Shown one piece after another: positions 1 to 46,159 of a DNA stretch of 46,159 nucleotides. Within the stretch, counting starts at the first letter, position 1, and each line of letters opens with the position of its first letter. Origin of the DNA: a virus; the IMG/VR virus record IMGVR_UViG_3300017917_002531, positions 1 to 46,159 of that record; one strand, given 5' to 3'. The notes beneath the pieces were generated by a model. That model worked only from the letters and a program-made list of their open reading frames with translations, was not told the DNA's origin and did no database searches. A program made the position numbers and the translations under genes.

Positions 1-12
1 GTAGCACTGGGG

Positions 13-19
13 ATAAATA
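13..19 (+). promoter_or_regulatory. T4-type late promoter for the first structural gene
   Basis: The motif ATAAATA lies 27 bases before the ATG at 47. It matches the core of the T4 late promoter (TATAAATA), which is read by the phage late sigma factor (gp55) without a -35 box. I see no TTGACA-like box at the right distance. The same heptamer or a close variant precedes other late genes here (5729, 8993, 14961, 15459, 18463, 25401), which supports the call. Confidence 0.5.
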
Positions 20-46
20 TATTAAGTTTATTAACAGGGAAATCAT

Positions 47-664
47 ATGACAGCCGTAAGCGCAATCGTTTTTAGCACAATTAATGAAAATTTTCCTACT
101 GCTGGACAAGACAATGATAGTCAAGGCTTTAGGGACAATTTTGCTAGAATTAAGACAGCTTTGAGCACAGCTCAAACTGAAATCACATATCTAAATTCTA
201 ATGCTGTAGATAAAACAGCAAACAATGATATGGGCAACAACACCTTAAGTAACTTGATTTTAAAAAATCATGGTGTTAGAAGCAGTCCAGATCTAAATAC
301 CGCAGGTACAGTTAACGTAATCACCTTTAGTGATTTTCAATATAAAAAATATTCTGTTAATAATACATCAAATACCTTTCAAGTTGATAACTGGCCCGTA
401 GCTTGTTATGCTGAAATTAGACTTGAAATTATCTCAGCATCTGGGACTAAACGAGTGCAATTCCAAAAAGGTGTTATTAATAACAGTTTAGGTAGTCCTA
501 CTCAATATTTGCATCTAGGACAAGGATTTGGTAATAACAATTACGTTGACTGTCAAAGAGAAGTGAATAGTAAACTTCAAAGATATGTATTTAAAATATC
601 TAGTCCGGATGGTGGAATTAACACATTTGTTGATTTAGAAGGTGTCTATCAACAACAGGCATAA
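47..664 (+). CDS. Putative virion structural protein
   Basis: 205 residues with no catalytic motif. The N-terminus (residues 10-35) carries an Asn-Phe-Pro-Thr-Ala-Gly-Gln-Asp-Asn-Asp-Ser-Gln-Gly-Phe-Arg-Asp-Asn-Phe segment that I recognise from structural proteins of T4-like aquatic phages. The rest is rich in Asn, Ser, Thr and Gly with alternating beta-type hydrophobicity, as in tail-fibre or baseplate-associated proteins. It follows a late-type promoter and is probably the last gene of a structural block that extends upstream of the window. The structural assignment rests on this recollection and on context; the exact location in the virion is unknown. Confidence 0.6.
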   Translation: MTAVSAIVFSTINENFPTAGQDNDSQGFRDNFARIKTALSTAQTEITYLNSNAVDKTANNDMGNNTLSNLILKNHGVRSSPDLNTAGTVNVITFSDFQYKKYSVNNTSNTFQVDNWPVACYAEIRLEIISASGTKRVQFQKGVINNSLGSPTQYLHLGQGFGNNNYVDCQREVNSKLQRYVFKISSPDGGINTFVDLEGVYQQQA

Positions 665-666
665 TA

Positions 667-903
667 ATGCACCCTCTTCAAATTGACTTAACACAGATCT
701 CTGATAATGACTTAGAAGATAGAATCAGAGATCTTACTAAAAAATATACTACCGTACTACAGGTAAGTCCTTCAGCAAGTACGCAACTATTGATGCTCCT
801 TGAAGATTATAAAATTGAAAAAGAAATGAGAGAGCAAAGAAAAATAGAAGCAATGAACAAAGATCTAGGCAAAGATCTTGATGATCTAATCAATATTGGT
901 TGA
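667..903 (+). CDS. Small conserved phage protein, unknown function
   Basis: 78 residues, highly charged and predicted mostly helical. Residues 15-30 and 45-65 alternate acidic and basic residues as in a short coiled coil (for example EKEMREQRKIEAM). There are no Cys residues and no membrane segment. It starts two bases after the preceding stop, so it is probably translated from the same late transcript. Its TGA stop lies inside the -35 hexamer TTGACA of the next promoter. I do not recognise a family. Confidence 0.6.
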   Translation: MHPLQIDLTQISDNDLEDRIRDLTKKYTTVLQVSPSASTQLLMLLEDYKIEKEMREQRKIEAMNKDLGKDLDDLINIG

Positions 904-928
904 CATTTCACATAAACTATACTAAAAT
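900..928 (+). promoter_or_regulatory. Sigma70 promoter giving a leaderless transcript
   Basis: TTGACA (900-905), 17-bp spacer, TAAAAT (923-928). The ATG of the next gene is at 935, six bases after the -10 box, so the canonical +1 is the A of the ATG and the mRNA would have no 5' leader. The upstream gene's stop TGA (901-903) lies inside the -35 box. Confidence 0.8.
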
Positions 929-934
929 ACGTGT

Positions 935-1453
935 ATGCGTGTGAATCAGTATGGACAAGTGATTAGATCTGAAAAGGAAGTAATTGATATTCTTTTTCAA
1001 AATCCTAATTTAGATATATCATCTATTGATTTCGACAACTCTAATGTTGTTGAAAAATTCAATAATTCCTCTGCTGCCTGCGATATAAAAATTAAAATTA
1101 GAAAAAATCAAGATATAGACATTGATGTTGCTAATTTTGATAAACTATATCAAAATCAATGGTTAATTCCAGATGAAATATCAAATTTTGATATCGAAAC
1201 TTGGCTTTATGAGCAATGTAAAACAGAAAAAGAATTTTTTAGAGTAAAGGAAGAGTTGGAATTATATCACCATTTCAAACTTCGTCAAATTCTTGTAATT
1301 TCAAAATATTTGGTAGACACTTTTAGAAAAAATCAATTGGTTTGGGGAGTAGGCAGAGGTAGTAGTGTTGCCAGTTATTGTTTGTATCTAATAGGTTTAC
1401 ATAAAATAAACAGTCTAGAATATAATTTAGACGTCGCCGAGTTTCTAAAATAA
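935..1453 (+). CDS. DNA polymerase III alpha (DnaE)-like palm fragment
   Basis: 172 residues. The C-terminal 35 residues (from 138) carry GVGRGSSVAS followed by YLIGLHKINSLEYNLD and EFLK. This matches the DnaE segment GPGRGSxAGSLVAY-x-L-x-IT-x-xDPLxxxLLFERFL of bacterial replicative polymerase alpha subunits. The preceding stretch (about 105-137) corresponds to the helix leading into that motif. The protein ends just before the place where DnaE has its catalytic aspartates (the PDFDVDF motif), so it cannot polymerise by the known mechanism. It may be a remnant or a domesticated nucleotide/DNA-binding module. It has its own leaderless promoter and opens the GroES/MazG operon. The family link is clear by eye; the role is not. 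Confidence 0.6.
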   Translation: MRVNQYGQVIRSEKEVIDILFQNPNLDISSIDFDNSNVVEKFNNSSAACDIKIKIRKNQDIDIDVANFDKLYQNQWLIPDEISNFDIETWLYEQCKTEKEFFRVKEELELYHHFKLRQILVISKYLVDTFRKNQLVWGVGRGSSVASYCLYLIGLHKINSLEYNLDVAEFLK

Positions 1454-1474
1454 GTATAAGACAAGGAGAAAATC

Positions 1475-1777
1475 ATGGCAGAAAGAAAGATTTATAAAAC
1501 AATGCAGGGAAGAGAAATTGACTTCGATAGTTTAAGATTGTCTAATGAACTCGTCCCTGCTGTAGGTAATATGCGTGTAAATGCTCGAGGAGATGAAATT
1601 CGTCCCAATGGGGAAATTGTGCGTACTAGGGATGAGATTGCAGAAACAAAAACTCAAATAGAAATTAAGCAGATACAAGAAACTGAGTTTAGTGAAGATT
1701 TTGGTCCAGAACCAGAAATTACTCCAGAGCAAGCTCAAGAAATTTTGTCTAAGAAAAAGAAAACTCAGGAGAAATAA
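1475..1777 (+). CDS. Conserved phage protein, unknown function
   Basis: 100 residues, acidic in the middle and Lys-rich at the C-terminus, with no membrane segment or catalytic motif. The N-terminal half has a YKTMQGREID segment and a VNARGDEIRPNGEIV segment reminiscent of small conserved proteins of T4-like aquatic phages. A good ribosome binding site (AAGGAG) precedes the ATG. The stop TAA is followed directly by the ATG of the GroES-like gene at 1778, so the two are very likely translationally coupled. Function unknown. Confidence 0.6.
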   Translation: MAERKIYKTMQGREIDFDSLRLSNELVPAVGNMRVNARGDEIRPNGEIVRTRDEIAETKTQIEIKQIQETEFSEDFGPEPEITPEQAQEILSKKKKTQEK

Positions 1778-2149
1778 ATGACAACTATCAAAGGTCAGTT
1801 AAGACCGTTGCGTGACAAGGTAATTGTTACTGATATGAATTTTGGTGAATCTAAAACCAAAAGTGGTATAGTTCTAACCAGTGATGACGGTAAAAGCAGT
1901 GGACTACATGCAAGATGGTGTCGAGTTCTTTTCATTGGAGAGGAACAAAAAGACGTTAAAGTAGGACAATGGTTATTGGTCCAACATGGACGCTGGACTC
2001 GTGCTATGGCATACGAAAATGATCAAGGAGAAGAAATTAAAATACACATGGTTGATTTAGAGGGTATACTGTTAGTCAGTGACGAAAAACCAGATGAAGA
2101 TGCACATAGGGTAAAAATTGGTGCTATGAATTTTAACATTCCAGGATAA
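1778..2149 (+). CDS. groES: GroES-like co-chaperonin (T4 gp31 counterpart)
   Basis: 123 residues with the GroES fold signature. It opens with LRPLRDKVIV, followed by a mobile-loop-like segment KTKSGIVLT (about 26-34) whose hydrophobic tripeptide would dock on host GroEL. A beta-rich body follows with VKVGQWLLVQHG and a C-terminal strand DLEGILLV. GroES of bacteria is about 95 residues; the extra length is in the roof/insert and a charged C-terminal tail. T4 gp31 replaces GroES so that GroEL can fold the large capsid protein, and the same role is inferred here. It sits in an early operon with a MazG-like gene three bases downstream. Confidence 0.85.
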   Translation: MTTIKGQLRPLRDKVIVTDMNFGESKTKSGIVLTSDDGKSSGLHARWCRVLFIGEEQKDVKVGQWLLVQHGRWTRAMAYENDQGEEIKIHMVDLEGILLVSDEKPDEDAHRVKIGAMNFNIPG

Positions 2150-2151
2150 AA

Positions 2152-2520
2152 ATGACAAATCCTTTTAGAGATCAAGAAAAATTTATGACTGCATGTGATC
2201 AAAGTGTCACAGACTTCAACTCTGAGCAATTTAAACTTTACATTAAACTGATTGAAGAGGAATATAAAGAGTTGGTAGAAGCAGTCAATAATGCAGATAA
2301 TAAAGAAGCATTAGATGCATTAGTTGATATTTTAGTTGTAACTATTGGTGCTATCCATAGCATGGGCGCAGATGGCGAAGGTGCATGGAAAGAAGTCATG
2401 CGCACAAACTTTGCTAAGATTGATAAAGAGACAGGCAAAGTTCGAAAACGTGAGGACGGTAAGGTTTTGAAACCTGTTGGATGGCGTCCTCCAGAACTAG
2501 GTCAATTCTTGACCAAATAA
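2152..2520 (+). CDS. MazG-like nucleotide pyrophosphohydrolase
   Basis: 122 residues, all-alpha. The metal-binding pattern of the MazG/PRA-PH superfamily is present: EEEYKEL (about 36-42) and, after a short loop, EALDALVDILVV (about 54-65), giving the E-x-x-E ... E-x-x-D arrangement. The C-terminal segment REDGKVLKPVGWRPP is typical of the phage branch of this family. These enzymes hydrolyse NTPs or dNTPs to the monophosphate and pyrophosphate. In phages they are thought to tune nucleotide pools or (p)ppGpp. The gene is followed by a hairpin fused to the next promoter. Confidence 0.8.
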   Translation: MTNPFRDQEKFMTACDQSVTDFNSEQFKLYIKLIEEEYKELVEAVNNADNKEALDALVDILVVTIGAIHSMGADGEGAWKEVMRTNFAKIDKETGKVRKREDGKVLKPVGWRPPELGQFLTK

Positions 2521-2523
2521 CAC

Positions 2524-2545
2524 AAAGGGACTTGACAGTCCCTTT
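2524..2545 (+). terminator. Terminator-like hairpin whose loop is the next promoter's -35 box
   Basis: Perfect 8-bp stem AAAGGGAC/GTCCCTTT (2524-2531 and 2538-2545) with a six-base loop that is exactly TTGACA (2532-2537), followed by AATTTTC. It lies four bases after the MazG stop. The T-tract is short, so termination is probably partial. Confidence 0.65.
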
Positions 2546-2560
2546 AATTTTCTGTATAAT
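2532..2560 (+). promoter_or_regulatory. Consensus sigma70 promoter for the clamp-loader operon
   Basis: TTGACA (2532-2537), 17-bp spacer, TATAAT (2555-2560): a perfect consensus match. The -35 box is the loop of the hairpin at 2524-2545. The predicted leader is about 17 bases and contains the ribosome binding site AGGAG before the ATG at 2584. Confidence 0.9.
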
Positions 2561-2583
2561 AAGAATAAAATAGGAGATTCTCC

Positions 2584-2964
2584 ATGAATAACGACTTACA
2601 AAAAGAAATAGATTTAGCTGAAGATTTAAAAGTCAAACTTGACGAAATTGAAGGCAAGAAAACAAGAAGAACAAGAAAATCCAAAGCAGACCAAAAGGTT
2701 ATTACTCCCTACGATAAACTTGTAGATAACAGCTTTATAACTCAACTTGATTCTACAAAAAAGAAAGTTGATGAAATAGAAAAATCCTCAATAGAAACGG
2801 TAGTGGCAGATATGCCAGACCCCACCAAACACAAATATATTAGTTTTGTTAAGAGTGGATTTAGAATTTTAGCAGGTGTTGCTCTGTGCTTTGGTGATTT
2901 TGTACTAGCAGGCGCTTTATTGATTGTTGCAGAATTTTTGGGCATTGCCGAAGAAATGGTATGA
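2584..2964 (+). CDS. Small membrane-anchored protein, unknown function
   Basis: 126 residues. The first 85 are charged and Lys-rich (KKTRRTRKSK around 25-34) and look helical. The last 40 contain a hydrophobic stretch (about 92-122, with ILAGVALCFGDFVLAGALLIVAEF split by one Asp) that could be one membrane segment or a hairpin. No signal peptide is visible. It is the first gene of the operon driven by the consensus promoter at 2532, ahead of the clamp loader. Its TGA overlaps the next ATG. I do not recognise a family. Confidence 0.6.
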   Translation: MNNDLQKEIDLAEDLKVKLDEIEGKKTRRTRKSKADQKVITPYDKLVDNSFITQLDSTKKKVDEIEKSSIETVVADMPDPTKHKYISFVKSGFRILAGVALCFGDFVLAGALLIVAEFLGIAEEMV

Positions 2965-3182
2965 TGTCCAATAGACTTGAAGAACTGTATGTAAAACAGT
3001 TAAAATTTACGGACGACTTGTGTGCTGATTACAAACCTATGGAAGTGGCCGCAATACTAATGGCACAGGCTTTGAGCATTTATCGTAGCGGGTTATCTGA
3101 AGAAGAATATAATTCAATGGTAGATACTATTAGTTCTAGTCGAGAACAAGTTAAAACATTTGATAAGGTAGTAATACAATGA
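2961..3182 (+). CDS. Conserved phage protein, unknown function
   Basis: 73 residues, predicted helical. A hydrophobic helix (AAILMAQALSIYRSGL, about 29-44) is followed by an acidic segment and a Ser/Arg stretch. ATG codons at 2961 and 2964 are both possible; the first overlaps the previous stop in an ATGA arrangement. The stop in turn overlaps the start of the gp44-like gene, so all three are likely coupled. The position before the clamp loader suggests a replication accessory role, but no motif proves it. It is too short and unlike gp62 to be called the small clamp-loader subunit. Confidence 0.55.
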   Translation: MMSNRLEELYVKQLKFTDDLCADYKPMEVAAILMAQALSIYRSGLSEEEYNSMVDTISSSREQVKTFDKVVIQ

Positions 3183-4099
3183 AAGATTTATGGGTAGAGA
3201 AGTATCGTCCTAAAACTGTTGACGGCTATGTTTTTAGAGATGAGGGTCAACGTAAGCAAGTTCAATCTTGGATTAAAGAAGGGAGTATCCCACATCTTTT
3301 ATTGAGTGGTAGTCCAGGTATTGGTAAAACAACATTAGCCAAGTTACTGCTCAACGAACTTGAAATTCCTGATTATGATGTGTTAGAAATTAACGCATCT
3401 AGAGAACGAGGAATTGGTGAAGTGCGTGATCGTATCACCAACTTTATTAGCATGATGCCATTTGGGCCTTTTAAGGTTGTGCTATTAGATGAAGCTGACA
3501 TGTTAACTCCAGAAGCTCAGGCAGCTATGCGCGGAGTTATGGAAGAATATGCAAGCACCAGTCGTTTTATTCTAACTTGCAATCATCCTAATCAAATTAT
3601 TCCTGCTATTCATAGTCGTTGCCAACAGTTTCACTTTGAAAAAATTGATCAAACAGAGTTTACCGCAAGAGCGGCAACAATACTTGTTGAAGAAAACGTT
3701 GAGTTTGACCTTGACACATTAGACACATACGTAAAAGTTACATATCCTGATCTGCGTAAGTGTATAAACTTAGTACAGCAAAATTGCAGAGATAATAAAC
3801 TAGTTGCTCCAAATAATAATGACACTGGTATGCAGGACTGGAAAATTAAAATGGTGGAGCTATTTAAAACAGGAAGAATCGCTGACGCACGTAAACTAAT
3901 ATGTTCAAGTGCTAGACCAGAAGAATTGGAAGGTGTGTTCCGTTGGATGTATGACAACCTAGAAGTTTTTAGTAAAGATGAAGAAGTTCAAGATCAAGCA
4001 GTATTAATAATCAAACAAGGACTAGTAGATCATACCTTGATTGCAGATCCCGAAATTAACCTAAGTGCAACGCTAATCAAACTGGCTAGATTATCATGA
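3179..4099 (+). CDS. 44: Sliding-clamp loader ATPase (T4 gp44-like)
   Basis: 306 residues with a complete AAA+ clamp-loader core. Present are Walker A GSPGIGKTT (44-52), Walker B VVLLDEAD (100-107), the SRC motif with its arginine finger (146-148) and the N-terminal WVEKYRPK signature shared with RFC and gp44. It uses ATP to open the sliding clamp (30471-31208) and place it on primer-template DNA for the polymerase (27741-30416). The length is close to that of T4 gp44. The gp62 partner is not recognisable in this window. The stop overlaps the ATG of the ferredoxin gene. Confidence 0.92.
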   Translation: MKDLWVEKYRPKTVDGYVFRDEGQRKQVQSWIKEGSIPHLLLSGSPGIGKTTLAKLLLNELEIPDYDVLEINASRERGIGEVRDRITNFISMMPFGPFKVVLLDEADMLTPEAQAAMRGVMEEYASTSRFILTCNHPNQIIPAIHSRCQQFHFEKIDQTEFTARAATILVEENVEFDLDTLDTYVKVTYPDLRKCINLVQQNCRDNKLVAPNNNDTGMQDWKIKMVELFKTGRIADARKLICSSARPEELEGVFRWMYDNLEVFSKDEEVQDQAVLIIKQGLVDHTLIADPEINLSATLIKLARLS

Positions 4100-4419
4100 C
4101 ATTTTTAGTGACAGAAAACTGTATCAAATGTAAATTTACAGACTGTGTAGCAGTCTGTCCCGTTGACTGTTTTCACGAAGGTCCTAACTTTTTGGCTATT
4201 AATCCAGATGAGTGTATTGATTGCGGAGTATGTGTTCCTGAATGTCCAGCCAATGCTATAGTTGCAGACAATGACGCAACAGTAGATATTCCATTTTGGC
4301 GTGATATGAATAAAAAATTGAGCAGTCAGTGGCCTGTTATTACAAGAAAGAAAGATCCTCTACCTGATGCAGATCAATGGAATGGAACTCCAAATAAAAT
4401 TAATTTATTAGAGCCATAA
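4096..4419 (+). CDS. fdxA: Seven-iron ferredoxin FdxA
   Basis: 107 residues, full length for the FdxA family. Cysteines 9, 17 and 50 are placed for a [3Fe-4S] cluster and 21, 40, 43 and 46 for a [4Fe-4S] cluster, the spacing of Azotobacter ferredoxin I. The C-terminal segment WPxITxKKDPLPDAxxW is the usual FdxA tail. All cluster ligands are intact, so it should carry electrons. It is translationally coupled to the clamp-loader gene (ATGA overlap), which is unexpected. Possible electron acceptors in the same phage include the radical-SAM QueE at 39319; that link is inference only. Confidence 0.92.
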   Translation: MTFLVTENCIKCKFTDCVAVCPVDCFHEGPNFLAINPDECIDCGVCVPECPANAIVADNDATVDIPFWRDMNKKLSSQWPVITRKKDPLPDADQWNGTPNKINLLEP

Positions 4420-4898
4420 TGAGTAACTCTGCTAAAGGCAAAGACAGTTATGATTCAAAAATAGGGGATTCAGTTATCCCCTTTTTTAATCGAAATATAA
4501 CACCTTATCCAACAGAAGTAGGTGCACCTAGTTTTGATTTGATTCCAGTGTCTAAACAAAAAGACATAATGATTAATCATGCTAGAATGTATGCACAACA
4601 GGAATATAATAGGATAATGGAATTAGTTGCTGTACTGCAAAAACAAGCAGAGGGAATTAAAAGAAGATTAGATGTCACTGATGCTGTTCATGCCGCAGAG
4701 TACCAATTTCAAATTGTTATGGGAAACTGTTATTGGTTAGTATGGGATACTAGGCATGAAAAAACTCTATTAGTACATAATGGACCAAATGGGTGGAGTA
4801 CAGGAGCTCCAGAAAACTATGTATATCAAACATGTGTCAAATACATGGGTGATCATACTTGGTTAGAAGTAGACGAGGAAGGTAACCCTAAAGAATAG
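4419..4898 (+). CDS. DUF2452-like protein
   Basis: 159 residues. An N-terminal NITPYPTEVGAPSFDLIPV segment, a central helix (about 50-80) with Gln/Lys/Arg residues and a C-terminal YHLY-like module (NCYWLVWDTRHEKTLLV ... GPNGWSTGAP) resemble the DUF2452 family of small bacterial and phage proteins. No enzymatic motif is visible. The ATG overlaps the ferredoxin stop (TAATG), so it closes the clamp-loader operon. A strong hairpin follows at once. Function unknown. Confidence 0.6.
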   Translation: MSNSAKGKDSYDSKIGDSVIPFFNRNITPYPTEVGAPSFDLIPVSKQKDIMINHARMYAQQEYNRIMELVAVLQKQAEGIKRRLDVTDAVHAAEYQFQIVMGNCYWLVWDTRHEKTLLVHNGPNGWSTGAPENYVYQTCVKYMGDHTWLEVDEEGNPKE

Positions 4899-4920
4899 AA
4901 AAGGGGCAATGCCCCTTTTC
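4898..4920. terminator. Bidirectional terminator between convergent genes
   Basis: Ten-bp stem GAAAAGGGGC/GCCCCTTTTC (4898-4907, 4911-4920) with an AAT triloop. It sits exactly between the + strand gene ending at 4898 and the - strand phoH ending at 4921. The A-rich and T-rich flanks can serve both strands. Confidence 0.85.
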
Positions 4921-5646
4921 TTATTGCGTGTCTCCGTAAAGTGCTAAAATTTCTTTTACAGCATCATGCCTTTCGATATCTTTAACGTTAAACTCAACTA
5001 AATCTACGGCTCTATGGGTGTTAGTAGATTTGTATTTTTCAATAAAGTCAACTAGGCCGTTAGCTGTGGGACGGTCGGCTTGTTGCAGGTCGCCGGTGAC
5101 CGCCATCTTGCTATTTTCCCCAAGTCTTGTGAGCAACATCTTCATCTGACTTGGCGTTGCGTTTTGCATTTCGTCAGCAATAATAAAACTGTTTTTGAAA
5201 GTCCTCCCTCTCATATAGGCTAATGGACTGATTTCTAAAATTCCGTCTTCCATCATTCCTGCAATTTCTTGCGGTGTATAATGTTCTTCAAAGACATCAA
5301 AAATAGGTCTCGTCCACGGGGCCATTTTTTCGTTTAATGTACCAGGTAAGAATCCGTGCTCTTCGTCCACACTAACTGCTGGGCGTGTTATGACTATCTT
5401 TTCGACAGTTCCTTCTTGCAATGATTTAATAGCCATTTGCACACCCAATAGAGTTTTACCCGTTCCCGCAGGACCAATAGCAAACACTATATATTTTCGG
5501 GGATTTTTGAGCAGTTCTAAGTAAGTTTCCTGCGATAAATTGCGAGGAACTATATGAACCTGACGTTTTTTGTGCTGAAATTTCTTAATCTCAATGAGAT
5601 TACTGTTTTGTGAACTACTACGTTCACGCTGTTTCGCTCTTGACAA
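4921..5646 (-). CDS. phoH: PhoH-like ATPase
   Basis: 241 residues. Walker A GPAGTGKT (59-66), then VITRPAVS, HGFLPGT, a Walker B-type IIADEMQNATPSQMKMLLTRLG and SKMAVTGDLQQ, all hallmarks of the PhoH domain found in bacterial PhoH and in most aquatic T4-like phages. It is an RNA-helicase-like P-loop ATPase of uncertain role. The start is a TTG at 5646-5644. That choice is supported by a near-perfect ribosome binding site (AAGGAGG) six bases upstream and by the lack of a better ATG. It is the only - strand gene here and converges on the clamp-loader operon. Confidence 0.92.
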   Translation of the reverse strand: MSRAKQRERSSSQNSNLIEIKKFQHKKRQVHIVPRNLSQETYLELLKNPRKYIVFAIGPAGTGKTLLGVQMAIKSLQEGTVEKIVITRPAVSVDEEHGFLPGTLNEKMAPWTRPIFDVFEEHYTPQEIAGMMEDGILEISPLAYMRGRTFKNSFIIADEMQNATPSQMKMLLTRLGENSKMAVTGDLQQADRPTANGLVDFIEKYKSTNTHRAVDLVEFNVKDIERHDAVKEILALYGDTQ

Positions 5647-5676
5647 TGAACACCTCCTTGTAAATCGCGACCTGCA

Positions 5677-5687
5677 ATTATATTTAA
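5677..5687 (-). promoter_or_regulatory. Possible late-type promoter for phoH
   Basis: On the - strand the sequence reads TTAAATATAAT about 31 bases before the TTG start. It resembles the T4 late core (TTAAATA), and also contains TATAAT, but no good -35 box lies 16-18 bases upstream. Either a late promoter or a weak sigma70 promoter is possible. Confidence 0.35.
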
Positions 5688-5728
5688 GGGGCTTGGAAAA
5701 AACCTAGCTCATATACCCAAATTTTTTG

Positions 5729-5735
5729 CTAAATA
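5729..5735 (+). promoter_or_regulatory. T4-type late promoter
   Basis: CTAAATA lies 17 bases before the ATG at 5753, in the spacer divergent from phoH, with no TTGACA-like -35 box. The short leader contains GAGGA as the ribosome binding site. Confidence 0.45.
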
Positions 5736-5752
5736 TCATTGAGGACTAAAAA

Positions 5753-6280
5753 ATGCTAGATATCATCGACGTAATTAAGAACACAAAAGAGGTCTACGGG
5801 GCAAATAGCAGTATCAGCATCTTGAAAGATTTTGAGAGAGTGCTAGATGAGCTTGATTTGTACGTATTTGAAAACTGGGAAGACGGTGAGCTTGTAGAAG
5901 GGCCAATCGTTAATAGATATACAGTTGAATGCTCATTCATGTGGCCGCACGACAAGATGCCTAATCCTGATGGGGGCAAGCGCCTTTTAGATTACGATTG
6001 TAAGGTTTTATATAGAAAAGATAAATTATTAAAACCTAGAAAAGTTTTGAAACCTGACGATTACAGACCAGGGAGTAAAAAAGGAAAAATTGACGAACAT
6101 CAAGTTTGGGTCGTAACAATACTAATGCCTAAAAAATTAATGCAAGACATCTATCAAGGCTACGTCAAGAAAGAAAATGATAAAATGGCAGATGATATGC
6201 GTATGCAATCCTCAACAATGGGAGAAGCAATGCCTGATGCCAACGTAGAACAAAATGCGGAGATACAGCCAAATGCCTAA
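5753..6280 (+). CDS. Conserved phage protein, unknown function
   Basis: 175 residues. The central part (about 45-95) contains NRYTVECSFMWPHDKMPNPDGGKRLLDYDCKV and VLYRKDKLLKPRKV-like strands, a composition I associate with a conserved protein of aquatic T4-like phages. The C-terminal 35 residues are Met-, Gln- and Asn-rich and probably disordered. No known catalytic motif is visible. It follows a late-type promoter and overlaps the next gene by eight bases, so the pair is likely co-expressed late in infection. Function unknown. Confidence 0.6.
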   Translation: MLDIIDVIKNTKEVYGANSSISILKDFERVLDELDLYVFENWEDGELVEGPIVNRYTVECSFMWPHDKMPNPDGGKRLLDYDCKVLYRKDKLLKPRKVLKPDDYRPGSKKGKIDEHQVWVVTILMPKKLMQDIYQGYVKKENDKMADDMRMQSSTMGEAMPDANVEQNAEIQPNA

Positions 6281-7010
6281 TCAACTTAACGAAGGCTTGA
6301 AGGCCAAAGATTTAGAACATTTTGTTAATGACACGTTTCTGGTTGACACTTACAAAAGTAAGATGGGCGAAGATAAAGACGTATCAGTTATAAGTTTCAA
6401 AGTTAAGGATCGACTACCTGCATTAGATTTGATGGAATTTATTGAAAGAGGTTACGGGTTTGTTTTAGATGCTGATATAAGTAGCGGTGAAGAAGCAGAT
6501 GGCAAGTACAGCGTTTTCGTTGAAATTGAACGTGATCATAAACTAGCAGAAAGAATTGAAGAGATCATTAAGGGCGTCACCAAACTAACTGGTATTGATG
6601 ATTGGCGTTTTAGATATCATAAAGAATGGCAAGGAAAAAACTATAGCATGGAAGCAGTCAGCGAGACTGTTCCTTCAACACCAGAAGCATACATGTCATT
6701 TTTACAAGAATCTAAAAATGAAGAGGTAAAAAGTTTTTTGAGCGATGTACTCTATGATGATATTGTTTTTGAAAATAATGTCATGACACTACACAGACCA
6801 TTTGTTGATGGTTTGAAATTTGAAATTCGTAACATCGGTGATTACAAAACAGTTATGAATGAGAGCAATGCAGATATTAAACTAGACGAGCAATCAAATG
6901 CTCAGACTGTATTTTTAAGTAAAATTTTCAAAAATTATGAAGTGGTTAAATTGGGAGAAAATTTTATGATTAGAAGAAACGATCAGTCTATTCTAGTTAA
7001 ACCATTATGA
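6273..7010 (+). CDS. Conserved phage protein, unknown function
   Basis: 245 residues from the ATG at 6273, chosen because GGAG lies ten bases upstream. An in-frame ATG at 6255 lacks a ribosome binding site. The protein is acidic and of mixed alpha/beta character, with no membrane segment or enzyme motif. Residues 1-8 (MPNQLNEG) contain a possible L-x-E/G site of the kind cut by T4 gp21-type prohead protease, but the rest of the targeting motif seen at 15520-25400 is missing. It follows the preceding gene with an eight-base overlap and precedes the lysis genes. Confidence 0.6.
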   Translation: MPNQLNEGLKAKDLEHFVNDTFLVDTYKSKMGEDKDVSVISFKVKDRLPALDLMEFIERGYGFVLDADISSGEEADGKYSVFVEIERDHKLAERIEEIIKGVTKLTGIDDWRFRYHKEWQGKNYSMEAVSETVPSTPEAYMSFLQESKNEEVKSFLSDVLYDDIVFENNVMTLHRPFVDGLKFEIRNIGDYKTVMNESNADIKLDEQSNAQTVFLSKIFKNYEVVKLGENFMIRRNDQSILVKPL

Positions 7011-7019
7011 GGGCGAAAA

Positions 7020-7658
7020 ATGAGTTTTACATTTGATTTTAGAAAAGAACAGTTAGCACAAATTATTCCAGGTAACCCGTATCTAGATCATTGGTTCCAT
7101 GCGTTAGAAGAAATATTACCAGAATACGAAATTAATACTCCACAACGTGTGGCAGCTTTCTTAGCACAGTGCGCTCATGAATCAGGCGGATTCCGTGCTT
7201 TGAAAGAAAATTTAAATTATAAAGCCGCAACATTACGTAAAATTTTTCCTAAATATTTTCCAGATGATGCAACTGCAAATTACTATGCAAGTCTCCCAAA
7301 CAAACAGGAAGCTATTGCCAATAAAGTTTATGCAAGTCGTATGGGCAACGGTGATGAACGCAGTGGTGACGGTTACCGTTACTGCGGTAGAGGTCTGATA
7401 CAATTAACTGGTAAAGATAACTACACCTGGTTTGCTGCCAGTTTAGAAATTCCAGTAGAAGAAGCCGCCGAATATCTACAAACATTTGAAGGTGCTGTAC
7501 AAAGTGCTTGCTGGTTTTGGGAAACTAATAATTTAAATGTTCAAGCAGACGCTGGAGATATTAAATTAATGACTAAAAAAATTAACGGTGGCTACATTGG
7601 ATTAGACGACCGTATCAAGCATTACAATCACGCATTACACGTTTTTGGGGCACACTAA
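7020..7658 (+). CDS. GH19-family endolysin
   Basis: 212 residues, a single chitinase/lysozyme GH19 domain. It has AHESGGFRALKENLNY (catalytic Glu about residue 54), ASRMGNGDERSGDGYRYCGRGLIQLTGKDNY (second acidic pair in GNGDE, then the GRG-x-IQLTG signature) and a C-terminal helical NGGYIGLDDR segment. Many phages of Gram-negative bacteria use this domain to cleave the glycan strand of peptidoglycan. There is no signal peptide, so it needs the holin (9019-9561) for release. The spanin-like genes follow directly. Confidence 0.9.
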   Translation: MSFTFDFRKEQLAQIIPGNPYLDHWFHALEEILPEYEINTPQRVAAFLAQCAHESGGFRALKENLNYKAATLRKIFPKYFPDDATANYYASLPNKQEAIANKVYASRMGNGDERSGDGYRYCGRGLIQLTGKDNYTWFAASLEIPVEEAAEYLQTFEGAVQSACWFWETNNLNVQADAGDIKLMTKKINGGYIGLDDRIKHYNHALHVFGAH

Positions 7659-7659
7659 T

Positions 7660-8151
7660 ATGTGGCAATTTCAGTGGATACTAAGTTTGATCCCAGACAG
7701 TATTTTTGTCTGGATTACTTATGTCTTAATGATTATTGGCTTTGGTCTATATGTGGCTAGTAAATTAGTCAAATGGATTCCGTTAATGGGCCAATATAAA
7801 TTACCAGCAGAATTAATTGGTGTTCTTGTATTGCTTGCAGGTGTATATTTGTTTGGTGGTTATGGTGTAGAAATGAGTTGGAGAGAAAAAGTAAAGCAAT
7901 TACAAGATCAATTAAAAATTGCTGAAGAAAAGAGTGCGCAAGTTAACACCGTAATAAAAGAAAAAATTGTATACAAAACTAAGGTAATCAAAGAAAAAGA
8001 AGTTCAGTATATTGATAGGATTAAAGAAGTAGAAAAAATCATTGATGCTAAATGCGAGGTAGATCCAGTGGCTATAGATATACTAAACAAGGCAGCAAGT
8101 GATCCTAATAAAGAAGAGAAGTTAGAAACTAAAACAGGAGAAACAAAATGA
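7660..8151 (+). CDS. Rz-like inner-membrane spanin candidate
   Basis: 163 residues from the ATG at 7660; an in-frame TTG at 7645 is less likely because it sits inside the endolysin gene without a ribosome binding site. Two hydrophobic segments (about 9-32 and 46-65) are followed by a long charged coiled coil (about 72-125, rich in Lys, Glu and Gln). This is the layout expected of an inner-membrane spanin with a periplasmic coiled coil. The extra membrane segment is unusual for Rz. Its stop overlaps the ATG of a small lipoprotein gene, as for Rz/Rz1 pairs. Function is inferred from layout and position. Confidence 0.65.
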   Translation: MWQFQWILSLIPDSIFVWITYVLMIIGFGLYVASKLVKWIPLMGQYKLPAELIGVLVLLAGVYLFGGYGVEMSWREKVKQLQDQLKIAEEKSAQVNTVIKEKIVYKTKVIKEKEVQYIDRIKEVEKIIDAKCEVDPVAIDILNKAASDPNKEEKLETKTGETK

Positions 8152-8411
8152 AATATTTGCTTGTATCTCTCCTATTTTTAACAGGTTGTTCTACTACTGT
8201 TCCTGTTACAATGAAATTTCCCAGTGTACCCCCAGAACTTGCAGAAGCGTGTCCTGATCTTGATAAGACGCCAGAAGGAACTACGCAGTTAAGTAAAACA
8301 CTAGAAGTTGTGGTTAAAAACTACAGTAAGTATCATCAATGCAAAGCCAAGGTTGATGCTTGGAACGAGTGGTACCAGGAAAATAAGAAAATTTACGATT
8401 CAATTAAATAG
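8148..8411 (+). CDS. Rz1-like outer-membrane lipoprotein spanin candidate
   Basis: 87 residues with a lipoprotein signal peptide. A hydrophobic core is followed by the lipobox LTGC, with the acylated Cys at residue 14. A Pro-containing linker (TVPVTMKFPSVPPEL) and a short helical domain with two further Cys follow. Together with the overlapping inner-membrane protein upstream it fits a two-component spanin that fuses inner and outer membranes at lysis. This points to a host with an outer membrane. Confidence 0.75.
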   Translation: MKYLLVSLLFLTGCSTTVPVTMKFPSVPPELAEACPDLDKTPEGTTQLSKTLEVVVKNYSKYHQCKAKVDAWNEWYQENKKIYDSIK

Positions 8412-8432
8412 TAGCATATAAAGGAGCGCCAA

Positions 8433-8996
8433 ATGGCATTACACGATACCATTTTAAAATTAATCAATAAAGACCCTAAGGAAGCAGACGCACCAAAGCC
8501 GCCAGCAGGTAGCCGTAGTGAACGTGAAGCAAAAATCAAAGACAAAGCAGGTATGGTAATTTCTGTATTCGCATTGTTTTTAGCCGTAAACAGTTGGTAT
8601 GGCGGTAAGCTATCCAGCACAGTATTAAACAATACACTAGGTGCCAATAATGCTTGGGCACAATATCAAGCAAAGAATAATCGTTTAGTCAGTTATGAGA
8701 TTGCCAGCAAGACAACCAGCGATCCTAAACTACGTGCAGAGTTTAAAGCAGAAGCAGAACGTATGGACAGTGACAAGAAAGAAATCGCTGTTAATGCACG
8801 TAAAATGGAGCATGATCGTGAGGTAGCTAAAAAATCTAGTCCATGGATAGGCTATGCTAGTACAGCATATCAGTTAGCCATCGTAGTATTATCCGCAAGT
8901 ATTCTTGCTGTTAGTATGGCAATGTTTTGGGCAAGTTTTGGGGTAGCAGGTGTAGGCCTAGTTTTAAGCCTAAATGGCTTATTCCTTTGGTTCTAA
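8433..8996 (+). CDS. DUF4337-like membrane protein
   Basis: 187 residues. A charged N-terminus is followed by a membrane segment (about 40-56), a soluble helical region containing NNAWAQYQAKNNR (the signature I associate with DUF4337) and two closely spaced membrane segments at the C-terminus (about 146-187). It lies between the spanin pair and the holin, with its own ribosome binding site (AAGGAG), so a role in membrane remodelling around lysis is likely. No experiment-based function is known to me. Confidence 0.65.
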   Translation: MALHDTILKLINKDPKEADAPKPPAGSRSEREAKIKDKAGMVISVFALFLAVNSWYGGKLSSTVLNNTLGANNAWAQYQAKNNRLVSYEIASKTTSDPKLRAEFKAEAERMDSDKKEIAVNARKMEHDREVAKKSSPWIGYASTAYQLAIVVLSASILAVSMAMFWASFGVAGVGLVLSLNGLFLWF

Positions 8997-9000
8997 ATAA
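8993..9000 (+). promoter_or_regulatory. Possible late promoter overlapping a stop codon
   Basis: CTAAATAA overlaps the TAA stop of the DUF4337-like gene and lies 18 bases before the holin ATG. It matches the late-promoter core seen elsewhere in the window. Confidence 0.35.
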
Positions 9001-9018
9001 TTAAGTTAGGAGCGGATT

Positions 9019-9561
9019 ATGCCAACAGCGGAAGAATATGCAAAAATGAGTGATGCAGAAAAGAAAAAAGAAGATTGGATGAATGCTAAATGGCGTCCTA
9101 TGATGGGATGGATGTATATGCTAGTCTGTACCATGGACATGGTAGTATTTCCAATTCTATGGAGTTTATTACAAACAATGACTCATACACAAATTACACA
9201 ATGGCAACCATTGACATTACAAGGTGCTGGTCTATTCCACATCGCAATGGGTGCTGTATTAGGTATTGCGGCATTTGGACGTACACAAGAAAAATTAAAT
9301 GGAGCAAATAATGGTGGCGCACAACCAGTGGCAACAAGTAGCCCTTCAACATTTAGCCCTACTACGGCAGCACCAAGCAGTTTCGGCGCACCAGCTACGC
9401 CAAGTTTCGGAACACCAAGTGCCCCAAGTAGCTTTGGCGGAGGCAGCTTTGGAAGCGTACCTAGTAAACCTGCAACACCAACGTACAGTGCTCCAACAAC
9501 GGTAATGACCAGTAGCAGTGGTAAACCAATGCCAGTACAACCTGATCAACCAGAACTCTAA
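9019..9561 (+). CDS. Holin of the 3-TM family with a low-complexity tail
   Basis: 180 residues. The WRPMMGWMYM segment (about 26-35) followed by two hydrophobic stretches and a Q-P-L-T-L-Q-G-A-G-L-F-H-type helix is the pattern of the phage/GTA 3-TM holin family. Residues 95-180 are a long Ser/Pro/Thr/Gly/Ala-rich tail with repeated PSSFG-like units and no predicted fold. The holin would open the inner membrane for the GH19 endolysin. The tail is unusual for holins; it may be a flexible regulatory or tethering segment. It is followed by a small membrane gene. Confidence 0.75.
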   Translation: MPTAEEYAKMSDAEKKKEDWMNAKWRPMMGWMYMLVCTMDMVVFPILWSLLQTMTHTQITQWQPLTLQGAGLFHIAMGAVLGIAAFGRTQEKLNGANNGGAQPVATSSPSTFSPTTAAPSSFGAPATPSFGTPSAPSSFGGGSFGSVPSKPATPTYSAPTTVMTSSSGKPMPVQPDQPEL

Positions 9562-9573
9562 AGGAGAGTAATT

Positions 9574-9699
9574 ATGTTAGAAACAATTTTTTGGCTAGCA
9601 TTAGGAGCATTTATTGGTTGGAATTTTCCTCAACCAGAATTTGCAAAAACAATACAAGCCAAAGTTATGGCTATGTTTAAAAACAAGGAGATGTCATGA
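9574..9699 (+). CDS. 41-residue small membrane protein
   Basis: A 41-residue gene. The ribosome binding site GGAG precedes the ATG at 9574 and the stop TGA overlaps the next ATG (9696). The protein starts with a hydrophobic helix (residues 5-16) and continues with WNFPQPEFAKTIQ and a Lys-containing end. The WNFPQP stretch recalls small proteins next to lysis genes in other phages. It is probably inserted in the inner membrane as part of the lysis cassette. Confidence 0.6.
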   Translation: MLETIFWLALGAFIGWNFPQPEFAKTIQAKVMAMFKNKEMS

Positions 9700-9944
9700 A
9701 AAAATTAGCATCATTGTTAGTAGCAGTGGCATTTGCCATGCCAGTAATGGCGGCAGACACCCCTGCAAAACCAGAAACTAAAAAAGTTTGCGTAATGCAA
9801 AAAGACGCTAAAACTGGAAAAGAAAAAGAAGTTTGTAAAAATGTAAAAATCCACAAAAAACATGATGGCACAAAACCAGAAGATGTTAAAAAAGCTGAGC
9901 CAGCCAAGGCTGCTCCAGCAAAAAAGGATCAAGCTAAAAAATGA
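9696..9944 (+). CDS. Small secreted Lys-rich protein
   Basis: 82 residues. Residues 1-20 form a clear Sec signal peptide (MKKLASLLVAVAFAMPVMAA) with a likely cut after AMA or VMA. The mature part is strongly basic and repetitive (Lys, Ala, Pro), with two Cys (about 32 and 47) flanking a KDAKTGKEKE stretch that could form a disulphide in the periplasm. It sits in the lysis cassette between the small membrane protein and a lipoprotein. It may bind peptidoglycan or LPS through its charge, but that is only inference. Confidence 0.6.
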   Translation: MKKLASLLVAVAFAMPVMAADTPAKPETKKVCVMQKDAKTGKEKEVCKNVKIHKKHDGTKPEDVKKAEPAKAAPAKKDQAKK

Positions 9945-10333
9945 AAAAAATCCTTATTGCCGTTACCATTGTTAGTTTAACAGGTTGTGCAAGTATTAAG
10001 GAAATGATTCCTAGCTTCTCTGATCCAAATCAATCTTCTAAAATTATTGATGTAAGACAAAGTGTGGAGCAATTAGATTGCAAACAACCTCATGCCCCAC
10101 AAGTTAAGCGCATTAAAGACAATTTAGAATGGTTTGAATTATATTCAGTGAGCAAGGGTTGGCGTCAAAATGATGTATTAAAGTTAGTCAAACCAATGCA
10201 AGAAACTGTTGATGATTTTTACAAACGTAGTACTGGAGATAAACAAGGCTCTGATGCATATTGTGAAATCAAAAAGAAAGTCATGAAAGTTCAAGCAGAA
10301 AAGGCCGCAACAGCAATATTGGGGAGATTTTAA
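9941..10333 (+). CDS. Putative lipoprotein, unknown function
   Basis: 130 residues with a lipoprotein signal (MKKILIAVTIVSLTGC, acylated Cys at 16). The mature part is helical, with two more Cys. The ATG overlaps the previous stop. With the o-spanin candidate at 8148 this is the second phage lipoprotein in the cassette. It could be an alternative outer-membrane spanin or a superinfection-exclusion lipoprotein; the sequence does not decide between these. Confidence 0.6.
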   Translation: MKKILIAVTIVSLTGCASIKEMIPSFSDPNQSSKIIDVRQSVEQLDCKQPHAPQVKRIKDNLEWFELYSVSKGWRQNDVLKLVKPMQETVDDFYKRSTGDKQGSDAYCEIKKKVMKVQAEKAATAILGRF

Positions 10334-10564
10334 ATGATTAACGATCTATTTGCATTATCACAAGACAATGGCCCAATTGGTGAAAGAGCTAGGATTGCTT
10401 TACAACTAACTGAGCAATTTAATAGACAAGAAATTAGCACTGAGGAATATCAAGAATTGATGAGAGATTTGACTCGCTTGGACGAAGTTACCGAGCAATC
10501 AAGTTCTATCGAAATGAAAACCATGTTAGTTTCTGCAATCTATGTAGTTGCTCAATTAGCATAA
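10334..10564 (+). CDS. Small conserved protein, unknown function
   Basis: 76 residues. It is an acidic helical protein that starts directly after the preceding stop. The C-terminal 20 residues are moderately hydrophobic (TMLVSAIYVVAQLA), which may be a helix packing surface rather than a membrane span. It ends the lysis operon and is followed by the terminator-like hairpin that contains the dnaJ promoter's -35 box. No family recognised. Confidence 0.5.
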   Translation: MINDLFALSQDNGPIGERARIALQLTEQFNRQEISTEEYQELMRDLTRLDEVTEQSSSIEMKTMLVSAIYVVAQLA

Positions 10565-10584
10565 CAGAAGTGTCTCAACTTTCA

Positions 10585-10608
10585 AAAGGCAGCTTGACAG
10601 TTGCCTTT
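10585..10608 (+). terminator. Terminator-like hairpin with a -35 box as its loop
   Basis: Nine-pair stem AAAGGCAGC (10585-10593) with GTTGCCTTT (10600-10608), including one G-U pair, closing a loop that is exactly TTGACA (10594-10599). CTTTG follows. It is the same construction as at 2524-2545. Confidence 0.65.
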
Positions 10609-10622
10609 CTTTGTTATATAAT
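10594..10622 (+). promoter_or_regulatory. Consensus sigma70 promoter giving a leaderless dnaJ mRNA
   Basis: TTGACA (10594-10599), 17-bp spacer, TATAAT (10617-10622): perfect consensus. The dnaJ ATG is at 10629, six bases after the -10 box, so the expected +1 is the A of the start codon. Confidence 0.9.
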
Positions 10623-10628
10623 AATGCT

Positions 10629-11495
10629 ATGAAAGATTATTATGGAATATTGGGCGTACCAAAAACAGCAACACAGGATGATATAAAAAAGGCCTTTAGA
10701 AAAATGGCTATGAAGCACCATCCTGATCGTGGTGGCGACCAAACTAAATTTAAAGAAATAAACGAAGCTCACGATATATTGAGCGATAATGAAAAACGTA
10801 TGATGGTGGATCAAGGTATTGATCCACTCAATCCTAACCAACGACAAGGACAAAACTTCCATGGGGGAGGTAGTCCTTTTGAATTTCATTTTGGCGGTCA
10901 TCCGCATATGGATGATATCCTGCGTGGTTTTGGATTTAACTTTGGTGGACCGCAATGGGGTCAACAAGCTCCAAGAAAAAACAAATCCCTCAATATCAAT
11001 CTAAACATTAGTTTAGAAGAAGCATATACTGGAACTAGTAAAGAGTTAGAACTTACCTATCCTGGCAATAACATTAGATCTATTAAAATAGAAATTCCAA
11101 AAGGTGTAGACAACGGTGTAACTATTAGATACGAGGGTATGGGCGATCGCTCTAATCCTAACATACCTGCTGGTGACTTATTGGTAAACATCAATGTTAT
11201 GCCACATCCGGCGTTCGCTAGAGAAGGAATGAATCTTTTAAGAGATGTTATGGTTGACTGTTTTTCTGCTATCACTGGCTCTAGTGTTGCCTTTGTTACT
11301 TTAGATGGTAGAAGACTAGAAGTAACTATTCCAGCTGGAGTTCAACCAGGAACTACACTAGGCCTAAAAAATGAAGGTATGAAAGATAATAAGGGAAATG
11401 TAGGTAAATTGTATGTTAGGGTCAATATACAGATTCCTACTCATTTATCAACTGAAGTACTTGAATTAGTTGAACAAATAAAGAATAAAATTTAA
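10629..11495 (+). CDS. dnaJ: DnaJ/CbpA-like J-domain co-chaperone
   Basis: 288 residues. The N-terminal J domain carries the HPD motif (KHHPDRGGD, about 28-36). A Gly/Phe-rich linker (about 75-120) and two C-terminal substrate-binding domains (IEIPKGVDNG, GDLLVNINVMPHPAFAREG, VTIPAGVQPG) follow. There is no CxxCxGxG zinc region, so it is of the CbpA (type II) kind. It should recruit host DnaK. The ATG at 10629 starts a leaderless transcript; an in-frame TTG at 10611 lies inside the promoter and is rejected. It leads a chaperone/protease operon with peptide deformylase and ClpA. Confidence 0.92.
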   Translation: MKDYYGILGVPKTATQDDIKKAFRKMAMKHHPDRGGDQTKFKEINEAHDILSDNEKRMMVDQGIDPLNPNQRQGQNFHGGGSPFEFHFGGHPHMDDILRGFGFNFGGPQWGQQAPRKNKSLNINLNISLEEAYTGTSKELELTYPGNNIRSIKIEIPKGVDNGVTIRYEGMGDRSNPNIPAGDLLVNINVMPHPAFAREGMNLLRDVMVDCFSAITGSSVAFVTLDGRRLEVTIPAGVQPGTTLGLKNEGMKDNKGNVGKLYVRVNIQIPTHLSTEVLELVEQIKNKI

Positions 11496-11498
11496 ATA
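11492..11498 (+). promoter_or_regulatory. Possible late promoter at the dnaJ stop
   Basis: TTAAATA followed by CTAAT and the ATG of the deformylase gene at 11504. This is close to the T4 late consensus TATAAATACTATT and would give a transcript with almost no leader. It overlaps the TAA stop of dnaJ. Confidence 0.35.
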
Positions 11499-11503
11499 CT
11501 AAT

Positions 11504-12010
11504 ATGGCACTAACAATCGTAAAATATCCGGATCCAATACTAGACGAAGTCATGCCAGATTTTGACTTTGAAAATCCAATAATGGATCCTAAAGAATTAG
11601 AAATTGACATGTTGGCATGTATGTTTGCCAATAATGGAATTGGTTTGGCAGCACCTCAGGTAGGAATTAGAACTAGGGTGTTTACCATGGGGCATGTTTC
11701 TATGCCTGAAAATAGTTTTGCAGTATTCAATCCAGTTATTGTTGATTGTAGCACTGATTTACGTATGTTAGAAGAAGGGTGTTTGAGCTTTCCTGGAGTA
11801 TATGCAAATGTTAAAAGACCTTCATGGATAGTTGCCGAATACTTTGATAAAAATGGAGAAAAGAAAACAGATAGACTTGAAGGATATAACTGTGTTTGTT
11901 TCTTACATGAAATGGACCATTTGAATGGGGTAGTTTTTAAGGACAGGCTTAGTCAATTAAAATGGGCTTTAGCTATTAAAAAATCAAAGAAGGTAAAACA
12001 CTATGCTTGA
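11504..12010 (+). CDS. def: Peptide deformylase
   Basis: 168 residues with the three PDF motifs: GIGLAAPQVG (about 46-55), EEGCLSFPG (about 90-98, metal-binding Cys) and CFLHEMDHLNG (about 130-140, the HExxH form HEMDH). It removes the formyl group from nascent N-terminal Met. Phage deformylases are known in aquatic T4-like phages, where they are thought to keep up with heavy phage protein synthesis. All catalytic residues are present. It sits between dnaJ and clpA and overlaps clpA by eight bases. Confidence 0.95.
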   Translation: MALTIVKYPDPILDEVMPDFDFENPIMDPKELEIDMLACMFANNGIGLAAPQVGIRTRVFTMGHVSMPENSFAVFNPVIVDCSTDLRMLEEGCLSFPGVYANVKRPSWIVAEYFDKNGEKKTDRLEGYNCVCFLHEMDHLNGVVFKDRLSQLKWALAIKKSKKVKHYA

Positions 12011-14279
12011 ACCAAACGAAGAATTAGAACAAATTTTTGAAAACGCTGTACTAACAGCTATAAACCATAAGCACCAATACATCACGCTAGAGCATTTTTT
12101 ATACAGTATGGTTAGAGACGGTAGCTTTAGTCGTATCCTTAGTGACTACGGAACAAAAGTTGACGACCTTGTGTCAAAATTAGAAAACTATATTAATAAT
12201 GAACTTGTAAGTATTGTTGACAACAATCTCAACTCTCGCCCAAAAAAGACTAATAGTGTAGAAAGGATGTTGAATAGAGCCTTTACACAAACGCTATTTG
12301 CAGGTAGAACTACTATTGAACCTTTGGATTGTTTCCTAAGTATTCTGCACGAAAAAAAGAGTCATGCGGCTTTTTATCTGCGCAGTGCTGGTATTGAAAA
12401 AGACAAGTTCATTGAATATTTGAACAAAGAAAACTTAAATCAACTGAACGAAGAAACTGAAAACGTTCCAGAAAATAAACTAGAAGCTATTATTAATAAT
12501 TTTTGTACTAACCTAAATAATAAAGTTAAACAAAAACAAATTGATCCGGTTATTGGGAGAGACAAAGAAATTGAAGAAATGCAATTAGTGTTGGCTAGAA
12601 GGCATAAAGCCAACGTCATGCTGATTGGTGATCCTGGTGTAGGTAAAACTGCACTAGCAGAGGGTCTTGCACGTAAGATCGTTGAAGGCAATGTTCCTAA
12701 ATTCATCCAAGATCATACTGTTTATACATTGGACATTAGTTCGTTACTTGCAGGATCTAAGTATCGTGGCGATTTTGAAGAACGTTTAAAGACTGTTCTT
12801 ACTGCTATTCAGAAACGTAAAAAAGCAATTTTGTTTATTGACGAAGCTCACATGATGAATGGTGCAGGTGCTAGTAGTGGACAGAGCAATGATATGGCAA
12901 ATATGTTAAAGCCTGCTCTTGCCAAAGGCGGATTTAAAGTTATTGCCAGCACTACATGGGAAGAATATCGCAAGCACTTTGAAAAAGATCGTGCATTGAT
13001 GCGTCGTTTCCAACGTGTAACGATTGGTGAACCAGATGAAGAAACTTCAATTAAGATTCTCAAAGGATTACGCAAGTACTATGAAAAACATCACGGCGTG
13101 AAGATCACTAATCAAGCTATTGTTGATAGTGTAAAATATAGTATCAAATACATGAGTGATAAAAAACTACCAGACAAAGCTATTGATTTAATTGACTGTG
13201 CATCGGCACGTTTTAAAATTAGAGATGAAGAAAATGGCATCGTTGATCACGACGAAATTGTTTTTGAAGTAGCAAAAATCACTGGTCTTCCTTTAGAACA
13301 AATTGCCGCGAAAGAAACAAAAGTGTTGACTGATTTAGAAACAACAATTAAGTCCGAAGTTTTTGGTCAAGACACTGCTGTAGAATCTTTACTTGATAAG
13401 ATTTTTATTGCCCAAGCAGGCTTAAAATCTCATAACAAACCAATTGGTAACTTCTTATTTGTAGGCCCAACAGGTTGTGGTAAAACTGAAACAGCCAAGG
13501 TTCTGTCTGAAAAGATGAATATCAAACTTGTACGTTTTGACATGAGCGAGTTCCAAGAGAAGCACAGTGTTGCCAAATTTATTGGCGCCCCTCCAGGATA
13601 TGTGGGATTTGAAGACAACGCTGGGCAGTTAATTACTACTCTACAAGAAAATCCAAACTGTGTGTTGCTATTAGATGAGATTGAAAAAGCACACCCCGAC
13701 GTATCCAACGTATTATTACAATTGATGGACAATGGATTCGTAACAGGATCTAATGGTAAAAAGGCTGATGCACGTAACGCTATCCTTATCATGACTAGTA
13801 ATTTAGGTGCGGCAGACGGTGAGAAAAAGAATATCGGCTTTGGTGATCAAGAAAAATTGGGAACTACAGATGAAGCCGTGAATAAATTCTTTGCTCCAGA
13901 ATTCCGCAATCGATTAGATGGAATTATTAAGTTTAAGAGACTTGAACACAGTGTAATGATCAAAGTTGTTGACAAGTTCATTAAAGAAATGAATTCATTA
14001 ATTTCTGATAAAAATGTATTTGTACAACTAACCAACCCTGCAAAAGAATTCTTAATCGCAAAAGGGTTTGATTCTAAAATGGGTGCTAGACCAATGCAAC
14101 GTGTAATTGATGATAAAATTAAACGACCATTAAGTAGAGAAATACTATTTGGACGCCTAACTAATGGCGGTATTGTTCAAATAGATTATGTTAACAATGA
14201 TCTAGTATTTTCTTATATGGATCCATTGCCTATAGCACCAAGTTTACCAGTTCCAGACGAGGAAGTCGTTGAAGATTAA
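12003..14279 (+). CDS. clpA: ClpA-like AAA+ unfoldase
   Basis: 758 residues, the same length as E. coli ClpA. Order: Clp N-domain (about 1-145), first AAA+ module with Walker A GDPGVGKT (209-216) and Walker B ILFIDEAH, second AAA+ module with Walker A GPTGCGKT (488-495) and Walker B CVLLLDEIEKAHPDV, then the C-terminal small domain. There is no ClpB-type coiled-coil middle domain. An IGF loop (611-613), which docks ClpA or ClpX onto ClpP, is preserved, so it can probably redirect host ClpP. No phage ClpP or ClpS is in the window. It could degrade host proteins or help phage assembly. Confidence 0.93.
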   Translation: MLEPNEELEQIFENAVLTAINHKHQYITLEHFLYSMVRDGSFSRILSDYGTKVDDLVSKLENYINNELVSIVDNNLNSRPKKTNSVERMLNRAFTQTLFAGRTTIEPLDCFLSILHEKKSHAAFYLRSAGIEKDKFIEYLNKENLNQLNEETENVPENKLEAIINNFCTNLNNKVKQKQIDPVIGRDKEIEEMQLVLARRHKANVMLIGDPGVGKTALAEGLARKIVEGNVPKFIQDHTVYTLDISSLLAGSKYRGDFEERLKTVLTAIQKRKKAILFIDEAHMMNGAGASSGQSNDMANMLKPALAKGGFKVIASTTWEEYRKHFEKDRALMRRFQRVTIGEPDEETSIKILKGLRKYYEKHHGVKITNQAIVDSVKYSIKYMSDKKLPDKAIDLIDCASARFKIRDEENGIVDHDEIVFEVAKITGLPLEQIAAKETKVLTDLETTIKSEVFGQDTAVESLLDKIFIAQAGLKSHNKPIGNFLFVGPTGCGKTETAKVLSEKMNIKLVRFDMSEFQEKHSVAKFIGAPPGYVGFEDNAGQLITTLQENPNCVLLLDEIEKAHPDVSNVLLQLMDNGFVTGSNGKKADARNAILIMTSNLGAADGEKKNIGFGDQEKLGTTDEAVNKFFAPEFRNRLDGIIKFKRLEHSVMIKVVDKFIKEMNSLISDKNVFVQLTNPAKEFLIAKGFDSKMGARPMQRVIDDKIKRPLSREILFGRLTNGGIVQIDYVNNDLVFSYMDPLPIAPSLPVPDEEVVED

Positions 14280-14964
14280 AGAATGCACAACCAAAAAGCT
14301 GTTTTATAAAAAATGGCTTTATAAAATTGTTCTCGAATGTGGAGGAATTAGTTCTCTCCACAGACGAGGTCTTGAGTATATTCAAACGGTAGAGCCAATT
14401 TACAATGGCTCTAGCCCTTGGATTAAAAGTTCAACTCAAGCCATAGTAGCCAATAGAAAAAATTTAATTGAAATATCTTCTAAATTAGAAGATATACTTG
14501 TCACTGCTCCCCATCAAATAAGGACTGAGGGCGGTAGTAGTGCTATATTCACTAACAGTGAAAAATTAATAAAAGAAATTTCTTCTCAATTAAAAAAGTA
14601 TGTTGTAGAGATACATCGACCAGAAGGCGAGTCACAGGCAGATTTCTTATTATCTAACAAAAATAAGGTATTATGTAAACAATTGCCTTTAACTGGCTAT
14701 AGATATAAGGTCTACTTTAAGAACGGAGAAATTAAAAAAGATTCCATGGATAATTTCTTAAAATGGGCCAGCAAATTTCAAGATGGTAGAATACATATTC
14801 CTAACAGCACCAAAAGAATACTTGAAGGACTGACCTATCCCATGATGTATGGTAATTATTTCTATGCCAAAGATCAAAAAATAACTACCATGGCTCTAAT
14901 GGTTATGGGAGATTATTTGAGTAAGTCTGAAGAGTTTGTGCTAAAAAGCGAAGTGAACGCTTAA
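14269..14964 (+). CDS. Conserved phage protein, unknown function
   Basis: 231 residues starting at a TTG (14269) that overlaps the clpA stop. GAGGAA lies just upstream, and the next in-frame Met is far inside the protein. The N-terminus has KLFYKKWLYKIVLECGG and the middle has a GYRYKVYFKNG strand, a combination I have seen in poorly characterised phage proteins. The protein is basic and alpha/beta, with no membrane segment and no catalytic motif I can name. It may belong with the chaperone operon by coupling to clpA. Function unknown. Confidence 0.55.
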   Translation: MKIKECTTKKLFYKKWLYKIVLECGGISSLHRRGLEYIQTVEPIYNGSSPWIKSSTQAIVANRKNLIEISSKLEDILVTAPHQIRTEGGSSAIFTNSEKLIKEISSQLKKYVVEIHRPEGESQADFLLSNKNKVLCKQLPLTGYRYKVYFKNGEIKKDSMDNFLKWASKFQDGRIHIPNSTKRILEGLTYPMMYGNYFYAKDQKITTMALMVMGDYLSKSEEFVLKSEVNA

Positions 14965-14967
14965 ATA
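14961..14967 (+). promoter_or_regulatory. T4-type late promoter, near-leaderless
   Basis: TTAAATA followed by TACTATT and then the ATG at 14975, closely similar to the T4 late consensus TATAAATACTATT. It overlaps the preceding stop codon. The transcript would start about at the start codon. Confidence 0.5.
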
Positions 14968-14974
14968 TACTATT

Positions 14975-15436
14975 ATGCCAGGAACCAGTAAAACATTATT
15001 GTTTAGCACAGGAATAGATTCACTAGGTAATGAAACATCTAGAGAAGTAGATTCCAACGGTAACAAAATTAAGGGATCTTCCATCACTTATCCGCCTCAG
15101 ACTCAAGGTTCTGTCACGTACTATAGTGAGCCAATAGAGGCTAGTGGGTATTTTAACGGCAATGGACTACACACCGTAACTTACTCACCTTGGTGGCAAG
15201 AAGGTGTCAATAACATTATCGTTATAAACAACTTCAGGGGCAGTGTTATCATGCAAGCTACTTTGGCTTCTTCCCCTACTAACAGTGACTGGTTTGATGT
15301 AACTAGTACCTACAGTGTATTCAATGACAACACTTACGGCAACGTTCTACACAATTTTCGAGGAAATTATACTTGGATACGTGCAAAAGTGGTCATAAAT
15401 GCTGGTGTTTTGCGCGAAATCGCAGTCAATCACTAA
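14975..15436 (+). CDS. Putative virion-associated beta-rich protein
   Basis: 153 residues rich in Ser, Thr, Asn, Gly and aromatic residues, with beta-type alternation throughout and no Cys. The C-terminal segment NFRGNYTWIRAKVVINAGVL followed by a terminal VNH resembles small receptor- or fibre-associated proteins of T4-like aquatic phages, where such sheets are common. It has its own late-type promoter, consistent with a structural role. The location in the particle is not determined. Confidence 0.55.
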   Translation: MPGTSKTLLFSTGIDSLGNETSREVDSNGNKIKGSSITYPPQTQGSVTYYSEPIEASGYFNGNGLHTVTYSPWWQEGVNNIIVINNFRGSVIMQATLASSPTNSDWFDVTSTYSVFNDNTYGNVLHNFRGNYTWIRAKVVINAGVLREIAVNH

Positions 15437-15458
15437 TTTCAATCCCTTAGGTTTTAAA

Positions 15459-15465
15459 ATAAATA
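15459..15465 (+). promoter_or_regulatory. T4-type late promoter for the head-protein block
   Basis: ATAAATA with C following, the exact late core. The first gene starts at 15521, leaving an unusually long leader of about 50 bases that contains a hairpin (15477-15497). Confidence 0.55.
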
Positions 15466-15476
15466 CATGATGCAAC

Positions 15477-15497
15477 GCCGTCAAGTAGACTTGCGGC
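15477..15497 (+). other. Leader hairpin upstream of the head-protein block
   Basis: Stem GCCG(T)CAAG / CTTGCGGC with one bulged T and a TAGA loop, eight pairs, between the late promoter and the ATG at 15521. There is no T-tract, so it is not an obvious terminator. It could stabilise the mRNA 5' end or be a protein-binding site. Confidence 0.4.
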
Positions 15498-15520
15498 TAT
15501 ATGATCAGTAGAGAAAAATA

Positions 15521-15868
15521 ATGAAATTACTTGAATTCTTCAGCAAACAAAACTCAGACGAAGATGATGCTAAAATCGAAGTAGATTTAGAAAAGGATCT
15601 TATGGGATTTATTCTAGATGACGATGATCTTTATAAAGAGCACATTCTTCCCTTAATATCTAAAATTAAAAAGGGTAAGAAAGTGGCGGCAGAAGACTTT
15701 ATGAAAGCAGTTAATCAAGGATGTTTAAAGTTTTATAAAGAAAAAGACTTCAAAAAAGACCCCAACAAAATGTTTCCAATCAAAATGAGGAAGAAAATAG
15801 CAGGTAATTTGTTGACTATCAATACTAAAGGCTCAAAAAAAGATGAAGATTCAAGAACTATTGATTGA
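15521..15868 (+). CDS. Putative internal head protein, N-terminal targeting motif
   Basis: 115 residues. The N-terminus MKLLEFFSK resembles the recurring MKIxELL motif of the following genes, but the L-x-E cleavage site is not present in its first 20 residues. The remainder is acidic then Lys-rich and helical, with KKGKKVAAEDFMKAVNQGCLKF and a basic C-terminus. No enzyme motif. It opens the late block and overlaps the metallopeptidase gene by 26 bases. A small DNA-associated or core protein is possible. Confidence 0.55.
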   Translation: MKLLEFFSKQNSDEDDAKIEVDLEKDLMGFILDDDDLYKEHILPLISKIKKGKKVAAEDFMKAVNQGCLKFYKEKDFKKDPNKMFPIKMRKKIAGNLLTINTKGSKKDEDSRTID

Positions 15869-16229
15869 GAGTATAATAAAACCAGATCTGCTGAATATGT
15901 TTCTTAAACACTGTTCAGAAGAATTAGGGTTAGAATCTTTGCCTGAAATTAATTTAGTAGACGATAAACAGTACTCTATTGAACATAAGTCCTTTGGCGG
16001 TTATCAACCAGGTGAACAATCAATTATATTAGCCACTAAAAATAGGCATCCTGTAGATATCTTTAGAACATTAGCTCACGAATTGACACACTACAAACAA
16101 GATTTAGATGGTAAACTTGAGAATGATGATGTTGGTAAAACTGGTAGTCCAGAAGAAAATGAAGCTAATGCAATGGCAGGGATAATAATGCGTAATTTTG
16201 GTCAAAAATTTCCAGAAGTATTTGAATAA
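15843..16229 (+). CDS. Zinc metallopeptidase-like internal head protein
   Basis: 128 residues. The first nine, MKIQELLIE, followed by Ser, form a T4-like capsid-targeting sequence with a predicted prohead-protease cut after Glu9 (L-I-E/S). The body has a zincin motif AHELTH (HExxH, His79-Glu80-His83) and a downstream acidic ligand in ENEANA (Glu107), the pattern of small gluzincin-like proteases and SprT- or ImmA-like domains. It would cut proteins; the target is unknown. Because of the targeting motif I infer that it travels inside the capsid. Confidence 0.75.
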   Translation: MKIQELLIESIIKPDLLNMFLKHCSEELGLESLPEINLVDDKQYSIEHKSFGGYQPGEQSIILATKNRHPVDIFRTLAHELTHYKQDLDGKLENDDVGKTGSPEENEANAMAGIIMRNFGQKFPEVFE

Positions 16230-16238
16230 GGACCAAAA

Positions 16239-17252
16239 ATGCGTATTAAAGAATTATTTGAAGGCGGCTGGGATACTACATTAACACAGAACACTGTGTT
16301 AAAGCCTGCCATCGTAAGTCACGCATTAAAAATTGTTGATCAATTTGTCATCGACTTTAATAACTATACCAAATCACAAGGAGTTCCTGCTATTAAACGT
16401 GGTACTCCAACAGGCAGTAGTGCGTATCATGAAGTTGATTCTAAAGAAAATCCTGATGTTGTTTATGGAGATATTGACTTACAAATGATTGCACCTATCC
16501 AGCAAGGCATGAGTACAGCTCAGTTTAATAGTTTTTGGAATAAGTTAGCAGATGACTTTGCTAAGAGCGGACAAGTAAATTATATTGACACAACAGAAAG
16601 TAAACCAGGTCATCCAATATTTGCTCTTGGCAATGATCAATATGTACAAGTAGATTTTATGTGGCATCCAGTTGAATTAGCTGACTGGGGTGCGGCACGT
16701 GTAACGCCAGAACGAGGTGTTAAAGGTTTACTAATGGGTAACATGTTTAGCGTATTAGGTGAGTTGCTGGACATGAGTATACAACACGCAGGCGTACAAC
16801 TAAAAGTTGTTGACAATCAACACGTGCCATTTAGTAAACAAAAAGGCACACAAGTCGTTACAATTTCAATTAATCCAAAAACATTCGTTTATGATATTTT
16901 TGCATACGAAGCAAAACAAATGGGTATTAGAAATCCAAAAATAGATGCATTGTTAAAACAGTATCCAGGAACCAATACACAAGACGTCAAAATTGCAACA
17001 TTGGTAAATGCTGTTAAAGGGTTTGCTAACAGTGTAGAAGTAAATGACATGTTTGGAAAAGGCGATTTTGCTAATTTTTCTAACGCACAAGATTTCTTAA
17101 ATAAATTTGTAGCACGTTACGATGAGAAAGCACAAATTGATATTGCTGGTAAGAAACGTGATAAAGCACAAACACCAGATGCTATTGCACGTGCCAATGC
17201 TGATAGAGAAAAAATACAAAAAGGCCTAGATATGGTTAAAGGGTTATTCTAA
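16239..17252 (+). CDS. Polymerase-beta-fold nucleotidyltransferase, probable internal head protein
   Basis: 337 residues. N-terminus MRIKELFE followed by Gly gives a targeting motif with cut site L-F-E/G. The catalytic signature of polymerase-beta-like nucleotidyltransferases follows: a GS motif (59-60), the carboxylates DID (78-80, in VVYGDIDLQ) and the third Asp (139, in YVQVDF). The C-terminal 150 residues are helical and of unknown role. Family members add nucleotides to RNA, antibiotics or proteins. The substrate here is unknown. A second, distantly related member lies at 17629. All three acidic residues are intact. Confidence 0.75.
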   Translation: MRIKELFEGGWDTTLTQNTVLKPAIVSHALKIVDQFVIDFNNYTKSQGVPAIKRGTPTGSSAYHEVDSKENPDVVYGDIDLQMIAPIQQGMSTAQFNSFWNKLADDFAKSGQVNYIDTTESKPGHPIFALGNDQYVQVDFMWHPVELADWGAARVTPERGVKGLLMGNMFSVLGELLDMSIQHAGVQLKVVDNQHVPFSKQKGTQVVTISINPKTFVYDIFAYEAKQMGIRNPKIDALLKQYPGTNTQDVKIATLVNAVKGFANSVEVNDMFGKGDFANFSNAQDFLNKFVARYDEKAQIDIAGKKRDKAQTPDAIARANADREKIQKGLDMVKGLF

Positions 17253-17629
17253 TGAGAGCAAAAGAATTTATAACTGAAGTATCAGAAAAGAAAATTACAA
17301 ATAGACAAGGCCAATCGGCTGCTGGTATAAATTTGTACACTGATGCTGAAAGAAGGAATAGTGACTACGTGTCGTATCGTTTAGGTATGGCTGTTGCGTG
17401 TACTGACGGAACAAATGATCCTGATATGCCAGCAAAAAGTTGGTCTGATAAGAGCAAGTCCACACATCCATATACACCACAAGAACAAGAAATGCTCAAA
17501 AGAGCCTACAAAGCAGTAGGAGCCAACTGGAAAGATTTAACACACGGTGATATGAAGAGTCAAGAATTGAAAACTACTAATACTGTTAGTCCTGTGGCAA
17601 AAATTAAAAAGAACAAGTACGGTGTATAA
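17252..17629 (+). CDS. Probable internal head protein, unknown fold
   Basis: 125 residues. It starts MRAKEFITE followed by Val, a variant of the targeting motif with I-T-E before the predicted cut, although Val is not the usual next residue. The body contains YRLGMAVACTDG and a Thr/Tyr/Pro-rich HPYTPQEQEMLKRAYKAVG segment. No catalytic motif. Its ATG overlaps the stop of the upstream nucleotidyltransferase, and the second nucleotidyltransferase follows with a one-base overlap, so it may be a partner or adaptor of these enzymes. Confidence 0.6.
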   Translation: MRAKEFITEVSEKKITNRQGQSAAGINLYTDAERRNSDYVSYRLGMAVACTDGTNDPDMPAKSWSDKSKSTHPYTPQEQEMLKRAYKAVGANWKDLTHGDMKSQELKTTNTVSPVAKIKKNKYGV

Positions 17630-18459
17630 TGAAAATAATTGAACTATTAGAAAGCGGAAAAAGATTAGCCAAACAAGGCGTTGAGATTTCTCGAGTAGAC
17701 AAAGATGCTTTCACAAAAGCCAAAGCAATTATCAAACCTATTCTTGATAAAGCTAAACTAATGTCTGGTTGGACTGCTGGTGGTGCTGGAAGTTTTGATC
17801 CAGAGCACCCTTATGGTGGAGGTGGCAGAGATGATAGTGGCGATATTGACATCATGATAGACCCACAGAACTTATTAAAAAGTTTTCCACCAGATGTTCA
17901 AGGATATAATACAGCAAGTCCTAAGCCATTAGGTCCAAAAGCAATGGCCAACGCTATGGCAGATCCTTCTAAAAAATCTAGAATAGAATTAAGTGCAAGT
18001 AAATGGGCACTAGCAAATTACATGACTAGTAACGGTTTACCTACTGATCCAGGAACATTAACTGTTGAATACACCGCGGATGGAAAAAGTTATTCAGTTG
18101 ATTTAATTGTAAGACCTAAAGAATCTTGGGAACTACATTCACATGATTTCACAAGAGACCCTGGAATGAAAGGCGGGCAACTATTTACAGATGTCTATCC
18201 TACTTTAGTAAAATTAGCCAGTAAGTCTACGTTTGTAGATCCAAAGACAGGTGAAGAAAAAGGTAGTTTACAGTACAGCCCAGATAGAGGTTTGGTAGAT
18301 AGAGAAACTAATCAAGTAGTTGCTATTAATAAAAATGACATTGCTAAAATATTATTAGGACCACAGGCAACAGCAAGAGACATGTCTAGTATTTCTGGAA
18401 TTAAGGACGCACTTAAAAATGATCCTGCAAAACTGAGCCAAGTGTTCCCACAAAGTTAA
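17629..18459 (+). CDS. Second polymerase-beta-fold nucleotidyltransferase, probable internal head protein
   Basis: 276 residues. N-terminus MKIIELLE followed by Ser: targeting motif with cut site L-L-E/S. The nucleotidyltransferase signature is present: GGAGSF (51-56), DID (72-74, in SGDIDIMID) and a third Asp (158, in YSVDLIV). The order of motifs matches the protein at 16239, but the sequences between them are unrelated, so this is either an ancient duplication or two independent captures. The C-terminal 100 residues are Ser/Asp-rich. Substrate unknown. Confidence 0.75.
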   Translation: MKIIELLESGKRLAKQGVEISRVDKDAFTKAKAIIKPILDKAKLMSGWTAGGAGSFDPEHPYGGGGRDDSGDIDIMIDPQNLLKSFPPDVQGYNTASPKPLGPKAMANAMADPSKKSRIELSASKWALANYMTSNGLPTDPGTLTVEYTADGKSYSVDLIVRPKESWELHSHDFTRDPGMKGGQLFTDVYPTLVKLASKSTFVDPKTGEEKGSLQYSPDRGLVDRETNQVVAINKNDIAKILLGPQATARDMSSISGIKDALKNDPAKLSQVFPQS

Positions 18460-18462
18460 AAA

Positions 18463-18469
18463 ATAAATA
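18463..18469 (+). promoter_or_regulatory. T4-type late promoter, leaderless
   Basis: ATAAATA followed by six bases and the ATG at 18476, so the expected +1 falls on the start codon. It lies directly after the stop of the nucleotidyltransferase gene. Confidence 0.5.
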
Positions 18470-18475
18470 CATATT

Positions 18476-21088
18476 ATGAACTTATTTGAGCTGTTTAAAC
18501 CTACTAAAAATATCATTATGGAAGGCATTGACCATCCAGAAGATCTCATTATCTCTCAAGGTAGTGCAGGTGCTGACAGAGTTTTAGCAGATTTAGCCAG
18601 TTTGCAAAAAGATCCAAGTACAGTAAGTGTAAAATGGGATGGATTTCCTGCTGTCGTCTTTGGTAGAGACAAGACTGGCAAACTTGTATTCATGGACAAA
18701 CACATGTATGACAAGGTTGTCAACGGAAAACTGGAGTTCATGTCCATTAAAGATTATGACATTTCTAGAGAAGCAAATCGTGCTAATCTATGGGAAACAG
18801 AAAGTGCTCTACGTCCAACTTTAGATAGGTTAATACCAAATGTAAAAGATCAATATTGGATGGGCGACTTAATGTGGACTGGCACACCTAAAACAAATGA
18901 TGGCTATTTTGTTTTTAAACCTAACACTGTTGAGTACCGAGTTAAAATTGACGACACCCCAGGTAGGGGTAATACATTAAGTGACCAAATCGCCCGTAGT
19001 ATTGGCGGCATTGCTGTACACACTTTTATTCCTGGTTTAGGTCAAACTGATCAACCGTTAATTGGTTTGAAAGGTTTGAAAGAAAATGAAGGCATAGTTT
19101 TCCTTGTAGGTGAAATGAAGGATAAACCAAAAGTTGGTATTAATCCTGAACTATTAAATCAAACCAAAAGTATTATTAACCAACACAGAGACGCTGTGGA
19201 CAAATTTATCTCTGACTTAACTGCAATGAAAGGCAAGTCAGTTATCACAGCTATGGGACCGTTTATCACACGTATGCTTGAAGAAGATGATATATCAGGT
19301 AACATTGTTCCAAGATTTTTAGAATTTCTAAAAGAACGTTTAAATGATACAGCGCAAAACAAATTCTTAGGTACTAAAAAAGACGGATGGCTGTATCAAG
19401 AGCAAGGTGGTGGTCCTGGTCTATTAGGTATTTGGACCATGTGGGCCGCAATCACTGAATTAAAAAATCACATTAAACAACAGATTGATACACAACAACA
19501 GGGCAGTGAAATTATTGCTATCACTGATGGTGTCAATGCACACGAAGGATATGTGTTTGGGTCAGGCAAAGACAAATTAAAATTAATTGATCGTTTAGGA
19601 TTTAGTCGTGCAAACTTTGCCAAACATCGTGTACCAGATGAAGAAGTAGAAGCAAAAAGTAAAATGCCTATGGCAGTTTTTTGCTTTGGTCGTATGAATC
19701 CGCCAACACTAGGACACGGTCTTGTTATACAAAAAACTTTAGATTTAGGCGGAGAGAACGCTTTTGTATTTTTAAGTAGCAGTCATGATTCTGCTGACAA
19801 CCCAATTGATCCAAGAACTAAGGCGCAGTTCGTAGCACAAATATATCCTAATGCTGCCGATCGACTTGTGCAAGATTTCGTACAAACTCCAATATTTGCA
19901 GCCAATTGGCTATATGCTAAAGGCTTTAGAAACATGACGTTTGTTGCAGGTAGTGATAGATTAGGCAAAGAAAAAGGCAGTATTGAAAAACTTTTAAACA
20001 GTTGGAATAGTGGCCCAATACGCTCCACTGATCCTGCTGGAGCAAGAGAGCATGTTGTTATTAAATTTGAGAGTAGTGGTCAGCGTGATCCTGATGCCGA
20101 GGGGGTGACAGGCTACAGTGGCACTAAGGCTCGCCAAGCAGCGGCAGCTGGCAACGAGCAAAAGTTCCAAGAATATACAGGTGTTGGTCCTGAAGTCGTT
20201 GTAAACGGCAAAACATTATATCAAGCAACAAGAGAAGGTATGGGAATTAAAGATGAAAAACCAACTGCCCAACCAGCTCCTGTTAAACAACCTGCTCAAC
20301 AACTTGCACAACCCAAGTTGCAAGTAACTAAGAAAGTTCCTGGTAAAGCCCCTGTTAGTAAGGAAGTAGATTCTATGAACGAATCAAAACTACGTGATAA
20401 AGATGATTTAAAAGCAAAACGTAAAGCATTACAAGATATTCAGATGGACAAACACACACATAAAGATCCAGAATTAAAAGCTGAGCTGGCAAGACGTAAA
20501 GCCGCATTAGAAAAAGAAGCTAAAAAAATGAACTTGTCTGAATCAATTGTACACGCATACGGCATTTACGAAGAACAACAATCATTATTAGATAAACTAA
20601 AATCTGCATTTCAAAGTCAAAGTCCAATAAGCGACAGAGTAAAATACGGCGATACTACATATCCTAAAACATCTTTGCAAAAAACAAGAGACGAATTTCA
20701 ATCAGGAACATTAAAAAATGTTGATCCCAATAGTACCATTGGAAGATTAAATCAACGTAATGCAGATATCAAAGCCGCAGGTGACGAATTAAAAGAAGCT
20801 CCAATTGAAATGGATCCACAAAATCCAAATGACCCAATGGTCATGCCTCCTGGTCTTAATCCAGGTAAGCTAAGTTACAGAAAAGCAAGAGCAGCCGCAC
20901 AACTAGCAGATTTAGCACGTATGGCGGCTCAAGCAAATGAAAAAAATAGTGCCGCAATGTGGGACAGCATTGTTAGACACTTTCCAGAATTAGAAACAAA
21001 TATTCGTAGCATACAGCATGGACAAGAAGAATTAGAAAAAGTAAGACGTAAAGGCGGAGTACGTAGTAGAGGAATAAATCCATTATGA
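18476..21088 (+). CDS. Ligase-like plus NMNAT-like fusion, probable internal head protein
   Basis: 870 residues in three parts. Residues 1-16 end in I-M-E before Gly17, a predicted prohead-protease cut. Residues about 30-375 look like a covalent nucleotidyltransferase (polynucleotide ligase type): motif I KWDG (53-56, Lys53 would be adenylated), motif III-like GDLMWTG (130-136), motif IV EGYVF (357-361) and motif V KLKLIDR (367-373). Residues about 398-575 form an adenylyl/cytidylyltransferase domain with TLGH (411-414, HxGH type) and SGTKAR (548-553, ISTTR type), as in NMN adenylyltransferases. The C-terminal 270 residues are charged, with another possible cut L-S-E/S near residue 686. Substrate unknown; NAD or RNA-end chemistry is a guess. 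Confidence 0.75.
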   Translation: MNLFELFKPTKNIIMEGIDHPEDLIISQGSAGADRVLADLASLQKDPSTVSVKWDGFPAVVFGRDKTGKLVFMDKHMYDKVVNGKLEFMSIKDYDISREANRANLWETESALRPTLDRLIPNVKDQYWMGDLMWTGTPKTNDGYFVFKPNTVEYRVKIDDTPGRGNTLSDQIARSIGGIAVHTFIPGLGQTDQPLIGLKGLKENEGIVFLVGEMKDKPKVGINPELLNQTKSIINQHRDAVDKFISDLTAMKGKSVITAMGPFITRMLEEDDISGNIVPRFLEFLKERLNDTAQNKFLGTKKDGWLYQEQGGGPGLLGIWTMWAAITELKNHIKQQIDTQQQGSEIIAITDGVNAHEGYVFGSGKDKLKLIDRLGFSRANFAKHRVPDEEVEAKSKMPMAVFCFGRMNPPTLGHGLVIQKTLDLGGENAFVFLSSSHDSADNPIDPRTKAQFVAQIYPNAADRLVQDFVQTPIFAANWLYAKGFRNMTFVAGSDRLGKEKGSIEKLLNSWNSGPIRSTDPAGAREHVVIKFESSGQRDPDAEGVTGYSGTKARQAAAAGNEQKFQEYTGVGPEVVVNGKTLYQATREGMGIKDEKPTAQPAPVKQPAQQLAQPKLQVTKKVPGKAPVSKEVDSMNESKLRDKDDLKAKRKALQDIQMDKHTHKDPELKAELARRKAALEKEAKKMNLSESIVHAYGIYEEQQSLLDKLKSAFQSQSPISDRVKYGDTTYPKTSLQKTRDEFQSGTLKNVDPNSTIGRLNQRNADIKAAGDELKEAPIEMDPQNPNDPMVMPPGLNPGKLSYRKARAAAQLADLARMAAQANEKNSAAMWDSIVRHFPELETNIRSIQHGQEELEKVRRKGGVRSRGINPL

Positions 21089-22140
21089 AAATTAGACAAC
21101 TTTTAGAAGGCTCCAAGCCTCAAAAAATTCCTGCAAGTAAACCACGCAACTTTGTTGTTAAAAATCAACCAACAACGGGTGCTGGTGCGCATAGAGATAA
21201 AAAGAAAGAACAGAAACAAGGTTATGAAAAACATAAGAGTAAAGAATTTGCAGAAACCTTTACCGATGACGTTAAAGATACCGTTTCTAATGCGGCATCA
21301 AAAGTAGGCGATGCTGTAGCAAATGTTTTGCCTAAAGAAATGCGTCCTTTTGATAATCAAACAGCGGCAAATTTTTCAAACAATATTGCAAAACAACCAA
21401 CTCCTACAACTGCAAAAACAAAATTAGCAGTAAAAGAAAGTTTATCTGAGCAATATGTTGGTATTAGTTCTCATAAAGATCAAGGGTTATCAAGAGATAT
21501 GGCAACACAAAATGCACATATTGAATTAATGAAAAGGAAATATGGACCAGAATTTCAAAATAAACCTGGTGTGTTGATTCATTATAATCAGTCACATAAA
21601 ATGGTTCCTGATGAAAAAAAGCCTGGAAATTTTCATACTACGACGACATTAACTCCAAAGGATTACACCTTGTCGCCAAACTTGACAGCGAGGCACAGTT
21701 TAGACCCTAATCAAGACTATGATTACTATTACAAAGGAGAAAAGATGGAAACTGATCATCCTCTCTATAATAAAGTCAAACAAACACATCTTGATAGTAT
21801 GAAACCTGAACCAAGTAATTTAGATGAAAATAATAGAAATCCAGATCTAATGAGTGCTACAGATTACGACCGTTATCAACAAAGTCAAATGGATGCTGAT
21901 AAACGAGCATTTAAACGTCAAGAATTAGAACACGAACTAAGTCATGAGGATACAGGATATTATCAAGTAATGATTGCTAGAAATGGTAAATGGGATTACG
22001 CTAAAGTTCAACCTCGTCGTGAAGGTATGAACGCTGCCATGGATATTATTAGAAATTTACACAACAAGTATCCAAGTATGCACTTAGGTATGTTATATCC
22101 TAATGGTAAAGTAGAGAATTTTGGAAAAGGTAGAAGATAA
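21085..22140 (+). CDS. Probable internal head protein, unknown function
   Basis: 351 residues. N-terminus MKIRQLLE followed by Gly: targeting motif with cut site L-L-E/G. The next 50 residues are strongly basic (HRDKKKEQKQGYEKHKSKE), suited to contact packaged DNA. A second domain (about 120-240) is Tyr/His-rich, and the last 60 residues (from YYQVMIARNGKWDYAKVQ) look like a small alpha/beta module. No catalytic motif recognised. It overlaps the 870-residue gene by four bases (ATGA) and abuts the Dps-like gene. Confidence 0.6.
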   Translation: MKIRQLLEGSKPQKIPASKPRNFVVKNQPTTGAGAHRDKKKEQKQGYEKHKSKEFAETFTDDVKDTVSNAASKVGDAVANVLPKEMRPFDNQTAANFSNNIAKQPTPTTAKTKLAVKESLSEQYVGISSHKDQGLSRDMATQNAHIELMKRKYGPEFQNKPGVLIHYNQSHKMVPDEKKPGNFHTTTTLTPKDYTLSPNLTARHSLDPNQDYDYYYKGEKMETDHPLYNKVKQTHLDSMKPEPSNLDENNRNPDLMSATDYDRYQQSQMDADKRAFKRQELEHELSHEDTGYYQVMIARNGKWDYAKVQPRREGMNAAMDIIRNLHNKYPSMHLGMLYPNGKVENFGKGRR

Positions 22141-22574
22141 TGGACAAGTATCATTTAGCACTTAAAACAGCATTTGCTAGTGAGTATGCTTTTTATTTGA
22201 AAGCACAGAATTTCCACTGGAATGTGGAAGGAATGTTCTTTGAACAATTTCATAGTTTGTTTGGAAAAATTTACGAAGAAGTTGGAGATGTCATTGACGA
22301 CTTTGCAGAAAATCTACGCAAAGTAAATACCTACGCTCCTGGTAGTTTTAGAAGATTCAGTATGCTCAGCGAAATTGATGATGAAACACAGATTTTAGAA
22401 GCGACAAGTATGTGTGCATCATTATTGGCTGATAGTGAAAAAATGGAAGAAATTTTTAAAATAACCTATCAAATGGCAGAGGATAACAAAGATTTTGGAT
22501 TAGCAAACTTTTTGGCAGAGCGTCAAGATGCACACGCTAAACACAGTTGGATGTTGAGAGCAACATTAAAATGA
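22140..22574 (+). CDS. dps: Dps/ferritin-like protein
   Basis: 144 residues, about the length of small Dps proteins. The Dps signature is present: AQNFHWNVEGMFFEQFHSLFGKIYEEVGDVIDDFAE, with the His and Asp/Glu residues (about 28, 39, 43, 55, 59) that form the inter-subunit ferroxidase site. Dps forms a 12-subunit shell that oxidises iron and, in some bacteria, binds DNA. It has no targeting motif, yet it lies inside the block of targeted genes with overlapping start and stop. It may protect DNA or iron-dependent enzymes during infection. Confidence 0.85.
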   Translation: MDKYHLALKTAFASEYAFYLKAQNFHWNVEGMFFEQFHSLFGKIYEEVGDVIDDFAENLRKVNTYAPGSFRRFSMLSEIDDETQILEATSMCASLLADSEKMEEIFKITYQMAEDNKDFGLANFLAERQDAHAKHSWMLRATLK

Positions 22575-22864
22575 AACAATATAGGATCACTACAGAACAT
22601 TTAAATCAAGACAGTTTAGACGACTGCTATCTTGATCCTAATGATCCTATACATGAATTAAAAATAGTTCAACATCTAGCAGGGTTAAATTCAATTAATC
22701 GATTACAAGAGTATAAGGGAATGCAAGGCAGTAATATTAGTGCTACAGGTTCTGAAAAAGGTAGAATACAAAGAGAACATAATATTAGACCTGGAACTCC
22801 TGAATGGTTTAAACTATGGTTTAGTTTACCTTATATGACTGGTGAAAGGCCTATAGAAAAATGA
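22571..22864 (+). CDS. Conserved phage protein, unknown function
   Basis: 97 residues from the ATG at 22571, which overlaps the Dps stop (ATGA). An in-frame TTG at 22547 inside dps is rejected. Features: YRITTEHLNQDSLDDCYLDPNDPIHEL at the N-terminus and PGTPEWFKLWFSLPYMTGERP at the C-terminus, which resembles a small conserved protein of aquatic phages. No catalytic or membrane motif. Its stop overlaps the next start. Function unknown. Confidence 0.6.
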   Translation: MKQYRITTEHLNQDSLDDCYLDPNDPIHELKIVQHLAGLNSINRLQEYKGMQGSNISATGSEKGRIQREHNIRPGTPEWFKLWFSLPYMTGERPIEK

Positions 22865-23952
22865 AAATACAAGACCTATTAGAATATAGTTTAGACATTG
22901 ATAAAAATTCCCGTCTTGGCCAAATTATTGATAAAACTAGTGCGAAAGATGCTATTGAAAAAATTGGAAATTCTTTTTCAAATATTTTTAAATCAGATTC
23001 AGATACAGGGTCTGATGTAGAAGTGCAGTCACCTAAATCAGTATCTAAAGGTAGAAATAAAAAGACCGTTGACATGTCTGATATGGATGCAGAATTTGAA
23101 AGACAAGGAATTAAAGATCCATATGTTAAAAAAGCCTTAATGGGTAAGTTTCATCAAGAGGCAGGTGCCAAATTAGGTACCACTGAAATCCCATTTAGAA
23201 ATACGCCTAACGATAGAATAAGAGATAAAATTCCACAATTAGCACACATGAGTGATGCAGAACTAAACGCATTAAAAGCTGATGATAGAGCATTTTTTAA
23301 CAAAGCCTATGGCGGTGTTATAGGTAACAGAGATCCTGACGACGGTTGGAAATATAGAGGAAGAGGACTCACTGGATTAACTGGTAAACAAAATTATGCT
23401 GATGCAGACGCGGCATTAGGATTAAAGGGGGAACTTGTTAAGAATCCTGATTTATTACTGGATCCAGAAATAGATAAGAAGGCAGCAGTTTGGTATTATA
23501 AACGTGCAGGTGCAGACAAGTTATCATTCAATAATCAAGAAGAAGCTAATATGTGGGCCATACATAAAGCCGGTGGAAGAGCTTATGCTCCTGGTACTAG
23601 ATTGGGCAAAGTTGCTCTAGCAGACCTTAATAAGAAAACTTCTAATATGCCTGGAAGTATTAGCGTTGATACCAATATTGCCAGAGGAAGCGATACCGGT
23701 AACGTATTAGGCGGAGGCAGTGATACTGGTAAAGTATTAGCTGGAGGAGCATTACTAGCAACAGCGAGCGAATTAATTAATAAGTACAAGACAGAACTTC
23801 CTCAATTTATGGCTTCATTAAAAGACGAACCTAGCGAAGAAGGAATCTCGTTAATAATTAATGGTAAGAAAAAGAAATTCAAAAATAAGAAAGAAGCAGA
23901 GATGGCATTTAAATTGGCTAGAGAGCAAGGACTAAAAGTAGATTATGCGTAA
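22861..23952 (+). CDS. GH19-domain muralytic protein, probable internal head protein
   Basis: 363 residues. N-terminus MKIQDLLE followed by Tyr gives a targeting motif whose P1' residue (Tyr) is atypical. Residues about 85-265 hold a GH19 domain: FHQEAG (catalytic Glu), YGGVIGNRDPDDGW and KYRGRGLTGLTGKQNYADA, the same GRG-x-x-x-LTG signature as the endolysin at 7020. A Gly/Ser linker (GSDTGNVLGGGSDTGKVLAGG) with an internal repeat and a Lys-rich tail follow. I infer a virion-borne enzyme that opens peptidoglycan during DNA entry, distinct from the lysis endolysin. Confidence 0.75.
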   Translation: MKIQDLLEYSLDIDKNSRLGQIIDKTSAKDAIEKIGNSFSNIFKSDSDTGSDVEVQSPKSVSKGRNKKTVDMSDMDAEFERQGIKDPYVKKALMGKFHQEAGAKLGTTEIPFRNTPNDRIRDKIPQLAHMSDAELNALKADDRAFFNKAYGGVIGNRDPDDGWKYRGRGLTGLTGKQNYADADAALGLKGELVKNPDLLLDPEIDKKAAVWYYKRAGADKLSFNNQEEANMWAIHKAGGRAYAPGTRLGKVALADLNKKTSNMPGSISVDTNIARGSDTGNVLGGGSDTGKVLAGGALLATASELINKYKTELPQFMASLKDEPSEEGISLIINGKKKKFKNKKEAEMAFKLAREQGLKVDYA

Positions 23953-24589
23953 ACCAGAAGTTTATTTGGATATGGACGGTGTTATAGCTGACTTTTTTAC
24001 AGAGTATGCTAAACTTGCCGGTATTGAAAGTGGCAACTATAGGGACATTCCGCCAGCTAAAACAGATCCCACATTAAACAAAATGATAGGAACTGATTTT
24101 TTTGCACGATTACCAAAATGTCCAAATGCAGATGCTTTAGTGGATATGGTAGTAAAAACATTTGGTCGCTTTCATATTTGTTCTAGTCCTCTTAGAGGTG
24201 ATTTTGAAAATAGCGAAAAACAAAAAAAGATCTGGCTTGCAAAAAATTTAAAACACCAACCAACAGATGTAATTATTACACCAAATAAAGCCAAATATGC
24301 TGTACAAGCAGACGGAACACCAAATATATTAATTGATGATAGAGGTAGTAATATTAGCTCATGGGAAGCAAAAGGTGGCATTGGAATCAAATATCAAGCA
24401 GACGAAGATAGTTTACAAGTTATAGTAGATGGTATTAAGAGAGCATTCAAAGTAATTAAAGGTGAACAAAAACACGAACCGCAAAAATTACAAAGTTTAG
24501 ATAGAAGTAGTGGTAATTTGATTGCAAAAAGTGGTGACGATGAAGAACAAAGTTCTAATCCTAAAATACCTGGCAAGGAGCAGAGATGA
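23945..24589 (+). CDS. HAD-superfamily 5'-nucleotidase-like phosphatase
   Basis: 214 residues. HAD motif I DMDGVIADF (Asp9 nucleophile, Asp11), motif II Ser in FHICSSPLRGDF, a Lys in the IITPNKAKYA segment and motif IV IDDRGSNI. This is the layout of 5'(3')-deoxyribonucleotidases (NT5C type), which remove phosphate from (deoxy)nucleoside monophosphates. The last 40 residues are a charged, disordered tail absent from the family. It overlaps the GH19 gene by eight bases and has no targeting motif. Confidence 0.8.
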   Translation: MRKPEVYLDMDGVIADFFTEYAKLAGIESGNYRDIPPAKTDPTLNKMIGTDFFARLPKCPNADALVDMVVKTFGRFHICSSPLRGDFENSEKQKKIWLAKNLKHQPTDVIITPNKAKYAVQADGTPNILIDDRGSNISSWEAKGGIGIKYQADEDSLQVIVDGIKRAFKVIKGEQKHEPQKLQSLDRSSGNLIAKSGDDEEQSSNPKIPGKEQR

Positions 24590-25401
24590 AGATTTCTGAA
24601 TTATTAACTGAAGCCGATATGCCAGAAGAATTAAATGATACTCCTGTGGTTGCTTTTGGAGATCATAAGTTAACTGCTGGCGATGTTGCAGGCGTATTAC
24701 CAGGCGTTAGTGCTGAAGACGTTATTGAACAAGGAAAAAGTTTAAGAGATTTTCTTTCAACGAAAATCAAAGGCGATTATACAAGAGCGGATGCACTGAT
24801 AGACATTGCAACTTTTTATCCTGCATTTAGAATCACTAAATGGGCATTGGCTGGGAGAGCGGGTGCAGGCGCTGTGGGTAAAGAAGTGACCAAAAGTGCT
24901 CTAAAAAAAGAAGTTGGAAAAGAAGTTGGTAAAAAAGTTGATATACTACCTACAATGAAAAATAATGAGAAATCATCTAGCGGTGGCGGATCTCCTTCAA
25001 ATCCCACTAAAGTTGGATCACTATCTAAAAAAAGAAAATATCAAATAGGCGATCAAGTTCCAGTTGATATTAAGGGTAGAAAAGAAGTAGGTGTTGTAGC
25101 CAATATATTACCTTCAGGATATGAAGTTGATATCAGTCACGTTAAAGATGCTCCAACTAAATCTGTCAAAATTCCAGAACCTATGTTTGAAGAGGCCAGT
25201 GCAGGTGCCACATCTGCTGGTAATATTGCCAGCACAGGAAATAGTCCGCATATAGCCGCAGGCAGTCCTGCTGTTTTGAAACGATGGAGCGGAGAGCCTG
25301 GGAAGATGGGCAAAAGTATCAAACCTCCCAAGTCAGAACCACAAGACGCAGACGACAACCCTGTCACGAATCCCAAAGTTGGCAACAACCTAATTTCATA
25401 A
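24586..25401 (+). CDS. Probable internal head protein, unknown function
   Basis: 271 residues. N-terminus MKISELLTE followed by Ala: a targeting motif with cut site L-T-E/A, the best match to the T4 consensus. The body has an Ala/Gly-rich helix, a Lys-rich segment, a small strand-rich domain with YQIGDQVPVDIKGRKEVGVV (KOW-like appearance) and a C-terminal Ser/Gly/Pro tail that starts after MFEEASAGATSAG, a stretch that recurs at the ends of phage head proteins. No enzyme motif recognised. It is the last gene with the N-terminal motif. Confidence 0.65.
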   Translation: MKISELLTEADMPEELNDTPVVAFGDHKLTAGDVAGVLPGVSAEDVIEQGKSLRDFLSTKIKGDYTRADALIDIATFYPAFRITKWALAGRAGAGAVGKEVTKSALKKEVGKEVGKKVDILPTMKNNEKSSSGGGSPSNPTKVGSLSKKRKYQIGDQVPVDIKGRKEVGVVANILPSGYEVDISHVKDAPTKSVKIPEPMFEEASAGATSAGNIASTGNSPHIAAGSPAVLKRWSGEPGKMGKSIKPPKSEPQDADDNPVTNPKVGNNLIS

Positions 25402-25407
25402 TAAATA
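25401..25407 (+). promoter_or_regulatory. T4-type late promoter
   Basis: ATAAATA just after the stop of the preceding gene (TAA at 25399-25401), followed by TAGTATTGGAG and the ATG at 25429. No -35 box is visible. Confidence 0.5.
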
Positions 25408-25428
25408 TAGTATTGGAGACATAACATT

Positions 25429-26823
25429 ATGCCAGCAAAGAGTAAAGCACAACAGAAATTCATGGGCATGGTTCATGCCGCTAAAAAGGGCGAAAAACCT
25501 GCTAGTAAAGAGGTAGCAAAAGCTGCCAAAGGTATGACTAAAAAAGCCGCCAAGGATTTTGCCGGAACTAAACACAAAGGACTTCCTGAAAAAGTCAAAA
25601 AAGTTGATGAAGTAGCTGGTCCAGAAAAATGTTGGCCTGGTCATAGAAAAGTGGGCACTAAACCTGGTACAGGTAAGAACGCTGGCAAGCGTGTAAACGA
25701 CTGTGAAAAAATTGACGAAGCGTTACTAAGAGAATTTGAAGAACACATTGCTGAAGTAAAAATTACTTCAGGCCCAAACAAAGGAAAGGATTGGAGTCCA
25801 AATACTCCTGGTCCAACAAACAAAAATTATAAAGAAATTGATGGTAATATTCCTAGTCCCCCAGATGGCGCGACTGCTCCTCCACCAGGATATAAACCAC
25901 CTCAACCTAAAAAAGACAAACGTGCTTCTGTAGATGTAGACGACGCAGAAATGACTGCCGAAGCAAAACAAACATACGGTGGTAAAGGAAAACAAATGAC
26001 CAAATCAGAACATGATGCTGACGTAAAGAAAAAGAAAGAAAAAGAAAAGATGAAGAAAATGGCCGAAGCATTTATGCAGATTGGTCGTTTAGAGCAAATG
26101 ATTTTTGAAGCTAAAAAGTCTAAAAAGAAAGAAGATAAGGTTGAAGAAGATCCTAATGAAGGCAACGCATTTGGCAAGGCTGTACGTGATGCTAAAAAAG
26201 ACGGAATCCAAAAAGGCGAAAAAGTCAAAGTAGGCGGTAAGGAATATCCTGTCAAAGAATCAAGTAAAGAAGAAAAATGTAATCATACACCAAAAGGTAA
26301 GAAGTGTCCAGTACACGGTCTAAAAGAATGTGGTATGTATGAAGGCAATGACGGTAACTTAGCCAACAATGCCAAACCATACGATAAAGTAACACGTGGT
26401 GATGTTATTGCAGGTCGTCTAGGCAAGGACGAAATGGGTGGTAAGAAAAAGAAAGATAAAAAGACCACTGAAACTTTTATGCCTAGCAAAGATACAGGCA
26501 CAAAGTATCCAACAGTAGGCGGACCAGTTGGTAAGGGAATTCAAAAAGCAGGCGAGCTTGTTGGTAAAGGAATTGAAAAGGTAGTAGACAAGGTAAAAGG
26601 TGCGACTGGTGAAATAGGAACAAAGACAGACGAGTCCTATACTGTTAACGGAAAGAAAGTATCCAAGGCCGCTTATGAAAAAGAAATGGCTAAAGCTGGT
26701 AAAGGAAAGAAAAAAGTCAAAGAAGGATGGACACATGATACACTAGCCGCAGAGCTATTCGAAAGCGGCGACGAGTATATGGTCACATTACACAACAAAT
26801 TGGCAAAACAAATAAAAGGTTAA
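25429..26823 (+). CDS. Lys-rich head-associated protein (DUF3008-like N-terminus)
   Basis: 464 residues, very rich in Lys, Glu and Gly. The N-terminus MPAKSKAQQKFMGMVHAAKKG matches the start of DUF3008-type proteins. A CWPGHRKVGTKPGTGKNAGKRVNDC module (Cys-x-Gly...Cys) and two more Cys-containing stretches (CNHTPKGKKCPVHGLKEC) look like small metal- or disulphide-stabilised units. At least two possible prohead-protease sites occur inside (I-F-E/A near 227, L-F-E/S near 443). I infer a basic, processed core or internal protein that binds DNA; it is not a recognised enzyme. A terminator follows. Confidence 0.6.
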   Translation: MPAKSKAQQKFMGMVHAAKKGEKPASKEVAKAAKGMTKKAAKDFAGTKHKGLPEKVKKVDEVAGPEKCWPGHRKVGTKPGTGKNAGKRVNDCEKIDEALLREFEEHIAEVKITSGPNKGKDWSPNTPGPTNKNYKEIDGNIPSPPDGATAPPPGYKPPQPKKDKRASVDVDDAEMTAEAKQTYGGKGKQMTKSEHDADVKKKKEKEKMKKMAEAFMQIGRLEQMIFEAKKSKKKEDKVEEDPNEGNAFGKAVRDAKKDGIQKGEKVKVGGKEYPVKESSKEEKCNHTPKGKKCPVHGLKECGMYEGNDGNLANNAKPYDKVTRGDVIAGRLGKDEMGGKKKKDKKTTETFMPSKDTGTKYPTVGGPVGKGIQKAGELVGKGIEKVVDKVKGATGEIGTKTDESYTVNGKKVSKAAYEKEMAKAGKGKKKVKEGWTHDTLAAELFESGDEYMVTLHNKLAKQIKG

Positions 26824-26831
26824 ACCAACAT

Positions 26832-26854
26832 AACAGGGCACTAGTTGCCCTGTT
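26832..26854 (+). terminator. Terminator-like hairpin after the late head-protein block
   Basis: Nine-bp perfect stem AACAGGGCA (26832-26840) with TGCCCTGTT (26846-26854) and a CTAGT loop, nine bases after the stop. Only a short T-run follows, so strength is uncertain. Confidence 0.65.
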
Positions 26855-26869
26855 CTTACGACTTGGGTG

Positions 26870-26898
26870 TTGACTTTATATAATTACTCTGCTACAAT
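26870..26898 (+). promoter_or_regulatory. Sigma70 promoter for the dsbA-like operon
   Basis: TTGACT (26870-26875), 17-bp spacer, TACAAT (26893-26898). The leader carries AGGAG before the ATG at 26926. It starts 16 bases after the terminator hairpin. Confidence 0.8.
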
Positions 26899-26925
26899 AA
26901 GCAAATATAACTATTAGGAGTAATT

Positions 26926-27258
26926 ATGTCCCGAGTATTTGGAGCCCCTGAACAAGCCAAACTTAAACAACTGGTAAAAGATGGTTGGCAAGTGTTAGAC
27001 GAAATCAAAAGTCTACAAGAAGGTCTCAACGAAACAATTAAAGCAGTAGCAGAAGAACTAGATGTAAAACCCAGTGTTATTAAAAAGGCGATACGTACTG
27101 CAATGAAGGATGACTGGGAACAAACTGCCAAAGACTTCAGTGATTTAGAAGATATTGTTCATACTACTGGTCATGCTGGTGCATGGAATCAACCTGCAAC
27201 AAAACCAGTAGTAACAACACAAGGTTCAAATGATTCAGACGATTCAGCGCCATTTTAA
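26926..27258 (+). CDS. DsbA-like double-stranded DNA-binding protein (T4 late-transcription type)
   Basis: 110 residues. The central 70 residues (LKQLVKDGWQVLDEIKS, EELDVKPSVIKKAIRTAMKDDW, DFSDLEDIVHTTG) match the pattern of the small T4 DsbA family, which binds duplex DNA near late promoters. The acidic, disordered C-terminus (NDSDDSAPF) is an addition. The function in T4 is not essential and not fully understood. The family call is by pattern, so moderate confidence. Its last 29 bases overlap the next gene. Confidence 0.6.
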   Translation: MSRVFGAPEQAKLKQLVKDGWQVLDEIKSLQEGLNETIKAVAEELDVKPSVIKKAIRTAMKDDWEQTAKDFSDLEDIVHTTGHAGAWNQPATKPVVTTQGSNDSDDSAPF

Positions 27259-27535
27259 AAATACCAAAGAATGGGTTGTTGCTGATTGGCAGTCTAATCC
27301 GTGGCGCTTATCTGCTGAAACATATAACGCATTTACAGCATTAGCTACCGCTGTTATATTTGCGCAGATGGCGCCAAATGTCCCTTACGGCATTACATAT
27401 CCTCTTTGGCTTAGCGGAACATTTTTAATGATATTCTGCGGTATAAGTCGTGGTAGTTTTGGCATGGTAGTGATGAGCGTTGTTATGACGATCATAGACA
27501 CTTATGGGTATATTAGATTTTTGTTAACTACATGA
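27230..27535 (+). CDS. Small multi-pass membrane protein
   Basis: 101 residues. A basic N-terminus with EWVVADWQSNPWRL (a motif I associate with small phage membrane proteins) is followed by about three hydrophobic segments (about 33-48, 58-72 and 76-97). The only ATG is inside the previous gene (27230), a 29-base overlap; no ribosome binding site there is strong, so translation may be coupled. Its stop overlaps the next ATG. Function unknown. Confidence 0.6.
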   Translation: MIQTIQRHFKNTKEWVVADWQSNPWRLSAETYNAFTALATAVIFAQMAPNVPYGITYPLWLSGTFLMIFCGISRGSFGMVVMSVVMTIIDTYGYIRFLLTT

Positions 27536-27666
27536 TTACAAAAATAATAGCGGAAATATTACTGAACTGGGTAGCCATGGGAATTATTTTATCTTTGGTT
27601 ATGGCGGTATTTCTTTATTTTGCTGTATTCTGTGAAAAAATAGTTGATAGTATTTTTAAAAGATAA
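27532..27666 (+). CDS. 44-residue membrane protein
   Basis: A 44-residue gene. ATG at 27532 overlaps the previous stop (ATGA), stop at 27664-27666. Residues 13-34 are a single hydrophobic helix and the C-terminus is basic (KR). It completes the two-gene membrane module before the DNA polymerase. Function unknown. Confidence 0.5.
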   Translation: MITKIIAEILLNWVAMGIILSLVMAVFLYFAVFCEKIVDSIFKR

Positions 27667-27685
27667 GTACTTATGAGAAAGGTTG

Positions 27686-27703
27686 ATCCAGCCATAATTG
27701 GAT
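27686..27703 (+). promoter_or_regulatory. Upstream hairpin with loop GCCATAAT (polymerase leader)
   Basis: Stem ATCCA/TGGAT (five bp) closing the eight-base loop GCCATAAT (27691-27698). The second hairpin at 27712 has the identical loop and an unrelated stem, so the loop, not the stem sequence, appears to be the conserved element. Confidence 0.6.
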
Positions 27704-27711
27704 ACGTAGGT

Positions 27712-27731
27712 TTGCAAGCCATAATTTGCAA
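27712..27731 (+). promoter_or_regulatory. Hairpin with loop GCCATAAT touching the polymerase ribosome binding site
   Basis: Stem TTGCAA/TTGCAA (six bp, extendable by a U-G pair) closing GCCATAAT (27718-27725). The 3' side of the stem abuts GGAG, the ribosome binding site of the polymerase gene. T4 gp43 represses its own translation by binding a hairpin with an eight-base loop at this position, so an equivalent operator is likely. Confidence 0.65.
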
Positions 27732-27740
27732 GGAGAAAAA

Positions 27741-30416
27741 ATGAGTTATATTGACGCGATGTGGGATCGCGACAAAGACGTTGTTCACGTTGTTGAACGT
27801 GACGAAAAAGGCGTTAGACGTTTTGTTGACTATCCCGTAAAATACACTTTCTATTACCCAGACAACAAGGGTAAATTTCATAGCATATTTGGAGAATCAC
27901 TATCCAAAGTCACTGCTAGAAGTTTTAAAGAATTCACAAAAGAACAAAAAATACACAGCAATCATACATTGTATGAAAGCGACATCAATCCAGTGTTCCG
28001 TGTTTTAGAGGAACACTATCTAGGACAAGAACCTCCAAAACTACATGTTGCATTTTTTGACATTGAGGTAGATTTTGATCCTGAGAGAGGCTATGCTAGT
28101 CCTGACGATGCGTTCATGCCTATTACTTCTATCGCTGTTCATTTACAGTGGTTAGATACATTGGTCTGTCTTGCTGTTCCACCAAAAACATTAACCATGG
28201 AGCAGGCAAAGGAAGAGATAAAAGATTTTCCAAATACAATTTTATTTGAAACAGAAGCTGAATTGCTTGACACTTTTCTAACATTAATTGAAGATGCGGA
28301 TGTACTAACAGGCTGGAACAGCGAAGGTTATGATATACCTTACACAGTTAATCGTGTTATAAAGGTATTGAGCAAAGAGGATACTAAACGTTTTTGCTTA
28401 TTTGATCAATATCCGCGTAAAAGAGAATATGAAAAATTTGGTAGAACTGCTACTACATATGATTTAATTGGTAGAGTACATTTGGATAGTTTGGAAGTCT
28501 ATCGAAAATACAAGTATGAAGAAATGCACAGCTATAGACTTGATGTCATTGGCGAACTTGAAGTTGGTGAAAAGAAAACTCAATATGAAGGAACATTAGA
28601 CCAACTGTATAATAAAGACTTTAGAACCTTTATTGAATATAATAGGCAAGATACTGCACTATTAGATAAAATGGACAGGAAATTGAAATTCCTAGATCTT
28701 GCAAATGTGTTAGCACACGGCAACACAGTATTGTTACAGACAACAATGGGTGCTGTAGCTATGACAGAGCAGGCGATTATTAACGAAGCCCATCAACATG
28801 GTTTAATCGTTCCAAGTAGGACACGCAAATCTGAACAAGGCGATACTGCGGCAGCAGGTGCTTATGTTGCATTTCCCAAAAAAGGACTTCATGATTGGAT
28901 TGGCGCAATTGACATTAACTCTCTGTATCCGTCAGCTATTCGTGCATTAAACATGGGACCAGAAACCATTGTTGGTCAGCTACGACAGACTAAAACACAA
29001 GAATTTATTGAATCACAAATGACTCTACACAAAAAGTCTTTTGCTGGTTCTTGGGAAGACAAATTTGGTACTGTAGAATACGAAGCGGTCATCAATCAAG
29101 ACAAAGCAGAAGAAATTACTATTGATTGGGAAAACGGCGAAGTGTCTGTTCATAGTGGTGCTGAAATCTATGAAATGATTTTTAACAGTCATAAGCCCTG
29201 GATATTAAGTGCTAACGGTACAATCTTTACATACGAAAAAGAAGGTATCATTCCTGGACTACTTAAACGTTGGTACAGTGAACGTAAAGATATGCAGAAA
29301 AAATCCAAAGAGGCAGAAAAGGCCGGTAATACAGTTGAAGCTGAATACTGGGACAAGAGACAAATGGTGCGTAAAATTAATTTGAACTCATTGTATGGCG
29401 CTTTGCTAAATCCTGGATGCCGCTTCTTTGATAAGCGTATTGGGCAAAGTACTACCTTAGTTGGTCGTCAAGTTGCTAGACATATGGCTAGTAAAATAAA
29501 TGAAATCATATGCGGCACATATGATTACAAGGGCAAAAGCATTATTTACGGTGACACTGACTCTTGTTATTTTAGTGCTTGGACTACCTTGAAATCAGAA
29601 GTAGAAAAGGGAAATTTAACCTGGGATAAGGACACTGTTGTTTCTTTATACGACCAAATTGCAGAAGAAGTTAATGAAAGTTTTCCACAATTTATGCTTG
29701 ATTACTTTCATGTACCTAAGTCACGTGGGGAAGTTATTAAAGGTGGACGAGAACTAGTAGCTGTTAAAGGCTTATTCATTACTAAAAAGAGATATGCAGT
29801 TCTTATCTATGATAAAGAAGGTAAACGTATAGACGTAGATGGAAAGCCAGGTAAGATCAAAGCTATGGGATTAGATCTTAAACGTTCAGATACTCCTGAC
29901 TATATGCAAAACTTTTTAGAAGAAATTCTTTTAGACGTACTACAAGGTAAGGAAGAACAATTTGTATTAGATAAAATTATTGAGTTTCGAAGAGAATGGA
30001 AAACCCGTGCAGGTTGGGAGAAAGGTAGTCCTCGTCGTGCTAATAATATTACAGAATACGCTGAACAAGAACGTAAACAAGGCAAAGCAAATATGCCAGG
30101 TCACGTTAGAGCTGCCATTAATTACAACAGGTTACGTGATCTAAACGGCGACAAGTATTCCATGCAAATTGTTGATGGAATGAAAGTATATGTTTGTAAA
30201 CTGAAAAATAACGCACTAGGTTATACTAGCGTTGCTTATCCAGTAGACGAACTGAAAATTCCTAAATGGTTCCAAGAGCTTCCTTTTGATGATGTTGCTA
30301 TGGAACAGACAATTATCGATAATAAGATTGATAACCTTATTGGAATACTTGAGTGGGATATTAGTAGTACTACAGACAGCGGAACTACTTTTAATAAATT
30401 GTTTGATTTTGAGTAA
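27741..30416 (+). CDS. 43: Family B DNA polymerase (T4 gp43-like)
   Basis: 891 residues from the ATG at 27741, with AAGGAG upstream; an in-frame TTG at 27726 lies in the hairpin and is rejected. The proofreading domain has DIE (107-109), NSEGYDIP (Exo II) and YNRQD (Exo III). The polymerase domain has motif A DINSLYPS (from 391), motif B KINLNSLYG and motif C YGDTDS (603-608), all with intact catalytic acids. Length agrees with T4 gp43 (898). It replicates the phage genome with the clamp (30471) and clamp loader (3179). Two hairpins at its leader suggest autogenous control. Confidence 0.96.
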   Translation: MSYIDAMWDRDKDVVHVVERDEKGVRRFVDYPVKYTFYYPDNKGKFHSIFGESLSKVTARSFKEFTKEQKIHSNHTLYESDINPVFRVLEEHYLGQEPPKLHVAFFDIEVDFDPERGYASPDDAFMPITSIAVHLQWLDTLVCLAVPPKTLTMEQAKEEIKDFPNTILFETEAELLDTFLTLIEDADVLTGWNSEGYDIPYTVNRVIKVLSKEDTKRFCLFDQYPRKREYEKFGRTATTYDLIGRVHLDSLEVYRKYKYEEMHSYRLDVIGELEVGEKKTQYEGTLDQLYNKDFRTFIEYNRQDTALLDKMDRKLKFLDLANVLAHGNTVLLQTTMGAVAMTEQAIINEAHQHGLIVPSRTRKSEQGDTAAAGAYVAFPKKGLHDWIGAIDINSLYPSAIRALNMGPETIVGQLRQTKTQEFIESQMTLHKKSFAGSWEDKFGTVEYEAVINQDKAEEITIDWENGEVSVHSGAEIYEMIFNSHKPWILSANGTIFTYEKEGIIPGLLKRWYSERKDMQKKSKEAEKAGNTVEAEYWDKRQMVRKINLNSLYGALLNPGCRFFDKRIGQSTTLVGRQVARHMASKINEIICGTYDYKGKSIIYGDTDSCYFSAWTTLKSEVEKGNLTWDKDTVVSLYDQIAEEVNESFPQFMLDYFHVPKSRGEVIKGGRELVAVKGLFITKKRYAVLIYDKEGKRIDVDGKPGKIKAMGLDLKRSDTPDYMQNFLEEILLDVLQGKEEQFVLDKIIEFRREWKTRAGWEKGSPRRANNITEYAEQERKQGKANMPGHVRAAINYNRLRDLNGDKYSMQIVDGMKVYVCKLKNNALGYTSVAYPVDELKIPKWFQELPFDDVAMEQTIIDNKIDNLIGILEWDISSTTDSGTTFNKLFDFE

Positions 30417-30423
30417 TCTACAA

Positions 30424-30452
30424 TTGACTTTGATCCTAAATAATACTAAACT
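30424..30452 (+). promoter_or_regulatory. Sigma70-like promoter for the sliding clamp, with a late-type core in the spacer
   Basis: TTGACT (30424-30429), 17-bp spacer, TAAACT (30447-30452). The spacer holds GATCCTAAATAAT, which recurs in the folE promoter and contains a CTAAATA late-type core. Early and late expression from one site is possible. Confidence 0.6.
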
Positions 30453-30470
30453 TAACTACAGGAGATTATA

Positions 30471-31208
30471 ATGAAAGACATTTTACAAGACATCGTGGGG
30501 CATACACACAATTTAGGCTTCCTAAACATTGTCAAAATTACAGGTGATGACGAAGCAACGAAAATTGACAGCATGGCAGATGACCGTACAGTTATTATGC
30601 TAGGCGAAACAAATGCGCCAGTTCCAGAAATGGCAGGAGTATTTGGTATGCCACAACTCAATAAACTAAAGTTTTTATTGGATGGTTCTGAATATAAAGA
30701 AAATGCTAAAATTGAACTGCAATACGCAGAAAGAAACGGAAATACTATTCCAGTAGGCATACACTTTGAAAATAAAGAAGGCGACTTTAAAAACGATTAT
30801 CGTTTTATGAACACGGAAATCATTAACGAAAAACTAAAGTCAGTTAAATTCAAAGTTCCTAAATGGGACGTAGAGTTAGAACCTAGTGTGGCCGCAGTAC
30901 AGCGTTTCAACTTCCAAGCAGGCGCAAATACTGAACATACTACATTCCTTGCTAAAACTGATGGGGACAAATTAAAATTTATTTTTGGTGACGCTAGTAC
31001 ACATGGCGGTGAATTTGTTTTTGCTACTGGAGTTAGTGGGAGCCTAAATAAAGGTTGGACATGGCCCGTAGGACCAATATTGTCAATTTTAAAAATTGCT
31101 GATGTAAACAATACTAAAATGAGCTTTAGCAATGAAGTTGGTGCTGTTATGATCACATTAGACAGTGGAATTGCAACATACAAATATATCGTTCCAGCAC
31201 AGGCTTAA
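30471..31208 (+). CDS. 45: Sliding clamp (T4 gp45-like)
   Basis: 245 residues, near the T4 length of 228. The N-terminal half (LGFLNIVKITGDDEATKIDSMADD...VIMLGE) and the C-terminal half (SKTDGDKLKFIFGD-like strand, PVGPILSILKIADVNNTKMSF...AVMITLDSGIATYKYIVPA) show the duplicated clamp domain that forms a trimeric ring. It tethers the polymerase and, in T4, also activates late transcription. A good ribosome binding site (AGGAG) precedes the ATG. It is driven by its own promoter and followed closely by a small gene. Confidence 0.9.
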   Translation: MKDILQDIVGHTHNLGFLNIVKITGDDEATKIDSMADDRTVIMLGETNAPVPEMAGVFGMPQLNKLKFLLDGSEYKENAKIELQYAERNGNTIPVGIHFENKEGDFKNDYRFMNTEIINEKLKSVKFKVPKWDVELEPSVAAVQRFNFQAGANTEHTTFLAKTDGDKLKFIFGDASTHGGEFVFATGVSGSLNKGWTWPVGPILSILKIADVNNTKMSFSNEVGAVMITLDSGIATYKYIVPAQA

Positions 31209-31209
31209 T

Positions 31210-31599
31210 ATGATTAAAGGATTAATGGGTGGAGCAAATATTGTCGTCAATGGCGGCAATACCAGTATGCCATATGTTAGCATGAGCAATGGTAATATGA
31301 GTAATCCTATGCAAGGTATGCTACGCATTAATGGCAGTGACATGCAAGTGTGGGACGGTAGTGGTTGGATAACAATTACTACAAGCTATGCTACTGTTGA
31401 CCTCAGTCCTGATGCACAGTCGGTGTTGCAGTGGGCACGTGAACAACGTGACAAACAATTAGAATATGTACGTATGGCTAAAGATAATCCTGCTGTACAA
31501 AACGCCTTAAATGCTATTAAACATGCTGAAGAACAATTAGATTTAGTTTACAAACTATCTAAAGATTATGAAAATGAAGGAGTGGCGACTAGTCCATGA
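31210..31599 (+). CDS. Conserved phage protein, unknown function
   Basis: 129 residues from the ATG at 31210, one base after the clamp stop; an upstream in-frame start at 31165 lies inside the clamp gene. Residues 1-60 are Gly/Met/Ser-rich with a WDGSGWITI stretch that looks like a short beta structure found in phage particle proteins. Residues 75-125 form a charged helix with WAREQRDKQLEYVRMAKDNPAVQNAL. Its stop overlaps the DpdA-like start. Function unknown. Confidence 0.55.
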   Translation: MIKGLMGGANIVVNGGNTSMPYVSMSNGNMSNPMQGMLRINGSDMQVWDGSGWITITTSYATVDLSPDAQSVLQWAREQRDKQLEYVRMAKDNPAVQNALNAIKHAEEQLDLVYKLSKDYENEGVATSP

Positions 31600-33104
31600 A
31601 TAGAGTAGATTATACAAAAACACAAAGGGACTACGCTGTTTATTTGCCAGCTATTAGTAGTTTCTACAATAAAATTATCAGTAATCAAAGATATAATACA
31701 AAAAGTGCAGTAGACACAAAACGTTTTCCTAAAGGTTTTGAACACGGCACAGAAAGTATGAACTTTTTAGATGCTGAACGAGGTGCATTTACTTACAAAT
31801 ACGGATTGTACTCAGCAGGTCACGCACAGTTAGATTTGGATAAGACTCTTATTCAAGATGCAATGATCCAAGAACGTAATAGAGAAAACACAATTATTTT
31901 AGGTGACTCTGGTGGTTTCCAAATTGGTAAAGGTGTTTTAAAGTTTGATTGGAGTGACTTTAAAGGCAAAGGCGCAAATAAAACTCGTGATCAAATTTTA
32001 AATTGGTTAGAGCTTACTGCTGATTGGAGTATGGTACTTGACGTTCCTACTTGGGCCAGTAACGAATTACATCGTGAAAAAACAGGACTGAATAGTTTTC
32101 AAGATTGTTTGGACGCTACTATTTGGAATAACAATTATTTTGCACAAAATAGATTAGGAAATACTAAATTTTTAAATGTGCTACAAGGTAATAGTCCAGA
32201 AGAAGCAGACATTTGGTATGACGCTGTTAAGCACTTGCCTTTTGAAGGGTGGGCAATGGGTTCACAAAATATGTGTAATATGCCAATTATCCTAAATAGA
32301 CTCATTACAATGCGTGATGAAGGTATGTTAAAAGATAAAAATTGGATGCACTTTTTGGGAACTGCCCCACTTGATTGGGCCTGTTATTTGACTAGTATTC
32401 AACGGCAGTTACGTAAACATTGTAATCCAGACATTACAATTAGTTTTGATTGTGCAAGTCCATATATTGCAGTGGCGTATGGTCTTTCATATACTGATCC
32501 AAGTTTCCGTAGAGATAAGTGGTCTATATTAATGGAGAAAGCCCCAGATAACAAAGTGTGGGCTGGTAGCGACATTCCGTTCCCATGGCGCAGTAGCATT
32601 GGTGATCGTTTAACAATGGGAGATGTTTGCTATTACAAACCTGGCGACTTAAACAAGATTGGCAAGGAAGGCAAAACTAGTTGGGATAGTTTCAGTTATG
32701 GCCTTTATATGGCGCATAACACAGAAATACATATTCAAGCAGTTCAACGTGCTAATCAATTAATGGATATGGAACGTGCTCGCTATAAGCCAGATTGGAG
32801 GCACTGGAGAAAACTAAACGAAAAAGAAGAAAAAAGTGACAGCCCAAGTGAATGGGTGCCGCGTAATATTCTTTACTTTGATCGTTTTGTTGAAGAACTT
32901 TTTGAAAGCGACGATCCACAAAGTATGCTCAAACACGCACACAAATTCTTAACCGAATTGCAAGGCGGCAGACAACGTGGCAAAGTTCAAAGTGACACCT
33001 TCAATAATTTATTTGAAATGGAAGATCCAATGCCTAGCGACAGTGATTTATCAGATATGAATAATGAAAAAATTGTTGCTCTTGAACACTCTTTGGATGA
33101 CTGA
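31596..33104 (+). CDS. dpdA: DpdA-like DNA 7-deazaguanine transglycosylase
   Basis: 502 residues of the tRNA-guanine transglycosylase fold. Recognisable elements are the base-binding GDSGGFQ (Asp104), the LQGN strand corresponding to VQGG, GWAMGS corresponding to GYAIGG, MHFLGTAP corresponding to LMGVG and the FDC nucleophile (Asp285). The CxCxxC-His zinc site of tRNA enzymes is missing. DpdA proteins swap guanine for a 7-deazaguanine in phage DNA, protecting it from restriction. The presence of FolE and QueE in the same cluster fits this better than tRNA modification. Start overlaps the previous stop. Confidence 0.8.
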   Translation: MNRVDYTKTQRDYAVYLPAISSFYNKIISNQRYNTKSAVDTKRFPKGFEHGTESMNFLDAERGAFTYKYGLYSAGHAQLDLDKTLIQDAMIQERNRENTIILGDSGGFQIGKGVLKFDWSDFKGKGANKTRDQILNWLELTADWSMVLDVPTWASNELHREKTGLNSFQDCLDATIWNNNYFAQNRLGNTKFLNVLQGNSPEEADIWYDAVKHLPFEGWAMGSQNMCNMPIILNRLITMRDEGMLKDKNWMHFLGTAPLDWACYLTSIQRQLRKHCNPDITISFDCASPYIAVAYGLSYTDPSFRRDKWSILMEKAPDNKVWAGSDIPFPWRSSIGDRLTMGDVCYYKPGDLNKIGKEGKTSWDSFSYGLYMAHNTEIHIQAVQRANQLMDMERARYKPDWRHWRKLNEKEEKSDSPSEWVPRNILYFDRFVEELFESDDPQSMLKHAHKFLTELQGGRQRGKVQSDTFNNLFEMEDPMPSDSDLSDMNNEKIVALEHSLDD

Positions 33105-33118
33105 TTTTGCCAAAGAGT
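33088..33118 (+). other. Hairpin at the dpdA stop codon
   Basis: Nine-bp stem ACTCTTTGG (33088-33096) / CCAAAGAGT (33110-33118) with a 13-base loop that contains the TGA stop (33102-33104). The next -35 box begins two bases later. It has no U-tract, so it is not a classical terminator. Confidence 0.45.
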
Positions 33119-33119
33119 A

Positions 33120-33148
33120 TTGACTTAATCCTTTAAAAATAGTATCAT
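33120..33148 (+). promoter_or_regulatory. Sigma70 promoter giving a leaderless transcript
   Basis: TTGACT (33120-33125), 17-bp spacer, TATCAT (33143-33148). The ATG at 33155 is six bases after the -10 box, so +1 coincides with the start codon. Confidence 0.75.
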
Positions 33149-33154
33149 ATTGAT

Positions 33155-33670
33155 ATGCTAAACACTGAAGAAAGACAAAACGTAGTTTATTTTACTGGCT
33201 ACGAAGTAGAACATACCGTAGCACACGGTATGTATACTTTGTTTGTGGTTGGTACTCCTCCCTTGGATGATATCTTATCTTGGGCTGATCAATCGCAAGT
33301 AAAACAAATTTATTTTGGCACTAGTCAAAGTTTTAATCCTCAAACATATGAAGACTGGAAAATTTGGGACAATCGTATCATGGGGTGTCTTAGAGCTGGT
33401 TACTGGGTATGTTTAGACTTTGATGTCAAATATGCAGAAGAATTTCACGAAGATGGTTGGACTGAGCATGATAAGTTTATTCCAATGATCAGTGTCAAAC
33501 TTCCTTATATCAAACTTTTCAATTATAACGCAACACTCAAAATTGATGATAAGACATGGGGTGCTACTAACCCTGGTGTGTGGACTCATCATCTCCCCAG
33601 CCTAATGAGTAAAGACAAATTTACCTATTGGGATCAATATACACATGATTCAGAAATCACTACAAAATGA
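33155..33670 (+). CDS. Unrecognised protein of the 7-deazaguanine cluster
   Basis: 171 residues, alpha/beta, with TLFVVGTPPLDDIL, a KQIYFGTSQSF strand-turn and a WVCLDFDVKY strand. No catalytic motif I can name; no PP-loop, so it is not QueC. It heads a leaderless transcript and is followed with a four-base overlap by the QueD-like gene, so a part in the same pathway is plausible but unproven. Confidence 0.5.
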   Translation: MLNTEERQNVVYFTGYEVEHTVAHGMYTLFVVGTPPLDDILSWADQSQVKQIYFGTSQSFNPQTYEDWKIWDNRIMGCLRAGYWVCLDFDVKYAEEFHEDGWTEHDKFIPMISVKLPYIKLFNYNATLKIDDKTWGATNPGVWTHHLPSLMSKDKFTYWDQYTHDSEITTK

Positions 33671-34062
33671 TTATCAAACAAGACGTAAGACCAAACAAAA
33701 TGATTTGGGTTACCTTCCGTAAAGAAGGTATTCACAAATATCCAGCAGCCGCAACTGATCCTAATCTAGCAACAGGAGATGAATATGATGTATCGTTTTT
33801 GGCTAATCCCCATCGCCATATTTTTCATTTTAGGGTATGGCTTAGTGTCACCCACAATGACAGAGATGTGGAATTTATACAATTCAAACGATGGTTGGAA
33901 AAATTGTATTCTAGCAACGAAGGTGTATTGTCGCTAGATTATAAGAGTTGTGAGATGATGAGTGACGATTTGTATGCTCAGATTCAAGCAAAGTACCCAG
34001 ACCGTGAGGTTTGGATTGAGGTCTCCGAAGACGGAGAAAATGGTTCATTTATCAAATATTAA
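33667..34062 (+). CDS. Divergent QueD/6-pyruvoyl-tetrahydropterin synthase-like protein (tentative)
   Basis: 131 residues. An early His (GIHKYP, about 23), the His cluster PHRHIFHFRV (about 48-57) and a downstream SCEMMSDDLYAQI segment echo the T-fold enzyme QueD, whose zinc is bound by an early His and an HGH pair and whose C-terminal half has TAEN and a final strand with Glu (here VWIEVSEDG). QueD converts dihydroneopterin triphosphate to 6-carboxy-tetrahydropterin. The catalytic Cys is not where QueD has it, so the call is tentative. The setting, between dpdA and folE, favours it. Confidence 0.4.
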   Translation: MIIKQDVRPNKMIWVTFRKEGIHKYPAAATDPNLATGDEYDVSFLANPHRHIFHFRVWLSVTHNDRDVEFIQFKRWLEKLYSSNEGVLSLDYKSCEMMSDDLYAQIQAKYPDREVWIEVSEDGENGSFIKY

Positions 34063-34074
34063 CAAGAGGCTATA

Positions 34075-34368
34075 ATGGCTAAGAACTACAAGGACTATTC
34101 CTATTTTGAAAACCGCCCGGACGTTGTAAAAGTTTGGGACGATCTTGAAGCGTGGCACGACTACTGTCGTTTTAATTTGTTGGATTTTAATCCAGCACAC
34201 TTGTACAAATCCCCAGAGTACAAGGAGTATGCACGTAAAAAGAATGGAAACTATCGTTTCCAAGGCAAAAACGGTAACACTAAGTTTAACAACGGTGAGA
34301 GGAAGCCTTATCAAGGCAATAAGCCACGTTACGAGAACAGAAACAATGGCGAACGTTTTTCTCGTTGA
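34075..34368 (+). CDS. Small basic conserved phage protein
   Basis: 97 residues. An N-terminal acidic-aromatic part (VVKVWDDLEAWHDYCRFNLLDFNP) is followed by a low-complexity tail rich in Asn, Gly, Lys and Arg (KNGNTKFNNGERKPYQGNKPRY). The tail suggests RNA or DNA contact. It is spaced 12 bases after the QueD-like gene, with a good ribosome binding site (AAGAGG), and overlaps the glycosyltransferase start by 23 bases. Function unknown. Confidence 0.55.
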   Translation: MAKNYKDYSYFENRPDVVKVWDDLEAWHDYCRFNLLDFNPAHLYKSPEYKEYARKKNGNYRFQGKNGNTKFNNGERKPYQGNKPRYENRNNGERFSR

Positions 34369-35422
34369 TCTCGAGGCTGTAGAAACAAGGTACACGGGAC
34401 AGTGGAAGTCCCATGTTCCTTTTTTACTTCGAAAGGCAGGACACAATGTTCAAATTATTGACGGCCCTGAAGATATCCCTAGGGCTACCACTCCTGGCGC
34501 TTTTCTTAACTTTGGTGGCACTAATATCTATAAGTCTGCACAAGTTGAAAAGATTGGTAGATTATTTTGCGATGGACGCATTCATGCTGGCGACCATTTT
34601 ATTTTTACTGATGCTTGGCATCCGGGCATTATAAATTTAAAATACATGAGTGAATTGCTACAAATTCCTGTAAAAATTCACGCATTATGGCATGCCGGTA
34701 GTTATGATCCACAAGACTTTTTAGGACGTCTTATTGGCAACGCTAAGTGGGTTAGACATGCTGAAAAAAGTTTTTTCCATGCCATAGATCACAACTACTT
34801 TGCTACAACTTTTCATATTGAAATGTTTGGATTAAACTTAATTGGATTCGATTTAGAAACAATCAAATTTACACATCTTCCAAATAAAAAGATAGTGAGA
34901 TGCGGGTGGCCTATGGAATATATGGATGTAACGTTAGATCCATATAAGAATATGAAGAAGCGTGATTTAATTTTGTTTCCTCATCGCATCGCTCCAGAAA
35001 AACAAGTTGAAATTTTCCGCGATCTCAAAGAACAATTACCGCAGTATGAATTCATTGTTTGTCAGGACCAACAACTGACCAAAAACGAATATCATAATTT
35101 GTTAGGTGAGGCTAAGATAGTTTTTAGTGCCAACTTACAAGAAACACTGGGTATTAGTTGTTATGAAGGTGCCATTGTTGATGCCATTCCCATGGTACCA
35201 GATAGACTTAGTTATAAAGAAATGTATTATGACATTTTCAAGTATCCAAGTAAATGGACTGAAAGTTTTGATGCATACAACATCTATAAAAAAGATCTAT
35301 GTATGGCAATTATACAACACATGGATAATTATGAGACAAGATTGTCAAAATTAAAAAATCAGACTCAAGATTTGAAAAAGAACTTTTTTAGTGCAGAGCT
35401 GTTATTGGAGAATATCAAATGA
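34346..35422 (+). CDS. GT-B glycosyltransferase
   Basis: 358 residues from the ATG at 34346; an in-frame start at 34145 lies inside the preceding gene and is rejected. The C-terminal half shows the GT4-type nucleotide-sugar signature: LFPHRIAPEKQ (EKQ near the donor phosphate) and ETLGISCYEGAIVDAIPMVPDRLSYKEMYY (E-x7-E). T4-like phages use such enzymes to glucosylate modified DNA bases, but others act on host envelope sugars. The position between deazaguanine genes makes DNA the more attractive substrate; that is inference. Confidence 0.75.
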   Translation: MANVFLVDLEAVETRYTGQWKSHVPFLLRKAGHNVQIIDGPEDIPRATTPGAFLNFGGTNIYKSAQVEKIGRLFCDGRIHAGDHFIFTDAWHPGIINLKYMSELLQIPVKIHALWHAGSYDPQDFLGRLIGNAKWVRHAEKSFFHAIDHNYFATTFHIEMFGLNLIGFDLETIKFTHLPNKKIVRCGWPMEYMDVTLDPYKNMKKRDLILFPHRIAPEKQVEIFRDLKEQLPQYEFIVCQDQQLTKNEYHNLLGEAKIVFSANLQETLGISCYEGAIVDAIPMVPDRLSYKEMYYDIFKYPSKWTESFDAYNIYKKDLCMAIIQHMDNYETRLSKLKNQTQDLKKNFFSAELLLENIK

Positions 35423-35730
35423 AATGGTTTGACAAATGGATAATCAGTCGAGCTGAACAAATTGTATCGAAACAAAGAGAGGAAAAAGAAATGAGCTATG
35501 TTGGGCAAACAGCAATTAAACCGGCAAGATTGAGTGCAGATCACGGCGGGCTGGATAGTCCCGCAATACGTTTTAAAATGTATAAGGCGAGCGGTGGTAC
35601 CATTATTGAAACTCAAACATACGATGAAAGAAAAGATAGGCATATAAACGGTCTCTATGTCATAACTAATGATAAAAATATTGGTGAAGAAATCAATAAG
35701 ATCTTAACTATGGAATCTTTAAAAGTTTGA
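35419..35730 (+). CDS. Conserved phage protein, unknown function
   Basis: 103 residues. A basic N-terminal helix (MKWFDKWIISRAEQIVSKQREEKE) is followed by a small alpha/beta part with GGTIIETQTYDERKDRH and LYVITNDKNIGEEI. The ATG overlaps the glycosyltransferase stop. It ends the operon begun at 33155; its stop TGA (35728-35730) lies inside the next promoter's -35 box. Function unknown. Confidence 0.55.
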   Translation: MKWFDKWIISRAEQIVSKQREEKEMSYVGQTAIKPARLSADHGGLDSPAIRFKMYKASGGTIIETQTYDERKDRHINGLYVITNDKNIGEEINKILTMESLKV

Positions 35731-35756
35731 CGCATGATCCTAAATAATGTTATAAT
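35727..35756 (+). promoter_or_regulatory. Sigma70-like promoter for folE
   Basis: TTGACG (35727-35732), then TATAAT (35751-35756) with an 18-bp spacer. The spacer contains GATCCTAAATAAT, identical to the element in the clamp promoter at 30424. The TGA of the upstream gene lies inside the -35 box. Confidence 0.65.
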
Positions 35757-35779
35757 AACTTTAATTTGGAGAATATAAA

Positions 35780-36553
35780 TTGGTTTATAATAGAATGTAT
35801 ATTAGTCACGACGAAGAAACAGCGTTAGATGCAATGGCAGGAAATGGCGGATATCAAGAGGAAAAATATCTAGGTAACTATCTTCGAGCAAAAATGAAAC
35901 GTGAGGGTAAACGTTTTTGGGCAGGGGATAACATCAGCGAGTATATTGACAATGATCATGTTAGAGAACAATTGATTGACGAAGCTACAGAAGCTTTTGA
36001 AATAGTTCTAGATCGTTTGCTGATTGATCGTGAAAACGATCCTAATAGTAAAGGCACAGCAAGACGCCTTGCTAAAATGTACTTTAACGAAATAATGGCA
36101 GGAAGATATGACCCGGCACCAGACGCAACAGCATTTCCAAATGATTCGGAGGAAAGATATGAAGGCATGTTGGTGGTTCGTAGTGAGTTGCGTAGTATGT
36201 GTAGCCATCATCATCAACCCGTGGTTGGCGTTGCTTATATTGGCATTATTGCCGCTAGTAAACTTATCGGCTTATCTAAATACACACGAATCGCACAGTG
36301 GTGTGCAAGACGTGGTACTCTCCAGGAGGAGCTTTGTAATGATATTGCTAGGGAGATCCAAAAAGCCACAGGCGCCAAAGATCTAGGAGTATATATTCAA
36401 GCCACACATGGTTGCTGTGAAAACCGTGGTATTATGGCACACTCTAGCCTTACACAGACAACAGTACTACATGGTTCATTTAAAACTGATCCAGGTGCGA
36501 AAAAGGAATTTTTTGACAACATCAAATTGCAACAAGAGTTTGCTCCACGATGA
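35780..36553 (+). CDS. folE: GTP cyclohydrolase I (FolE)
   Basis: 257 residues starting at a TTG (35780). GGAG lies eight bases upstream, an ideal spacing, whereas the next ATG (35795) is 23 bases away, so the TTG is favoured. The zinc- and substrate-site motifs are present: SMCSHHHQPVVGVAYIGI (Cys and His ligands) and GVYIQATHGCCENRGI (second Cys ligand). The enzyme makes dihydroneopterin triphosphate from GTP, the first step of 7-deazaguanine (and folate) synthesis. With QueE, the QueD-like protein and DpdA it completes a plausible pathway. Confidence 0.93.
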   Translation: MVYNRMYISHDEETALDAMAGNGGYQEEKYLGNYLRAKMKREGKRFWAGDNISEYIDNDHVREQLIDEATEAFEIVLDRLLIDRENDPNSKGTARRLAKMYFNEIMAGRYDPAPDATAFPNDSEERYEGMLVVRSELRSMCSHHHQPVVGVAYIGIIAASKLIGLSKYTRIAQWCARRGTLQEELCNDIAREIQKATGAKDLGVYIQATHGCCENRGIMAHSSLTQTTVLHGSFKTDPGAKKEFFDNIKLQQEFAPR

Positions 36554-36783
36554 TCAAAAAACATACAAAGAAAATAGGAACATCAATTCCAAATTTAGAT
36601 CAACTAAGTATTGATCAGCAATATAATTGGATGAATGAATACAAAATTGATACCTTAGAATTAGGTATGTTATGCACAGAATTTCCGGCGCTGAAAAATA
36701 GTTGGAATCAATTTAAAACTGTTTATAAAATGTGTAAGGTAGAACATGAAGCTAACGAAATTGTTCCTGAATTGGCTAGATAA
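36550..36783 (+). CDS. Small conserved protein, unknown function
   Basis: 77 residues, acidic/basic mixed, predicted helical, with two Cys. Its ATG overlaps the folE stop and its C-terminus overlaps the cupin gene start by 38 bases, so it is probably expressed with them. No family recognised. Confidence 0.5.
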   Translation: MIKKHTKKIGTSIPNLDQLSIDQQYNWMNEYKIDTLELGMLCTEFPALKNSWNQFKTVYKMCKVEHEANEIVPELAR

Positions 36784-37231
36784 ATTAGGTAGAAAACGTA
36801 TAGTAATGGATCGTCAATGTGACGAACCATATCTAGAACGTTACTATCTTTTTTTAAAAGATAGAAAAACATTTCCATTTAATGTATTCTTACATAAATT
36901 CCTAAAGGGAGACCCTGATGATATCCATGATCACCCGTGGCCTTACGCTACTATCATCCTTAAAGGAGGATATTATGAATGGGTGGGCGAATTTAACGCC
37001 CAAGGAAAAAAGATCGGTGAAATTAGAAAGTGGCGTGGTCCTGGTCATTTTCGCATTTGTAGTGCTACTTCATTTCATCGTATTGAATTAAAAGAAGGTG
37101 TGGAATGTTGGACACTATTCATGCCTGGTCCTCATAAACGAGACTGGGGATTTTTAGTTAATAATAATTGGGTGCAACACGAACAATATCTCAAGGAAAG
37201 ATATGAACAAGCTCATAATCGACCAGTCTAA
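36746..37231 (+). CDS. Cupin-fold protein
   Basis: 161 residues. DDIHDHPWPYATIILKGGYYEW (about 57-78) is the first cupin motif, with two metal-binding His, and a later RICSATSFHRIELKEGVECWTLF segment gives the second, with another His. It may be a metal-dependent isomerase or oxygenase, or a binding protein; the substrate is not visible. AAGG lies eight bases before the ATG inside the preceding gene. It sits between folE and the phosphoribosyltransferase. Confidence 0.65.
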   Translation: MKLTKLFLNWLDKLGRKRIVMDRQCDEPYLERYYLFLKDRKTFPFNVFLHKFLKGDPDDIHDHPWPYATIILKGGYYEWVGEFNAQGKKIGEIRKWRGPGHFRICSATSFHRIELKEGVECWTLFMPGPHKRDWGFLVNNNWVQHEQYLKERYEQAHNRPV

Positions 37232-37763
37232 ATTTAATGGATTGGTTCTTAATATTTGTAGAAGTATTTCCATTGAAGGATGGAAGCCAGATTATATTGT
37301 AGGCATTAAAAGAGGCGGCTTACTACCAGCAGTTATGATGAGCCATTTTTTTCAAGTGCCCATGCACACTCTAGACATTAGTCTTCGTGATAACGACACT
37401 GGGCCCGAAAGCAATCTTTGGATGGCTGAAGATGCTTTTGGTTATATTCCTAGAGAAATGCAAGAAGGTATAGATAAACGTAGCGATGCCACATATAAGA
37501 AAAATATTCTTATTGTAGACGACATTAACGATAGTGGGGCAACGATTAACTGGTTACTAAATGATTGGCCTAGCGGGTGTTTACCAAATGACGATGCTTG
37601 GCAGTATGTTTGGAATAACAATGTGAGATTTGCTGTTATTATTGACAACCTTTCCAGCAAGTGCAATATAAAAATGGACTATTACGGTATGGAAATCAAT
37701 AAAGCAGAAAACGATGTATGGATTGAGTTCCCTTACGAAGAATGGTGGAGTAAAAATGCGTGA
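37203..37763 (+). CDS. Phosphoribosyltransferase (XGPRT/HPRT-like)
   Basis: 186 residues. The PRPP-binding signature ILIVDDINDSGAT (about 100-112), the upstream DYIVGIKRGGLLPAVM loop and the C-terminal VWIEFPYEEWW, typical of xanthine-guanine phosphoribosyltransferases, identify the type I PRTase fold. It would attach a purine or purine-like base to PRPP, salvaging bases for nucleotides, and may handle a deazapurine in this context. Overlaps the cupin gene and the HIT gene. Confidence 0.8.
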   Translation: MNKLIIDQSKFNGLVLNICRSISIEGWKPDYIVGIKRGGLLPAVMMSHFFQVPMHTLDISLRDNDTGPESNLWMAEDAFGYIPREMQEGIDKRSDATYKKNILIVDDINDSGATINWLLNDWPSGCLPNDDAWQYVWNNNVRFAVIIDNLSSKCNIKMDYYGMEINKAENDVWIEFPYEEWWSKNA

Positions 37764-38157
37764 AATTGTAATGTCTAACCAACCTCCTTTTATAGAGGAT
37801 AGCGAAGCACCTTGGGATAATCTACTGGAAGAGGATTTTCACGTTAAGGTTTTTTACGATAAATACCCTGTTACTGAGGGTCATTTGCTCTTTGTGCCTA
37901 AATACAATACAGTGGCAGTCCTAATGGATGCCTTTGAAGACGCTATACGTGATGGTATGCGTATGGTAGAAGACGGCGAATGCGATGGTTTTAATGTTGG
38001 GTTCAACTACGGTAAGGCAGCTGGTCAAACTGTAGGTTGGCCACATGTTCATCTTATACCTAGGAGAACTGGGGATATGAAAGATCCAACAGGTGGTGTT
38101 CGTCATGTAATTCCAGAGAAAGGAAACTACAAAAATGATAAACCCAAAAAAGATTAG
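37756..38157 (+). CDS. HIT-family nucleotide hydrolase
   Basis: 133 residues from the ATG at 37756, preceded by GGAG. The histidine triad is present as WPHVHLIPRRTGD (HxHxx with a Gln-containing GQTVGWPHVH form), and TEGHLLFVPKYN forms the other side of the pocket. HIT hydrolases cleave dinucleoside polyphosphates or nucleotidyl adducts. GGVRHVIPEKG follows, as in Ap4A-type members. It overlaps the phosphoribosyltransferase by eight bases. Confidence 0.85.
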   Translation: MREIVMSNQPPFIEDSEAPWDNLLEEDFHVKVFYDKYPVTEGHLLFVPKYNTVAVLMDAFEDAIRDGMRMVEDGECDGFNVGFNYGKAAGQTVGWPHVHLIPRRTGDMKDPTGGVRHVIPEKGNYKNDKPKKD

Positions 38158-38314
38158 TCATCACATCGATCATCTAGAAATCAAACACCAAAAATTAGAT
38201 AAAGAAATAAAAATATTAGAAGAACATCGAAGTAACCATGAAAAGATTGTTAATCTAAAAAAAGAAAAATTACGTTTAAAAGACGAAATTTTAAAATTTA
38301 AAAAATCTATTTAA
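38135..38314 (+). CDS. DUF465/YdcH-like small coiled-coil protein
   Basis: A 59-residue gene. HxxLDKEIKxLE and LKKEKLRLKDEI fit the DUF465 pattern of two short coiled coils, found in many small proteobacterial proteins. Its stop overlaps the next ATG (TAATG at 38312-38316). Function unknown. Confidence 0.65.
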   Translation: MINPKKISHHIDHLEIKHQKLDKEIKILEEHRSNHEKIVNLKKEKLRLKDEILKFKKSI

Positions 38315-39078
38315 TGCGTACCTTATTACTAGCAGTAGTTCTATCGTTGTCATTTTCTCCAGTCTTTGCTAAGAAGACAAAAGACTATTCTATACTTTTA
38401 TATAATGAAACTACTGCACATCAAGTAGTAACTAAAAATCATGATCAAAGACCAATTGCCAGTTTAACTAAATTAATGACTGCTATGGTTGCGTTAGATC
38501 ATAAAACCTATCTTGATTCAACGTATTTTTTATCTGATAAAGCAGGCAGTAAACTTCCTAAAAAACTCTATACTAAAAGAGAACTACTGACTGCAATGTT
38601 AGTTAGAAGCGACAACGCAGCCGCAGAAACAATGGCAGAAAGTTATCCTGGTGGAAGAAAAATGTTCATTAAAGCAATGAACAATAAGGCAAAAAATTTA
38701 GGAATGAACAACACCGTATTTGTTGATCCAACAGGATTGAACAAAGGAAATATTTCAACTGTTGAAGATGTTGGTATTATGATGTTAAACGCTTCTAAAT
38801 ACAGTTTCATAACTAATAACAGTATTAAAAAAGAAGCATCATTTGAAATTCCAAAAAGCAATAGAATAAAAATTGTTACATTAGAAAATACCAATAAAAA
38901 GATACTAAACGACTTTGATATTATTACTGCCAGCAAGACAGGTTTCACTTACGCCGCAGGTTTTTGTCTAGCACTAGCAGTTCAAAAAAATGATCAAAAA
39001 TATATTGTTGTAGTGTTGGGTGCAAAAAACCCCAATCATAGAGCAGAAATCACAAAAGATATTTTACAAAAAATATGA
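38314..39078 (+). CDS. Secreted D-alanyl-D-alanine carboxypeptidase (S11 family)
   Basis: 254 residues. An N-terminal signal peptide (MRTLLLAVVLSLSFSPVFA) is followed by the three penicillin-binding motifs: SLTK (SxxK), SDN (SxN, in VRSDNAAAE) and KTG (in TASKTGFTYAAG). These enzymes trim D-Ala from peptidoglycan stem peptides. It lacks the C-terminal domain and membrane anchor of typical host enzymes, so it is the catalytic core, released to the periplasm. Phage copies are uncommon; it could change the wall for lysis or block other phages. All catalytic residues are intact. Confidence 0.88.
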   Translation: MRTLLLAVVLSLSFSPVFAKKTKDYSILLYNETTAHQVVTKNHDQRPIASLTKLMTAMVALDHKTYLDSTYFLSDKAGSKLPKKLYTKRELLTAMLVRSDNAAAETMAESYPGGRKMFIKAMNNKAKNLGMNNTVFVDPTGLNKGNISTVEDVGIMMLNASKYSFITNNSIKKEASFEIPKSNRIKIVTLENTNKKILNDFDIITASKTGFTYAAGFCLALAVQKNDQKYIVVVLGAKNPNHRAEITKDILQKI

Positions 39079-39287
39079 AAGACGAGTTTAAATTTCCAGT
39101 CACAGTTAAGTGGCATCTTGGTCAAGATAATATTTGGTGGAACGAAACATGCGCCATGGTCTTAGAAGTATTTGGTTTACCTGGACAAAGATTCTATTAT
39201 ACACCAAGCCAAAATGATATGATGTTTTCTTTTAAAAACGAAAAAGACCAACGCTTGTGTCAAATACTATTGTCAGATAGAATTTGA
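39075..39287 (+). CDS. Conserved phage protein, unknown function
   Basis: 70 residues. The motif WWNETCAMVLEVFGLPGQRF (about 20-39) and the ending LLSDRI look like a small protein conserved among T4-like aquatic phages. It is coupled to the carboxypeptidase (ATGA). Its TGA stop lies inside the -35 box of the queE promoter. No catalytic motif. Confidence 0.6.
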   Translation: MKDEFKFPVTVKWHLGQDNIWWNETCAMVLEVFGLPGQRFYYTPSQNDMMFSFKNEKDQRLCQILLSDRI

Positions 39288-39312
39288 CTTCCTTAAATTT
39301 TTATAGTATAAT
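39284..39312 (+). promoter_or_regulatory. Sigma70 promoter giving a leaderless queE mRNA
   Basis: TTGACT (39284-39289), 17-bp spacer, TATAAT (39307-39312), ATG at 39319: again six bases between -10 and ATG. The upstream stop TGA lies in the -35 box. Confidence 0.88.
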
Positions 39313-39318
39313 AATATT

Positions 39319-40167
39319 ATGAGTAAAATTAAAATTGCAGAGCTGTTTTACAGCATTCAAGGTGAAGGACGCTATATGGGTGTTCCTTCTGTTTTCTTAC
39401 GTACATTTGGTTGTAACTTTAAGTGTGCTGGTTTTGGTATGCCCAAAGGCGAACTAAGCACAGAAGTAGAAGCCATTGCTGAAAAAGTATTGGAATTTAC
39501 AAAATACGAAGAACTACCACTTGTCAGCACTGGATGTGATAGCTATGCATCTTGGGATCCAAGGTTTAAAGACCTTAGTCCAATGCTAACTACGGATGCT
39601 ATTGTAGAAAGAATTATGGAAATTCTTCCTTATAATAGTTGGGCAGAAGAACACTTAGTTATCACAGGTGGTGAACCTTTACTAGGATGGCAACGTGCCT
39701 ATGAAGATTTGTTGATACATCCTAAGATGTCTAGTTTGAAAGAAATAACATTTGAAACTAATGGTACTCAACGTCTAACAGGCGACTTACATAATTTTTT
39801 ACAACATTGGATCAATCAGGATCCTGAAAGAGAAGTAACATTTTCTGTTAGTGCTAAGTTGAGCTGTAGTGGTGAGGCTAGGCATGAAGCTATTATTCCG
39901 CATGTAGTGTGCGAATATGAAACTATTGGTTACACGTATTTAAAATTTGTTGTGGCAACAGAAGAAGATGCGGAGGAAGCATTAGAAACTGTTGACATTT
40001 ATAGAGAAAATGGATTCCGCGGACCTGTTTATCTTATGCCTGTAGGCGGGGTTGAAAGTGTTTATACTCTAAACAATCGTCGTGTTGCTGAACTAGCAAT
40101 GAAACACGGATTTAGATACAGTGATAGACTACAAGTTCCACTTTTTAAAAATGAATGGGGTACGTAA
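39319..40167 (+). CDS. queE: 7-carboxy-7-deazaguanine synthase QueE-like radical SAM protein
   Basis: 282 residues. YSIQGEGRYMGVPSVFLRTFGCNFKC matches the QueE N-terminus (cluster Cys32 and Cys36). The third cluster Cys, which follows two residues later in the usual CxxxCxxC, is replaced in position by Phe; the expected GCDSYASW piece appears only at residue 72-79 (Cys73), after a 36-residue insertion. GGEPLL and FETNGT motifs of radical SAM proteins are present. QueE makes the 7-deazaguanine ring from 6-carboxy-tetrahydropterin. The ATG is leaderless. Confidence 0.85.
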   Translation: MSKIKIAELFYSIQGEGRYMGVPSVFLRTFGCNFKCAGFGMPKGELSTEVEAIAEKVLEFTKYEELPLVSTGCDSYASWDPRFKDLSPMLTTDAIVERIMEILPYNSWAEEHLVITGGEPLLGWQRAYEDLLIHPKMSSLKEITFETNGTQRLTGDLHNFLQHWINQDPEREVTFSVSAKLSCSGEARHEAIIPHVVCEYETIGYTYLKFVVATEEDAEEALETVDIYRENGFRGPVYLMPVGGVESVYTLNNRRVAELAMKHGFRYSDRLQVPLFKNEWGT

Positions 40168-40560
40168 ATGGTAGCAAAAAAGACTACAACAGTGAAAACT
40201 CCTGCTAAAAAAGCAGTAAAGGAGACGGTAACTGCACCAAAGACAAGAACTAAAAAGAAATTTGACAGCCCGAAAGAAGAAGCAACGCATAACAAGCAAC
40301 CTTGGGTTGGTGTTTTGGAGACACATGTCAATCCAGATAATCCCTCAAATGGCTTTTTCGAACTTGACTGGAATGAGTATTTTATTGTACAATTAAAGAG
40401 TCATGGTTACGACGGCCCTAACGAAGAAAGTATTGTAGATGCTTGGTTTCAAAATTTGTGCAGAAATATTGGAAACGAGTCCGGTCTAGATATGGAACGT
40501 AGGGGCAGTGGTTACATTAATATTAACAATCTTGGTAACGGAAAATCGGAAGTAAGCTAA
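40168..40560 (+). CDS. Conserved phage protein with basic N-terminus
   Basis: 130 residues. Residues 1-35 are Lys/Thr/Ala-rich, like histone tails; residues 55-125 form an acidic domain with NGFFELDWNEYFIVQLKSHGY and DAWFQNLCRNIG, conserved in T4-like aquatic phages. No catalytic motif. It is coupled to queE (TAAATG) and to the RNase H gene. A DNA-binding adaptor is possible. Confidence 0.55.
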   Translation: MVAKKTTTVKTPAKKAVKETVTAPKTRTKKKFDSPKEEATHNKQPWVGVLETHVNPDNPSNGFFELDWNEYFIVQLKSHGYDGPNEESIVDAWFQNLCRNIGNESGLDMERRGSGYININNLGNGKSEVS

Positions 40561-41565
40561 ATGTCATTTATACTTGTAGATACTGCTAATACATTTTTTC
40601 GTGCTAGACACGCAATTAAAGGTGATTTAGAGACTAAGATTGGTATGAGTCTCCATGTTACATTTAATAGTGTTAAAAAAGCATGGAAAGACTTCAATGG
40701 CACCCATGTTATTTTCTGTCTTGAAGGCCGTAGCTGGCGTAAAGATTACTACCAACCTTATAAACGTAATCGCAGTGATGCAAGAGCCGCACATAACGAA
40801 AAAGAAGCAGAAGAAGAACGTGTATTCTGGGAAACATTTGACGAGTTTAAAACTTTTGTAAACGAAAAAACAAATTGTAGTGTTCTTCATCATCCTCAAT
40901 TAGAAGCTGATGATTTGATTGCAGGGTTTATTCAAGCACATCCAAACGACAATCACGTTATCATTTCAACTGACGGCGACTTCGCGCAACTGATTGCACC
41001 CAATGTGAAACAATATAATGGCGTCAGCGAAATCACTACTACACATGAAGGCTATTTTGATGCTAAAGGTAAACCAGTAAAAGATAAAAAGACAGGAGAA
41101 GTAAAACCTGCACCTAATCCAGAATGGTTACTTTTTGAAAAATGTATGCGTGGTGACACAAGTGATAATATCTTTTCTGCATATCCAGGTGTTAGAACTA
41201 AAGGTACTAAAAATAAAGTAGGACTTACTGAAGCATTTGATGACAGAGATACTAAAGGGTATTCTTGGAATAATCTAATGTTGCAGAAGTGGGTGGATCA
41301 CGAAGGAATAGAGCATCGAGTTCTAGATGATTATAATCGAAATAAATTACTTTGTGATTTGACTGCACAACCAGATGATATTCGTAAAATTATAAACGAA
41401 ACAATTCGATTGGAAACAGTTAAAGCTAAGGACATTTCTCAAGTAGGTGTGAGAATGTTAAAGTTTTGTGCAGGCTACGAGCTAAACAAGATTAGCGAAA
41501 ACATTCAACAATATGTTGATCCGTTTAATGCTAGATATCCAATACAAGAAAAAGTAGAAGCATAA
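40561..41565 (+). CDS. rnh: 5'-3' exonuclease/RNase H (T4 Rnh-like, FEN family)
   Basis: 334 residues, close to T4 RNase H. LVDTANTFFRARHA at the N-terminus (first metal Asp), RNRSDARA, LEADDLIAGF, STDGDFAQLI and KCMRGDTSDNI (acidic ligands and the helix-3-turn-helix) are the FEN/5'-nuclease motifs, all with their acidic residues. It removes RNA primers from lagging-strand fragments. It is co-transcribed with queE and follows its small neighbour without a gap. Confidence 0.92.
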   Translation: MSFILVDTANTFFRARHAIKGDLETKIGMSLHVTFNSVKKAWKDFNGTHVIFCLEGRSWRKDYYQPYKRNRSDARAAHNEKEAEEERVFWETFDEFKTFVNEKTNCSVLHHPQLEADDLIAGFIQAHPNDNHVIISTDGDFAQLIAPNVKQYNGVSEITTTHEGYFDAKGKPVKDKKTGEVKPAPNPEWLLFEKCMRGDTSDNIFSAYPGVRTKGTKNKVGLTEAFDDRDTKGYSWNNLMLQKWVDHEGIEHRVLDDYNRNKLLCDLTAQPDDIRKIINETIRLETVKAKDISQVGVRMLKFCAGYELNKISENIQQYVDPFNARYPIQEKVEA

Positions 41566-41574
41566 GGAACCTAT

Positions 41575-42045
41575 ATGTCAGGAACAGCTAAGCCATTAAT
41601 TCCCAATAAAGAATGGATCGTTGAGGATAACGGACGTAAGTTGGGAACATTGAGCAAAGAAAAATCTGGCTATGTATTCTTTGGAAAGGGAACTAAGATA
41701 TCATTCCATGATCTTAAAGAAGTACAGCAAACAATGGAAATTTATGTTGAACCCCCTTCTAGTCTTAAAATAGCAAAGACTAAAGAAGTTTACGGTTATG
41801 AAACTAAAACAATACCACATAATCCATTGTATGATGTAAAACGCAAACTGCCAATTTATACAAAAAGTGCAAAAAGTACTAGTAAGCATTGCGCAGGACA
41901 TTATATTATTAAATTTCCCAAAGGCTGGGTCAAAAGTCACTGCCCTAAATTGATTACGTTAGAACGTTATCCATATAAAGGCCCGTTTCATACAGATACA
42001 GAAGTAAGAATTGAACTAGCAAAGGCACATCGTGAAAGAACTTAA
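41575..42045 (+). CDS. Conserved phage protein, unknown function
   Basis: 156 residues, basic, beta-rich, with IPNKEWIVEDNGRKLGTLSKEK at the N-terminus and the His/Cys segment KHCAGHYIIKFPKGWVKSHCPKL (two Cys, three His) that could be a metal site. No known enzyme motif. It overlaps the next gene by 14 bases. Confidence 0.55.
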   Translation: MSGTAKPLIPNKEWIVEDNGRKLGTLSKEKSGYVFFGKGTKISFHDLKEVQQTMEIYVEPPSSLKIAKTKEVYGYETKTIPHNPLYDVKRKLPIYTKSAKSTSKHCAGHYIIKFPKGWVKSHCPKLITLERYPYKGPFHTDTEVRIELAKAHRERT

Positions 42046-42256
42046 TAGTTACCTAATAGAAGATTTCGCAAATAAAGTGTTTGCGGCACGTAAAACCAAT
42101 CAAAAATCGGTCACTTTAGACATAAAAGAAGCTCAATTATTGGTAGAAACACTTACTATTGTACTTTCTAGAGCTGTAGGCAATCTAGAACGTGCTAATA
42201 CTGCTGAAACAAAAGACGAAGCAATTTCAGTACAAATGGATGGCGGCACATTTTAA
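42032..42256 (+). CDS. Small helical protein, unknown function
   Basis: 74 residues starting at a GTG (42032). Mostly helical and charged (DIKEAQLLVETLTIVLSRAV), with an acidic end. It overlaps the previous gene by 14 bases, its stop overlaps the late-type promoter at 42256. Function unknown. Confidence 0.5.
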   Translation: MKELNSYLIEDFANKVFAARKTNQKSVTLDIKEAQLLVETLTIVLSRAVGNLERANTAETKDEAISVQMDGGTF

Positions 42257-42262
42257 TAAATA
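42256..42262 (+). promoter_or_regulatory. Possible T4-type late promoter
   Basis: ATAAATA, overlapping the previous stop codon by one base; 29 bases before the ATG at 42292. Confidence 0.4.
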
Positions 42263-42264
42263 AA

Positions 42265-42288
42265 CTACGTATATTTCAAGGTACGTAG
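42265..42288 (+). promoter_or_regulatory. Hairpin with the ribosome binding site in its loop
   Basis: Stem CTACGTA/TACGTAG (seven bp) around the loop TATTTCAAGG, whose AAGG is the ribosome binding site of the gene at 42292. The base of the stem ends three bases before the ATG. Confidence 0.5.
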
Positions 42289-42291
42289 AAA

Positions 42292-42594
42292 ATGAGCAGA
42301 CCAAAACCAAAGGTATTATTAGAAATCGCTAACAAGAAAACATTCAAAGTCGAACAAGTTTTAGACAGCGAGGCCATTTGGGCTGTTTTCTATCAGGGTA
42401 AACCAGTTAATCTAAAAACTAGTAGTCTTGTTGCTAGTTACCCAGGCCCTAAATACAAAAAAGTAAGTTTTAGCAATCCTGGTCATGCTCATAATTTAGC
42501 TAAGAAACTTAACAAGATTTTCAATACTAGTGAATTTCAAGTTTATAAACTTACTACCGGAGAGGTAGTTGATGAACAAACTAGAGATAACTAA
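42292..42594 (+). CDS. Conserved phage protein, unknown function
   Basis: 100 residues. KPKVLLEIANKKTFKVEQVL, AIWAVFYQGKPVNLKTS and PGPKYKKVSFSNPGHAHNLAKKLN give a small alpha/beta protein of a type that appears conserved among T4-like phages. The hairpin before the ATG suggests translational control. It overlaps the next gene by 23 bases. Confidence 0.6.
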   Translation: MSRPKPKVLLEIANKKTFKVEQVLDSEAIWAVFYQGKPVNLKTSSLVASYPGPKYKKVSFSNPGHAHNLAKKLNKIFNTSEFQVYKLTTGEVVDEQTRDN

Positions 42595-42967
42595 AAAACT
42601 AGCCCAAAAAGACGAACACTATAATAGTGATCCAAAATATGTAAACATGCTGTATAAGGCATGGTGGGTTAACTGGCGTAACACAGAAGATCGAAGATTT
42701 CGTTTAACAGATCAAGGTTACGATTATTTCAAAAATACCGCTGACGTTAAATTCTATGAAATAGTATTCCCATTAGGGTTAGTGATCACTAACAAAATGG
42801 TAATAGATTTAGATAGATACATCGATTGTCCTTATTATCTAACTAACAAAAGTATTATGTTAACCGGGGAAAAATCTGCCCTACAACTAATACTTTTTGA
42901 TGGCGATTTAACCAAATTTGGTAAAGCCAAGGACAGAACTAAACAGAAAAAACAAAAAAGCTCTTGA
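42572..42967 (+). CDS. Conserved phage protein, unknown function
   Basis: 131 residues from the ATG at 42572, with GGAGAGG upstream. DQGYDYF and KFYEIVFPLGLVITNKMVIDLDRYIDCPYYLTNKSIMLTGEKSALQLILFDGDL are strand-rich segments of a conserved phage type; the C-terminus is Lys/Gln-rich. No enzyme motif. The TGA stop lies in the -35 box of the next promoter. Confidence 0.6.
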   Translation: MNKLEITKKLAQKDEHYNSDPKYVNMLYKAWWVNWRNTEDRRFRLTDQGYDYFKNTADVKFYEIVFPLGLVITNKMVIDLDRYIDCPYYLTNKSIMLTGEKSALQLILFDGDLTKFGKAKDRTKQKKQKSS

Positions 42968-42992
42968 CTTTCAACTTTAATAGCCGTATAAT
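42964..42992 (+). promoter_or_regulatory. Sigma70 promoter for the MoxR gene
   Basis: TTGACT (42964-42969), 17-bp spacer, TATAAT (42987-42992). The upstream TGA stop (42965-42967) is inside the -35 box. A leader of about 40 bases with AAAGG precedes the ATG at 43040. Confidence 0.88.
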
Positions 42993-43039
42993 AGTGGAAC
43001 AGTAAACAAATTTCTACCACTAACTTTGAAAGGTATAAA

Positions 43040-44119
43040 ATGGCAGAGAAAATGAGCGCAAATCGCACCGTTACTCCCAACGATGCAAAAAATTCTATCC
43101 GTCATGCGATCAGTAAAAAGCGTCCTATTTTTATGTGGGGTGCTCCTGGTATTGGTAAATCAGACATTGTAAAACAAATTGCCGAAGAACAAGGACGCGA
43201 AGTTATTGATGTTCGACTTCCTCTTTGGGAGCCCACTGATATCAAAGGCATTCCTTACTACAATGCTACAGAAAATACTATGAGCTGGGCTCCTCCAGCA
43301 GAACTTCCGCATGACAAAGACAGCAATGCCATCCTTTTCTTAGATGAGCTTAATGCGGCTCCCCCTAGTGTGCAGGCGGCGGCATATCAGCTGATTCTTA
43401 ATCGTCGTGTTGGCACTTATCGACTACCAGAAGGTGTCAGCATTGTTGCCGCAGGTAACCGTGAAACTGACAAGGGTGTTACCTATCGTATGCCCGCTCC
43501 GTTGGCTAACCGTTTTGTTCACTTGGAACTACGTGTAGATTTTGATGACTGGAATACTTGGGCTACTGGCAACAAGATCCATAAGGACGTTGTTGGTTAT
43601 TTGAACTTTGCCAAGAACGATTTGTATGATTTTGATCCTAAGAGCTCAAGTCGTGCATTTGCTACGCCACGTTCTTGGTCATTTGTCAGTGAACTGCTAG
43701 ATGATAACTTGAGCGACACTGTACTAACTGATCTGGTTGCTGGTGCAATTGGCGAAGGTCTTGCTGTTAAGTTTATGGCACATCGTAAAATTGCTGGTCA
43801 AATGCCTAATCCTTCAGAAATTTTGGATGGTAAGGTTAAAGAACTCAAAATCAAAGAAGTATCTGCCATGTATTCTTTGACTATCTCTATGTGTTACGAG
43901 CTACAACTTGGTAACGAAAAGAAGGTTAAGAATTGGGATGAACAGTCGGATAACTTCTTCCGTTTTATGATGGATAATTTCCCAACTGAAATTGTTGTTA
44001 TGGGTGCTAAGACTGCATTGACCAATTTTCAACTTCCTTTCGATCCTGCTGAAATGCAAAACTTTGATGAGTTCCATGATCGTTTTGGTAAGTATGTTAT
44101 TACTGCTTTGGAAAAGTAA
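43040..44119 (+). CDS. MoxR-type AAA+ ATPase
   Basis: 359 residues. Walker A GAPGIGKSD (about 32-40), Walker B ILFLDELNAAPPSVQAAAYQLILNRRVG, sensor region AAGNRETDKGVTYRMPAPLANRFVHLEL. These are the hallmarks of the MoxR/RavA branch of AAA+ ATPases, which act as chaperones with a VWA partner. The adjacent gene encodes such a partner. Role in the phage unknown; assembly or disassembly of a metal-containing complex is a possibility. Confidence 0.88.
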   Translation: MAEKMSANRTVTPNDAKNSIRHAISKKRPIFMWGAPGIGKSDIVKQIAEEQGREVIDVRLPLWEPTDIKGIPYYNATENTMSWAPPAELPHDKDSNAILFLDELNAAPPSVQAAAYQLILNRRVGTYRLPEGVSIVAAGNRETDKGVTYRMPAPLANRFVHLELRVDFDDWNTWATGNKIHKDVVGYLNFAKNDLYDFDPKSSSRAFATPRSWSFVSELLDDNLSDTVLTDLVAGAIGEGLAVKFMAHRKIAGQMPNPSEILDGKVKELKIKEVSAMYSLTISMCYELQLGNEKKVKNWDEQSDNFFRFMMDNFPTEIVVMGAKTALTNFQLPFDPAEMQNFDEFHDRFGKYVITALEK

Positions 44120-44136
44120 GTAAATAACAACAACAA

Positions 44137-44160
44137 AGAAAGGGCAGAAATGCCCTTTCT
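44137..44160 (+). terminator. Rho-independent terminator
   Basis: Perfect ten-bp stem AGAAAGGGCA/TGCCCTTTCT with a GAAA tetraloop, followed by TTTATT. The -35 box of the next promoter begins five bases after the stem. Confidence 0.85.
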
Positions 44161-44164
44161 TTTA

Positions 44165-44193
44165 TTGACTTTTACCAGTTTTGAGCATATAAT
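44165..44193 (+). promoter_or_regulatory. Sigma70 promoter for the VWA gene
   Basis: TTGACT (44165-44170), 17-bp spacer, TATAAT (44188-44193); leader with AAAGG before the ATG at 44222. Confidence 0.88.
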
Positions 44194-44221
44194 AATGTTA
44201 TACACTAAAGAAAGGTATTCA

Positions 44222-45496
44222 ATGTCTTCTAAGTCAATTATGAAGGATGAGCAAAATAAAAAGCTCATGAAACAAGAATATACTGCAAAAGAAAAAAATG
44301 ATGCAGTAGAAAAACTAATCACTGCTCGTGTTGGTCTTCTACTCCGCCAACCATTTTTTGGAAATTTAGCTACTCGACTAGAATTAGTTGATGCTAGTCA
44401 ATGGTTGCCCACACTAGCAACTGATGGGCGGAAATTTTATTACAATGTTGGCTTTGTCAAAAGTCTAAGTGCCAAGCAAATGGAATTTGGTTTTGGTCAT
44501 GAAGTTCTACACAATGTATTTGATCACTTGACTCGTAGAGAAGATCGCGATGCGAGAATTTTTAATTACGCCTGTGACTTTGCAGTCAATCAAATTTTGA
44601 TAGACGAGCGTATTGGTGAACGTATTGATCAAGTTCAGATTTGCTATGATAGAAAGTACATGGGTAAATCATCTGAAGAAATCTATGACGAGCTGATGAA
44701 AAATGTCAAGCAAATGTCTATGGAAGAATTTCTTGAAAGTCTTGGAGACTTGCTTGACGAACATTTAGATTGGGAAGAAGGCGGAGACGATAGCGACAAG
44801 GACGGCAACGGTGATAAGGAAGGCAAGGGTCGTCCTAAATACAGCAAAGAAGAATTGAAAAAGATTCGAGATGAGATTAAAGAAGCGATGGTTGCGGCAG
44901 CTCAGGCTGCTGGTGCAGGTCGTGTTCCTGCAGGTATTGCTCGTTTTCTAAAAGATCTTACTGAGCCAAAAATGGATTGGCGTCAAATGCTACGTATGAA
45001 TATTCAAAGTATTATTCGTAGTAACTATAGTTTCATGCGTCCTAGTCGTAAAGGCTGGCATACTGGTGCTGTACTTCCAGGAATGATGAATGACGAAACC
45101 ATCGATGTCTGCATTGCATTGGACATGTCAGGTTCTATTGGTGATGAGCAGGCTAAAGATTTCATTACCGAAGTCAAAGGTATTATGGACGAATACGTAG
45201 ACTATAATATCAAACTTTGGTGTTTTGATACACAAGTTTATAATCTTGCTAACTATACTGCTGATAACGGTGAAGACCTGCTAGACTATAAGATTGAGGG
45301 CGGCGGAGGTACTGATTTTGACTGTAATTATAACTTCATGAAAGAGCAAGGTATTGAGCCTAAGAAGTTTATCATGTTTACAGACGGATATCCCTGCGGA
45401 AGCTGGGGAGACGAAAACTACTGCGATACATTGTTCATTATCCATGGTCCAGAAGAAATAAAATCTCCATTCGGCCAATACGCCCATTATAAATAA
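44222..45496 (+). CDS. VWA-domain protein with HExxH metallopeptidase-like domain
   Basis: 424 residues from the ATG at 44222; a start at 44150 lies in the terminator and is rejected. The N-terminal half has FGHEVLHNVFDH (HExxH, His93-Glu94-His97). A Gly/Asp/Lys-rich linker (about 180-205) leads to a VWA domain with the MIDAS motif DMSGS (301-305) and GGGGTDF. MoxR ATPases are paired with VWA proteins of this kind in many bacteria and phages. The pair likely works as a metal-dependent chaperone or protease. Regulated separately by its own promoter. Confidence 0.8.
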   Translation: MSSKSIMKDEQNKKLMKQEYTAKEKNDAVEKLITARVGLLLRQPFFGNLATRLELVDASQWLPTLATDGRKFYYNVGFVKSLSAKQMEFGFGHEVLHNVFDHLTRREDRDARIFNYACDFAVNQILIDERIGERIDQVQICYDRKYMGKSSEEIYDELMKNVKQMSMEEFLESLGDLLDEHLDWEEGGDDSDKDGNGDKEGKGRPKYSKEELKKIRDEIKEAMVAAAQAAGAGRVPAGIARFLKDLTEPKMDWRQMLRMNIQSIIRSNYSFMRPSRKGWHTGAVLPGMMNDETIDVCIALDMSGSIGDEQAKDFITEVKGIMDEYVDYNIKLWCFDTQVYNLANYTADNGEDLLDYKIEGGGGTDFDCNYNFMKEQGIEPKKFIMFTDGYPCGSWGDENYCDTLFIIHGPEEIKSPFGQYAHYK

Positions 45497-45511
45497 ACTG
45501 CGCAGATTATA

Positions 45512-45805
45512 ATGGCATTAAAAAATGGCAAATTAAACCCGCTAAATGTTTTGGGATTTAGGGTAGTAAAAAAGATTCCAAAACATTTTACCACAATTAA
45601 TGTGGAAGTGAATTGTGATACTCCAACATTGACACGTTGGATATTCAATAATTTACACAGCAGGTTTGGTGTGACCACTGGGCTGATTGTATCAGATCAA
45701 AATCATATGTCTGAAACAACAAGGATTGGTTTTGAAGACCCAAGGGAAACATCTATGTTCATGCTTACATGCCCATATTTAGATAACAACAGGAGAATTA
45801 AATGA
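45512..45805 (+). CDS. Small conserved protein, unknown function
   Basis: 97 residues, basic, beta-rich, with INVEVNCDTPTLTRWIFNNLHSRFGVTTGLIVSDQN and MFMLTCPYL. It lies 15 bases after the VWA gene and overlaps the next gene by four bases. No family recognised. Confidence 0.5.
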   Translation: MALKNGKLNPLNVLGFRVVKKIPKHFTTINVEVNCDTPTLTRWIFNNLHSRFGVTTGLIVSDQNHMSETTRIGFEDPRETSMFMLTCPYLDNNRRIK

Positions 45806-46053
45806 CTGAGCAAGTACAAAATCAAGAAGTAGCACCGACCGAAGGCGAAACACAGGCAGCGGCTGCTCCAGATTTGACTGTAAATGATCTACAAGCACTA
45901 AAAGCTATCATTGACGTTTGCACACAACGTGGTGCATTTAGAGCAAATGAACTAGCAAGTGTTGGAACGGTTTTTAATAGACTAAATGCCTTTCTAGATC
46001 ATATCGCACCACAACAAAAAGAAGGTGCTCCAGCTGAAGCACCAAAACAATAA
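45802..46053 (+). CDS. Small conserved phage protein, unknown function
   Basis: 83 residues. Ala/Glu/Gln/Pro-rich ends flank a helical core LTVNDLQALKAIIDVCTQRGAFRANELASVGTVFNRLNAFL, of a kind that recurs in aquatic T4-like phages. Start overlaps the previous stop. Function unknown. Confidence 0.6.
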   Translation: MTEQVQNQEVAPTEGETQAAAAPDLTVNDLQALKAIIDVCTQRGAFRANELASVGTVFNRLNAFLDHIAPQQKEGAPAEAPKQ

Positions 46054-46062
46054 GGATAAGAT

Positions 46063-46159
46063 ATGAAACACGTCGGAAAAATGAAAAATAATAATGCCCC
46101 AGTTGCTATTGTTTTTCGAACACTTCCGGGTGACCCTCACAGTTGTCTAGTAGTGGGTA
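46063..46159 (+). CDS. Partial gene running off the window end
   Basis: Starts with ATG at 46063 after AAGGATAAG and is open to the window end (about 32 residues). KNNNAPVAIVFRTLPGDPHSCLVVG resembles the N-terminus of a conserved small T4-like phage protein. Too little is visible to assign a function. Confidence 0.5.
   Translation, partial: MKHVGKMKNNNAPVAIVFRTLPGDPHSCLVVG

Follow-up and report, generated by a model that had tools for sequence, protein, structure and literature searches.

Why do genes for unrelated proteins, lying side by side in a viral genome, begin with the same short peptide? The question is raised by a block at positions 15521-25401 of a 46,159-nt stretch of DNA, one strand of IMG/VR record IMGVR_UViG_3300017917_002531 (positions 1-46,159), here called the window. 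Nine of the 12 genes in this block start with variants of the motif M[K/R/N]-phi-x-E-[L/F]-[L/F]-x(0-2)-E. We consider it very likely that these N-termini serve as capsid targeting sequences of the T4 type, removed by the prohead protease gp21, and that the block is an operon of packaged enzymes.

The tagged gene block

The nine N-termini listed by the initial annotation were all confirmed in the sequence, together with their positions. The motif is confined to the block, which holds the only nine motif genes among the 69 genes called in the window; when residues 2-16 of every gene were shuffled in 2,000 trials, the mean number of matches was 0.04, with a maximum of 2 per trial. A T4-like hydrophobic spacing (positions 4, 7 and 8) ahead of the Glu fits all nine tags if spacing variants are permitted. 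A profile built from the nine tags and run against the 262 genes of a 245-kb relative put the 10 orthologous block genes, and no others, in the top ranks, at 10.8-18.8 bits, the next gene scoring 3.7.

All genes described here are on the + strand. The block genes are closely packed, with overlapping starts and stops. Tagged gene 1 (15521..15868) encodes 115 residues without assignment and begins with MKLLEFFSK, which has no clear cleavage Glu; its orthologues keep MKL[LFV]EFF. Gene 2 (15843..16229, 128 aa, tag MKIQELLIE↓S at 15843-15869, the arrow marking the predicted cut) is an HExxH metalloprotease-like protein, which matches PHROG 87 (E=7e-5) and has a visible HELTH motif; a sequence search of the PDB gave no match. 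Genes 3 (16239..17252, 337 aa, MRIKELFE↓GGWD, tag 16239-16262) and 5 (17629..18459, 276 aa, MKIIELLE↓SGKRLA, tag 17629-17652) encode polymerase-beta-like nucleotidyltransferases (NTases) 1 and 2, and between them lies the unassigned gene 4 (17252..17629, 125 aa, tag MRAKEFITE at 17252-17278). Gene 6 (18476..21088, 870 aa), which starts with MNLFELFKPTKNIIME↓GIDHPEDL at 18476-18523, matches DUF6267 and cytidyl/NMN adenylyltransferase (NMNAT) and is a fusion of the two; it found no match in the PDB by sequence. Gene 7 (21085..22140, 351 aa, tag MKIRQLLE↓GS at 21085-21108) is of low complexity and has no assignment. Gene 8 (22861..23952, 363 aa, tag MKIQDLLE at 22861-22884) is GH19-like, and gene 9 (24586..25401, 271 aa, tag MKISELLTE↓AD at 24586-24612) closes the block. 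Three untagged genes are interspersed, as first annotated, and the motif is absent from them in all close relatives too: a Dps-like gene (22140..22574), a conserved 97-aa protein starting MKQYRITTEH (22571..22864) and a HAD or 5'-3' deoxyribonucleotidase-like gene (23945..24589, PHROG 2643). Right after the block, a DUF3008-type gene (25429..26823) has an N-terminal segment of 58 residues that is 73% identical to S-SCSM1 gp93, annotated as a virion protein by mass spectrometry.

The site phi-x-E↓[G/S/A] overlaps the tag or comes after it in 6/9 tagged genes, against 2/60 other window genes, and across the relatives the counts are 48/89 and 67/878. In gene 6 the site, IME↓G, is 16 residues in. 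The initial annotation had L/I-x-E followed by G, S or A in most cases; this holds for those six genes and fails for 15521, which has no such site, 17252 (ITE↓V) and 22861 (LLE↓Y).

Its assignments of the protein bodies held to different degrees. The two NTases are supported by predicted models (mean pLDDT 83), which align to polymerases beta, mu and lambda with a Z of 10.7 and an rmsd of 3.9 over 183 residues for NTase 1, and 9.4 and 3.8 over 184 residues for NTase 2. A D-x-D after GD is invariant in the alignments of both families, consistent with a palm fold that carries the Asp pair and with a predicted NTase activity. Pfam gave no match to either family, and phage records searched by tblastn held none for 16239, 17629 or 17252. 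The metalloprotease also stands, by its PHROG match and HELTH motif. The ATP-dependent ligase reading of the N-terminal part of gene 6 is drawn from its KWDG motif, and we call that part ligase-like, while the GH19 match of gene 8 (PF00182) is marginally above the Pfam cut-off. Megablast of the window against phage records gave no match, and PADLOC returned only weak, chance-level matches in it.

The heptamer ATAAATA, the core of the T4-type late promoter, lies upstream of the first tagged gene (15459..15465, + strand), with further copies at 18463 and 25401. In one relative, G001, it tops the 7-mers over-represented upstream of genes and is strongly concentrated there. In the window, however, its 7 copies are fewer than the 21 expected by shuffling; all 7 are on the + strand, three of them at the block. 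For the canonical T4 late promoter, TATAAATA, the window shows no enrichment (1 copy against 5 expected). Late expression of the block is therefore supported only moderately.

Head proteins of T4, relatives and cyanophages

The T4 internal proteins IPI, IPII and IPIII (MKTYQEFIAE↓A) share with the window proteins an N-terminal peptide of about ten residues, hydrophobic targeting positions and a gp21 cut after Glu, in front of unrelated mature bodies with divergent cargo sequences (PMC9026906, PMC3012670). In T4, the tag alone can bring a foreign protein into the head, and ejection of the cargo is shown as well (PMC9026906). The IPIII tag has been fused to GFP, and a Glu-to-Asp change at its cut is reported to allow packaging without processing. 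The T4 cargo consists of small GmrSD nuclease inhibitors, whereas that of the window consists largely of bigger enzymes encoded in a single operon, and the tag subtypes (MKI-x-ELL-x-E, MRA-x-EF-x-x-E and MLLxELF...E) are distinct from those of the T4 internal proteins. Nearest in sequence are the propeptides of T4 Alt (MELITELFDE), itself an enzyme that is packed into the head and then ejected, and gp24 (MAKINELLRE↓S); these are single proteins, gp24 being a shell protein, and not an array of enzymes. As a control, the T4-rule pattern run on T4 has only 7 matches, which include IPII, IPIII, Alt, gp24 and gp2, and misses IPI. The gapless window-tag profile ranks the T4 internal proteins low because of a one-residue difference in spacing.

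Two other systems are partly similar. In the phiKZ-like phage SPN3US, many head-internal proteins are cut C-terminal to Glu by the prohead protease gp245 (PMC5694885, PMC10052503); by description, its protease lineage and propeptides differ from the T4 type. Gene 182 of Flavobacterium phage immuto joins NTase, NMNAT and metalloprotease in one chain, with the same activities fused and not separately tagged, and its N-terminus has no recognisable tag.

The relatives of the window encode a T4-type portal (gp20), prohead protease (gp21) and gp23; gp21 is present in four of them, with matches to PF03420 and PHROG 207 in G001. Neither gp21 nor gp23 was found in the window fragment, and this phage's own copies lie outside it. 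In G001 the gene 9 family joins MKIQEIITE directly to TATAGSTSASNIAS, so that the tagged protein (MKIQEIITE↓TATAGSTSASN) mimics the predicted gp23 site, RRYLAE↓SATAGSTSAGN. The window protein has a comparable segment within gene 9, E↓ASAGATSAGNIASTGN (25192..25239, + strand), which resembles the residues after the predicted gp23 cut, YLAE↓SATAGSTSAGNVATLNR. Local scores for this likeness to the gp23 arm reach 51 with the G001 protein and 49 with that of the window; no unrelated protein exceeds 37. Analogous copies are found in S-CREM2 gp160 and S-SCSM1 gp97.

Published virion mass spectrometry of cyanophages detects homologues or analogues of the block proteins with a corresponding T4-type tag. 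The NMNAT found in virions is tagged in S-SM1 (MKKFSAFLNE↓A), S-SCSM1 (MKSFLQFLKE↓A) and S-CREM2 (MKNFSSFLTE↓A), often adjoining DUF6267, and other tagged S-CREM2 virion proteins are a SAM hydrolase, an APH-like kinase and gp13. The type is that of T4, MKxFxxFLxE↓A, unlike the window subtype, and DUF6267 is untagged in most cyanophages examined, while the window fusion is tagged. The tag occurs in 5/26 of the non-structural proteins seen in virions and in 3/167 of those that were not detected (Fisher p=0.0013); a number of the proteins that mass spectrometry places in S-CREM2 virions show no recognisable tag. For S-SCSM1, the analysis covered the genome outside 98-197 kb. Tag-free entry of the NMNAT into virions was considered and set aside, the S-SM1 protein carrying the tag. 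The predicted mature N-termini are AAESGASVQAK for S-SCSM1 gp91, ADEK for S-CREM2 gp154 and AAVDQPGANPTGPG for gp12. In the accessible text, cleaved N-termini are not reported, a packaging signal is not named, and the authors warn that non-structural virion proteins might be contaminants. We take these proteomes as independent support for capsid targeting. Our searches turned up no earlier use of the capsid-targeting concept in work on cyanophages or marine phages in general, and further literature could exist.

The tagged proteins might be packaged and yet be structural or assembly-related, filling the core or associating with the scaffold and not acting in the next host. Such a role would suit the tagged bodies that are of low complexity or unassigned, and T4 core proteins have similar cleavage sites (PMC9026906); the gp23-arm-like segment suggests a head-associated role for gene 9 only. 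We consider it unlikely for the set, since most bodies are enzyme folds with intact-looking motifs and since Alt and the internal proteins of T4 are ejected from the head and work inside the host (PMC9026906, PMC12373910).

It is far less probable that the tag addresses proteins elsewhere, to a replication compartment, a membrane or a cytoplasmic complex, and that the gp21-like sites are coincidental or processed there. In the NTase 2 model, residues 1-17 have a pLDDT below 50, with the body mostly above 80, and residues 3-9 are helical; a short helix is a common docking element. However, the tags match the N-termini of T4 IPII, IPIII, Alt and gp24, they resemble the predicted gp23 cut site, and the published proteomics places tagged proteins in cyanophage virions.

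Portability of the tag and its predicted cut site

The initial annotation proposed that conservation of the motif in relatives, with turnover of the bodies, would support capsid targeting, and the comparison was positive in both directions. One motif precedes many bodies, 28 body clusters being tagged (single-contig clusters included), and one body takes several tags. The NTase 2 body follows swapped tag types over a fixed E↓[SAG] junction with an invariant Glu: besides the window form, MRAREFVRE↓SGRRLA, MRAQEFISE↓SGKRLA, MNFKEFFTE↓AGKILA and MLLCELFQRPIKNE↓SGKRLA. Distant untagged homologues start with M↓SGNALKKLGI, which coincides exactly with the N-terminus predicted for the mature protein. 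The metalloprotease body occurs behind MRAKEFLSE (in G002) and MNYKQFLRE↓S (Synechococcus phage B23), and gene 4 varies among MRAKEFITE, MKISELLE↓S, MRINELLIE↓G and MKIREIIEE↓G. Where domains are fused, a single N-terminal tag is retained and the internal junctions still show E↓G or E↓A, as in AVAE↓AGKRLT (G002), VLLE↓GIEHPED (L117) and VLME↓GIDHPED (L120). Untagged exceptions are the NMNAT and DUF6267 of P-HM2 and L107, one close NTase relative. In G002, the most divergent relative, the window motif is enriched and the T4-rule pattern alone is not. Judged from these alignments, the tag is portable and separable from the body.

Codons for the same tag residue differ in 47/90 pairs across the nine window tags, and the third position is the least conserved, so the tags are not a recent DNA copy; by this codon evidence, the tag is kept at the protein level and not at the DNA level. 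A recombination or translation-initiation cassette, with selection on start-codon DNA and not on a targeting peptide, would agree with the tight packing and overlapping starts and stops, and T-even phages are known to exchange genes at their internal-protein loci, but it is hardly credible given these synonymous differences, the exchange in relatives for another peptide of the same pattern with E↓small kept, and the internal E↓G/A sites of fusions, which are far from any start codon.

A probable packaged enzyme kit

The reading of the N-termini as T4-type targeting sequences, already made in the initial annotation, is thus supported by tag portability, the fixed junction, the presence of gp20, gp21 and gp23 in relatives and the tagged cyanophage virion proteins. 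For this phage we infer packaging, cleavage and ejection as follows. The tag, made late in infection, would dock each enzyme onto the core of the assembling prohead; gp21 would cut after phi-x-E and set the mature enzyme free within the capsid. Enclosed there along with the DNA, the enzyme would probably be ejected into the next host. By docking and release, the operon would package a fixed kit of two polymerase-beta-like NTases, the ligase-like/NMNAT fusion, the metalloprotease, the GH19-like protein and unassigned proteins. A common, cleavable head address on unrelated enzymes suggests that the phage probably loads this kit and delivers it with its DNA. The most likely role of the cargo would be to guard or repair incoming nucleic acid, or to act on NAD or nucleotide pools, at the start of infection; the arsenal proposed initially is a guess at function, and a repair or NAD-related kit would fit as well as an anti-host one.

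The principle is already known from T4; the enzyme array, the tag subtype and the cyanophage link look new. We give even odds to a wider reading: in lakes and oceans alike, T4-like phages would use a common modular address system, released by the protease, to load a conserved entry kit into the head. The kit would comprise the polymerase-beta-like NTases, the ligase-like/NMNAT protein and the metalloprotease, joined in S-CREM2 by a SAM hydrolase and a nuclease annotated as Cas9-like; its parts could also be made as a polyprotein cut by gp21 in the capsid. If gp21 cuts such polyproteins, the prohead protease would mature enzymes besides the shell, and natural polyproteins matured in this way are predicted. 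The address would account for the repeated finding of NMNAT, SAM hydrolase and kinases in cyanophage virion proteomes, where the authors could not dismiss contamination. It would provide a simple sequence rule for finding injected phage effectors, and genes for hypothetical proteins of abundant aquatic phages would become predicted head cargo, readable from ten residues.

The tagged gene block

The 46-kb fragment belongs to a T4-type phage (IMG/VR), and the nearest relatives of its DNA polymerase come from large T4-superfamily phages such as Phosso, Atu_ph07 and CBB (42-49% identity). At 15521-25401, 12 same-strand genes (+) are flanked by a ClpA-like gene and the DNA polymerase gene; late-promoter support for this block is modest. 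The initial annotation held that nine of these genes share one N-terminal motif, and this is indeed found in 9 of the 12: MKLLEFFSK, MKIQELLIE, MRIKELFE, MRAKEFITE, MKIIELLE, MNLFELFK, MKIRQLLE, MKIQDLLE and MKISELLTE. In 2,000 shuffles that kept the N-terminal composition of each gene, 0.04 occurrences were expected and the maximum was 2. A scan of all called genes of the window found the motif in none outside the block. The tag codons differ at synonymous positions, so that the motif is conserved as protein. In three of these tags there is no canonical cut site. In G001, a 245-kb relative with 262 genes, a profile of the nine tags ranked precisely the ten genes of the orthologous block first, with a big gap to the next; because the block genes of both phages are homologous, this is a specificity test and not an independent replicate.

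In T4, a cleavable capsid targeting sequence (CTS) is described on diverse ejected proteins (PMC3012670, PMC9026906, PMC12373910), with targeting residues 4 and 7 and processing residues 8 and 10 (PMC9026906). A pattern built from these published rules was applied to the genes of T4 and of the cyanophages S-CREM2 and S-SCSM1. It matched 7 of 278 called T4 genes, including those of IPII, IPIII, Alt, gp24 and gp2, and did not recover IPI among them. The gp2 N-terminus is MAIFQIINE/S (the slash marks the predicted gp21 cut), and the uncharacterised protein of T4 gene 61.1 (18966-19130, NC_000866) has the CTS-like start MKTFKEFIKE/D.

The tag as a replaceable module

The comparison of relatives is the strongest evidence, at the level of sequence, for a separate, replaceable tag ending at Glu. 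The body of nucleotidyltransferase (NTase) 2, encoded at 17629, starts with SGKRLA or AGKRLA in the relatives compared, and is preceded by MKIIELLE, MKITELLFE, MRINELLFE, MRIQELITE, MRAREFVRE, MRAQEFISE, MRALEFIFE, MNFKEFFTE or MLLCELFQRPIKNE. Tag type and length thus vary, while the small residue after the junction is kept and the junction Glu is invariant across the alignment. Distant homologues from other phages (24-28% identity) are untagged, and most begin at or near M-SGNALKKLGI, a start that coincides with the N-terminus that cleavage would give the tagged protein. The 870-aa protein (18476) keeps its E/GIDHPEDL junction under NIIME/G, KAIME/G, LLLE/G, IIIQE/G and PLNE/G, and the E/GGWD junction of NTase 1 (16239) is likewise kept among relatives. 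AlphaFold gave 17629 a pLDDT below 50 for residues 1-17 and above 80 for most of the body. Since tags are gained and lost on these bodies, packaging need not extend to every homologue.

In the divergent relative G002 (IMGVR_UViG_3300001580_000005), both NTases form a single 624-aa chain with one N-terminal tag; the second tag is lost and AVAE/AGKRLT is kept at the domain junction. Two further chains (L117:3983-6631 and L120:3977-6679) run from the tag through NTase 2 and a ligase-like domain to NMNAT, and their internal junctions read VLLE/GIEHPED and VLME/GIDHPED, respectively. A cut site kept without targeting residues is the pattern that would be expected of a gp21-processed polyprotein. 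G002 also has extra tagged genes beyond the block, at 21595-36292, 58760, 62062 and 242823, including the tandem pair 22711/23720 and a P-loop kinase-like protein. The L117 and L120 chains end in the CTS-like ISFKEFF or ISFKEFL, and S-SCSM1 gp93 ends in RTFKEFLEYIE. The C-terminus of Alt is cut by gp21, and by analogy C-terminal tags may exist.

Head proteins and cyanophage virions

The gp21 and gp23 genes of the window phage fall outside the fragment, and head genes are known from relatives: four encode a gp21-family protease, which in G001 is adjoined by gp20 and gp23 (Pfam). The propeptide of G001 gp23 is predicted to end at RRYLAE/SATAGSTSAGNVATLNR. A tagged G001 protein, MKIQEIITE/TATAGSTSASNIASTGN, has a gp23-like stretch, and the ninth tagged-block gene of the window (24586) carries an internal FEE/ASAGATSAGNIASTGN; their local scores to the gp23 arm, 51 and 49, exceed the 37 reached by the top-scoring unrelated protein. 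Similar gp23-arm copies occur in S-CREM2 gp160 and S-SCSM1 gp97, both reported from virions. Furthermore, the N-terminal 58 residues of 25429, directly past the block, are homologous to S-SCSM1 gp93, an annotated virion protein.

Virion proteins of S-CREM2 have been published (PMC10665884), and the T4-rule pattern was scanned on all 219 annotated genes. Matches reported from the virion are the SAM hydrolase gp6 (MKDFDSFLEE), gp13 (MKDLHSFLTE), the APH-like kinase gp14 (MKRFDAFLTE), gp136 and the NMNAT gp154 (MKNFSSFLTE/A). The pattern occurs in 5 of the 26 non-structural proteins of the virion, compared with 3 of the 167 proteins that were undetected there (Fisher p=0.0013; p = 0.02 with all virion proteins), in a test not fully blind, as some N-termini had been read by eye before the pattern was written. 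Left out of this count was virion-detected gp12 (OR473000, L074:7704-10313; annotated as Cas9-like), whose LRFASFMAE/A at residues 17-25 suggests a packaged nuclease. In S-SCSM1, 2 of 154 tested genes match, the virion-detected NMNAT (MKSFLQFLKE/A) and gp30, which has no virion annotation. The S-SM1 NMNAT, reported from the virion (PMC3037559), begins MKKFSAFLNE/A, and NMNATs of S-SSM4, S-RIM2, ACG-2014f and S-SRM01 are also tagged; the N-termini of those of P-HM2 and CBB are untagged. For Phage C48C1 (L071:11950-13359), the annotated NMNAT start at 12016 truncates the GRMNPPT motif; with a start at 11950, further upstream, the motif is complete and the protein gains a tag-like MIKNFSQYLLE. 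The available text of the cyanophage papers suspects packaging, does not exclude contamination and names no signal; it gives protein presence and not cleaved N-termini. Our literature search found no report of CTS use on an enzyme operon of freshwater T4-like phages, of this tag subtype, of tag-swap and polyprotein evidence, or of a CTS connection to the so far unexplained enzymes in cyanophage virions.

Probable cargo of the block

Both NTases have polymerase-beta-like predicted folds (Z 9.4 and 10.7), and the 870-aa protein fuses DUF6267, which has a KWDG motif, with an NMNAT-like domain. The evidence for a metalloprotease and a GH19 enzyme is weak, though both assignments are plausible. Elsewhere in the window, the N-terminus of the 39319-40167 product looks, by eye, like that of a radical SAM enzyme of the QueE type, a possible sign of deazaguanine modification of the DNA. 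Flavobacterium phage immuto 35A_182 (L083:3240-5963) apparently encodes a single polypeptide that combines NTase, NMNAT and metalloprotease domains (those besides NMNAT identified by eye), next to a second nucleotidyltransferase-like gene and a 5'-nucleotidase. This is nearly the gene set of the window, but fused and without a recognisable tag, and the joining of the three domains suggests that these parts work together.

To call the block an effector arsenal, as was initially proposed, exceeds the evidence. Two roles would fit the cargo, with no choice between them. Two NTases together with a ligase-like enzyme would be apt for repairing the ends of incoming nucleic acid, and an NMNAT for keeping up NAD in the face of NAD-depleting defences.

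Follow-up and report, generated by a model that had tools for sequence, protein, structure and literature searches.

The leader of a family-B DNA polymerase gene in a 46-kb virus record was found to carry two consecutive pseudoknot units, the second of which runs into the ribosome binding site, and the same tandem was found in the polymerase leaders of related viruses. Comparison of these leaders makes a tandem pseudoknot structure of the RNA close to certain, and it is highly probable that expression of the polymerase is under cis control of this element. We favour, at somewhat better than an even chance, a tandem-pseudoknot translational operator with the polymerase as its most likely repressor, which probably shuts polymerase production off once there is sufficient polymerase.

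Organization of the polymerase leader

The window is the whole stretch of DNA analysed, 46,159 nucleotides. The leader of the polymerase mRNA consists of almost nothing but the two pseudoknot units, with the Shine-Dalgarno sequence directly after. The parts, in window coordinates, are as follows.

27664–27669, + strand: TAAGTA box, possible T4-late-type promoter (from the box position relative to the first GGY across leaders)
27681–27683, + strand: GGU of unit 1, 5' strand of helix S1, partner 27691–27693 (compensatory GC/AU change, prediction test)
After 27683: TG spacer between the unit 1 GGT and the unit 1 hairpin (sequence)
27686–27703, + strand: unit 1 hairpin (S2), ATCCA/TGGAT, loop GCCAUAAU (sequence, covariation)
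27691–27693 and 27696–27697: in the unit 1 loop, GCC in S1 and the invariant AA
27703–27709 interval: short linker between the unit 1 hairpin and the unit 2 GGT (sequence)
27709–27711, + strand: GGU of unit 2, 5' strand of S1, partner 27718–27720 (prediction test, covariation)
27712–27731, + strand: unit 2 hairpin (S2), UUGCAA/UUGCAA, loop GCCAUAAU (sequence, covariation)
27718–27720 and 27723–27724: in the unit 2 loop, GCC in S1 and the invariant AA
27730–27735, + strand: Shine-Dalgarno AAGGAG (sequence)
27741–30416, + strand: family-B DNA polymerase, 891 aa, the presumed controlled gene (Pfam PF00136 and PF03104; phrog_262, E 1e-196)

The two hairpins had been claimed at 27686–27703 and 27712–27731 in an earlier sequence-only reading, and both coordinates and letters were exact (ATCCA at 27686–27690, GCCATAAT at 27691–27698 and TGGAT at 27699–27703; TTGCAA at 27712–27717, GCCATAAT at 27718–27725 and TTGCAA at 27726–27731). 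The second hairpin, which that reading had placed against the ribosome binding site, shares its final AA with the Shine-Dalgarno sequence, and the polymerase ATG follows at 27741. The outer one or two U-A pairs of the unit 2 stem probably open once S1 has formed.

The window contains the 10-mer AGCCATAATT at exactly two places, both in the polymerase leader. A strict unit search (RGY, spacer, stem of at least 4 pairs, RCYNNAAN loop, RGY complementary to the start of the loop) returned these two units only, where simulated windows contained 0.28 on average. Thermodynamic folding found the leader no more stable than shuffled sequences (z -0.07) and hairpin 1 was absent from the predicted minimum-energy fold, therefore folding was not used as evidence and the support for the structure is comparative.

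Conservation in related viruses

Hundreds of relatives of the polymerase were found in IMG/VR, the best 80 at 69–96% identity, and no record of the phage collection had a polymerase at least 60% identical to that of the window. Among 79 relatives with a visible start whose leaders were compared, nearly all contained two hairpins before the Shine-Dalgarno sequence, with loops of the pattern GCCNNAAN and very diverse stems (for example GATCA/TGATC, GCGA/TCGC, GTCG/CGAC and TCCA/TGGA). In unit 1 almost every loop read GCCANAAN, most often GCCAUAAN; loop positions 4 and 5 of unit 2 were free. The exact identity of the two loops, as first claimed, is thus found in the window and a few near relatives, and it is the pattern GCCNNAAN that is shared more widely.

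Allowing a one-base bulge or a nine-base loop, the tandem was present in 196 of 196 polymerase leaders of relatives, in none of the reverse complements and in 1 of 9,800 simulated leaders; a strict parser missed about one leader in eight, mostly those with such a bulge or loop. Covariation of the unit 1 stem across 60 distinct ungapped sequences was 0.68, compared with 0.25 for shuffled and at most 0.12 for slid alignments; every cell was paired and 97 cells had changed on both sides, the complete pairing being in part a matter of selection since the parser demanded paired stems. For unit 2 the value was 0.52 against 0.18 (29 sequences, of which 8 were drawn from the AGT+GCT scan described below and so were pre-selected), and an alignment of the whole tandem (42 sequences) held 124 doubly changed cells. 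The check proposed with the original observation, that related phages should keep the loop while the stems change, was therefore strongly positive, with compensatory changes in the stems and GCCNNAAN retained in the loop. The only invariant unpaired sequence was AA, usually preceded by U or C in unit 1; the expression used for the loop table required AA, and looser leader listings show the same AA pattern.

One further locus (L115, reverse strand, upstream of position 130), which lies outside the 196 leaders and has its polymerase cut by the contig end, contained unit 2 and apparently no unit 1, with a terminator-like hairpin and T run directly before unit 2 in the place of unit 1. It seems to be a natural single-unit variant. 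The element was absent from the leaders of many polymerases at 60–63% identity, which indicates that it can be lost, and from those of the nearest cultured-phage polymerases at 41–52% identity (Phosso, Atu_ph07, SCTP-2, CBB, XbC2, RaK2, MIJ3 and Vibrio 2.275.O).

Pairing of the loop with an upstream GGY

A GGY was found 1–5 bases upstream of the core of every stem, complementary to the first three loop bases GCC. As the loop GCC pairs with GGY across the stem, each unit is an H-type pseudoknot in which S1 is formed by the three GGY/GCC pairs, S2 is the stem of 4–6 pairs and NNAAN crosses S1. The sequence-only reading had taken the conserved loop as a sign that a protein reads it; a protein may do so, but conservation of the loop no longer calls for this as its sole reason, since the GCC is held by its pairing. 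The two invariant adenines are probably docked in the groove of the short helix S1.

In unit 1 a loop GCT always occurred with an upstream AGT (6 of 6 distinct sequences), the other 117 all having GGY. The corresponding prediction for unit 2 was tested on IMG/VR using 24-base patterns which carried no gene information. The GGT+GCC pattern gave at least 120 matches, and among those listed only polymerase loci were reached, 118 lying before a polymerase by tblastn and the remaining two at contig ends where the start of the polymerase was visible (MYVDA, MSYVDA), for a total of 120 of 120. With the matched AGT+GCT pattern 17 of 20 matches were at a polymerase, in a different clade mostly at 60–65% identity, and with GGT+ACC 15 of 18. 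The mismatched patterns GGT+GCT and AGT+GCC reached the polymerase in 0 of 5 and 0 of 1 matches in IMG/VR. When the middle pair was changed to A-U with pairing kept (GAT+GTC), 0 of 11 IMG/VR matches were at a polymerase, which suggests that the middle G-C of S1 is required in its own right.

Mapped onto a tree of 129 polymerases, the change from G-C to A-U has about seven origins, four in unit 1 and three in unit 2 (two on well-supported branches), with both sides changing together every time. The two units swap independently of each other: in L027 AGT/GCT in unit 1 goes with GGT/GCC in unit 2, and L213 combines GGT/ACC in unit 1 with AGT/GCT in unit 2. Such matched swaps, made separately in each unit, indicate that at this S1 pair it is the pairing rather than the identity of the letters that is kept. 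In the AGT+GCT clade (L211–L230, L244, L264) the unit 1 loop is 6–7 bases long and complementary to the upstream AGT, as in AGTC-GCTC-ACTCAAC-GAGC.

Genomic location and operon context

Strict units in 591 kb around 80 polymerases numbered 139, all of them either in the polymerase leader or before an inserted gene; in L053, L062 and L076 the units are about 650 bases upstream. A covariance model built from the tandem, which scores 50 bits in the window, picked out a single strong locus in each of 12 large records (84–372 kb) at E no greater than 3.3e-9, the next best match anywhere having E 0.03. No further copies were found upstream of other genes in the 80 polymerase regions or the 12 large records. 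In a bacterial and archaeal genome collection of 257 Gb the search matched 21 places, none beside a polymerase, which is about the level of chance. The earlier description of a tandem element before the DNA polymerase gene extends to every one of the 196 leaders, and the element occurs once per genome, in the polymerase operon only.

The distance from the end of unit 2 to the start codon was 10–17 nt in 181 of 196 leaders, and in a deeper clade the 3' strand of the stem runs into CGGAG, which is itself the Shine-Dalgarno sequence. Genes lying between the element and the polymerase code for 204–206 aa in L053, L062, L076 and L168, 180 aa in L222, and 341 aa in L312 and L314. The inserted genes are unrelated ones and the element remains ahead of them, so in these lineages an operator must act via the shared mRNA; this is the main awkward fact for an operator reading.

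Of 131 distinct leaders, 68 had a TAA(A/G)TA box at -17 from the first GGY and 96 had one at -21 to -15. Judged by T4-type late promoters, this box would place the start of the RNA immediately ahead of unit 1. Boxes of the form TAAATA or TAAGTA also stand shortly before several other genes of the window (12, 1449, 15458, 18462, 25400 and 45488), and resemble a T4-late-type promoter shared among genes of this phage.

Relation to known RNA elements

No Rfam family matched the window leader, and none reached the gathering score in 16 related loci; the best riboswitch match was preQ1-II at 13.2 bits against a cut-off of 47. No earlier description of the element was found in the open-licence literature. 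The pseudoknots of STAXI (RF01728) come in groups of two or three close to genes for DNA-binding proteins (PMC2864571), and it too is a tandem pseudoknot near DNA-handling genes, but it differs in being known from Enterobacteriales, in often having UUCG loops and in its 153-position model, which had no match at E up to 10 in six element-carrying genomes and none in the window leader.

Identity with freshwater-2 (RF02980), which reportedly comes from a 2017 survey, was rejected on a score of 19.5 bits against a gathering cut-off of 49.9, and this weak match aligns mainly at ACUUAUG and the ribosome binding site. The same phage group has freshwater-2 as a leader RNA, with AAGGAGAAA..AUG at its end, and true copies of it in genomes of the relatives precede another, probably structural, gene. 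Members scoring up to 62.4 bits were found in L338–L345 (in L338 at 532–605), the gene directly after the RNA coding for a probable structural protein which mostly starts MGRPIKKKYF. This orphan motif thereby gains a home and a neighbour gene.

Comparison with the T4 gene 43 and gene 32 operators

T4 gp43 that is not engaged in replication represses its own mRNA by binding a hairpin and a sequence overlapping the ribosome binding site (PMC3014915). The likeness to T4 drawn in the sequence-only reading rested on an eight-base-loop hairpin just upstream of the polymerase ribosome binding site, and the window has one. Both elements serve the same gene from the same place, and with the RB3 operator (AGCCU-AAUAACUC-GGGCU) the new units share a stem of about 5 pairs, an 8-base loop (AAUAACUC in RB3) and an AA within it. 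The core of the gene 43 operator loop is UAAC in T4 and RB69, CAAC in SELEX and UAAA in RB49, with AC/AA especially relevant (PMC3014915); in unit 1 most cores read UAA with A, T or G as the next base, 13 of 108 have C instead of U, and AA alone is invariant. The operator of T4 and RB69 is a single hairpin with no evidence of a pseudoknot, and some T4-related polymerases are without autoregulation (PMC3014915). Here there are two units, each pseudoknotted with an upstream GGY and having the loop GCCNNAAN, and a single pseudoknot-free hairpin of the gene 43 type is ruled out by the two units and the covariation of S1. Being tandem and pseudoknotted, the new element may work in the same way as the gene 43 operator but should not be filed as one.

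The gene 32 operator of T4 and T2 offers a second comparison, in that a pseudoknot in the gp32 leader is thought to nucleate the binding of the repressor beside the ribosome binding site (PMC3014915). There too the leader of a replication gene carries an H-type pseudoknot; however, only one is present, 67 nt upstream, with an unstructured A+U-rich stretch containing UUAA repeats downstream of it (PMC3014915), and the gene controlled is that of the single-strand-binding protein. An element of this type was therefore rejected for the window, where the gene is the polymerase and there are two pseudoknots, the second directly abutting the Shine-Dalgarno sequence.

Proposed function and alternatives

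Comparative analysis of the leaders established the RNA structure, the tandem layout, the pseudoknot pairing, the restriction to the polymerase operon and the position at the ribosome binding site. A translational operator of this gene accounts best for an element that has a single copy per genome, invariably lies on the polymerase mRNA and as a rule sits against its ribosome binding site, and a target found only in cis argues for the product of the gene itself as repressor, following the T4 gp43 scheme. From this we infer repression, what each of the two sites does, and that the polymerase is the binder. A repressor would clamp both pseudoknots, the 30S subunit would be blocked from loading and polymerase synthesis would stop. 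Unit 1 is perhaps the entry site for the repressor, with unit 2 held against the ribosome binding site, and the two sites could allow cooperative binding. The repressor would most likely be the polymerase itself while off DNA, as for T4 gp43, and we give its acting as its own repressor a little better than even odds. A more specific version, which we hold just short of an even chance, is that this is a new RNA family, a cooperative tandem operator with which the polymerase counts its own free molecules, unit 1 serving as the high-affinity entry site and unit 2 as the shut-off at the ribosome binding site.

The same operator might instead be bound by another RNA-binding protein of phage or host, such as the phage single-strand-binding protein or a host factor. 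There is precedent in T4 gp32, which acts on its own mRNA via a pseudoknot operator (PMC3014915). We nevertheless consider another protein unlikely. The target occurs once per genome and only at the polymerase. Trans-acting regulators usually have several targets, and RegA, which is also a repressor in T4, could not be detected in 11 genomes or records.

It is less probable still that the pseudoknots form a structural 5' cap without a ligand, which guards the mRNA against decay or fixes the rate of translation. Placement of the RNA start just ahead of unit 1 by the TAARTA box would suit such a cap, as would the retention of the element at the front of the operon when genes are inserted. A general stabiliser would, however, be expected on other mRNAs, where the element was not found, and the constancy of the AA, of the middle G-C pair and of the distance to the start codon points to something beyond bulk structure.

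Genes for FolE (GTP cyclohydrolase I) and QueE are present in the window at 35780–36553 and 39319–40167, and QueE was found in 9 of 10 related records (in G003, at C1:135820–136721, the match is split into two pieces 125 bases apart, profile 10–47 and 47–246, owing to a frameshift, insertion or assembly error). Together they suggest a 7-deazaguanine pathway, perhaps for DNA modification. The smallest riboswitches are similar to these units in size and H-type fold, and tandem aptamers exist. Along with the FolE and QueE genes, this would accord with a riboswitch in which two pseudoknot aptamers bind a nucleotide or a 7-deazaguanine compound as the signal to close the ribosome binding site. We rate this slightly below the structural cap, however, because the invariant unpaired bases are just two (AA), offering little for a ligand pocket, no Rfam riboswitch matched, and the controlled gene is a polymerase rather than one for synthesis or transport.

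A DNA element (a cruciform or a protein-binding site near a promoter or origin) is very improbable in spite of the promoter-like box close by, as the third S1 pair is mostly U-G, which pairs solely in the sense-strand RNA and so indicates that the element acts as mRNA, the distance to the start codon is tight and the inverted orientation was never seen in the 196 leaders.

Significance

New as an RNA element and strongly supported, the tandem is of a functional kind already known, and it adds to the RNA families one that Rfam lacks. It comes with a built-in internal control, as the two copies have unrelated stems, and with natural compensatory mutants too. To our knowledge T4 and its relatives are the only case in which autogenous control by a replicative DNA polymerase has been worked out, and there it uses a single hairpin. 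The translational operator proposed here would solve the same task with a different construction, in a large clade for which the phage collection searched contained no close cultured relative, and if the proposal is true it would be the first pseudoknotted autogenous polymerase operator, and the first in tandem, of which we are aware.
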